Shown: positions 1-34,576 of the stretch, in pieces
Layout: every line of letters begins with the position of its first letter
Position numbering within the stretch: the stretch's first letter is position 1
NCBI GenBank assembly: GCA_016794485.1
Contig: JAEUHV010000517.1
Location: forward strand, 1 to 34,576
Reading direction: 5' to 3'
DNA: 34,576 nucleotides
From: Planctomycetota bacterium
GTDB lineage: Bacteria > Planctomycetota > UBA1135 > UBA2386
Translations under genes and position numbers: made by a program
The notes under the pieces: generated by a model
What the model was told of the DNA's origin: nothing
Database searches by the model: none
What the model saw: the letters and a program-made list of their open reading frames with translations, nothing else

Positions 1-36
1 GTTTCGCGTTGTCCGTGCCGCCCGGGCTTTTTACAG

Positions 37-411
37 ATGAACGGAATGCTAGCTGCCACCGACCAGTTGCCGCCCCTGGCCGTTCACCTGGGACTGGCCG
101 TCGCCATCCCGGCCGTGATCGCGCTGATCGCCGGCCGGTTGGCACCACGCAACCCCAGCGCCGCCAAGCTCCGCCCGTACGAATGCGGTGTGTCCGAGCA
201 AGGCGGGCCGGTGACCCGGATCCCGATCCGCTTCGCGCTGGTCGGAATGCTGTTCCTGGTGTTCGACGTCGAAGCCCTGTTCTTCTACCCGTGGGCCGTG
301 GTCGTGCGCGAACTCGGCACGCGCGGGCTCGGGATCATGTTCAGCTTCCTCGTCCTGCTCGTGGCCGGTTACGTCTACGCCCGCTCGCGCGGTGCTTTGG
401 AGTGGCGATGA
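37..411 (+). CDS. nuoA: NADH-quinone oxidoreductase subunit A
   Basis: This is a small membrane subunit of respiratory complex I, 124 residues long, which is the usual family length. It has three hydrophobic segments (about residues 13-33, 66-86 and 93-114). Family signatures are visible: YECGV at the end of the first loop and [14 protein letters not shown], which holds the conserved Asp and Glu near the quinone-site/membrane-arm junction. The ATG at 37 is the first good start; no clear ribosome binding site is visible in the 36 bases before it. Its stop codon overlaps the nuoB start in an ATGA, so the two are probably translationally coupled. It is the first nuo gene seen; what lies upstream is outside the window. 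Confidence 0.96.
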
Positions 412-911
412 ACGCACACGGTTCGCACGGCATTCCCGGGTCGCGCGCCGCGGCCCACGAGAAGGACGGTTCGTCGGGTTGGCTGCTGTCGCGCGGCGCC
501 GACTGGAGCCGCGAGAACTCGCTGTGGCCGGCGACGTTCGGCCTCGCCTGCTGCGCCATCGAGATGATGGCGACCGCGGCCGGCCGCTTCGACCTCGCGC
601 GTTTCGGCAGCGAACTGTTCCGCGCCAGCCCGCGCCAGGCCGACCTGATGATCGTGTCGGGTCGCGTCGCGCTGAAGATGGCGCCGGTGCTGCGCGAGAT
701 CTACGACCAGATGCCGGAGCCGAAGTGGGTCATCGCGATGGGCGACTGCGCGTCCTGCGGCGGCATCTTCAACAACTACGCGATCGTGCAGGGCGTCGAT
801 CGCCTGGTGCCGGTCGACGTCTACATCCCGGGCTGCCCGCCGCGCCCGGAAGCGCTGATCGACGCGGTGCTGAAGCTGAAGGACCGCATCGCCAAGCGGA
901 GCAAGGCATGA
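408..911 (+). CDS. nuoB: NADH-quinone oxidoreductase subunit B
   Basis: This 167-residue peripheral-arm subunit carries the last iron-sulfur cluster (N2), which passes electrons to quinone. The cluster ligands are visible: the tandem Cys48-Cys49 in [10 protein letters not shown], Cys114 in MGDCASCGG and Cys143 in PGCPPRPE. The start at 408 is chosen because it overlaps the nuoA stop (ATGA) and gives the normal family N-terminus. The frame is open further upstream, but that part is only the shadow of nuoA. The nuoB stop overlaps the nuoC start by four bases. Nothing unusual is seen in this subunit. Confidence 0.97.
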
Positions 912-1360
912 GCGACGCGACCTACTCCCTCGACCAGCTCGAGAAGGGCATCGGCCGCGACGGCATCGAAGGGCTGGTCGTCGACGCCGCGCGCTGGCGC
1001 GAGACCGCGGCGATGGTGCAGCGGTCCGGCTTCGTCCGCTTCCTCGACATCACCTGTGTCGACCATCCGAACGACGCGCAGCGGTTCGAAGTCGTGCTGC
1101 ACGTCTACTCGCCGCAGGGCAAGAAGTGGCTGCGGTTGCGCACGCGCACGCAAGGCCAGCTCGCAAGCCTGACGCCGGTCTTCGCCGCCGCCAACTGGTA
1201 CGAACGCGAAGTCTTCGACCTCTTCGGCGTGCGCTTCGACGGCCACCCGGACCTGACGCGCATCCTGCTGCCGGACGACTTCCCGTCGCATCCGCTGCGC
1301 CGCGACCACCCGCTCGGTGGCGAGCCGGTCGACTTCACCATCCTGCGGGAGGAGGCCTGA
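908..1360 (+). CDS. nuoC: NADH-quinone oxidoreductase subunit C
   Basis: This is a 150-residue hydrophilic complex I subunit (30-kDa family) that packs against NuoB and NuoD in the peripheral arm and carries no cofactor. The family signature is clear near residues 99-123: [13 protein letters not shown], then [14 protein letters not shown], then [11 protein letters not shown]. Its ATG lies in an ATGA overlap with the nuoB stop. It is a separate gene, not fused to NuoD as in E. coli. The stop is two bases before the nuoD start, whose ribosome binding site (GGGAGGAGG) lies inside the end of nuoC. Confidence 0.96.
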
Positions 1361-1362
1361 CC

Positions 1363-2559
1363 ATGCAGGGCACCCGGGAACGCACCGCGGACGGCCGCGA
1401 GACGATGCGCATCAACATGGGACCGCAGCACCCGTCGACGCACGGCGTGCTGCGGCTCGAGCTCGAGATCGACGGCGAGATCGTCGTGTCGTGCCGGCCG
1501 ATCATCGGCTACCTGCACACGGGCATCGAGAAGACGATGGAGGCCCGCAACTGGTTCCACGCGATCACGATGACCGATCGCATGGACTACCTGAACCCGA
1601 TGGGCAACAACCTCGCGTATGCCCTCGCGGTCGAGAAGCTGTTCGATTGCCGCATTCCCGAACGCGCCGTCGTCGCGCGCGTGCTGCTCGCCGAACTGAC
1701 GCGGATCAACAGCCACCTGGTGTGGGTGGGCACCAACGCGATGGACATCGGCGCCCTGTCGGTGTTCCTCTACACCTTCCGCGAACGCGAGACGCTGCTC
1801 GACCTGTTCGAGGAGGCGTCGGGCGCGCGCATGATGACGTCGTTCATCCGGCCGGGCGGCCTGGCGATGGACTTCCCGGACGGCTGGATGCAGCGCTGCA
1901 AGCAGGTCGTCGACGGCCTGCCGGCGCGCATCGACGAATACGAGGGCCTGCTGACGCACAACCCGCTGTTCAAGGAGCGCATGATCGGCATCGGCAAGCT
2001 CGCCGCCGACGATGCGATGGCGCTCGGCGTGAGCGGTCCGCTGTTGCGCGCCAGCGGCGTGCCACAGGACTTGCGCAAGCTGCATCCGTACTGCGGCTAC
2101 GAGACCTACGACTTCCGCGTCTGCACCGCCACCGCGGGCGACTGCTACGCCCGCTACCAGGTGCGCATCGCCGAACTGCGCGAGAGCGTCAAGCTCTGCC
2201 AGCAGGCCCTGGCCCGCATGCCGGGCGGCCCGGTGCGCACCGACGACCGCAAGGTGATGCCGCCGCTCCGCGCGGAGTTCCAGCACTCGATGGAAGCGTT
2301 GATCCACCACTTCAAGCACTACACCGAAGGGCTGCGGCCGCCGGCCGGTGAGGCCTACGCGCCGGTCGAGTCGCCGCGCGGCGAACTCGGTTTCTACGTG
2401 CGCAGCGACGGCACCGGCAAGCCGGTGCGCATCCACTCGCGCGCGCCGTCGTTCGCCAACCTGCAGGCGCTGCCGCTGATGGCCAAGGGCATGCTGATCG
2501 CCGACCTGGTCGCGATCATCTCGACCGTCGACCCGGTGCTCGGCGAGGTGGACCGGTGA
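1363..2559 (+). CDS. nuoD: NADH-quinone oxidoreductase subunit D
   Basis: This 398-residue subunit (49-kDa family) forms the quinone-reducing pocket with NuoB. The quinone-site loop is seen as NMGPQHPSTHGVLR at residues 18-31, followed by GYLHTGIEKTMEAR and the MDYLNPMGNN stretch typical of the family. The ATG at 1363 is supported by GGGAGGAGG ending about seven bases upstream. An internal ATG at 1405 would still keep the motif but lacks such a site. The stop overlaps a GTG start of the next gene (GTGA at 2556-2559). Confidence 0.97.
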   Translation: MQGTRERTADGRETMRINMGPQHPSTHGVLRLELEIDGEIVVSCRPIIGYLHTGIEKTMEARNWFHAITMTDRMDYLNPMGNNLAYALAVEKLFDCRIPERAVVARVLLAELTRINSHLVWVGTNAMDIGALSVFLYTFRERETLLDLFEEASGARMMTSFIRPGGLAMDFPDGWMQRCKQVVDGLPARIDEYEGLLTHNPLFKERMIGIGKLAADDAMALGVSGPLLRASGVPQDLRKLHPYCGYETYDFRVCTATAGDCYARYQVRIAELRESVKLCQQALARMPGGPVRTDDRKVMPPLRAEFQHSMEALIHHFKHYTEGLRPPAGEAYAPVESPRGELGFYVRSDGTGKPVRIHSRAPSFANLQALPLMAKGMLIADLVAIISTVDPVLGEVDR

Positions 2560-4439
2560 GCGGCGCACACACGGTGGACCACGCGAACCGCCAGAAGGTC
2601 ACGCTGTCGGCCGCCTGCCGCAGCGCGATCCAGGCCGAAGTCGCCAAGTACCCGAAGCCCCGCACGGCGTTGCTGCCGTCGCTGAAGCTCGCGCAGAAGG
2701 AAGTCGGCTGGCTGCCGCCCGAAGTCGTGGCGCAGGTCGCCGACCTCGTCGGCGTCTCGCACGCGCAGGCGCAGGAGCTGACGACGTTCTACTCGATGCT
2801 GCACACCGAGCCGCACGGCCGGCTGCACGTCGAAGTGTGCACGCAGGTGCCGTGCGGATTCATGGGCGGCGATCGCCTGGTGCAGCAGCTCGAGCAGGGG
2901 CTCGGCATCGCCGAGGGCCAGACCACGCCGGACGGCGGCGTGTCGCTGCACAAGACCGTCGAGTGCATGGGCGCCTGCCATCGCGCGCCGATGTGCCGCG
3001 TCGGCGACCACTACGTCGAGAGCGTGCGCGAACCGGCCGACGTGCAGGCGCTGTGCGCGAGCCTGAAAGCGGGCAAGGTCCCGGCCACCGCCGGAACCCG
3101 CAACCACGACTTCCATCCGGCCCCAGCCCCGGCGAAGGTCGGCGCCTCGGCCAACTACACGCCGATCCTGCTGCGCCACCAGCCGCGCACGACCCAGGTG
3201 TCGCTCGCCGAGTACCGCGCCGGCGGCGGTTACCAGGCGCTGGAGAAGGCGCTGCGGTCGATGACGCCCGACGCGGTCACCAACGTCGTCAAAGACGCCA
3301 ACCTGCGCGGCCGCGGCGGTGCGGCGTTCTCGGCCGGCATGAAGTGGAGCTTCGTGCCGAAGGTCCCGGGCCCGAAGTACCTCGTCGTCAACGCCGACGA
3401 GTCCGAGCCCGGCACGTTCAAGGACCGCGAGCTGATGGAGGTCGAGTCGCACATGCTGGTCGAGGGCATGGCGATCGCCAGCTTCGCGATCGGCTGCAAC
3501 GAGGCGTTCCTCTACCTGCGCGGCGAGTACGTCGAAGCCGGCGAACGCATGCGCGCCGCGGTCGCCGAAGCCAAGGCCGCCGGCCTGCTCGGCAAGGGCG
3601 TGCTCGGCACGAACTTCGACCTCGAGATCCACGTGTTCCTCGGGGCCGGTGCCTACATCTGCGGCGAGGAGACGGCGCTGCTCGAATCGCTCGAAGGCCG
3701 GCGGCCGATGCCGCGTTCGCGCCCGCCGTTCCCGGCGGTGGCGGGCCTCTACCAGCGGCCGACCGTCGTCAACAACGTCGAGACCATCGTCAACGTGCCG
3801 CACATCGTGCAGAACGGCGCCGACTGGTACAAGGCGATCGGACCGAACCCGAAGAGTGCCGGCCCGAAGATCTACTGCCTGTCGGGTGCCGTGAACCGGC
3901 CCGGCAACTACGAGCTGCCGCTCGGCGCCACGACGTTCCGCGAGCTGATCGAGAACCAGGGCGGCGGCGTGCGCGGCGGCCGCAAGATCAAGGGCGTGCT
4001 GCCCGCGGGCATCTCGGCGCCGATCGTGCCGGCCGACAAGCTCGACGCGAAGCTGGACTACGAAGGCGTGCAGGCCGCGGGTTCGATGCTCGGTTCGGCG
4101 TCGCTTATCGTGATTCCCGACGACGTCGACATCGTGCGCGCGGCGACCCGCATGGTGGAGTTCTTCCGCCACGAGTCGTGTGGCAAGTGCACGCCGTGCC
4201 GCGAAGGCGTGGCCTGGCTGCACAAGGTGCTGCAGCGCATCGAGGGCGGCCAGGGCAAGACCGAGGACATCGACTTCCTCCTGTCGCTGTCCGACCGCAT
4301 CGCCGGCAAGGTGCTGTGCGCGCTCGGCGATTTCGCGACGAGTCCGGTGAAGGCGACCATCGCCCACTTCCGCAGCGAGTTCATTGCGGCCATCACGGGT
4401 GGCCGTGGAGCCAGCGACGACTGGAGCAAGCGTTCATGA
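2556..4439 (+). CDS. nuoEF: Fused NADH-quinone oxidoreductase subunits E and F
   Basis: One 627-residue protein holds two complex I subunits that are normally separate. Residues about 15-172 are NuoE (24-kDa, thioredoxin-like), with the N1a 2Fe-2S ligands Cys95, Cys100, Cys137 and Cys141. A Pro/Ala-rich linker (about 175-205) leads into NuoF (51-kDa). This part shows the FMN/NADH-binding Gly-rich stretch RGRGGAAFSAGMKW (251-264), NADESEPGTFKDRE (279-292), GAYICGEETALLESLEG (365-381) and the N3 4Fe-4S ligands Cys542, Cys545, Cys548 and Cys588. It is the NADH-oxidising end of complex I. The start is a GTG overlapping the nuoD stop; no internal stop or frameshift separates the two halves, so this is a true in-frame fusion in the sequence given. 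Confidence 0.96.
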   Translation: MSGAHTVDHANRQKVTLSAACRSAIQAEVAKYPKPRTALLPSLKLAQKEVGWLPPEVVAQVADLVGVSHAQAQELTTFYSMLHTEPHGRLHVEVCTQVPCGFMGGDRLVQQLEQGLGIAEGQTTPDGGVSLHKTVECMGACHRAPMCRVGDHYVESVREPADVQALCASLKAGKVPATAGTRNHDFHPAPAPAKVGASANYTPILLRHQPRTTQVSLAEYRAGGGYQALEKALRSMTPDAVTNVVKDANLRGRGGAAFSAGMKWSFVPKVPGPKYLVVNADESEPGTFKDRELMEVESHMLVEGMAIASFAIGCNEAFLYLRGEYVEAGERMRAAVAEAKAAGLLGKGVLGTNFDLEIHVFLGAGAYICGEETALLESLEGRRPMPRSRPPFPAVAGLYQRPTVVNNVETIVNVPHIVQNGADWYKAIGPNPKSAGPKIYCLSGAVNRPGNYELPLGATTFRELIENQGGGVRGGRKIKGVLPAGISAPIVPADKLDAKLDYEGVQAAGSMLGSASLIVIPDDVDIVRAATRMVEFFRHESCGKCTPCREGVAWLHKVLQRIEGGQGKTEDIDFLLSLSDRIAGKVLCALGDFATSPVKATIAHFRSEFIAAITGGRGASDDWSKRS

Positions 4440-6274
4440 GCGATCTGGTCGAACTGACGATCGACGGCAAGAAGGTGTCGGTGCCGAAGGGAACGCTGCT
4501 CGTCGAAGCGGCGAAGACCGTGGGCATCGAGATCCCGGTCTTCTGCTACCACGAGAAGCTGAAGCCGGTCGGCGCCTGCCGCATGTGCCTCGTCGAAATC
4601 GAGAAGATGCCGCGCCTGCAGACCGCGTGCACGACGCCGGTCGGGCCGGGCATGGTCGTCAACACGAAGACGAAGGGTGCGGTCGACGGCCAGCAGTCGG
4701 TGCTCGAACTGCTGCTCGCCAACCACCCGCTCGACTGCCCGATCTGCGACAAGGGCGGCGAGTGCCCGCTGCAGGACAACTCCTTCAAGTCCGGCGGCAC
4801 CACGTCGCGGCTGGCAGAGCCCAAGCGCGCCAAGGAGAAGGCGCTGCCGCTGTCGGACACGATCGTGCTCGACCGCGAGCGCTGCATCCTGTGCTACCGC
4901 TGCACGCGCTTCCAGGAGGAGATTCCCGGCGATTCGGCGATCGTGCCGCTCGAACGCGGCGGCGAGAGCGTCATCGGCACGCTGACCGGCGAGTCGTTCG
5001 ATTCGCCATTCTCCGGCAACACGGTCGAACTGTGCCCGGTCGGCGCGCTCACGTCGCGCCAGTACCGTTTCCGCTCGCGGCCCTGGGACCTGCAGCACGT
5101 GCCGTCGGTGTGCAGCGGCTGCAGCGTCGGCTGCAACGTCCGCCTCGACGTGCGCGACGCGACGATCCTGCGCGTGCTGGCGCGCGAGAACAAGGCGATC
5201 GACGACGGCTGGCTGTGCGACACCGGTCGTTACCAGTCGCTGCCGCCGGCGATCACCGCCGCGCATGCCGGGCCCGAAGGCAAGAACCGCCGGGTGCGCT
5301 CGCCGATGGTGCGCGTGAACGGCACGCTGCAGAAGGCCACGTTCGCCGACGCCATCGCGCGCGCGGCCGCGTTGCTGCGTTCCGGCAAGAGTGCGATCGC
5401 GCTGTCGGCCCGGTTGACCGACGAGGCCTGCCAGGTCGCCGGCGCCGCCTTGCGCGGCGCGTTCCCGAACACGGCGATCGGCTTCATCGAGCCGGTCGTG
5501 TCGCCGTGGCCGGTGCAGGGCCGCATCCAGAACCTGGCGAAGGTCAAACGCATCGTCGACCTCGGTTGCGATCCGTGGCACACGCTGCCGATCCTGGCCC
5601 TGTGGCTGCGCAAGGCGACCACCGCCGGCGCCCCGCTCGTCGTGGTCGGGCCGGACAACGGTCTGTGGCGCGACAGCAAGCACTGGCTGAAGGTCGGGAA
5701 CGACGGCCTCGTCGCCGCTGCCGAAGCGCTCGCTGCGGCGCTGGCCGGCAAGCCGGCCACGCCGGAGGCGACCGCTGCCGCCGCCGCCCTGAAGGGCGAC
5801 GGCCCGGCCGCGGTGCTGCTCGGGGCGCCGTTCGCCGGCAACGCCAGGCTGCGCGCCGCCGCCGACGCGATCGCGCAGGCCCTCGGCGTCACTGCCGAGA
5901 CCGGTTTCCGCGGCGCGCCGCTGCGCGCGTTCAACGCGCGAGGCGCCGCCAACCACGCGCCCGAACTGGCGCGCACCGACGTGCTCGCCGGCAGCCCGCA
6001 GGTGGTGTGCTCGATCGGCTGCGACGCGCCGGTGGTCGTGCCGGGCGGCAAGGCGATCGTCGTCACCAGCGGGGCCGTTCCGGACTCCGCCGAGGTCGAA
6101 GTGGTGCTGCCGCTGGCGCACCCGTACGAGACCACTGGCCACGTCACCAACCTCGACGGCCAGCGCCAGGCGCTGCAGGCCGCCGGGCAACGGCCCGCCG
6201 ACGTGCGCATGGACCACGAACTGCTGCAGGCGCTGGCCAACGCCGCGGCCGTGCCCGCCGGAGGCCGCGCGTGA
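4436..6274 (+). CDS. nuoG: NADH-quinone oxidoreductase subunit G (short form)
   Basis: This 612-residue subunit (75-kDa family) carries electrons from NuoF towards NuoI. Ligands are visible for the N1b 2Fe-2S cluster (Cys37, 48, 51, 65), for N5 with its His ligand (His97, Cys101, 104, 110), for N4 (Cys150, 153, 156, 200) and for the extra N7-type cluster (Cys226, 229, 233, 261). The molybdopterin-oxidoreductase-like C-terminal part is reduced: the protein is much shorter than E. coli NuoG (about 908) or Thermus Nqo3 (about 783). The last 350 residues are Ala/Val-rich and weakly conserved. It is joined to its neighbours by ATGA (upstream) and GTGA (downstream) overlaps. Confidence 0.95.
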   Translation: MSDLVELTIDGKKVSVPKGTLLVEAAKTVGIEIPVFCYHEKLKPVGACRMCLVEIEKMPRLQTACTTPVGPGMVVNTKTKGAVDGQQSVLELLLANHPLDCPICDKGGECPLQDNSFKSGGTTSRLAEPKRAKEKALPLSDTIVLDRERCILCYRCTRFQEEIPGDSAIVPLERGGESVIGTLTGESFDSPFSGNTVELCPVGALTSRQYRFRSRPWDLQHVPSVCSGCSVGCNVRLDVRDATILRVLARENKAIDDGWLCDTGRYQSLPPAITAAHAGPEGKNRRVRSPMVRVNGTLQKATFADAIARAAALLRSGKSAIALSARLTDEACQVAGAALRGAFPNTAIGFIEPVVSPWPVQGRIQNLAKVKRIVDLGCDPWHTLPILALWLRKATTAGAPLVVVGPDNGLWRDSKHWLKVGNDGLVAAAEALAAALAGKPATPEATAAAAALKGDGPAAVLLGAPFAGNARLRAAADAIAQALGVTAETGFRGAPLRAFNARGAANHAPELARTDVLAGSPQVVCSIGCDAPVVVPGGKAIVVTSGAVPDSAEVEVVLPLAHPYETTGHVTNLDGQRQALQAAGQRPADVRMDHELLQALANAAAVPAGGRA

Positions 6275-7257
6275 ACGACCTGCTGATCAACCTGGCGCGG
6301 TCGCTGGTGCTGGTCGCGATCGTGATGACGGCGATGCCGTACACGACCTGGTTCGAACGGCGCGTGATGTCGTGGATGCAGTGCCGCGTCGGTCCCAACC
6401 GCGTCGGCATCTTCGGCCTGCTGCAGCCGCTCGCCGACGGGCTCAAGCTGCTGTTCAAGGAGGACATCACGCCGGCGAAGGCCGAACGCGTGTTGTTCTG
6501 GTTCGCGCCGACGATCGCGCTGTTCGCGGCGCTGGCGGCGGCCGCGGTGCTGCCGTTCGGCCCGACCGTGCACATCGCCGGTGCCGACGTGCCGATGGTC
6601 GTCGCCGACATGCCGGTCGGCCTGCTCTACCTGCTCGGCATGAGCTCGCTCGGCGTCTACGCGCTGGTGTTCGGCGGCTGGTCGTCGGGCTCGAAGTACT
6701 CGCTGCTCGGCGCGCTGCGCGCCGCGGCGCAGGTCGTCAGCTACGAACTCATCCTCGGCCTCGCGCTGGTCGGCGTGGTGCTGGTGCACGGCAGCCTGTC
6801 GCTCGGCGACATCGTCGCGTCGCAGCAGAAGATGGGTTTCTGGACGATCCTGCTGCAGCCGGTCGGCTTCGTGCTCTACCTGCTCGCCGCGTGCGCCGAG
6901 ACCAACCGTGCGCCGTTCGACCTGCCGGAGGCCGAGACCGAACTCGTGGCCGGGTACCACACCGAGTACACCGGCATGCGGTTCGCCCTCTACTTCATCG
7001 CCGAGTACATCAACATGTTCACTGTCAGTGCCCTGGCAGCGACGTTGTTCCTCGGCGGCTGGTCGGGACCGTTCTGGCCGGGGCCGCACTGGCTCCTGCT
7101 CAAGGTCGGCCTGTTCCTGTTCCTGTTCGTGTGGATCCGGGCGACCCTGCCGCGCCTTCGCTACGACCAGCTCATGCGGCTGTCGTGGTCGACGCTGCTG
7201 CCGTTGGGCCTGCTCAACATCGTGATCACGGCCGTGGCCGTGGTCGCCCTGCAGTGA
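6271..7257 (+). CDS. nuoH: NADH-quinone oxidoreductase subunit H
   Basis: This 328-residue membrane subunit forms the quinone entry channel and links the peripheral and membrane arms. About eight membrane segments are visible. Conserved loops are intact: WFERRVMSWMQCRVGPNRVG (27-46), GLLQPLADGLKLLFKED (49-65), SYELILGLALVG (157-168) and AETNRAPFDLPEAETELVAG (209-228), followed by HTEYTGMRFA. The start is a GTG in a GTGA overlap with the nuoG stop. Unlike NuoL and NuoN of this operon, no key charged residue is seen to be lost here. Confidence 0.97.
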   Translation: MNDLLINLARSLVLVAIVMTAMPYTTWFERRVMSWMQCRVGPNRVGIFGLLQPLADGLKLLFKEDITPAKAERVLFWFAPTIALFAALAAAAVLPFGPTVHIAGADVPMVVADMPVGLLYLLGMSSLGVYALVFGGWSSGSKYSLLGALRAAAQVVSYELILGLALVGVVLVHGSLSLGDIVASQQKMGFWTILLQPVGFVLYLLAACAETNRAPFDLPEAETELVAGYHTEYTGMRFALYFIAEYINMFTVSALAATLFLGGWSGPFWPGPHWLLLKVGLFLFLFVWIRATLPRLRYDQLMRLSWSTLLPLGLLNIVITAVAVVALQ

Positions 7258-7261
7258 CGCC

Positions 7262-7849
7262 ATGTTCGAAGAACTGAAAGCCCTGGCCCGCGGCATGTGG
7301 ACGACGTTCCGCCATCTGGGACGTGCGAAGAACACCGTCATGTATCCGGAGCAGAAGCGTCCGGTCAGTGAACGGTTCCGCGGCCGGCACAAGCTCTACA
7401 AGTACGAGAACGGCCTCGAACGCTGCATCGGCTGCCACCTGTGCGCGGCCGCGTGCCCGTCGCAGGCGATCTACGTCGGCGCCGCCGAGAACGACCCGAA
7501 GAACCCGGTCTCGTTCGGCGAGCGCTACGCGCAGCACTTCGAGATCAACATGCTGCGCTGCATCTTCTGCGGCTTCTGCGAGGAAGCGTGCCCGGTCGAA
7601 GCCATCCGGCTCGGCCCGGAGTACGAGCTCGCCGACCACACGCGCGAGAGCCTCGTCTACACGAAGCCGATGCTGCTCGAACCGGAGAAGTTCGCGCCGA
7701 AACGCCAGTTCCACGCCGACGTCGACGCCCACCGCGGGCGTGTCGGCGGGATGCCGGCGGGCGAGAAGTCGGTGGCCGGCGCACCCGACGGCCATCGTGA
7801 CACCCCGACGGGCGCGCGACCCTCTGCACGCAAGGACATCGGCGGATGA
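7262..7849 (+). CDS. nuoI: NADH-quinone oxidoreductase subunit I
   Basis: This 195-residue ferredoxin-like subunit holds the N6a and N6b 4Fe-4S clusters that carry electrons to NuoB. Both CxxCxxCxxxCP motifs are present: Cys55/58/61/65 (CIGCHLCAAACP) and Cys100/103/106/110 (CIFCGFCEEACP). After residue 150 there is a hydrophilic, Gly/Ala/Arg-rich tail of about 45 residues without clear family similarity, probably an extension. The gene begins four bases after nuoH and its stop overlaps the nuoJ start (ATGA). Confidence 0.96.
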   Translation: MFEELKALARGMWTTFRHLGRAKNTVMYPEQKRPVSERFRGRHKLYKYENGLERCIGCHLCAAACPSQAIYVGAAENDPKNPVSFGERYAQHFEINMLRCIFCGFCEEACPVEAIRLGPEYELADHTRESLVYTKPMLLEPEKFAPKRQFHADVDAHRGRVGGMPAGEKSVAGAPDGHRDTPTGARPSARKDIGG

Positions 7850-8373
7850 CGGATCGCATGGTCCCCCTGGCGATCGCGTGTGCGATCGCGTTGTTCTCGG
7901 CGCTCGGCCTCGTGCTGGCGCGCCGCATCGTGCACTGCGCCTGCCTGCTGCTGGTGCACAGCCTCGCGATCGCCGCCTGCTACCTGCTGCTCGCCGCCGA
8001 CTTCGCGGCGATGGGGCAGGTGATCGTCTACTCGGGCGCGATCGTCGTGTTGTTCCTGTTCGTCGTGCTGCTGCTGCCGCAGGACGGTGTGGAACCGAAG
8101 GCGCGTCCCGGACGACTCGCGATCGCTCTCGCCGGTGGCGGCGTGGTCGGCGCGGTGTTGCTGTCGGGGGCCACGGCGGTCGCCGCCGCCAGCGCGCCGG
8201 CAGCACCGGCGACGGTGGATTTCGAGATCAAGGGCATCGCGCGCTCCCTGTTCGGGCCGCAGCTGGTGCCGTTCGAACTGACCGCGATCCTGCTGCTGGT
8301 CGCGATCGTCGGTGGCGTCACCTTGTGGCAGCGCCACACCACGACGCGCAGCGACGCGGAGGGACGTCGATGA
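7846..8373 (+). CDS. nuoJ: NADH-quinone oxidoreductase subunit J
   Basis: This 175-residue membrane subunit has about five hydrophobic segments. The family core is visible: RRIVHCACLLLVHSLAIAAC, then MGQVIVYSGAIVVLFLFVVL, the TM3 region whose pi-bulge takes part in coupling in known complex I structures. A final membrane helix (VPFELTAILLLVAIVGGVTL) matches the family C-terminus. It overlaps nuoI upstream and nuoK downstream by four bases each, typical of this operon. Confidence 0.94.
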   Translation: MTDRMVPLAIACAIALFSALGLVLARRIVHCACLLLVHSLAIAACYLLLAADFAAMGQVIVYSGAIVVLFLFVVLLLPQDGVEPKARPGRLAIALAGGGVVGAVLLSGATAVAAASAPAAPATVDFEIKGIARSLFGPQLVPFELTAILLLVAIVGGVTLWQRHTTTRSDAEGRR

Positions 8374-8699
8374 TCGCACTCGCTGCTTCGCTCGTGTCGA
8401 CGCCCGAAGTGCTCGTGCTCGCCACCAGCGCCCTGCTGTTCACGGTCGGTGTCGTCGGCTTGCTGCTGCGGCGCAGCCCGATCGCGCTGTTGATGTCGAT
8501 CGAGATCCTGCTGAACGCCGGCAACCTGCTGCTCGTGCTCGGCGCCCGCGTGCGCAACCAGATCGACGGCCAGACCGCGGCGCTGCTGGTGCTGGTGCTC
8601 GGCGCCGCCGAAGCGGTGGTCGGGCTGGCGCTGGCCCTCGCGTTCTTCCGGCCGCGGCCGGATGCGGACATCGACTCGCCCGGTGAGGTGCAGGGATGA
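8370..8699 (+). CDS. nuoK: NADH-quinone oxidoreductase subunit K
   Basis: This 109-residue, three-helix membrane subunit related to MrpC contains both buried glutamates needed for proton transfer in the family: Glu45 in SIEILLNA and Glu81 in AAEAVVGLALAL. The start in the ATGA overlap with nuoJ gives the usual length; the frame is open further upstream, but only as a shadow of nuoI and nuoJ. The stop overlaps the nuoL start. Because NuoK is intact while NuoL and NuoN have lost key charges, changes in this operon seem confined to the antiporter-like subunits. Confidence 0.95.
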   Translation: MIALAASLVSTPEVLVLATSALLFTVGVVGLLLRRSPIALLMSIEILLNAGNLLLVLGARVRNQIDGQTAALLVLVLGAAEAVVGLALALAFFRPRPDADIDSPGEVQG

Positions 8700-10375
8700 A
8701 CTCGCTGCTGCCTTGGGCGTTCCTGTGCACGATCCCCGGCCTGTTGCTGCAGGCCCTGGGCGTCGGCCGCGCCGGCGTCGCCAGCCTGCTCGGTCCGATC
8801 GCGGTGTTGCTCGCCGGCGCCGCCTGGCTCGTGGGCGACCACGCGCCGCTCGTCGTATCGATCGCCGACTGGCTGCCGATGCTCGGCGACGGCACCTTCG
8901 CGCTGCGGCTCGACGCGCTCTCGGCGACGATGCTGACGGTGATCGGTGCGGTCGCTTCGTGTGTCTACGTCTATTCGCTGGCGTACATGCACGACGACCC
9001 GGGCCAGCGCCGCTTCTTCGCGCTGCTCGACTTCTTCGTCGCGACCATGTGCCTGCTGGTGCTGGCGGGCAACCTCGTCGTGCTGGTCGCCGGTTGGGCC
9101 GGCGTCGGCATCGCGTCGTTCCTGCTGATCAGCTTCTGGCGCGACAAGGAAGGCACGCTCGGCGCCGGCATGCAGGCGCTCGCCGCGAACGCGATCGGCG
9201 ACGCCGCCCTGCTGCTCGCCGTCGTGCTGTTGCCACGCGGCCAGGCCGACCTGGTCAACCTGCACGCGCTGGTCACCCCGACCGGCACCTCGGGCGCCAC
9301 CATGATCGGCGCCCTGCTGGTCGTCGCCGCCGCCGCGAAGTCGGCGCAGGGGCCGCTCTACTTCTGGCTGCCGAGCGCGATGGCGGGCCCGACGCCGGTG
9401 TCGGCCCTCATCCACGCCGCGACGATGGTCGCAGCGGGCGTCTACCTGCTGTGCCGCACGCACCTGGTGTTGGCGCAGGCGCCCGACGTGCTGCACGTGG
9501 TGGCCTGGCTCGGCGTGCTGACCGCGCTGGTCGCGGCGATCGCGAGCCTGCAGCAGACGAACTACAAGAAGGGCCTCGCCTACAGCACGCTGTCGCAGCT
9601 GGGCTACATGTTCGCCGCGATCGGCTTCGGTGCGCCGTTCGCCGCGTTCTTCCACCTGTTCACGCACGCGTCGTTCAAGGCGCTGCTGTTCCTGGTCGCC
9701 GGCATCGTCATCCACGCCACGGACGGCGAGGAAGAACTCGGCAAGCTCGGCGGCCTGCGCGGCCAGCTCGGTGCCACGGCGTGGCTGGCGTTGGTCGGTT
9801 CGCTGGCGTTGATCGGACTGCCGATCGCGACCGCGGGTGCGTTCAGCAAGGACCTCGTGCTCGAGGCCGGACTCGAACACGCGCCGATGCTCGGCTACCT
9901 GCTGCTCGGGGGCGTGGTGCTGACCGGGCTCTACACCGGGCGGCTCTGGTTCGCGGTGTTCGGCCGCAGCGACTCGAAGCTGCACGCGCACGCGCCGGGC
10001 CTGCTGCTGCTCGGTCCGGTGGCGCTGCTCGCCGTCGGTGCCGTGGTGCTCGGTTGGACCGGCAACCCGCTCGGCGAAGTGCTCGCCCCGGCACTCGGCA
10101 AGGCGCCCGAGGTGCACGCCTGGTCGACGCTCGGTGCGATCGCCGGCGGCCTCGGTCTCTGCGGCTTCGTGCTCGCCGGTGCCTGGGTCAAGGCCAAGGG
10201 CAGCGGGGCCGCACTGCCGTCGTTCCGCGGCTCGTGGGTCGACGTCGCCAGCGGCGTCTCCGACGGGGTCGCCCGTCTCGTTGCGTCGGTGCACGACGGC
10301 CGCGTCGTCACCGCGATCGTGTTCTCCTTGTTCGGCGCGGGCATCGTGACGCTCGTGACCGTGCTCCGTCACTGA
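8696..10375 (+). CDS. nuoL: NADH-quinone oxidoreductase subunit L (atypical)
   Basis: This 559-residue antiporter-like proton-pumping subunit of the distal membrane arm is recognised by KSAQGPLYFWLPSAMAGPTP (215-234), the following SALIHAATMVAAGVYL, YKKGLAYSTLSQLGYMFAAIG and GAFSKDLVLEAG. Channel residues kept are Lys215, His240, the Lys of GAFSKD and Asp169. Two conserved positions are changed: the Glu of GWEGVG is Ala135 (GCC at 9098-9100) and the Arg of NRVGD is Ala166 (GCG at 9191-9193). It is about 50 residues shorter than E. coli NuoL, mainly in the C-terminal part that normally includes the long lateral helix. It overlaps nuoK by four bases. The gene after it is nuoN, not nuoM. Confidence 0.95.
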   Translation: MNSLLPWAFLCTIPGLLLQALGVGRAGVASLLGPIAVLLAGAAWLVGDHAPLVVSIADWLPMLGDGTFALRLDALSATMLTVIGAVASCVYVYSLAYMHDDPGQRRFFALLDFFVATMCLLVLAGNLVVLVAGWAGVGIASFLLISFWRDKEGTLGAGMQALAANAIGDAALLLAVVLLPRGQADLVNLHALVTPTGTSGATMIGALLVVAAAAKSAQGPLYFWLPSAMAGPTPVSALIHAATMVAAGVYLLCRTHLVLAQAPDVLHVVAWLGVLTALVAAIASLQQTNYKKGLAYSTLSQLGYMFAAIGFGAPFAAFFHLFTHASFKALLFLVAGIVIHATDGEEELGKLGGLRGQLGATAWLALVGSLALIGLPIATAGAFSKDLVLEAGLEHAPMLGYLLLGGVVLTGLYTGRLWFAVFGRSDSKLHAHAPGLLLLGPVALLAVGAVVLGWTGNPLGEVLAPALGKAPEVHAWSTLGAIAGGLGLCGFVLAGAWVKAKGSGAALPSFRGSWVDVASGVSDGVARLVASVHDGRVVTAIVFSLFGAGIVTLVTVLRH

Positions 10376-10396
10376 TCCCCAAGCCCTCCGCAATCC

Positions 10397-11719
10397 ATGT
10401 CCTGGTTCCTCGAACTGGAACGCAGCCTGCAGGCAGCCGCCGTGCTCGGCGTGCTCGCAACCCTGGTGTTGGTCGGGGCGGCGAAGTGGTCGGCGCAGAT
10501 CGTCGCCGGGCTGGGCGTCGCCGCCACGGTGCTCGCCGCGGTCCCCGCGATCGCGACGCCGACTGCGGCCACCTTCCCCCTGTTGATCGTGCTGTCGGCC
10601 GCACTGCTGTGCGTGCTGCTGGTGCGCCACGACGAACTCGCCGACGAACGGCATCGCGCCGAGACCACGGCCCTCATCCTGTTCGGCTCGGCCGGCGCCT
10701 GTGCGCTGGTGTCGGCCACCAACCTGCTGACGATCCTGGTCGGCTTCGAGTCGATGTCGCTGTCGGTCGCGGTGCTCGCCGGCATCGGCCGCGGGGAACG
10801 TTCGCTCGAGGCCGCGTTCCGCTTCTTCGTGCTCGGCGCGATCGCCGCAGCACTGCTGGTCTACGGCACGGCGCTGCACTTCTACGCCACCGGCTCGCTC
10901 GAGGTCGGTGCGCCCGCTGTGGCCGGCGACGGCTTGCAGCAACTGCGCACGATCGGGCATCTGCTGCTGCTGCTCGGCGTGTCGTTCGAACTGGCGGTGG
11001 TGCCGCTGCAGTTCGGGGCTCTCGGCGTGATCCAGGCCGGTCCGATCGGCGGCGTCGGTTTCGCGATGACCGTGTCCAAGGTCGGTGCCGCGTTCGCGCT
11101 GGGCCACGTGGTGGGCGGCGAACGGCTGCAGCAGGACGTGCTGGTGGCGCTGGCGGTGACGACGATCGTGTGGGGCACCCTCGGTGCGCTCGCGCAGCGG
11201 ACGTTGCGCGGCCTGCTGGCGAACTCGGCCGTGGCGCAGGGCGGGTTCGTGGCACTCGGCATCGCCTGCGGTGCAGGGGCCCACGCCACCGTGTGCTTTT
11301 ACCTCGCGGTCTACGTCGCGGCCTCGGCCCTGGTGCTCGCGGCGATCAGTGGCGACGGTGACGAGATCGACCTCACCACGATGCGGTCCCGGCCGCTCGG
11401 CACGATGCGGCGCCTGGCCCTCGTGGCCGGCCTGATGTCGCTGGCGGGCATGCCGCCCACCCCTGGCCTGCTCGCGAAGTTCCTGGTCCTGGCGCGCAGC
11501 TGGGAGACGGCGGGAATGTCGTGGACGGTCGTCGCGGCGCTCGGTGGCGTGTTCGGCGCGCTCTACTACATGCGGCCGGTGCCGGACCTGCTGTCCGGCG
11601 GGGCGCCGATCGACGGGCGGTCGCAGCCGACGTTCGGCGTGCGCATCGCGATCGTCGCGGCGGCCGTCGTCACCGTGGTGTGCACCGTGGCGCCGTACGC
11701 CGCGATGCGGCTCGCCTGA
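10397..11719 (+). CDS. nuoN: NADH-quinone oxidoreductase subunit N (divergent)
   Basis: This 440-residue antiporter-like membrane subunit is placed as NuoN by FRFFVLGAIAAALLVYGTAL (141-160) and MSLAGMPPTPGLLAKFLVLA (347-366). The TM5 Glu is present (Glu118, VGFESMSLS), as are the middle Lys (Lys228 in TVSKVGA) and the TM12 Lys (Lys361). However, the TM7 region, normally GFKLSLVPFHLWTPDVYQG, reads SFELAVVPLQFGALGVIQAG: the channel Lys is Glu198, the His is Gln205 and the WTPD loop is lost. The His of the family SSIAHLGY motif is also Gln. It starts 21 bases after nuoL, ends the operon, and stops three bases before the convergent sigma-factor gene. Confidence 0.88.
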   Translation: MSWFLELERSLQAAAVLGVLATLVLVGAAKWSAQIVAGLGVAATVLAAVPAIATPTAATFPLLIVLSAALLCVLLVRHDELADERHRAETTALILFGSAGACALVSATNLLTILVGFESMSLSVAVLAGIGRGERSLEAAFRFFVLGAIAAALLVYGTALHFYATGSLEVGAPAVAGDGLQQLRTIGHLLLLLGVSFELAVVPLQFGALGVIQAGPIGGVGFAMTVSKVGAAFALGHVVGGERLQQDVLVALAVTTIVWGTLGALAQRTLRGLLANSAVAQGGFVALGIACGAGAHATVCFYLAVYVAASALVLAAISGDGDEIDLTTMRSRPLGTMRRLALVAGLMSLAGMPPTPGLLAKFLVLARSWETAGMSWTVVAALGGVFGALYYMRPVPDLLSGGAPIDGRSQPTFGVRIAIVAAAVVTVVCTVAPYAAMRLA

Positions 11720-11722
11720 CGG

Positions 11723-12352
11723 TCACGGCGCGTCGTCGCGCCAGCGTCCGGTTCGCAGCTGGTCGAGTTTCTTCGCCAGCTTCGGCAGCGCGCGCTGGTA
11801 GCGCTTGCGGGCCGCTTCTTCCGCGATGCCCACGCGTTCGCCGAGCTCGGCGAAGGCGAGGCCGTCCCAGTCGCGACCGCGGATGGCTTGGCGATCCTCG
11901 GGCTCGAGCAGTTCGAGGGCCAGACGCAGCCACTCGCGCTGCTCGTCGGCCGCAGCGCGGGAGGGAGGCTCCGTGACGGCACGCAGCGGCGCGTCGAGCA
12001 GCAGCACCGAATCGCTCGGCAGGGCGCGTTCGCGCCGGACGTCGCGGCGTTCGCGGTGCAACCACCGCACGCGGTCGACGAGCGTGTTCTCCACGATCCG
12101 CGCCAGCAACGCCCGGAACGCACGTTCGTCCTCGATGGCGAAGCGGGGACCGTCGCGCAACACGTCGAGCAGCGCCTGCTGCACGAAGTCCTGGGTGTCG
12201 CCGTCGCGCCGGGCCGCGGGCGACAGGCGCTGGCGGACGTGCGCCTCGATCCAGGGCAGGTGGGCCGCGACCAGTTCGTGCAGGGCGCGTTCGTCGCCGC
12301 GGTGCACCGACAGCACCTTCTGGGTGATGGAGCCGCTCGGTCGATCGGTCAT
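11723..12352 (-). CDS. ECF-type RNA polymerase sigma factor
   Basis: This 209-residue sigma factor has only regions 2 and 4. Region 2 is seen as DGDTQDFVQQALLDVLRD and the following ARIVENTLVDRVRWLHRERR. Region 4 is LEPEDRQAIRGRDWDGLAFA, then ELGERVGIAEEAARKRYQRA, a helix-turn-helix that reads the -35 box. It would direct RNA polymerase to a special gene set. It lies downstream of, and overlaps by four bases (ATGA), the Ser/Thr kinase gene on the same strand, so the two are probably made together and the kinase may control it. Kinase-linked ECF factors are known in Planctomycetota. No anti-sigma gene is visible. Its target promoters cannot be told from the sequence. Confidence 0.9.
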   Translation of the reverse strand: MTDRPSGSITQKVLSVHRGDERALHELVAAHLPWIEAHVRQRLSPAARRDGDTQDFVQQALLDVLRDGPRFAIEDERAFRALLARIVENTLVDRVRWLHRERRDVRRERALPSDSVLLLDAPLRAVTEPPSRAAADEQREWLRLALELLEPEDRQAIRGRDWDGLAFAELGERVGIAEEAARKRYQRALPKLAKKLDQLRTGRWRDDAP

Positions 12353-15234
12353 TTGCCCTCCAGGCGTTGTCGCAGACGCTGCGCGTCCGGCCGCTCGCGC
12401 AGCGAAGTGAACCGGCGGTTTTCGAGCAGCCTGCGGCCCTCGGCGGCGTCGAGGTCGCCGAGACGCGCCAGCAAACGCACTGCTGTGCTCGCCGCATTCT
12501 CGGCCGCGGCGGGGTCGCCGGTGAGTCCGACCGCGGCGCGCGTGGCTGCATCGGCGGCCAGGCGGAGGGCTGCGAGCTGCCTGGGTGCCTGCTCGATCAC
12601 TTCGGCGGCGGTGGCGGCGACCTCGGCATGGCGACCGAGTCGGGCCAGGGCGTAGGCGCGCTGGCTGCAGTGGATGCCGAGGAATGCGTGCGCACGGCCG
12701 TGCTTCGGCAGGCGCGCGACCACTTCGCGTTGTGCGGCGATCGCGGTGTCGGCGGCAACGAGCGCGGCGGCCGCGTCGCCGCCCTCGTTGTGCAGCGAAG
12801 CCAGGCCGTTCCAGGCGACGCCGAGTTCGACCCGGAAATCGAGGTGGTCCGGGTGCTCGGCGACGAGGCCGTGCATCGTCTCGGCCGCCCGCGTGAACCA
12901 CCGGCGGGCTTCCTCGGCGTGCTCGGAGAGGTCGGTGCGCATCGACAGGCAGGTCGCAAGCTGCATGGCCAGGTCGGCGCGAACGGACCGCTCCATCCAA
13001 TCGCCACCCTTGTCGTCCGCGTCGTCTCCGTCGAGGCCCGCGCGCAGCAGGGTTTCCGCTTCGGCCACCTCGCCGCGCACCAACAACGACGACGCCAGCA
13101 TGGACCGACACCAGAGGCGCGTTCGCTGCAGGGGGCGTGAACCTGGGTAGTCGCGCAACAGGGTCTCGGTCTCGGCCAGTCCCTGGCGCAGTTCCCGTTC
13201 TGCGTCGGCCGGCCGATCCAGGCGGTGCAGTGCAGTGCCAAGGTCGACGTGGGCCCGCGCGAGTTCGACGCCCAGCAGGGGCGTGCGCGGCAGCTCGGCC
13301 ATGCGTGCCACCACCTGGGCCAGGAGTCCGTGGGCGTCCGCGGTCCGGAACGTCGCCAACAGGACCTGGCCGAGCATCGCATCGTTGCGCACCCGCAGGA
13401 CCTTGGCCTCGGGATCCGAGTCGAGTTCCTGCCGCGCCAGCAGCAGCGCCGCGGCGCGCAACAGCCGCTCCGCCTCGGCGCGGCCGTCGAGGCGCGCAGC
13501 CAGGGCCCGGGCGCGGATGTGCAAGGTCTCGGCGTGGATTCGCGTGCACTCAGGCGACGGCGACCCTGGTCGTGCTTGCTCCCAATGGGCGATCGCGCGC
13601 GCGAACTCGTCGGCGGCGCCGCTCGGATCGAGTTGCTGGCGGGCGTGCAGTTCGCGCACCAGGATGCGGCCGAGCAGCAACACCTCCGAATCGGCCGCTG
13701 GGTCCCGTGCGGCCGCCAAGAGGGCCCGGGCCCGGTTGCAGGCGGTGATCGCTTCGGCGTGGCGCCCGAGCTGAGTCTGCAGGCCGGCGATGCGCCAAAG
13801 CGCGTGCGCGACGCTGCGGGCACGGCCGTGTTCGCCGGCGCGCAGCGACAAGTAGCTCTCGCACAGCGCGACGACATAGGCGAGTTGCGGTTGGCGAACG
13901 AGGTCGGCCTCGGGCTCCTGGTCGAGTCGCTCACCCAGCAGGGTCAAAGTCTGTTCGATGCTGCGGAAGCCAAGCTCCTCGGCCGCGACCAGGACCTCTC
14001 GTTCGCGGCCGATCGTGGCGTTGGTGTCGATCAAGTGCAGCGCGTAGGCCGTCGGTGCCCCGACGATGCCCAACAACGCCGCCGCCGTGATCGTCGCGCC
14101 GACGCGGTGGCGCCGCAGCCACTTCGCACTCCGGGTGAACGGACCGGGCGGCAACGCGTGGATCGGCTCGATGCGCAGGAAGCGACGGAGGTCGGCGGCG
14201 AACGCGCCCGCGCTCGGGTAGCGGTCCTGCGGCCGACGTTCGAGCGCCTTGTGGCAGATGGTCACCAGGTCCCGCGGGACCGAGGGGGCCGCGCTGCGCA
14301 ACGACGGGAACTCGCCGTCCTCGATCCGTCGCAGCACGACGCGGGCGCTGTCGCCGTCGAACGGTCGGCGGCGCGCCAGTAGTTCGTAGAGCACGATGCC
14401 GAGCGAGAACACGTCCGCGGTGGGGCCGGCGGTGATCCCGAGCACCTGCTCCGGGCTGCAGTAGTGCGGCGTGCCCAGGAACTCGCCGTGGGCCGAACTG
14501 CGTCCGTCGAGCTCGCGGGCCAGGCCGAAGTCGAGCAGGCGAACGGTGCCGTCCGGCGTGATCATCACGTTGTGCGGCTTCACGTCGCGATGCACGACGC
14601 CGTGTGCATGCGCGTGCTGCAGTGCGTCGGCGACCCGCGCGACGACTTCGGCCACTTCGGCGGCGCGGCTGCAGTCGCCGCGCACACCGAGACGTTCGTG
14701 CTGCATCACGTCGGCGAGCGGCAGGCCGTCGACGAACTCCATCGAGTAGTAGTGCGTGCCGCGCCATTCGCCCACTTCGTGGATCGGCACGATCGCCGGA
14801 TGGCGCAGACGGGACGCGGCGGCGGCTTCGCGCCGGAAGCGCTCGATCGAGCGTGGCGACGCGGTGCTCGCCGCCGGCAGGACCTTCAGTGCGACCCGCC
14901 GACGCAGCGACAGTTGTTCGGCTTCGTAGACGACGCCCATGCCGCCGCGGCCGACTTCCCGCACGATGCGGTAGTCGCCGACGCAGTGGCCAGGGCCGAT
15001 CGGTGACGTCGTTGCGGTGACGCCATCGACGTCGTCGTCGGCGGCGACCGGGTCGAACATCGGCTCGAGCAATTCGCGCAGCGGTTCGTGCTGGCGCAGG
15101 AAGTGCTCGCGGTCGCCGCCGGAGCGTTCGAAGGCGAGGAAAGCCTCCATTGCCGCCGCCAGCCGCTGCAGGCGAAGTTGCTGCGTATCGGCCGGAGGCC
15201 GGCTGGTCGGGTCGGGCGGGTGCATGCGCGGCAC
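12349..15234 (-). CDS. Membrane Ser/Thr protein kinase with TPR-like sensor region
   Basis: A 961-residue PknB-type kinase. The kinase domain spans about residues 87-355: Gly-rich loop GRGGMGVVYEAE, catalytic Lys117 in VALKVLP, HRD at 215-217 (HRDVKPHN), DFG at 235-237 and GTPHYCSPEQ. A single membrane helix follows at about 379-400. The remaining 550 residues are Ala/Leu/Arg-rich helices with paired A/L patterns like tetratricopeptide repeats, probably a sensor or docking region outside the membrane. The start is a GTG at 15234; an ATG at 15225 three codons later is equally possible, and neither has a clear ribosome binding site. Its stop overlaps the ECF sigma gene, which suggests a kinase-sigma signalling pair. 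Confidence 0.92.
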   Translation of the reverse strand: MPRMHPPDPTSRPPADTQQLRLQRLAAAMEAFLAFERSGGDREHFLRQHEPLRELLEPMFDPVAADDDVDGVTATTSPIGPGHCVGDYRIVREVGRGGMGVVYEAEQLSLRRRVALKVLPAASTASPRSIERFRREAAAASRLRHPAIVPIHEVGEWRGTHYYSMEFVDGLPLADVMQHERLGVRGDCSRAAEVAEVVARVADALQHAHAHGVVHRDVKPHNVMITPDGTVRLLDFGLARELDGRSSAHGEFLGTPHYCSPEQVLGITAGPTADVFSLGIVLYELLARRRPFDGDSARVVLRRIEDGEFPSLRSAAPSVPRDLVTICHKALERRPQDRYPSAGAFAADLRRFLRIEPIHALPPGPFTRSAKWLRRHRVGATITAAALLGIVGAPTAYALHLIDTNATIGREREVLVAAEELGFRSIEQTLTLLGERLDQEPEADLVRQPQLAYVVALCESYLSLRAGEHGRARSVAHALWRIAGLQTQLGRHAEAITACNRARALLAAARDPAADSEVLLLGRILVRELHARQQLDPSGAADEFARAIAHWEQARPGSPSPECTRIHAETLHIRARALAARLDGRAEAERLLRAAALLLARQELDSDPEAKVLRVRNDAMLGQVLLATFRTADAHGLLAQVVARMAELPRTPLLGVELARAHVDLGTALHRLDRPADAERELRQGLAETETLLRDYPGSRPLQRTRLWCRSMLASSLLVRGEVAEAETLLRAGLDGDDADDKGGDWMERSVRADLAMQLATCLSMRTDLSEHAEEARRWFTRAAETMHGLVAEHPDHLDFRVELGVAWNGLASLHNEGGDAAAALVAADTAIAAQREVVARLPKHGRAHAFLGIHCSQRAYALARLGRHAEVAATAAEVIEQAPRQLAALRLAADAATRAAVGLTGDPAAAENAASTAVRLLARLGDLDAAEGRRLLENRRFTSLRERPDAQRLRQRLEGK

Positions 15235-15397
15235 TGGGTGGGCAGTCTAGGCGGCGTGGTCGTACCGCGGACAGGAGCGTCGTGGCCCGGGCCGGGCGGA
15301 CAGGAAATCTCCGCGGACTGGTCCGGCGCAGATGGATGTCCGGTCTTCGTCGGTCGCGGCGCTTTCGTCGGCACCTGAATCCGAATCGAGGACCCAC

Positions 15398-17662
15398 ATG
15401 CTTTGGAACCGAACGACCCGTGCCGTGGCCGCGACGCTGCTCGCCGCCACCGCTTCCCACGCCCAAGAACCCGTCCATTCCGCAGGCCGCGAGCCCGGCC
15501 GCGGGCTGGTGACACCGGTGCACACCCTCGCCCCCGAGGGTGACGTCGCCTACGGCACCTGGGCGGCGGGCGACGACTACAAGGCCTCGTTCGACGGCGG
15601 CATGACGTTCGTGCCCTACGGCGAGCACGGTGGCCAGGCAGCTGCCGTCGCCTGGCGGACGGTGAGCGTGCGCGTCGGCGAGCACGAACTGGTCCATGGC
15701 GCGCCGCGGCGGTCCACGCAGTCGCGCCGGGTCGAGTTCGCCTTCGGTGGCGTCGTCGAGGCCTACGACGTGCGCGCCGAAGGGCTCGAGCAGACGTTCG
15801 TGCTGCAGGAACGGCCGGCCGCGGTCGGCGACCTCGTGGTGAGCGGTGCGATCTCGTCGACCCTGCTGCCGACCGTGCGCGACCGCGGCATCGCGTTCCG
15901 CGACGCGCGGGGAGTCGAGCGCGTGCACTACGGTGCTGCGACCGCGATCGACGCGCGCGGCCGCCAATGGGCCATGACGACGACCCTGGTCGGCGCTGGC
16001 CTCGAACTGCGCCTCGGCGCCGCCCAGCTCGCCGCCGCCGAGTTCCCGCTCGTCGTCGACCCGTTGATCGTTCCGGTCAACGTCACCACGGGCAGCGTGC
16101 TCGAAAGCGTCGCGATCTTCCACGACGACCTCGGCACCAAGGGTGTCTGGATCGCCGAGTCGCGCTACGCCGGCGGCGACGGCGACCTGCGCCTCTACCG
16201 CGCCGACAACGACGGCGGGGCTCCGGTACTGGTGTTCAGCGACATCACCGCGAGCTGGGAATCGATGGAGCCGAGCCTCGGCTCGCATCGGGGCTTGGGC
16301 AAGACCGTGCTGGCCTTCACCCGCCACATCGTCACCGGCGACACGCGCCGCGTGCGCGCGCACTTGCACGGCCGCAACGACATGGCCTTCGAAGGAACCG
16401 TCGTGTTCCCGCCGGCGCCGGGTGGACGCAACCAGTGGCGGCCGAAGGTGGGCACCGAGCGCAGCGCGCTGGCGCCGTTCTCGGTCCTGGTCGTGCACCA
16501 GGTGGAGGACATCGGCGCGTTCGCGAACGTCGCCACGAGTGCGATCCACGCCTTCGACCTCGACTGTACGGGAACCGGGTCGGTGACGGCGCAGTCCATC
16601 GTGGCGGAGGCGTTCGGCGTCGACTGTGAACGTCCGACCATTGCTGCGGCGAACGGCAACGCGAACCGCGTGTGGTACGTGGGCTACCAGCGCATGACAA
16701 ACGGCCCCGGCGCGACCTGGGACATCGGGCTGCGGTCCATCGATTCGGCGCTGATCGCCGACGTCGAGCAGGTCGTCGATTCCGGCTTCGCCGGCAACCA
16801 CGAGCTGGCGCCGGTGCTCGTCGGCTCCGGCACGCGCATGATGCTGTTCTACACGCAGTCGACGATCGCGGAGTCGAGCCCGAAGCCGCCGAACGCGAAC
16901 GGCCACCGCATCCGCGGTTCGCGTCTGTCGCGCATCGGCTCGTCGTGGGTGCAGCCGTTCGGCACCAACCTGCTGCAGTCCAACGGCGATCCGCGGCTCG
17001 AGATCGGCGGCGCCGACTACGACCGGTCCACGCAGAGCCACTGGGCGCTGACGTTCCGCAGCAACGCGACCGAGACGATCTACGTGCGCACCTACGGCTA
17101 CCAAGGCGAGGAGCTGACCAGCAACGCGGTCGATTCCCCGGCGTCGGGAACCGGGCTCGCGGTGGCCGGCGGGGTCGCCTACCAGGCGGACGACCACGAG
17201 TTCCTGGTCGGATACGGAATCTACGAACCCGGCGTGAACACCTACGTCCGGCTCGCGCGCAAGACGTGGCCCACGCCGGGTCCGGTGACCAACGTGGGGT
17301 CGGCCTGCACCACGACGCAGCTCGGGTGGAGCGGCGTCCAGCTGATCGGCAGCGAACTCGAGGGTCTGCTGTTCGGTGGTGCGCCGGCAGGCTCGATCAC
17401 CGTCGCGATCGTCGCGACGCAGACCGCGTCGTTGCAGCTGTTCGGGGTTCCGCCGGTGGCCGACGGCTGCTGGCTGCTGGTCCCGCTGGCGGGCCCCGAC
17501 TACCTCGGATTGCTGCCGCCGATCGCGGCCCAGAACGGTGGTTGGGGCCTGCCCCTGCCGGAGGGCCTCGACAGCTCGACGCTCTACTTCCAGGCGGTTT
17601 CGTTGGAAGCAGGTGGCACGTTCCGCACGTCGGCCCGCCTGCACGTGCCGATCGTGAAGTGA
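15398..17662 (+). CDS. Secreted protein of unknown function, 754 residues
   Basis: The ATG at 15398 is preceded by GAGGA eight bases upstream and starts a clear signal peptide (MLWNRTTRAVAATLLAATASHA, cut before QEP); an earlier in-frame ATG at 15332 would bury it. The mature protein has three parts. Residues about 30-235 form a beta-rich domain with EFAFGGVVEAYDVRAEGLEQ and YPLVxDPLI-like FPLVVDPLIVP, a layout often found at the start of large planctomycete and myxobacterial secreted proteins. Residues about 235-630 are beta-rich, possibly a propeller, with many SxW and GxGT turns. The last 120 residues (from NVGSACTTTQLGWSG) form a separate compact beta domain ending in HVPIVK. No catalytic motif is recognised. 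It is divergently transcribed from the kinase gene. Confidence 0.85.
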   Translation: MLWNRTTRAVAATLLAATASHAQEPVHSAGREPGRGLVTPVHTLAPEGDVAYGTWAAGDDYKASFDGGMTFVPYGEHGGQAAAVAWRTVSVRVGEHELVHGAPRRSTQSRRVEFAFGGVVEAYDVRAEGLEQTFVLQERPAAVGDLVVSGAISSTLLPTVRDRGIAFRDARGVERVHYGAATAIDARGRQWAMTTTLVGAGLELRLGAAQLAAAEFPLVVDPLIVPVNVTTGSVLESVAIFHDDLGTKGVWIAESRYAGGDGDLRLYRADNDGGAPVLVFSDITASWESMEPSLGSHRGLGKTVLAFTRHIVTGDTRRVRAHLHGRNDMAFEGTVVFPPAPGGRNQWRPKVGTERSALAPFSVLVVHQVEDIGAFANVATSAIHAFDLDCTGTGSVTAQSIVAEAFGVDCERPTIAAANGNANRVWYVGYQRMTNGPGATWDIGLRSIDSALIADVEQVVDSGFAGNHELAPVLVGSGTRMMLFYTQSTIAESSPKPPNANGHRIRGSRLSRIGSSWVQPFGTNLLQSNGDPRLEIGGADYDRSTQSHWALTFRSNATETIYVRTYGYQGEELTSNAVDSPASGTGLAVAGGVAYQADDHEFLVGYGIYEPGVNTYVRLARKTWPTPGPVTNVGSACTTTQLGWSGVQLIGSELEGLLFGGAPAGSITVAIVATQTASLQLFGVPPVADGCWLLVPLAGPDYLGLLPPIAAQNGGWGLPLPEGLDSSTLYFQAVSLEAGGTFRTSARLHVPIVK

Positions 17663-17671
17663 ACGGCGCGG

Positions 17672-18337
17672 TCAGCGCGCGCGTTCGCCGACGAACACGA
17701 CGTTGCGGGCCACGGTGAGTGCCCGCACGTCGGGGAACACCGCCCGCAGCGTCGCTTCCAGCGTGTCGACTTCGGCGTCGACCACGCGCGGGTCGGCGAC
17801 GACGTTGAACAGCAGCAGGCCGCCGGGCGCCGTGCGTTCGTGCAGCGCCTGCACGAACGGCGCGGTCCGCAGCGGGGCCGGCACCTTCGCGTCCTGGAAC
17901 ACGTCGACCACGACCAGGTCGAACCGGCGGGCGTCGCGCACCACGAACCTGGCGGCGTCGTCGACCACGACGTCGAGATCGTTCCAGCGATCGAGGCCGA
18001 AGTGGGTGCGGGCCAGGCGCACGACCTCGGGGTCGAGTTCGACCGCGACGATCGGGGCGGTGATGCCGTGCGTCCGCCGCAGCAGGTGCACGATCGAACC
18101 CGCACCGAGGCCGAGCACGAGCACGCTGCGCGGCGCCCGGCGACGAACGTCGACCTGCTGCAGGGCTGCGGCGAGCACCGTGTGCAACGTGCCGAACGAG
18201 TAGTTCACCGACGGCGCGTCGAGCCGCAGCTTGCCGCGCCACAGCATCGCGCGCACGACGGGCAGGTCGGGCGAGCGCGAGCGCCCGAGTTCGACCTTCT
18301 GGAACAGGCTGCGGAGGATCTGCAGGAAGCGCGGCAT
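17672..18337 (-). CDS. Spermidine-synthase-like SAM-fold protein
   Basis: A 221-residue Rossmann-fold protein of the spermidine synthase/methyltransferase superfamily. Visible motifs are the nucleotide loop VLVLGLGAGSIVHLLRRTHG, the acidic end of strand 2 in VAVELDPEVVRLAR, the loop DDAARFVV and the catalytic-loop region LVVVDVFQDAKVP. Polyamine synthases normally carry a Asp-Ser-x-Asp-type loop there, and this one differs, so the substrate is uncertain. It lies 14 bases after the ECF sigma factor gene on the same strand and is likely co-transcribed with it. Its stop is 9 bases from the convergent secreted-protein gene. Confidence 0.8.
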   Translation of the reverse strand: MPRFLQILRSLFQKVELGRSRSPDLPVVRAMLWRGKLRLDAPSVNYSFGTLHTVLAAALQQVDVRRRAPRSVLVLGLGAGSIVHLLRRTHGITAPIVAVELDPEVVRLARTHFGLDRWNDLDVVVDDAARFVVRDARRFDLVVVDVFQDAKVPAPLRTAPFVQALHERTAPGGLLLFNVVADPRVVDAEVDTLEATLRAVFPDVRALTVARNVVFVGERAR

Positions 18338-18351
18338 CGCCGCAGCCGACT

Positions 18352-18873
18352 CTACCGGCCCGAGCCGGTCGCGCGCAGCAACGCCTGCAGCCGCTGCAGG
18401 GCACGCTTCAACCGGGTGCGCACGGTCTCGACGGGAACGTCGAGTTGCTCGGCGATGCGGGTCGGCAGCAGGTCGTCGAAGAAGCGCAGTTGCACGACGG
18501 TGCGGTAGTCGGCGGGCAACTGGTCGACGGCGCGCCGCAGCCGTTCAGCCTGGTCGGGGTCGAGCGTCGCCGCGTCGGGGTCGAGGCACAGCCCGCGCGC
18601 GACGGCCTGCTCGCGCAGCAGGCGGCGCTGCCGGCCGCGCAGGGCCTGCAGCGCGAAGTTGCGGACCACGGCCGCGAGCCAGCCGCGCGACAGGCCGTCG
18701 AGCCAGCCGGTCCCCTGGCCCTGCGCGACCGCGGCCAGCCAGGTGTCCTGCGCGGCGTCGTCCGCGGCCTGCGGATCGCGCAGCAGACGGCGCGCCAGCG
18801 ACCGCACGAAGTGGTCGTCGGCCGGGAATCCGGCGGGGTCGGTCGGGGTGGGAGTGGGCTCGGGCAAGGACAC
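18352..18873 (-). CDS. ECF-type RNA polymerase sigma factor (second)
   Basis: A 173-residue sigma factor with region 2 (RRLLRDPQAADDAAQDTWLA and VVRNFALQALRGRQRR) and region 4 (LPADYRTVVQLRFFDDLLPT, then RIAEQLDVPVETVRTRLKRA). The start is taken as the GTG at 18873; there is no strong ribosome binding site and no better in-frame start nearby. It is upstream of the spermidine-synthase-like gene with a 14-base gap and divergent from the MotA/TolQ/ExbB-like gene. No kinase or anti-sigma gene is adjacent, unlike the first sigma factor here. Confidence 0.88.
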   Translation of the reverse strand: MSLPEPTPTPTDPAGFPADDHFVRSLARRLLRDPQAADDAAQDTWLAAVAQGQGTGWLDGLSRGWLAAVVRNFALQALRGRQRRLLREQAVARGLCLDPDAATLDPDQAERLRRAVDQLPADYRTVVQLRFFDDLLPTRIAEQLDVPVETVRTRLKRALQRLQALLRATGSGR

Positions 18874-18985
18874 CGGGAAGATGCCGCGCGGCCCCGGACC
18901 GGTTCACGCCAGGCGGGAAATCCTGTGCGCGATGAACCGGTTGCCGCCCTTGCGGCATTCCCCAGGCGTCTCCCACGAGGTCCCA

Positions 18986-19663
18986 ATGCCCATCGCCTGC
19001 TTCGCCGCCGCTGCCGTCGTTCCCGTTCCCCGTCCCCCTGCGGACGGTCTCTACGGCCTGTTTCTCGAGTGCGGCGTCGCCGGCCCGGTGTTGCTGTTGC
19101 TCGGCGTCGTCGCGGGTTGGAAAGCCGTGGTGCGTTGGCTCGCCCTGCGGCCGCAGGTGCTGGCGCCCGACGGCCTGCAGCGAGGCCTCGAACAGGCGCT
19201 GCGTTCCGGCCAGATCGCGAACGCGACCACCCTGTCGACCGCGAGCGGCTCGGCGCTCGGGCGGTTGGTCGCCGCCGGGCTCCTGCTCCGCGCCGGCGGA
19301 CTCGACGAGATGCTGGCCAACTGCGAACGCGCGGCGATGCAGCAGGCGATGCTGCGTCAAGCGGGTGCGGCGAGCCTCGCGCGCTTTGGCACCGTGATCC
19401 TGCTGTTCGCCGTGTTCGGCACGGTCACCGGGGTGATGAGTGCGCTCACGGTGCTCGAGTCGATGAAGGAGCCGACCGTGCAACTGACGATGACCGGCAT
19501 CCGCGAGGCGCTCGGCTGCACCGCGATCGGACTCGCCTTGTCGACCTGCTGTTTCCTCGCGTGGTCGCTGCTCGCCAGCCGCGCCGCGGCCGGCCTGCAC
19601 CGCGTGCGCGAGATCGCCGAGGAACTGCTCGCCGAAGCGGCTCGTCCCGATCGTGCGGGCTGA
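18986..19663 (+). CDS. MotA/TolQ/ExbB-family proton channel protein
   Basis: A 225-residue inner-membrane protein with the three-helix layout of the family: one helix near residues 24-48, a cytoplasmic helical stretch rich in Ala and Glu, and two helices near 132-160 (ARFGTVILLFAVFGTVTGVM) and 180-205. The TM2-TM3 pattern with TMTGIREALGCTAIGLALST matches ExbB/TolQ. ExbB/TolQ work with an ExbD/TolR partner to drive outer-membrane processes with the proton gradient, but no partner gene is adjacent. The ATG at 18986 is chosen because GAGG lies seven bases upstream; an in-frame ATG at 18932 is possible. The next gene is convergent with an 8-base gap. Confidence 0.82.
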   Translation: MPIACFAAAAVVPVPRPPADGLYGLFLECGVAGPVLLLLGVVAGWKAVVRWLALRPQVLAPDGLQRGLEQALRSGQIANATTLSTASGSALGRLVAAGLLLRAGGLDEMLANCERAAMQQAMLRQAGAASLARFGTVILLFAVFGTVTGVMSALTVLESMKEPTVQLTMTGIREALGCTAIGLALSTCCFLAWSLLASRAAAGLHRVREIAEELLAEAARPDRAG

Positions 19664-19671
19664 TCGACGGA

Positions 19672-20028
19672 TCAGTGTTTGGCGTGCAGGGCCTTGTCGG
19701 TCGCGTCGATGAGCGGCGCGTCTTCGGGCACGGCACGGATGCGGCGCGCGATCACCGCGAGTTCTTCCTTCGTCGCGACGCGGCTGGTGCGCGCGATCAC
19801 GCGGTCGTCGTCGCCCTTCAAGGCGAGGAAGCAGCCGCCGTCGTAGGACAGGAACGGCGTCAGGCGCTGCACGTCCTGCATCGCGCGCCGCGCGGTGTTC
19901 ACGTCGAGTTCCACCTGCTCGCGCCGGGCGCAGCTGACGCCGCGCAACAACACGTCGTCGTCCTTGCTGCAGAGCTGGAAGTGGAACTTGCCGCGACCAT
20001 CGAGAACGAGTTCGAAACGAGCGCTCAT
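19672..20028 (-). CDS. YegP/DUF1508-type protein (UPF0339)
   Basis: A 118-residue small protein with two repeats of the UPF0339 fold. The first is KFHFQLCSKDDDVLLRGVSC followed by REQVELDVNTARR. The second, more degenerate, is GCFLALKGDDDRVIARTSRV followed by KEELAVIARRIR. The start at 20028 is firmly set by AGGAGA seven bases upstream. The function of the family is not known; members are small and often stress-related or of unknown role. It is convergent with the MotA/TolQ/ExbB-like gene and divergent from the large synthetase gene. Confidence 0.8.
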   Translation of the reverse strand: MSARFELVLDGRGKFHFQLCSKDDDVLLRGVSCARREQVELDVNTARRAMQDVQRLTPFLSYDGGCFLALKGDDDRVIARTSRVATKEELAVIARRIRAVPEDAPLIDATDKALHAKH

Positions 20029-20385
20029 GGGGATCTCCTGGCTGGCTGCTGTTGCCAAGCCTGACGATGCGGTTACGGGGCGTGTTCCGTCTCTGCGCAC
20101 AATTCTCCACCGTGGGTGGGAAGTGCGGCCCGAGGGGCGGGGGTGATTGCTCGCATGCTGCGCGGGCGGTTCCCGGGTTCGCACGGGGACTTGCGATGTG
20201 CAGCTGGGGCCGCGCGCGGCCGGCGATTCCGGTTTCGTGGACGCGTGTGCACGCGGAAATGCGACATCCGCGCGCGGCCGCGGCGGCCGGCCTCCGGCGC
20301 AACCAGCTTGCCGACGGCGCGAGCGACGGAGCACAGAACGCAAGCGATGCTGGCGAGGGCGCGTTCGCGACCGCATCCTGACTGC
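20029..20385. other. Intergenic region between divergent genes
   Basis: About 357 bases separate the start of the YegP-like gene (- strand) from the start of the large synthetase (+ strand). It must hold the promoters of both. It contains a perfect 14-base palindrome (GGCCGCGCGCGGCC, near 20208-20221) that may be only a product of high GC. No convincing -35/-10 pair, RNA gene or small reading frame is visible. The synthetase reading frame is open through most of it, so an earlier start such as the ATG at 20347 cannot be excluded. Confidence 0.5.
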
Positions 20386-23300
20386 ATGCTGTTGACGGAT
20401 CTCCTGGCGCGCGCGGTCGATCGGTTCGCGGAGCACGCGGCCGTCGACATCCCGCCGGGGCCCGGTCGACCGACGCGCACCGTGCTGACGTTCGCGCGGC
20501 TGTCGGCGATGGCGGATGCCGTCGCGGGAGATCTCGCGCCATTCGTGCACGGCGAAGCGATGGTGCTGGTGCTGTTGCCGCGCACGAGCCCCTGGCTGGT
20601 TGCGGCCCAGATCGGCGTGCTGCGGGCCGGGGCTGCGTTCGTCTGCGTCGATCCGTCGCACCCGGATGCGCACATCGCCCATGTCGCCCACGATGCCGGG
20701 CCCAGAGCGGTGCTCACCGACGCGGTCGGTCTGCCGCGGGTGCGCGGCCTCGGTGCAGCGGTGCTCGAACTGCCCACGGGTGGAGCCCGGCGGACCGCAG
20801 CGGCACCGCACCCACGGCCGCCATGGCAGGTGCCGACGACCCTCGCCTACGCGATCTACACCTCGGGAACGACCGGCAAGCCGAAGGGCGTGTTGCTCGA
20901 ACACGCCGGCGTCGTGAACCTGATCACGCGCGGCGTGCAACGCTTCGGGCTCGGCCCTGGCGATCGGGTCGCGCAGGGCAGTTCGGCCGCCTACGACTCG
21001 TCGATCGAGGAGTCGTGGCTGCCGCTCGCGAGCGGTGCCACGCTCGTCGTGCTCGACGACGCGACCGTGCGCGCCGGACCCGACCTCGCGCCCTGGCTGC
21101 GCCGCGAGCGCATCACCGTGTTCTGTCCGCCGCCGACGTTGTTGCGCGCGATGGACGTGCGCTCGCCGCGCGACGAGCTGCCCGACTTGCGGTTGTGCTA
21201 CGTGGGTGGCGAAGCGCTGCCGCAGGACCTCGCCGATCTGTGGGGTGCCGCGCTGTGGCTCGAGAACGGCTATGGGCCGACCGAGTGCACCGTCACCGTC
21301 GTGCGTGGCCGCGTGCACCCGGGCCGTCCGGTCGGTATCGGGCAGCCGGTGGAACCGCACGTCGCGTGGCTGCTCGACGAAGACCTGCAGCCCGTGCGCG
21401 ACGGCGAGGTCGGCGAACTCTGCCTCGCGGGCCCCGGGCTGGCACGCGGCTACCTCGGCTTGCCGGACCTCACGCAGCAGCGCTTTCCGGTGTTGCCCGG
21501 CATCGGTCGCGTCTATCGCACCGGCGATCTCGCCCGGCGCGGCCCCGACGGCGAGCTCACGTGCCTCGGACGCATCGACAGCCAGGTGAAGGTGCGCGGC
21601 CATCGCATCGAACTGGAAGCGATCGAGAGCGTGCTGGCCCGCTGCGACGGGATCCGCGAGGCCGCGTGCCGCACGCAGGACGAGGGCGGACAGAACGTGC
21701 TCGTCGCCCACGTCGTTCCGGCCGTGCCGGGGCCGATCGATGCGGTGGCACTGGCGGCGTCCGTGCGCGCGGTGTTGCCCGAGGTGATGGTGCCGACGCG
21801 GTTCGGAACGTTGGCGACGCTGCCGCGCACGATCGGCGGCAAGGTCGACCGCAAGGCGTTGCCGATCCTGGCTCCGACGGCTGTGGCCGCTGCCGGTGCC
21901 GTGGCGTGGCAGCCGACGACCGGACGCGAGCAACGGTTGCGCGCCCGTTGGGCGCAGGTGCTGCAGCTGCCCGAAACGGCGATCGGCGAGTCCGACGACT
22001 TCTTCGCGCTCGGCGGCAACTCACTGCGCGCGGCGATGCTGGTGTCGGCCCTGCGCCGTCTTGGCGACGACTCGGCGATCGCGGTGCGCGACCTCTACGA
22101 GTGCCCGACGTTCGCGGCGTTCGCGGCGCGGGTCGCGGCGAACACGGCCGGGCAGGCGACCGCAACCACCGCGGGCACCGGCGAGACGGCGCGCGGGCCA
22201 GCGTCCCGAGCGGAGGCGGTCGGAGCAGCGCGGCCGCGGCCGTTCTTGTTCACGCTCGTGCAGATCGGCTACCTGCTGGCCCTGCTCGCCGCCGCTTCGG
22301 CGGTCGCGTGGGCCGCAGGCTTCGTGCTGCTGCCGTGGGCGTTCACCAGCTTCCGGCTCGAACTGCTCGTGCTGCTGTTGCCGTGGTTCGCGGCCCTTGG
22401 CCTGTGTGCCTACACGCTCGCGACGGCGTGGCTCGCAGTGGCGGCGAAGGAACTGCTCATCGGCCGCTACCAGGCCGGTCGCTGGCCCGCGTTCTCGGGG
22501 TTCCATGCGCGCCATTGGCTGGTCGTCCGGTTCGTGCGCCTCGTGCCGTGGTCGTTGCTCGAAGGCACCGAGGCGAAGAACGTCGTGTTGCGCATGCTCG
22601 GCGCGCGCATCGGCCAGCGTGTGCACGTGCACAAGGGCGTCGACCTGCTGTGCGGTGGGTTCGACCTGCTCGAACTCGGCGACGACGTCACGCTGCAGCG
22701 TGAAGTCGATCTCGGGCTGTGCGTGCTCGACCGCGGCGAACTGGTGCTCGGCGCCGTGCGCATCGGTGCGGGCGCAACGTTGGCGACGCGGGCCGGCACC
22801 GCCGGCGACGTCGAGATCGGGGCGGGCGCAGTCGTCGCGCCGCTGGCGTTCGTCGACGCGGGTGCCCGGGTACCGGCCGGTGAACGTTGGCACGGCGTGC
22901 CGGCGCGACCGGGCGGCGCAGCACCGCAGCCGGCCGTGGTCGACGTCGTCGGCGCCGAACTGCCGCCGTGGTGGTACACGGTGCTGCTGTTGTCGGCACG
23001 CGTACTGTGGGCGCCGCTGGTCGCGGCTCCGTTCACCCTGGTGCTCTGGTCGGTCGCAGCCGCCGCCGGTGTCGACGGCCGGGCACTCGTGCTGTGGTTG
23101 TGCGGCGAGGGACCCTGGTCCCATCCCGGCTGGGTGGTCGCGACGGTGGTGTTGGCCGTCGTCGGCCTGCCGGTCGCGCTCGTCGCACAGGCGCTGGCGC
23201 TGCGCTGGTCGCCGCGCATCCCGGCCGGCACGCACGCACGCTGGTCGTGGCTGCACCTCCAGCAGCAGGTGCGCACCGAACTGCTCGAATCGGCCGGCAC

Positions 23301-25461
23301 GTGGCTGTCGGGCACGTTGTTCTGGCCGGCGTGGCTGCGGCTCGCCGGCATGCGCATCGGCCGCGACGTCGAGATCAGCACGATCCTCGACGTGTTGCCC
23401 GAACACACGACCGTGGGCGGCGGCTCGTTCCTCGCCGACGGCGTCTACCTCGGTGTGCCGTGGCAACACGGGGGCGCCGTCACGGTCGCGCCGACCACAC
23501 TCGGCGAACGCACCTTCGTCGGCAACCACGTGGTGGTCGCCGCCGGCGAACGGCTGCCCGACGACCTGCTGCTCGGCATCGCCACGATCGGCGACGCGCG
23601 CACGATGACCGCGAACACGGCCTGGTTCGGCCTGCCGGCGTTCGCGCTGCCGCGCCGCGAAGTGGTCGCGGTAGACCGCCGGCTCACGCACGAACCGGGC
23701 CCGCTGCGGTTCGCGAATCGTGTGTTCTGGGAAGCGCTGCGCGTCCTGCTGCCGGCCCTGCCGGTGCTGCTCGCGTTGTGGTGGTTCGACGTGGTCGGGG
23801 GCGCCGCGGCGACGTTCGCGCAGGGCGCGCTGCGCGCTGCCGCGGCGACGTTCGGCGTGGCTGCCGCGCTCGCCGGCACCGTGCTGGTGCTCAAGTGGCT
23901 GCTGCTCGGGCGCGTGCGGCCTGGGCAACACGGACTGTGGTCGTGCTGGGCCAGCCGGTGGGACTTCCACTACGTGCTGTGGCAGCGTTACGGCCGCGGG
24001 CTGCTGCAGCAGATCGAGGGAACCCTGTTGCTGCCGTGGTTCCTGCGGGCGATGGGCATGCGCATCGGCCGCTGCTGCCTGCTCGGCGACGGCTTCGCGC
24101 AGGTCGTCGATCCCGACATGATCGCGATCGGCGACGGCGCCACCGTGCACGCGTTGTTCCAGGCGCACAGCTTCGAAGACCGCGTGCTGAAGATCGCGCC
24201 GGTGCAGATCGGGTCCGGGGCCACCGTCGGTCGCGGTGCGGTCGTGTTGTACGGGGCCGACATCGGCGACCGCGCGCACGTGCTGCCGCACAGCGTCGTG
24301 ATGAAGAACGAACTGCTGCGTGGCGATCGCGACCACGCCGGCGCGCCGACTCGCGAGGTCGCGGTGGCGCCGCCGGCGAACACGTCGCTGCCGACGGAGC
24401 GCACGGTCGAATGCGGGCGCGTCGACGCGTTCGATGTGCTGCGCGGCCTCGCCGTGCTCGGCATGGTGTTCCTGCATCTCCTGCCCGAACCCGACGACGC
24501 CGCGCACGGCGGTGTGGTCGCGTTCCTGCTCGGCCTGCTCGACGGCGTGCCGGCGGCGACGTTCCTGTTGCTGGCCGGTGTGGCGTGGGGGATCGGGCCA
24601 TCGCCGTCGTCCCGCTACGTGCTGCGGCGCGCTGCGGCCTTGGTAGCGGTCGGCGTGCCGTTCTGGCTCGCGTGCTGGCCGAACGACGTGCTGGTGCCGA
24701 TGGCGGCGTGCCTCTTGTGCGTGGCGCCACTGTTGCGGCTCGGCCGTGGGGCGCTCGTCGCCGCATTGGTCGCAGTGCTGGTGTCGACGCCGTGCATGCA
24801 CGCGGCGTGGGGCGAGACCTTCGCCGCCGACCTGCGTGACGACGGCACGCACGCCGCGAACCATGCCTTCGGCCTCGCGACGCTGCGTTGGTACTGCGCG
24901 AACGGGGCCTATCCGCTGCTGCCTTGGCTGGCCTTGCCCGTGTTGGGTGCGTTGCTGGCGCGGTCGGCCCACGGCGACCCGTCGCGCTGGCGCCGCATCG
25001 CGTGGCTGGCGCTGCCGCTGCCGCTGGTGGCGTGCGGCCTCGACGCGCTCGCGCACGCCGAAGTCGAGGGGCTCGGCGACCTCGCGGCCCATCTGCAGGT
25101 GGAATGGCAGCCGACGACGCTGGTGTTCCTGCTGCGCAACGGCGGGGCTGCGGTACTGCTGCTCGCCGGGATCGCGTTCGTGGCGGCGCGCCGGGGCCTG
25201 TGGTCGGCGACGGCGCCGCTCGCGGCGATCGGGCGCATGTCGCTGACGCACTACCTGCTGCACACCGTGGTCCTCTACGGCGCGCTGCGCCTCGAGTGGC
25301 CCGCCGAGGATTGGCCGATCGGCGTGGGGCTGGCCGCGTTCGCCGGCTACGTCGCCTTCGCGTGGCTCGCAAGCCCTTGGTGGCTGCGCCGCGCGGGTAG
25401 GGGCCCGTGGGAGGCCGCGCTCAACGCGGCTTCGGGGTCGCGCGGTCGAGCTGCTGCCTGA
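20386..25461 (+). CDS. Pls/PosA-type single-module peptide synthetase fused to a membrane acyltransferase-like domain
   Basis: A 1691-residue protein. Domains in order: an adenylation domain (about 1-500) with AIYTSGTTGKPKGV near 156-169, ENGYGPTECTVTVV and the A10 Lys486 in GGKVDRKALP; a carrier domain with DDFFALGGNSL, Ser546 being the phosphopantetheine site; a membrane region from about 620 with three tandem hexapeptide (left-handed beta-helix) domains at about 739-840, 988-1085 and 1224-1325, each opening with GARIG or GMRIG. This is the layout of Pls (epsilon-poly-L-lysine synthetase) and related enzymes, which link amino acids without a condensation domain. An additional multi-helix domain (about 1345-1691) starts with RVDAFDVLRGLAVLGMVFLH and ends with IGRMSLTHYLLHTVVL, like DUF418/HGSNAT acyltransferases. 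The start ATG at 20386 lacks a clear ribosome binding site. The product is unknown; a poly- or conjugated amino acid is an inference. Confidence 0.85.
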   Translation: MLLTDLLARAVDRFAEHAAVDIPPGPGRPTRTVLTFARLSAMADAVAGDLAPFVHGEAMVLVLLPRTSPWLVAAQIGVLRAGAAFVCVDPSHPDAHIAHVAHDAGPRAVLTDAVGLPRVRGLGAAVLELPTGGARRTAAAPHPRPPWQVPTTLAYAIYTSGTTGKPKGVLLEHAGVVNLITRGVQRFGLGPGDRVAQGSSAAYDSSIEESWLPLASGATLVVLDDATVRAGPDLAPWLRRERITVFCPPPTLLRAMDVRSPRDELPDLRLCYVGGEALPQDLADLWGAALWLENGYGPTECTVTVVRGRVHPGRPVGIGQPVEPHVAWLLDEDLQPVRDGEVGELCLAGPGLARGYLGLPDLTQQRFPVLPGIGRVYRTGDLARRGPDGELTCLGRIDSQVKVRGHRIELEAIESVLARCDGIREAACRTQDEGGQNVLVAHVVPAVPGPIDAVALAASVRAVLPEVMVPTRFGTLATLPRTIGGKVDRKALPILAPTAVAAAGAVAWQPTTGREQRLRARWAQVLQLPETAIGESDDFFALGGNSLRAAMLVSALRRLGDDSAIAVRDLYECPTFAAFAARVAANTAGQATATTAGTGETARGPASRAEAVGAARPRPFLFTLVQIGYLLALLAAASAVAWAAGFVLLPWAFTSFRLELLVLLLPWFAALGLCAYTLATAWLAVAAKELLIGRYQAGRWPAFSGFHARHWLVVRFVRLVPWSLLEGTEAKNVVLRMLGARIGQRVHVHKGVDLLCGGFDLLELGDDVTLQREVDLGLCVLDRGELVLGAVRIGAGATLATRAGTAGDVEIGAGAVVAPLAFVDAGARVPAGERWHGVPARPGGAAPQPAVVDVVGAELPPWWYTVLLLSARVLWAPLVAAPFTLVLWSVAAAAGVDGRALVLWLCGEGPWSHPGWVVATVVLAVVGLPVALVAQALALRWSPRIPAGTHARWSWLHLQQQVRTELLESAGTWLSGTLFWPAWLRLAGMRIGRDVEISTILDVLPEHTTVGGGSFLADGVYLGVPWQHGGAVTVAPTTLGERTFVGNHVVVAAGERLPDDLLLGIATIGDARTMTANTAWFGLPAFALPRREVVAVDRRLTHEPGPLRFANRVFWEALRVLLPALPVLLALWWFDVVGGAAATFAQGALRAAAATFGVAAALAGTVLVLKWLLLGRVRPGQHGLWSCWASRWDFHYVLWQRYGRGLLQQIEGTLLLPWFLRAMGMRIGRCCLLGDGFAQVVDPDMIAIGDGATVHALFQAHSFEDRVLKIAPVQIGSGATVGRGAVVLYGADIGDRAHVLPHSVVMKNELLRGDRDHAGAPTREVAVAPPANTSLPTERTVECGRVDAFDVLRGLAVLGMVFLHLLPEPDDAAHGGVVAFLLGLLDGVPAATFLLLAGVAWGIGPSPSSRYVLRRAAALVAVGVPFWLACWPNDVLVPMAACLLCVAPLLRLGRGALVAALVAVLVSTPCMHAAWGETFAADLRDDGTHAANHAFGLATLRWYCANGAYPLLPWLALPVLGALLARSAHGDPSRWRRIAWLALPLPLVACGLDALAHAEVEGLGDLAAHLQVEWQPTTLVFLLRNGGAAVLLLAGIAFVAARRGLWSATAPLAAIGRMSLTHYLLHTVVLYGALRLEWPAEDWPIGVGLAAFAGYVAFAWLASPWWLRRAGRGPWEAALNAASGSRGRAAA

Positions 25462-25464
25462 TCC
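25436..25464. repeat. 29-bp direct repeat, left copy
   Basis: A perfect 29-base direct repeat, beginning GGTCGCGCGG and ending GCCTGATCC. This copy covers the last codons and the TGA stop of the large synthetase gene. The second, identical copy is at 26907-26935 in the same orientation. The two copies bracket the AAA_14/DUF4143 gene. A perfect match of this length cannot reasonably be chance, so it marks either a target-site duplication or a recombination (attachment) site. Confidence 0.93.
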
Positions 25465-25509
25465 CAGGACCATGCGGACAAGGCAATCTGGCACCGACGG
25501 AAATAGTCA

Positions 25510-25566
25510 TAGAATCGACACTTGCACTCAATGAGTTCGGATTGTAAATCCGATCTTCAATCTGAA
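25510..25566 (+). promoter_or_regulatory. AT-rich leader with adjacent palindromes
   Basis: The region before the ATPase gene contains a -10-like TAGAAT (25510-25515) and then three palindromes placed side by side: ACTC-AAT-GAGT (25526-25536), TCGGATT-GTA-AATCCGA (25537-25553, perfect 7-bp arms) and TTCA-ATC-TGAA (25556-25566, running into the start codon). They would form hairpins in the mRNA leader or a cluster of operator half-sites. The middle one equals a tRNA-Tyr anticodon arm in shape (5-bp stem, loop TTGTAAA). No good -35 box is visible, so the promoter itself is weakly supported. Confidence 0.5.
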
Positions 25567-26756
25567 TGAGCGCCATGCCGACGATCGCACCGCGCCGCCT
25601 GCAGGCCACCCTCCTCGAGAGGGCCGGCCGTCACCCGACCATCACCGTCACGGGACCACGCCAATCGGGCAAGACGACGCTGTGCCGCGCGGCGTTTCCC
25701 GACCACACCTACGTGAACCTCGAGGACCCGACTCTGCGCGAGATCGCGGCCGCGGATCCGAGCAGCTTCGTCGCGCGCCATGCTCGTGGCGCCATCTTCG
25801 ACGAGGTCCAGCGCGTGCCGTCGCTGCTGTCGGCTGTGCAAGTTGCGGTCGATGCGAGCCGGGACCATGGCCGCTTCGTGCTCAGTGGCTCGCACAACTT
25901 CCAGCTGCAAGGCGCGATCGCCCAGTCACTCGCCGGCCGCACCAGCGTGCTGGACCTGCTGCCCATGAGCCACGACGAGGTGGGCGCCTTCCCTGGCGCG
26001 CCGGTGCATCTGATGCCGACCCTGTTCGCCGGCGGCTACCCACGGATCTTCGATCGCCTCATTCCACCGACGGAGTTCCACTCCGACTACGTGCGCACTT
26101 ACGTCGAGCGCGACGTTCGACAGTTGCTGGCGATCCAGGATCTCGGCACGTTCCAGATGTTCTTGCGCATGTGCGCCGGCAGGAGCGCCAGCCTGATCAA
26201 CCTGTCGTCACTGGCCTCGGACTGTGGCATCACCCACCCGACGGTGAAGGCGTGGATCCAGGTGCTCGAGGCGAGCTACCTGGTGAAGACCGTGCAGCCG
26301 TGGTTCACCAATCTCGGCAAGCGCCTGGTGAAGAGCCCCAAGCTGTTCTTCCTCGACTCCGGGTTGTTGTGCTGGCTGCTGGGCATTCGTGACGCCGACC
26401 AGCTCGAGGTCCACCCGCTGCGCGGCGCGGTTTTCGAGAGTTGGGTCGTCAGTGAAGTGCTCAAGGCGCGCGCCAACGTGGGTGTGAACGACCCAATCTG
26501 GTTCTACCGCGATCAGGCGGCCAACGAAATCGACGTCGTGGTCGAGGCGGGCAGGGACTTGCTGCTCGTCGAGATCAAGAGTGGCGCGAGGGTGGCGACC
26601 GATGCCGTCGACAGGCTGCTCGCGACGGCCGGTGCCTTCGCCCGCGTCCATCGCAGTGTGCGCACGCTGATCATTCATGGTGGCGACGACATGCTGTCCG
26701 TGCGCGGCGTCGAGCTGCTGCCTTGGAAACGGGTCGCCGGCCGAAGCTGGCACTGA
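25566..26756 (+). CDS. AAA_14/DUF4143 ATP-binding protein
   Basis: A 396-residue P-loop ATPase. Walker A is TVTGPRQSGKTT (residues 27-38). Walker B is GAIFDEVQ, with Asp79-Glu80. SGSHNF near 108 is the sensor-like SGS of the family. The C-terminal DUF4143 part contains a winged-helix-like stretch (DCGITHPTVKAWIQVLE) and a PD-(D/E)XK-nuclease-like signature: Glu321-x-Asp323, then Glu336-x-Lys338 in LLVEIKSG. Such proteins are widespread, patchily distributed and mostly uncharacterised; a role in mobile DNA or defence is suspected, not shown. The ATG at 25566 is used; another at 25575 is possible. The gene is bracketed by the 29-bp direct repeats. Confidence 0.92.
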   Translation: MSAMPTIAPRRLQATLLERAGRHPTITVTGPRQSGKTTLCRAAFPDHTYVNLEDPTLREIAAADPSSFVARHARGAIFDEVQRVPSLLSAVQVAVDASRDHGRFVLSGSHNFQLQGAIAQSLAGRTSVLDLLPMSHDEVGAFPGAPVHLMPTLFAGGYPRIFDRLIPPTEFHSDYVRTYVERDVRQLLAIQDLGTFQMFLRMCAGRSASLINLSSLASDCGITHPTVKAWIQVLEASYLVKTVQPWFTNLGKRLVKSPKLFFLDSGLLCWLLGIRDADQLEVHPLRGAVFESWVVSEVLKARANVGVNDPIWFYRDQAANEIDVVVEAGRDLLLVEIKSGARVATDAVDRLLATAGAFARVHRSVRTLIIHGGDDMLSVRGVELLPWKRVAGRSWH

Positions 26757-26776
26757 ACGTGTCGCTCGCGACCATC

Positions 26777-26809
26777 GCACCGATGCGTCGATCTCCCTCC
26801 GCATCGTGC
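26777..26809. terminator. Possible bidirectional hairpin between convergent genes
   Basis: GCAC-C-GATGCG pairs with CGCATCGTGC across a 12-base loop, giving a 10-bp stem with one bulged C. It lies between the stop of the ATPase gene and the stop of the selenoprotein gene on the other strand, a fitting place for a shared terminator. There is no run of T on either side, so intrinsic termination is uncertain. Confidence 0.35.
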
Positions 26810-26861
26810 CGCGGCGATGGTTCTGGCGACGTGATGCTGCTCCGTCTCGCCGCGTCGGCTG

Positions 26862-27932
26862 TCAACGGGCGCGCGGAGCTCGGTGAGCACTCTGGTCGGC
26901 CGTCGTGGTCGCGCGGTCGAGCTGCTGCCTGATCCATACGCGAACGGCTCCCTCCGTCCTGGCGTCGAGGCCGGCCAGCGCGTCGCCCCACAGGGTTACG
27001 GCGTGCGGAGTGCCGGCCGCGGCGTCGGCGAGTTCGACCCGCGCGGCGGCGCGGCGCAGCGGGTCGCCTTCCCATGCGGCGCCGATCGCTTTGCGCGCCG
27101 CCTCGATCGCCTCGGCCCGTTCGTCCGTCGACCCGTCGCGCGTCGCCTGCACCCGCGCGATCGCCGCGCGGGCCAGCGCGACGAACGTCGGCGGCACCGA
27201 GGGGGCCGGGTCCGACTTCGCGTCGAGCCACGCGAGCGCTTCGTGCGGTTTGCCGGCGGCGAGCAGGCGCCGCGCGAACACGTCGCGTTGGTCGACGACC
27301 CAGCCCGCGGACTTCACGGCCGGCAGCTCCTGGTCCTGGGCGAGCACCGCGGCGAGTGCGGCGGTCAGCGGCATCGGGTCCGCCCACGGCAGCTTGTCGA
27401 CGATGCGGCCTTGGCGATCGATCAGGAACGCCGGGCTCGGCAGGTCCGAGAACAGCGCGCGCGACGCGTCGTCCATGCCATCGACGAAGATCGGCAGCGG
27501 CACTTCGAGTTCGTCCCGGATGCGGCGGGCCAACGTGCAGCGTTCGGCGAACGTGCCCGGCTGCGCGACTTCGGCGAACGCCATCCGGCCGGCGTGCGGT
27601 TCCTTCTGTTCGACCACCGCGAACACCACGTCGGTCGACTTCTCGTTCTCCCGCCAGAGCTGCCGCAGACCTGCGGCCGCGCGCCGGAACGGGGGTCAAG
27701 TGAAGCCGGCCTTGATCACCACCACGATGCGTCCGCGCCACTGCGACAGCGCGTGCGGCCGGCCGTCGAGGTCGATCAGTACGAGGTCGGGCGCCATCGT
27801 GCCGACGGCGGGTTCGGCTTGCAGGAACCGTTGCCGTTCGAACAACGCGTCGTCGCGTTTCTCCATCTGGGCCGGCAGCGCGGCCGCGGCGAGGGCGAAG
27901 CAGAGCGGCAGGAAGCGAAGGGTCGGATTCAT
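26862..27932 (-). CDS. Exported deiodinase-like redoxin, predicted selenoprotein (in-frame TGA = Sec79)
   Basis: Read through one TGA (27696-27698), this is a 356-residue protein. It has a signal peptide (MNPTLRFLPLCFALAAAALPA), a redoxin fold (GTMAPDLVLIDLDGRPHALS, then RIVVVIKAGFT-U-PPFRR), then QPGTFAERCTLARR, LPIFVDGMDDASRALF and SPAFLIDRQGRIVDK, which match iodothyronine-deiodinase-like bacterial proteins. In the family the active site is T-C/U-PPF; here the Cys/Sec codon is TGA. A hairpin with a GGTC loop follows 24 bases later (see 27662-27677). Frame, similarity and codon use continue without a break on both sides. After residue 165 comes a helical tail of unknown role. It overlaps the FGE-like gene by four bases (ATGA). 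The last codons lie in the inserted segment. A pseudogene is the alternative; I favour a selenoprotein. Confidence 0.85.
26907..26935. repeat. 29-bp direct repeat, right copy
   Basis: This is the second perfect copy of the 29-base repeat at 25436-25464. It lies inside the 3' part of the selenoprotein gene, where on the minus strand it encodes WIRQQLDRAT. The same residues would be read in the left copy, where they run on to PKPR and a stop. This copy therefore marks the right edge of the inserted segment. Confidence 0.93.
27662..27677 (-). promoter_or_regulatory. Predicted bacterial SECIS hairpin
   Basis: On the minus strand GCCGCA-GGTC-TGCGGC forms a perfect 6-bp stem with a GGTC loop; after a G/A mismatch, two more pairs extend it. 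The loop begins 24 bases after the TGA, within the range known for bacterial SECIS elements (about 16-37 bases to the loop guanine). The core GCAGGTCTGC is identical to the apical part of the E. coli fdhF SECIS. It lies in the coding region, as bacterial SECIS elements do, and would recruit SelB with Sec-tRNA. Confidence 0.8.
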
Positions 27933-29008
27933 CGGTCGGAGCTCCCGGTATCGGACAGGTCGCGGGCGACGCGGAAGCCGATGTCGTCGGTGCGGACATC
28001 GGGCCACTGCCGCATGCGGAACGAATTGCGCAGGTACATCCCGTCGAGCACGAACGAGCCGCCGCGCAGCACATGGGTGCCACCCTGCGTCGGCTTGCCG
28101 GCTGCGGACGGGTCCCGGTAGACGTCGGCGGTCCACTCGAACGCGTTGCCGGTCATGTCGAACAGGCCGTAGCCGTTGGCTGCGAACGAGCCGACTTCGC
28201 GCAGCGTGCCCGACTCCTGGTTGGCGGCGTCGCGGCGATAGACGTTGCCGTAGGCGAACACGAACGAGGCCGGCCCGCGCGCGGCCTTCTCCCATTCGAC
28301 TTCGCGCGGCAAGCGGTGGGGCACGCCGGTCACCCGGCTGCGCCAGCTGCAGAAGGCCCGTGCGCCGGCGAGGCTCACCGTGACCACGGGCAACTGGGGG
28401 GCATCGCTGGTCCAGCGGCCGTCGGTGCCCAGCTGGCACCGGAACTTCTTCGAGTCGAACGCGCACCACACGGCGTCGAGCCCACCTTCGACGCCGTTCA
28501 GGAACGTCGCGAACTCGCCATTGGTGACCTCGTGCTTCGCCAGCCAGAACGCCGGCACGTCGACGACGCGGGCAGGCCGCTCGTCTTCCTGGCCGATGCC
28601 GAGCGTGTCGCCGACCACGGCCGGTCCCGCGGGCACGAACGCGAACGCAGCATCGTCGACCGTCGGCGGCGACACGTTGACGACGAGGCGCAGCGTGGCA
28701 TCGGCCGGGAGCGCGTTCGGCAGCAGCGGGGCCGGGAATGCAATCTCGCCGTGCGCGTGCTTGGCGTGCACGACGTAGGCACCCGGCACGACCACGAGCC
28801 GATGCGTCGCCGCCGCGCCGAGTTCGACCAGCGGACGCACCGTGTCGCCCTCGACCACGGACAGCCGCAGCGTGCGGTGTTCCGGATTGGCGATTTCGAG
28901 GCGCGCCTGCGCCGACGAGGGTCCGAGGGGTGCGCCCTGGCAGGCGGCCAAGAAGGCGCACGGCGCGAGCAGTTTGGAGGGGCGGCAACGCACGCGCGAG
29001 GGATCCAT
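27929..29008 (-). CDS. FGE/SUMF1-domain lipoprotein
   Basis: A 359-residue protein with a lipoprotein signal (lipobox LAAC, Cys23). Residues about 30-120 form a beta-rich domain. Residues 123-350 are an FGE-sulfatase (formylglycine-generating enzyme-like) domain: FVPAGPAVVGD, KHEVTNGEFATFLN, LPREVEWEKAARG, GLFDMTGNAFEWTADVYRDP, HVLRGGSFVLDGMYLRNSFR and GFRVARD. True FGE enzymes have two catalytic cysteines just after RGGS; here both are Leu (321 and 326), so it is probably not an FGE but a structural or binding member, as many bacterial ones are. Its stop overlaps the start of the selenoprotein gene (ATGA), so the two are translationally coupled. It is divergent from the Cys-rich secreted protein gene. 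Confidence 0.9.
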   Translation of the reverse strand: MDPSRVRCRPSKLLAPCAFLAACQGAPLGPSSAQARLEIANPEHRTLRLSVVEGDTVRPLVELGAAATHRLVVVPGAYVVHAKHAHGEIAFPAPLLPNALPADATLRLVVNVSPPTVDDAAFAFVPAGPAVVGDTLGIGQEDERPARVVDVPAFWLAKHEVTNGEFATFLNGVEGGLDAVWCAFDSKKFRCQLGTDGRWTSDAPQLPVVTVSLAGARAFCSWRSRVTGVPHRLPREVEWEKAARGPASFVFAYGNVYRRDAANQESGTLREVGSFAANGYGLFDMTGNAFEWTADVYRDPSAAGKPTQGGTHVLRGGSFVLDGMYLRNSFRMRQWPDVRTDDIGFRVARDLSDTGSSDR

Positions 29009-29152
29009 GGCGCGAACGGACCTTACACCGCGTGCTTCCGAAATGGCGGGGGACGACTGGGAGTTCGACCCGGGCGCGCAGGGCCAGCGATGGGTGCGGG
29101 GCATTTTCGGCTGCGAAGGCGTGCGTTCGCCGTCGCCGGGTTCTTCCCCAGC

Positions 29153-30358
29153 ATGCGCCACCTGCTTCCCGTCTTGTTCCCGCTGCTCGCCGCCGGCACC
29201 GCCGCGGCGCAGACGATCCCCAACCTGATCGCCCCGACGCTGAACAACACGTTGATCGACCAGAGCATCCACGGCACCTGCACCCCGCTCGGCAACTGCG
29301 GGTCGCTCCAGCCCGGCACGGGCACGTGGTTCTGGGCCGGCGGCTCGGCCTGGGATTCGACCAACACCGGAGTCTGGATCAGCAACGGGTCGTCGCTCGC
29401 CCGCTACGGCATGAACGGCTGCACGCTGCAGTGCGGACCGTTCCTGCCGCCGGTCCTCGGATGGGTGACCGGCATGGACATGCACGACGGCAACAACCGG
29501 CTGTGGTTCATCGACAGCTCCGGCTGGATCCACGAGGCCACGAACGCATGTCCGCCGGTCGTGGTCAACAGCTGGAACACCGGCTTGCCGATCACCGGCA
29601 CGACCGTCACCAGCGCGATCGCGATCGACGAACTGCGCGGCCTCATCTTCTACACGACGTGCGACTTCGGCTTCGGCAACGGCTGGATCCGCGCGGCACC
29701 GCTCGCCAATCCGGCGGCATGGTTCAACGTGGCGCCGCTGTTCGACTGCATGCCAGTGCCGACGCTGGTGACCGGGCTCGCCTGCGATGCCGCGAACAGC
29801 GCGCTCTACTGGACCAACGGCCGCGGCACCAACCGCTGGACCTACAACTACAACCCGACCGGACCCACGATCGCCTACACGCCGGGCACCTGCTGCCTGC
29901 AACTCGCGCCGATGCCCGATCCGTACACCGACCTCAGCATCCGTTGGGGCGGTGCGACCTCGGCCGGTGGCCCGTGCGCGAACGGCGCCTGCGCGCCGTG
30001 CCCGAACGTGCACCTGCTGCGCAACGCGCCGTTGCTCGGCACCAACCTGCAGCTCGGGCTCGACCTGTGCCAGCCGGCGACGTTCGCGCTGTGCGGCGTC
30101 GACTTCGGGCCGTGCAACACCGGCGTGGCGTTCCCGCCGCTGTGCGGCCCGCTGATGCTGCCGATGACCGCGGCGATGCTGCCGATGGGGCCGAACATCC
30201 CGGCCGGGCCCGGTCCGTGCGCGGCCAGCACCACGTGGATCCTGCCGCTGCCCAGCAATCCGTCGTTCGTCGGCACGGTGATGTCGTCGCAGTGCCTGTC
30301 GCTCTGCCTGCCGAACGGCACCTCGATGAGCAACTGCCTGACCTGGGTCCTGCAGTGA
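29153..30358 (+). CDS. Cys-rich secreted protein of unknown function
   Basis: A 401-residue protein with a clear signal peptide (MRHLLPVLFPLLAAGTAAA, cut before QT). The start at 29153 is chosen because it begins the signal; the frame is open much further upstream but lacks coding character. The mature part contains 21 cysteines, many in GTC, GPC or LC settings, and repeated short beta units with TW and WFID-like turns (GVWISNGSSLARYG, NRLWFIDSSGWIHEA, GLIFYTTCDFGFG, SALYWTNGRGTNRW), which suggests a beta-propeller. No enzyme motif is seen. I do not recognise the family. Confidence 0.78.
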   Translation: MRHLLPVLFPLLAAGTAAAQTIPNLIAPTLNNTLIDQSIHGTCTPLGNCGSLQPGTGTWFWAGGSAWDSTNTGVWISNGSSLARYGMNGCTLQCGPFLPPVLGWVTGMDMHDGNNRLWFIDSSGWIHEATNACPPVVVNSWNTGLPITGTTVTSAIAIDELRGLIFYTTCDFGFGNGWIRAAPLANPAAWFNVAPLFDCMPVPTLVTGLACDAANSALYWTNGRGTNRWTYNYNPTGPTIAYTPGTCCLQLAPMPDPYTDLSIRWGGATSAGGPCANGACAPCPNVHLLRNAPLLGTNLQLGLDLCQPATFALCGVDFGPCNTGVAFPPLCGPLMLPMTAAMLPMGPNIPAGPGPCAASTTWILPLPSNPSFVGTVMSSQCLSLCLPNGTSMSNCLTWVLQ

Positions 30359-30389
30359 CGAAGCCGCGCGCGGCCCGTAGGCTGCGCGC

Positions 30390-30929
30390 GTGCTGCACCG
30401 ATTCGAGATCGCTCTCGCCGACGTCGACCGCGGCGTCTACCAGGACCTCGACCTGCGCGTCGCGCGCCATCCGTCCGAGGACAACCCGTATCTGCTGACG
30501 CGCATCCTGGCGTTCGCGCTCGAACACAAGGACGGCCTCGCGTTCAGCAAGGGCTTGTCGGAATCGGACGAGCCGGCGATCTGGCTCAAAGACGCGGAAG
30601 GCCGCGTGCAGGAGTGGATCGAGGTCGGCGCGCCGGCGGCCGACCGGCTGCACCGCGCGAGCAAGGCGTGCCCGCGGGTCGTCGTGTGGTGCCACCGGCG
30701 CCCCGACATGCTGCAGCAGCGCTGCGCCAAGGAACGGGTGCACAAGGGCGACCAGATCGTCGTCTGGAAGGTGCCCGCGGACCTGCTGACGGCGCTCGAA
30801 CGCAAGCTCGACCGGAACAACAAGTGGGACCTGTCGCGGCACGAGGGCCGCGTGACGGTCGTCGTCGGCGGCGAGGCGATCGAAGCGGTGCTCGAATCGG
30901 TGCCGCTGGTGCCGGCGGAGGGCGCGTGA
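30390..30929 (+). CDS. YaeQ family protein
   Basis: A 179-residue protein matching YaeQ along its whole length: MLHRFEIALADVDRGVYQDL, HPSEDNPYLLTRILAFALEH, GLSESDEPAIWLKDAEGRV, then WIEVGAPAADRLHRASKA and VVVWCHRRP. YaeQ has a PD-(D/E)XK-nuclease-like fold, but its cellular role is not settled. The start is a GTG at 30390. Its stop overlaps the GTG start of the YjbR-like gene (GTGA at 30926-30929), so the pair is likely one operon. Confidence 0.93.
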   Translation: MLHRFEIALADVDRGVYQDLDLRVARHPSEDNPYLLTRILAFALEHKDGLAFSKGLSESDEPAIWLKDAEGRVQEWIEVGAPAADRLHRASKACPRVVVWCHRRPDMLQQRCAKERVHKGDQIVVWKVPADLLTALERKLDRNNKWDLSRHEGRVTVVVGGEAIEAVLESVPLVPAEGA

Positions 30930-31288
30930 CGCCGGCCGCGTTCCGCAAGGCGGCGTTGGCGTTGCCCGACGTCGTCGAAGGCAGCCACCACGGCCATGCC
31001 GATTTCCGGTTGCACGGGCGCGTGGTCGCGTCGCTGCATCCGGACGGCGAGCAGGCCATGGTGAAGGTGCCGTTGCCGCGCCAGCAGGAACTGGTCGCGG
31101 CGCTGGGCGCGGCGTGCGTGCCGGCGAGCGGAGCATGGGGCCGGGCCGGATGCACGATGCTGCGCCTGGCCGCGATCGATGCCGCGGTCGTGCGCGACGC
31201 GCTGCAGGCCGCGTGGGAGTTCGGCGCCGTGGCGCCGCCGGTCGCGAAGAAGTCGAAGTCGCCCGTGGCGCCACGGCGCCGGCGTTAG
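30926..31288 (+). CDS. MmcQ/YjbR (DUF419) family protein
   Basis: A 120-residue protein starting with GTG in an overlap with the yaeQ-like stop. The family pattern is visible: TPAAFRKAALALPDVVEGSH, then GHADFRLHGRVVASLHPDGE and MVKVPLPRQQELVAAL. The C-terminus is Lys/Arg-rich (KKSKSPVAPRRRR). Members have a double-wing DNA-binding-like fold and an unknown role. It is convergent with the large kinase gene, 25 bases away. Confidence 0.85.
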   Translation: MTPAAFRKAALALPDVVEGSHHGHADFRLHGRVVASLHPDGEQAMVKVPLPRQQELVAALGAACVPASGAWGRAGCTMLRLAAIDAAVVRDALQAAWEFGAVAPPVAKKSKSPVAPRRRR

Positions 31289-31313
31289 CACCGGCGGGCA
31301 CTGCCGCCTGGCC

Positions 31314-34300
31314 TCACTCGACGGTGATCGCGAACTCCGGAGCCGCTTCGTTGCCGGCGCGATCGCGGACCTTCAACTTCAAGGTGAACGACGCCTTCTG
31401 CGCCGGCAGCGCCAGCGTCCAGGTGCCGGCCTTCTCGTCGACCCGCGCCACGGCGCCTTCCGCCGTGAGCACGCTGGCGATGCCGCTCGGGTCGCTGCAC
31501 TTGCCTTCGAGCACCAGCGGCTTCGTGGTGGGCACCTTCTGGTCCGGCCCCGGCGACGTCAGGGTCACGGCCGGCGCGGTCGTGTCGCGCACGATCTCGA
31601 CCACGAACGGGTCGCTGTTGCCGAGCTTGTTGGTCGCGCGCACCTCGACCCGCCGCACTTCGCCTTCGCGCAGTCCGGTGAGTTCGATCGCGTCCCCCGA
31701 GGCCATGGGCCGGTCGTCGACCAGCAGCTGCGGCGCGGAACCGCCCGCGGTGGCCACGAGCTTCGCCGCATCGGCGGCGACGAAGCAGCGTTCGCCGCGC
31801 GGGAGCAACCGGGTGGCGCCGTTCGCGGTCAGGGTCACGCTGCGCACCGAGGCCGGCTGGATCGTGCAGTCGACCGTGCTGACCCGCTTGTTGGTCGCCT
31901 TCGCCAGGTTCTCGACCTTGATGTCGAGCGTGTTCCTGCCGCGGTCCAGCGGCACTTCGCCGATCCACACCGGCTCCGGCTCGTTCACGTCGCGGACCAG
32001 TTCGTAGGTGACGCCATTGCGCACCACGAAGGCGCGCCGAACCCACCGGTCGACGCGGCCGACGCGCACGCGTGCAGACAACGATTCGGTCGAACTCTCG
32101 AACCCCGGCTCGAGCACGGCGAACGCGGGCGAGCGGGTCAGCTTGACCACGTTGGGCACGATCGCCGTCGCCGGTTGGCGATCGGCGCGCGTGGCGACGA
32201 GCCGCAGGTCCTGCGGTTCACCCTCGATCGGCACCGGCAGGCGCAGTTCGAAGCCGTCGGCGGTCGCGGTGGGTTCGATGCGTTTGCCGTTGCAGGTGAA
32301 CTCGACGCCGTCGGCGGGGATCACGCGGCCGCGCACGACGATCTCATCGGTGGTGGTTACGGCATACCCTTCGACCCGGCCGTCGGCGGCTTCCGGTGTC
32401 ACCGCGAACGCGAGCGAGCGCATGGACGGGTCCAGTTGCGGGTCGACCTTTGGTTCGACCTTTGGTTCGACCTTGGGTTCGACCTTGGGTTCGACCTTGG
32501 GTTCGACCGGCGGCGTCACCACGGGCTGCGGATCGCGCGGCTTGGGTTCGACGTAGCGCAGCGGCCAGCGCGCGAGTTCGACCTCGGTGCCGTCGGTCAA
32601 CGTCGCCCGCACGGTGAGTTCGGCGCCGGTGGCGGCCACGCTCGCGGCGAACGCGCCGTCCGCAGCGCGGAGGGCGGTGGTGTCGCCGAGGCGCAGCGCC
32701 TGCACGCCGTCGCCGGGAGCCAGCCGGAACGTGAGCAATGCGCCGGGGGCAAGCTGGTCGCCCGGGGCCTGCGCCCGCACGGCCTCGGCGGCGGCGGCGC
32801 GGACCTGTTCGCGCAGCAACTGCTGGCGGCGGGTCAGGGTGGTGTCGTCGGGGGCCAGCGTGCGCGCCGCCACCATCGCGGCCAGCGCCTGCGCCCAGCG
32901 TTGCTGTGCGGCCAGGTCGCGGGCTTCGTCGGCGGCCTTCTCGGCCCGTTCAGCGGCGGTCGGGGCCGGCAGCGGTTTCTGGTCGACGACCGCCGGTGGG
33001 TCGGTCGCGTTCGGCGTCGGTGCTGGCGGCTTCGGGTCGGTCTGCGGTTGCGGCGGCGTCGTGGTCTGGTTGACGACCGGGTTCGGGGTCGGTGGCGTTT
33101 CGATCGGAGGGTTTGCCCGCAAGGCCCACCAGACCACGGCGACGGCACCGACCCCGACTCCGGCGATCAGGGCGTTGCGACCGCGGCCGGGGGCTGGCAG
33201 CGGCGTGGTTCCGGTGCCGCGGCTCGGCGACGAAGTCACGACGGTGCGGTCCGGGAGCACGTCCGGCGTGATCCCGGCCGGTCCACCGAACGAACCGGTG
33301 TCGCGTTCCTTCTTCAGGCCGGACGGCGTCGGTGAACGGGTCAGGAAGTCCTCGCGCAGCCACTGCTTGATCTGCTCGAGGTTCTTCAGCGGCGGCGGCG
33401 ACAGCAGCGTCTGCGCCGCCGTGGTCCCGGCCGACGCATCGCGCAGGGGCAGGCGCCGCAACGGCAGGGCGGCGATCGCAGTCGCGAGTTCGCCGGCGTC
33501 GAGGTAGCGCTGGCCCGGTTCCTTCGCGGTCGCCTTCGCCAACACCGCCGCCACCTCGGCGGGAACGTCGGGCCGGAGCTCGCGCACGTCGGGGAACGGC
33601 TGCAACAGGATCTTGCGCATGATGCGCGCCGGGATCCGTTCCGGGTCGGTGATCGCGTCTTCGCCCGTCAGCAGGAAGTACATCGTGGCGCCCAGCGCCC
33701 ACACGTCGGCCGCGGCGGTGACGTTGGTCGACTCCCACTGCTCTGGCGGCATGTAGGACGGCGTGCCCATGATCTGGTTGGGCGACGACAGCGTCGACTG
33801 GCCGGCGTTGCCGAGCGTGGGCTTGGCGAGGCCCATGTCGGCGACCTTCACCTGGCCTTGGTGCGACACCAGCAGGTTGTCTGGCTTGATGTCGCGGTGC
33901 ACGAAGCCGAGGCGGTGCGCCTCGCCGAGGCCCGCGGCCGCGTCGTGCATCAGCTGCAGCGCTTCGCCGACCGCGAGCGGTCCCTTGCGTTCGACGCGCT
34001 GGCGCGCGGACTCGCCGACGACCAGCTCCATCACGATGTAGTGCAGGCCGGCGCTCTCGGCGACGTCGTAGACGCGGATGACGTTCTGGTGGCTGATCTT
34101 CGCCGCCGACTGGCCCTCGCGGCGGAAGCGCTGCACGAACAGCGGATCGTCGGCGACGAGCTGCGGGCGCAGCACCTTCACCGCGACGTCGATGTCGAGG
34201 TTGAGATGGCGGGCGCGGTAGACCGCACCCATGCCGCCCTGGCCGATCTTGCCGAGGATCACGCACGGCGGCAGCACCTTGCTACCGGCCACCTCGGTGA

Positions 34301-34328
34301 CGTCGCTCAGGAGTTCGTCGTTCTGCAT
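31314..34328 (-). CDS. Membrane Ser/Thr protein kinase with extracellular beta-rich region
   Basis: A 1004-residue PknB-type kinase. Kinase domain about residues 22-290: GKIGQGGMGAVYRARH (26-41), Lys51 in VAVKVL, HRD at 144-146 (HRDIKPDN), GTPSYMPPEQW. The usual DFG is DMG (164-166). A membrane helix lies at about 385-403, followed by a Pro/Thr-rich linker, a helical stretch, and a beta-rich region containing several Ig-like units. A (VEPK) repeat sits between them (see 32441-32508). The start at 34328 begins the family-typical N-terminus; an in-frame ATG at 34541 with AGGAGG 14 bases upstream would add a 71-residue extension with CCPHCG, and cannot be excluded. Confidence 0.9.
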   Translation of the reverse strand: MQNDELLSDVTEVAGSKVLPPCVILGKIGQGGMGAVYRARHLNLDIDVAVKVLRPQLVADDPLFVQRFRREGQSAAKISHQNVIRVYDVAESAGLHYIVMELVVGESARQRVERKGPLAVGEALQLMHDAAAGLGEAHRLGFVHRDIKPDNLLVSHQGQVKVADMGLAKPTLGNAGQSTLSSPNQIMGTPSYMPPEQWESTNVTAAADVWALGATMYFLLTGEDAITDPERIPARIMRKILLQPFPDVRELRPDVPAEVAAVLAKATAKEPGQRYLDAGELATAIAALPLRRLPLRDASAGTTAAQTLLSPPPLKNLEQIKQWLREDFLTRSPTPSGLKKERDTGSFGGPAGITPDVLPDRTVVTSSPSRGTGTTPLPAPGRGRNALIAGVGVGAVAVVWWALRANPPIETPPTPNPVVNQTTTPPQPQTDPKPPAPTPNATDPPAVVDQKPLPAPTAAERAEKAADEARDLAAQQRWAQALAAMVAARTLAPDDTTLTRRQQLLREQVRAAAAEAVRAQAPGDQLAPGALLTFRLAPGDGVQALRLGDTTALRAADGAFAASVAATGAELTVRATLTDGTEVELARWPLRYVEPKPRDPQPVVTPPVEPKVEPKVEPKVEPKVEPKVDPQLDPSMRSLAFAVTPEAADGRVEGYAVTTTDEIVVRGRVIPADGVEFTCNGKRIEPTATADGFELRLPVPIEGEPQDLRLVATRADRQPATAIVPNVVKLTRSPAFAVLEPGFESSTESLSARVRVGRVDRWVRRAFVVRNGVTYELVRDVNEPEPVWIGEVPLDRGRNTLDIKVENLAKATNKRVSTVDCTIQPASVRSVTLTANGATRLLPRGERCFVAADAAKLVATAGGSAPQLLVDDRPMASGDAIELTGLREGEVRRVEVRATNKLGNSDPFVVEIVRDTTAPAVTLTSPGPDQKVPTTKPLVLEGKCSDPSGIASVLTAEGAVARVDEKAGTWTLALPAQKASFTLKLKVRDRAGNEAAPEFAITVE
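32441..32508. repeat. 12-bp tandem repeat encoding VEPK
   Basis: About five and a half copies of the 12-base unit GTTCGACCTTGG (early copies read TTTG instead of TTGG) run in tandem inside the kinase gene. On the minus strand they encode repeated Val-Glu-Pro-Lys. Because the unit is a multiple of three, copy-number change by slippage would lengthen or shorten a spacer in the outer region without a frameshift. Confidence 0.85.
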
Positions 34329-34330
34329 CG

Positions 34331-34351
34331 CGCGGCAAGGATCTTGCCGCG
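34331..34351. promoter_or_regulatory. Perfect inverted repeat just before the kinase start codon
   Basis: CGCGGCAAG and CTTGCCGCG form a perfect 9-bp stem around a 3-base loop (GAT on the + strand). It ends two bases before the ATG at 34328 of the kinase gene, so in mRNA it would cover the ribosome binding region, or in DNA it could be an operator. If translation begins at 34541 instead, it would lie within the coding region. Confidence 0.6.
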
Positions 34352-34576
34352 GCGACGGGGCGAGCGGAAGGCGTGGGGTTGGCTGCGCCAAGAAGGGGCG
34401 CGACGGGGATGGTCCGAGCACCTTGGCGGACACGAATGAAGGCGCATCGAGCCAGTTTCCGCAGTGCGGGCAACAGGCCGCGTAGCTGCTGCCGATCGTC
34501 GCAGCCACATGCGATCTGGGTTGATCGCTACGTCTCGTCATCGATGCCGCGCACGCCTCCTGTTGTTGGACTTTTC
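34352..34576. other. Upstream region of the kinase gene, window end
   Basis: These 225 bases lie before the kinase start. On the minus strand they hold an open frame (ATG at 34541) and a strong AGGAGG at 34556-34561. The frame encodes a short CCPHCG knuckle and a Pro-rich stretch without further similarity, so it is treated as leader rather than gene. The window ends here; no other gene is supported. Confidence 0.4.

Follow-up and report, generated by a model that had tools for sequence, protein, structure and literature searches.

Complex I of the canonical 14-subunit type, such as the Nuo enzyme of Escherichia coli, has three antiporter-like subunits (NuoN, NuoM and NuoL), and the number of these modules varies among its relatives. 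The 2M complex I (Chadwick et al. 2018, cited in PMC7117926) carries an additional second NuoM. In the archaeal sulfane sulfur reductase MBS and in Mrp, two antiporter-like subunits are joined by a shorter HL helix (PMC7684303).

The planctomycete operon described here, together with its relatives (the M-less type), shares with E. coli Nuo the other subunits, the gene order, the NADH module, the E-channel residues and the antiporter-like family of NuoL and NuoN. It differs in having no NuoM, in a NuoL whose linker is about 46 residues shorter and that has lost the TM5 Glu and gained a TM4 Asp, in a NuoN that often carries K217E, and, in the window, in the fusion of NuoE and NuoF. Whereas 2M complex I adds a second NuoM, the M-less type removes the only one (none is encoded in the window operon). 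Two antiporter-like subunits and a shorter HL helix are features in common with MBS and Mrp; however, neither of these is an NADH:quinone oxidoreductase, MBS differs in its Na+ module and in the opposite placement of the peripheral arm, and the window operon consists of Nuo subunits only, including the NADH module, which places it outside the MBS/Mrp group. A search of the open-access literature for lacking, missing or absent nuoM found no paper, and an earlier mention could be present in the original 2M complex I paper. Within the open-access literature searched, this NuoM-free complex is apparently undescribed.

Gene content of the operon

The window, the whole stretch of 34,576 nucleotides that was analysed, is contig C204 of a 5.94-Mb draft planctomycete MAG (605 contigs, 83% complete). 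Its nuo operon lies on the plus strand at positions 37–11,719 in the order nuoA-B-C-D-EF-G-H-I-J-K-L-N:

37–411, plus strand: nuoA; matches NCBIfam NuoA models below their cut-offs; D79/E81 (E. coli numbering) of the E-channel present
408–911, plus strand: nuoB; 57% identity to E. coli NuoB; CC and GCPPRPE cluster-N2 motifs; start inferred
908–1,360, plus strand: nuoC; tblastn match to E. coli NuoCD; start inferred
1,363–2,559, plus strand: nuoD; TIGR01962, 547 bits, above cut-off; start inferred
2,556–4,439, plus strand: nuoE-nuoF fusion; TIGR01958 146 bits and TIGR01959 585 bits, both above cut-off
4,436–6,274, plus strand: nuoG; TIGR01973 439 bits, just below the cut-off of 470
6,271–7,257, plus strand: nuoH, GTG start inferred; PF00146 E=6e-125; E157, D213, E216, E220, E228 and E241 present
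7,262–7,849, plus strand: nuoI; TIGR01971 above cut-off
7,846–8,373, plus strand: nuoJ; matches NuoJ models below their cut-offs; Y59 present
8,370–8,699, plus strand: nuoK; E36 and E72 present
8,696–10,375, plus strand: nuoL of the M-less type; PF00361 E=3.9e-62; TIGR01974 407.4 bits against a cut-off of 407.5; TM5 Glu replaced by Ala, R175 by Ala, new TM4 Asp (D112), short lateral-helix linker
10,376–10,396, plus strand: 21-nt spacer in place of nuoM
10,397–11,719, plus strand: nuoN of the M-less type, TM7 Lys (K217) replaced by Glu; PF00361 E=2.1e-32; TIGR01770 170 bits against a cut-off of 332.6

An earlier note on this DNA had read nuoM as missing from an otherwise whole operon, and this reading holds: the other subunits lie upstream in canonical order, and exactly 21 nt (10,376–10,396) separate the TGA stop of nuoL (10,375) from the ATG of nuoN (10,397). 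The NADH module (E, F, G) is present, with the E and F models above cut-off and NuoG just below, as are all genes of the quinone module and E-channel (B, C, D, I, H, A, J, K), with their key acids kept. Of the three antiporter-like subunits of complex I (N, M, L), only L and N were found, and no NuoM lies between them in 13 clusters of this type.

NuoE and NuoF form a single ORF, with TIGR01958 (nuoE) matching at its residues 25–169 and TIGR01959 (nuoF) at 210–613. The fusion also appears as one continuous match in a second planctomycete (G017), and several Chloroflexota M-less operons have separate E and F stretches. The curated NCBI models fail for both NuoL (407.4 versus 407.5 bits) and NuoN (170 versus 332.6), and annotation pipelines can miss the M-less type, its NuoN scoring about half the NCBI cut-off. 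Downstream of the operon, the window encodes a MotA/TolQ/ExbB match (18,659–19,663), a 1,781-aa ORF with AMP-binding, PP-binding, hexapeptide, HGSNAT_cat and DUF418 matches (20,116–25,461), and an AAA_14/DUF4143 ATPase (25,566–26,756).

Distribution across three phyla

Comparison of gene order in relatives, which the earlier note had proposed as a check, revealed the M-less order in two related planctomycetes and seven Chloroflexota, and a J-K-L-N cluster in three genomes of a third phylum. In G003, from the same genus as the window, the contig begins in nuoG, and NuoL and NuoN are 87% and 79% identical to those of the window; in G017, from another genus of the same family, the M-less operon is complete, with identities of 60% (L) and 45% (N). 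The proteins of two further loci, L081 (SXPB01000286) and L082 (BJHM01000032, in a planctomycete bin that carries the label hypo/CL500-15), are those of G003:C278 and G017:C32, respectively. A scan of 34 genomes of the family recovered the window's genome (G000), G003 and G017, plus a fragment in G005 that was left uncounted because it holds only the C-terminus of NuoN, at a contig edge. Among 392 sampled Planctomycetota, the NuoN profile gave 806 bits for the window and at most 168 bits for all else.

Beyond Planctomycetota, a contig scan pointed to two MAGs, G431 ('Deltaproteobacteria') and G430 (Chloroflexi). The NuoL profile then picked out G615 (735 bits) and G616 (723 bits) among 195 genomes of the phylum of G431, where the next score was 386, and eight M-less genomes (629–701 bits; next 411) among 400 of the phylum of G430. 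Overall, M-less NuoL scores 629–954 bits against at most 411 for canonical NuoL, a clean gap. Seven of the Chloroflexota have the complete operon from A to L plus N, and the contig of the eighth (G834) stops inside NuoL. G431, G615 and G616 have the J-K-L-N cluster with the remaining subunits elsewhere; the best NuoH of G431 lies on another contig, beside NuoG, and is 59% identical to that of the window, versus 47% for the NuoH of the genome's other complex.

In each of the 13 M-less clusters that extend as far as NuoN, its start lies −4 to +21 nt from the stop of NuoL, and a separate NuoM match lies near the canonical NuoN in at least 36 of 39 control loci, so that the L-N junction goes beyond chance. 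All M-less genomes are drafts or MAGs, and given the fragmented and 83% complete source of the window, one might suspect an artefact of assembly or binning, or a recent deletion in one strain. Yet the same junction occurs, with clade-specific residues, in independent assemblies from three phyla, and we regard such an origin as extremely improbable. A recent or local loss of nuoM is ruled out by this conservation across three phyla.

Several observations stand beside this distribution. A Chloroflexi MAG has a NuoN of the M-less type (K217E) at a contig edge (L083:126–1463), its other NuoL being canonical; the operon may be split here or the contig misbinned, and the locus was not counted as an operon because the contig edge hides whatever precedes NuoN. 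The NuoL proteins of G431, G616 and G615 (L125, L171, L172) have a long, charged, low-complexity C-terminal tail past TM16. G431 also encodes, at C1:189–202 kb (L123–L124), a complex I that has a pair of NuoM-like genes but lacks E, F and G in its vicinity. With a 2M-like and an M-less complex together, this one genome covers both extremes of antiporter number.

Linker, residues and descent of NuoL and NuoN

The lateral helix, located in the linker between TM15 and TM16 of NuoL, normally clamps the row of antiporter subunits. As estimated from hydropathy, the TM15–TM16 spacing is 53–75 residues in the M-less type (median 59, n=13) and 83–141 in controls (median 105, n=43), without overlap, which makes the M-less linker about 46 residues shorter; in the single 2M complex the spacing is 132. 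Four wrong-frame headless NuoL sequences (G003h, G005h, G017h and G028h) were excluded from the spacing and residue statistics. Because the AlphaFold2 model of NuoL has low confidence (mean pLDDT 59, below 50 in the linker region), the linker claim rests on the hydropathy spacing; the closest solved structures to M-less NuoL are canonical NuoL/Nqo12 chains. The model of NuoN (pLDDT 81) has the NuoN fold, with a TM-score of 0.84–0.88 (query length) to bacterial NuoN structures. The short linker is an independent sign of an M-less enzyme designed to hold fewer modules. The earlier note had argued that without NuoM the usual docking of NuoL would be impossible, and this fits the shortened linker in every M-less NuoL.

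Both subunits also have residue changes. The TM5 Glu of NuoL (E144) is Ala, Thr or Ser in all 14 M-less sequences, non-acidic in all seven of a Chloroflexota group (L181–L187), and Glu in the 38 other controls; R175 is Ala or Met in 14 of 14. A TM4 Asp (D112 in the window) is found in every M-less NuoL (14/14) and in none of 45 others, and the losses of D241 and K169 are specific to the M-less type. In NuoN, the TM7 Lys (K217) is Glu in nine of 13 M-less sequences and Lys in 39 of 39 controls.

Such losses raise the possibility of a largely non-pumping complex I, in which L and N would be structural remnants and the enzyme mainly an electron relay, like an NDH-2 bypass. The absence of the TM5 Glu and R175 from L and of K217 from most N is in its favour, as is the report that substitutions of E144 in E. 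coli NuoL affected enzyme function (PMC3046159). However, K229, H254, H334, K342, K399 and D178 of NuoL are kept in 14/14 M-less sequences, and E133, K247 and K395 of NuoN in 13/13. The E-channel acids are retained as well: in A, H, J and K, each residue that was tested is conserved in all of the aligned genes, with a Glu/Asp exchange at H218. Moreover, L and N are under purifying selection, with dN/dS between the window and G003 of 0.23 for L and 0.29 for N (0.31 for K, 0.23 for J and 0.10 for I). A largely non-pumping enzyme is thus unlikely.

Two quick trees both unite the M-less NuoL proteins in a single clade (SH-aLRT 100); the first tree included an outlier (G690x) and two wrong-frame headless rows, and the second was built without these three. 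A FastTree built on the concatenation of B, D and H likewise brings the M-less operons together, with the NuoH of G431 (C15) as the deepest member. The NuoL proteins L181–L187 are each followed by a NuoM in Chloroflexota and have lost the TM5 Glu and R175, which are otherwise universal in controls. Loss of E144 as a consequence of the loss of NuoM was rejected, given that this M-containing clade has lost E144 too. When the M-less clade and L181–L187 were constrained to be together, the likelihood was above that of the free quick tree, and the joint clade was not rejected (p-AU 0.87). On this basis, NuoM may have been lost after the TM5 Glu of NuoL, which is suggestive only.

A headless second complex I and the proposed enzyme

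The earlier note had proposed searching the genome for nuoM and for a second nuo operon, and both were found, together. The genome of the window has five antiporter-like proteins with PF00361, namely L and N of the window and a further L, M and N from contig C550, and no stand-alone nuoM in the same search; the sole M sits in an operon of a headless complex I. C550 (K-L-M-N) and C320 (A-B-C-D-H-I) appear to be the two halves of this second operon. The headless 11-gene order A-B-C-D-H-I-J-K-L-M-N, which lacks E, F and G, occurs on single contigs in G003, G005, G017 and G028, with J and/or K missed by tblastn in each.

The headless complex I, with M but no E, F or G, is the complement of the M-less type. 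The two are found together in planctomycetes and, judged by contig gene content (some contigs being partial), in seven of the eight Chloroflexota, where the headless complex has its own L, M and N; in G638 the second complex carries E, F and G. This complementary pairing of an NADH module without M and an M without NADH module recurs in two phyla. The headless complex repeatedly accompanies the M-less one at L227, L229–L232 and L234, and at L041–L043.

This arrangement bears on the choice that the earlier note had left, between a nuoM elsewhere and a reduced complex. A nuoM does exist, on C550, but it is placed between L and N of a separate, headless operon. NuoM could in principle be supplied in trans from there to give an assembled enzyme with three modules, as another complex with NuoM is present in the window's genome, G003, G005, G017 and the eight Chloroflexota. 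Against this, the M of the headless operon already has its own L and N as partners, and the linker of every M-less NuoL is far below three-module length. In addition, G615 (a draft or MAG) has one NuoH, one NuoF and, as strong PF00361 matches, L and N only, plus one weak match (E=1.4e-8). Supply in trans therefore seems quite unlikely. Three findings favour the reduced complex: the conservation of the operon in three phyla, the short linker throughout the M-less type, and the restriction of strong PF00361 matches in G615 to L and N.

We conclude, with a probability of roughly 0.78, that this operon specifies a real and stably inherited form of complex I that has two antiporter modules, N and L, and that likely pumps fewer H+ per NADH. 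The odds are somewhat better than even that these enzymes are a subfamily of complex I in their own right, with exactly two antiporter modules and with a NuoL without the TM5 Glu as the terminal one. In such an enzyme, L would sit directly next to N, held there by its shorter lateral-helix linker. Both the E-channel (H, A, J, K) and the passage of electrons from NADH to quinone would be expected to work normally. The drive would then pass to N, and from N to L, along a rewired charge axis in which L lacks the TM5 Glu and has a new TM4 Asp, and N often has Glu for the TM7 Lys.

In the domino model, as reviewed, one proton is moved by each of the three modules and by the E-channel, and a proton from TM12 of N or M is required to reach TM5 of the neighbour (PMC10212512). 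Removal of ND4-ND5 was reported to halve pumping, and channel substitutions gave 0 or 4 (PMC11496545). From these two sources, the output of a two-module enzyme would be expected to fall below the canonical 4 H+ per NADH, to about 3, or to 2 if L has no working channel. Fewer proton channels, which the earlier note had suggested, follow from the gene content, and the number of protons pumped would probably be lower as well.

Such a lower gear may allow NADH to be oxidised when the proton-motive force is high or the quinone is of low potential. Menaquinone is common in Planctomycetota and Chloroflexota and provides less energy per NADH than ubiquinone, so that a lower gear would be useful in these organisms. 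The gear-ratio idea, put forward for the additional modules of 2M complex I, would thereby be extended in the opposite direction.

How many protons are moved per antiporter-like subunit, and whether all of them exit via NuoL, is disputed. An enzyme that is without one module and without the TM5 acid of L, and that is under selection in three phyla, offers a natural test of both points. If true, a two-module subfamily would contradict the domino step from TM12 of N to TM5 of the neighbour, and would operate at about 3 H+ per NADH.

Follow-up and report, generated by a model that had tools for sequence, protein, structure and literature searches.

A predicted poly-amino-acid synthetase from a distinct branch of the polylysine-synthetase family, with a fused membrane acyltransferase and a SET-methyltransferase partner

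The window, a 34,576-nucleotide stretch of DNA that forms a contig of a fragmented 5.9-Mb Planctomycetota genome, carries a single uninterrupted open reading frame for a protein of 1691 residues (Table 1). The start is backed by alignment, with MLLTDLF also opening the proteins of relatives. The protein comprises an adenylation (A) domain, a carrier, a Pls/PosA-type terminal domain and a C-terminal membrane acyltransferase (TmAT) domain. Upstream of it lies a MotA/ExbB-like gene (18659-19663) rather than a SET-domain gene. Two large Ser/Thr protein kinase-domain proteins, encoded at 12349-15234 (-) and 31314-34541 (-), flank the region, and the large predicted genes at 15332-17662 (+), 26883-28121 (+) and 28073-30358 (+) gave no Pfam match at E 0.001. 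Several genes downstream of the synthetase is a YaeQ-family gene (30390-30929, +); a gene of this family adjoins the synthetase in two related loci, L028 (11662-12198, -) and L031 (5885-6421, +).

Table 1. Features of the fused synthetase-acyltransferase gene; positions are those of the window.
Feature	Position	Strand	Basis
Whole fused gene, A - carrier - Pls/PosA-type terminal domain - TmAT, 1691 aa	20386..25461	+	ORF, Pfam, NCBIfam, alignment
Adenylation domain, residues 9-486	20410..21843	+	Pfam AMP-binding, AMP-binding_C; TIGR01733 above cut-off
Pocket stretch, residues 204-304, nine of the ten pocket residues	20995..21297	+	Tenth residue is K486
Carrier (PP-binding) domain, residues 516-583, GGNS motif with Ser546	21931..22134	+	Pfam
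Pls/PosA-type terminal domain, residues 631-1321, three membrane/beta-helix units	22276..24348	+	TIGR02353; AlphaFold2
TmAT (HGSNAT_cat/DUF418) domain, residues 1345-1678	24418..25419	+	Pfam, profile, AlphaFold2, Foldseek
DxxRx10H motif DVLRGLAVLGMVFLH, residues 1350-1364	24433..24477	+	TmAT motif

Within the A domain, Pfam places AMP-binding at residues 9-357 (215 bits) and AMP-binding_C at residues 413-486, ahead of the PP-binding match; Hexapep was also matched in the protein. The substrate pocket is lined by residues D204, S205, E208, C247, Y272, G274, G295, V303 and T304 together with K486, giving the code DSECYGGVTK, which is common to nearly all relatives, with M replacing C in a few. 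Residues D204 and E208 are the counterparts of PosA Asp217 and Glu221, the residues binding the alpha-amine and the side-chain amine, and a basic amino acid is therefore the likely substrate; the rest of the code is unlike that of PosA. Gly295, at the position of PosA Thr304, and Tyr272 suggest a bulkier cation. All ten code residues recur in the Bdellovibrionales homologue OFZ39577.1 (Bdello_A), which reportedly activated arginine modestly but none of the known diamino acids; the 2023 study left the code an orphan (PMC10522769).

NCBIfam model TIGR02353, the Pls/PosA terminal domain, matches residues 631-1321 with 354 bits (E 1.5e-105). An AlphaFold2 model of the terminal domain and TmAT, running from about residue 617 to the end (1075 residues, 40-row alignment), shows three units of transmembrane segments and left-handed beta-helix followed by a helical membrane bundle (pLDDT 90.8, pTM 0.92); no solved Pls structure was among the PDB matches listed. 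The score of the fused protein lies below the curated TIGR02353 cut-off of 423.1 bits, as do those of the tested clade members (355-361 bits), while the Pls of Rhodococcus reaches 564 bits. In a tree with Pls proteins carrying other codes, the DSECYGGVTK members form one clade with support of 100. The cut-off and the clade test rule out an ordinary member of Pls/PosA. The Pls-type architecture put forward in an earlier note on this DNA is thus borne out by Pfam, TIGR02353 and AlphaFold, but the protein is no ordinary Pls: it sits in a clade of its own and has another substrate pocket. Like the epsilon-poly-L-lysine synthetase and the delta-poly-L-ornithine synthetase PosA, the protein joins an A domain and a carrier to three membrane/beta-helix units, has an Asp and a Glu in the pocket, and has no classical condensation or thioesterase domain that we could find; unlike them, it falls short of the family cut-off, has another pocket code, carries an extra C-terminal TmAT and has a SET partner gene. 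By sequence, the synthetase is a member of a distinct branch of the polylysine-synthetase family.

The extra C-terminal domain was recovered by both of the Pfam families that had been predicted for it, HGSNAT_cat at residues 1345-1544 (39.5 bits, cut-off 22) and DUF418 at residues 1531-1678 (49.6 bits, cut-off 23.6). Modelled alone, it adopts a helical TmAT fold (pLDDT 90.1), and its 13 best PDB matches by Foldseek were all human HGSNAT, with a probability of 1.00 and TM scores of 0.50-0.59 but E-values of only 0.004-0.03; a profile of the domain also picks up HGSNAT by sequence (E 1.3e-4). The first membrane helix bears the DxxR motif as DVLR at residues 1350-1353. The longer DxxRx10H, described as the AT3 type of the TM1 motif (PMC12423673), is retained by the TmATs examined, both fused and adjacent, one of which has E for D. 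In a FastTree phylogeny with a small comparison set of six other TmATs, one of them from Rhodococcus, those linked to this synthetase form one clade with support of 99. The domain thus shares fold, Pfam models and DxxR with the HGSNAT / YeiB-DUF418 branch of the TmAT superfamily, but differs in being fused to a synthetase, in having the H of the AT3-type motif and in forming a subfamily separate from the six TmATs compared.

A pairing of Pls and TmAT occurs independently on the Rhodococcus erythropolis plasmid pLRE138 (L115, 7722-13773), which encodes a Pls/PosA synthetase, a BPL-N protein and an HGSNAT-type acyltransferase. As in the present family, synthetase and acyltransferase share one overlapping operon; there, however, the synthetase is a standard Pls/PosA (the 564-bit protein above, code DFEYLGTVTK), and the TmAT belongs to another branch and is not fused. 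On plasmids of Kocuria, Corynebacterium and Mesorhizobium, generic HGSNAT genes had no Pls nearby, and a literature search for HGSNAT together with polylysine returned nothing relevant.

We compared 34 genomes of the family, the named relatives being mostly Planctomycetota metagenome-assembled genomes (MAGs), one labelled CL500-15. The synthetase is present in 24, fused in 10 and followed directly by a separate TmAT gene in 4; the remainder are without a TmAT or cut by contig ends. The whole fused architecture is kept at 52-70% identity in nine genomes besides the window's own, which speaks against chance, and two further fused copies, in MAGs L073 and L074, fall in another clade, bringing the fusion to 12 genomes, a recurrence that rules out an assembly artefact or a pair of genes misread as one. 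Separate proteins occur in just a subset of relatives, where the genes adjoin or overlap, so that the single chain read in the earlier note holds. Neither outcome that the note named as refuting it was thus seen, since the domain searches do recover the C-terminal family and the window encodes one protein. The separate TmATs belong to the same subfamily as the fused ones, and their genes often overlap that of the synthetase by 4 bp, as in the Armatimonadota-labelled MAGs L076 and L079. The recurrent fusion, with adjacent genes elsewhere, indicates that the link between synthetase and TmAT is functional, and the use of the same partner in both states is strong evidence for a shared function. 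Several members, such as G006 of the same genus as the window's genome, have no TmAT at all, so the domain is not essential to the core reaction. Just after the TmAT of L079, the gene at 7034-7639 (+) resembles a phosphopantetheinyl transferase but scores below threshold (18.3 bits, cut-off 25), and it was left out of account.

By neighbourhood comparison and Pfam, relatives carry a SET-domain gene of about 166-231 codons directly upstream of the synthetase. With a SET profile, this arrangement was found in about 33 loci of Planctomycetota and Armatimonadota (25, plus L123, L124 and six further Armatimonadota loci). The gene is co-directional and nearly touches or overlaps the synthetase in L025, L027, L032, L033, L037-L042, L074, L076, L149-L155 and others. 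The relatives' proteins retain the NHSC and FDY motifs as well as the post-SET cysteines. Across the family, 21 genomes have both genes, 3 the synthetase only, none the SET only and 10 neither (Fisher 2e-6), and across 392 genomes of the phylum the synthetase accompanies 10 of the 11 strong SET matches (Fisher 4e-15); both values are inflated by the relatedness of the genomes. The synthetase also occurs on four Streptomyces plasmids that closely resemble one another (code checked on two), with the same SET about 14 kb away; these plasmids account for four of the six matches that the SET query gave among 72,556 plasmid records. In Armatimonadota, 8 of 12 DSECY loci have a SET and 7 of 12 a TmAT, whereas seven Pls loci with other codes have neither as a neighbour. 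The control was a second Pls-like clade of that phylum (L158-L164, codes DAESIGTVIK and DGESLGTVGK), which has no SET or TmAT neighbours. A literature search for SET together with NRPS returned nothing relevant.

The window's genome keeps its copy of this SET subfamily unlinked, on another contig (C142, 7527-8012, -; L117), and the SET is also away from the synthetase in G003, G001 and G006, in a partly shared neighbourhood. Pfam SET does not match the C142 copy and gave only an unrelated one, but the clade profile found it, ruling out the absence of a SET from this genome. Its NHSC motif reads DHGC, which makes its activity uncertain. The suggestion that the fused protein may act alone is therefore not upheld, given the upstream co-directional SET of relatives and the copy elsewhere in this genome. 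Two phosphopantetheinyl-transferase-superfamily matches in the genome indicate that the carrier can probably be activated.

From the observed architecture, motifs, conserved linkage and co-occurrence, we infer a substrate class, polymerisation, an acyl donor and acceptor, and a methylation target. We propose a membrane-bound synthetase of the Pls/PosA kind with a built-in tailoring acyltransferase and a methylating SET enzyme, which would turn a basic amino acid into a short, acylated, cationic (iso)peptide, an account to which we give an even chance. The A domain would activate the basic amino acid through the acidic D204 and E208 and load it onto Ser546 of the carrier, and the three-unit membrane terminal domain would condense the loaded residues, most likely into a short cationic (iso)peptide, a step carried over by analogy from PosA and the epsilon-polylysine synthetase. 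The fused TmAT would then draw on cytosolic CoA for an acyl group, probably acetyl, and pass it across the membrane to the product's free amines, capping or neutralising the product as it emerges, and the SET methyltransferase would methylate amines of the precursor or product. Counting against this account, the sole assayed A domain with the code showed modest arginine activity only (PMC10522769), the SET of the window's genome is unlinked and has the altered DHGC motif, and several members do without a TmAT. A pathway to a methylated and acylated (poly)amino acid appears to be the best reading of the sequences, and the modified product foreseen in the earlier note is counted likely. Inheritance of the synthetase branch together with a SET-type methyltransferase makes it probable that the product is a chemically decorated poly-amino acid not isolated so far. 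A more specific version, in which a small SET enzyme was recruited to small-molecule biosynthesis, the cation accepted by the pocket is bulky or quaternary (such as arginine or methylated lysine) and the acyltransferase caps the polymer during export, is tentative and somewhat less likely; its product would amount to a new class of decorated poly-amino acids.

The synthetase might instead pass a single basic residue, or a few, to a small amine or an acceptor in the envelope, making an aminoacyl conjugate without a polymer that the TmAT acylates at the cell surface. We consider this unlikely. In its favour are the likeness of the beta-helix units to small-acceptor acyltransferases (CysE and maltose acetyltransferase, for example), the scores of the clade, which fall short of the Pls/PosA cut-off, and the lack in arginine of a primary side-chain amine for the usual isopeptide chain; against it, the complete Pls/PosA architecture is kept, and all characterised members of that architecture cited in previous work are polymer makers (PMC10522769, PMC8117764).

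Known SET enzymes mostly act on protein side chains, and the SET is kept even where it is unlinked, both of which would fit a regulatory methylation of a lysine of the synthetase itself, with a product that is acylated and not methylated. We judge such a role improbable, to much the same degree as the conjugate: the SET tracks the substrate code and not the architecture, being missing beside Armatimonadota Pls proteins of other codes, which suits a function linked to product chemistry. That the TmAT does no tailoring, serving instead in self-protection or envelope modification and being fused so that the two are expressed together, is very unlikely; acceptors in its family are many and varied (PMC12423673), the self-protection gene PldII lies beside pls in other systems (PMC8117764) and many members have no TmAT, but a covalent link maintained throughout the family and present in two distinct clades points to a shared intermediate.

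The cationic homo-poly(amino acids) known so far are few. The orphan code DSECYGGVTK now marks a whole clade, spanning Planctomycetota, Armatimonadota and Streptomyces plasmids, that is linked to a SET methyltransferase and to a membrane acyltransferase, the latter fused to the synthetase in some members. The newly recognised SET partner makes the orphan pocket directly testable, with arginine and N-methylated lysines as candidate substrates, and the product modifications can be tested as well. If our proposal of a methylated and acylated product is correct, a class of polymers that serve as preservatives would gain methylation and acylation, and SET enzymes would have a role beyond ordinary protein methylation.
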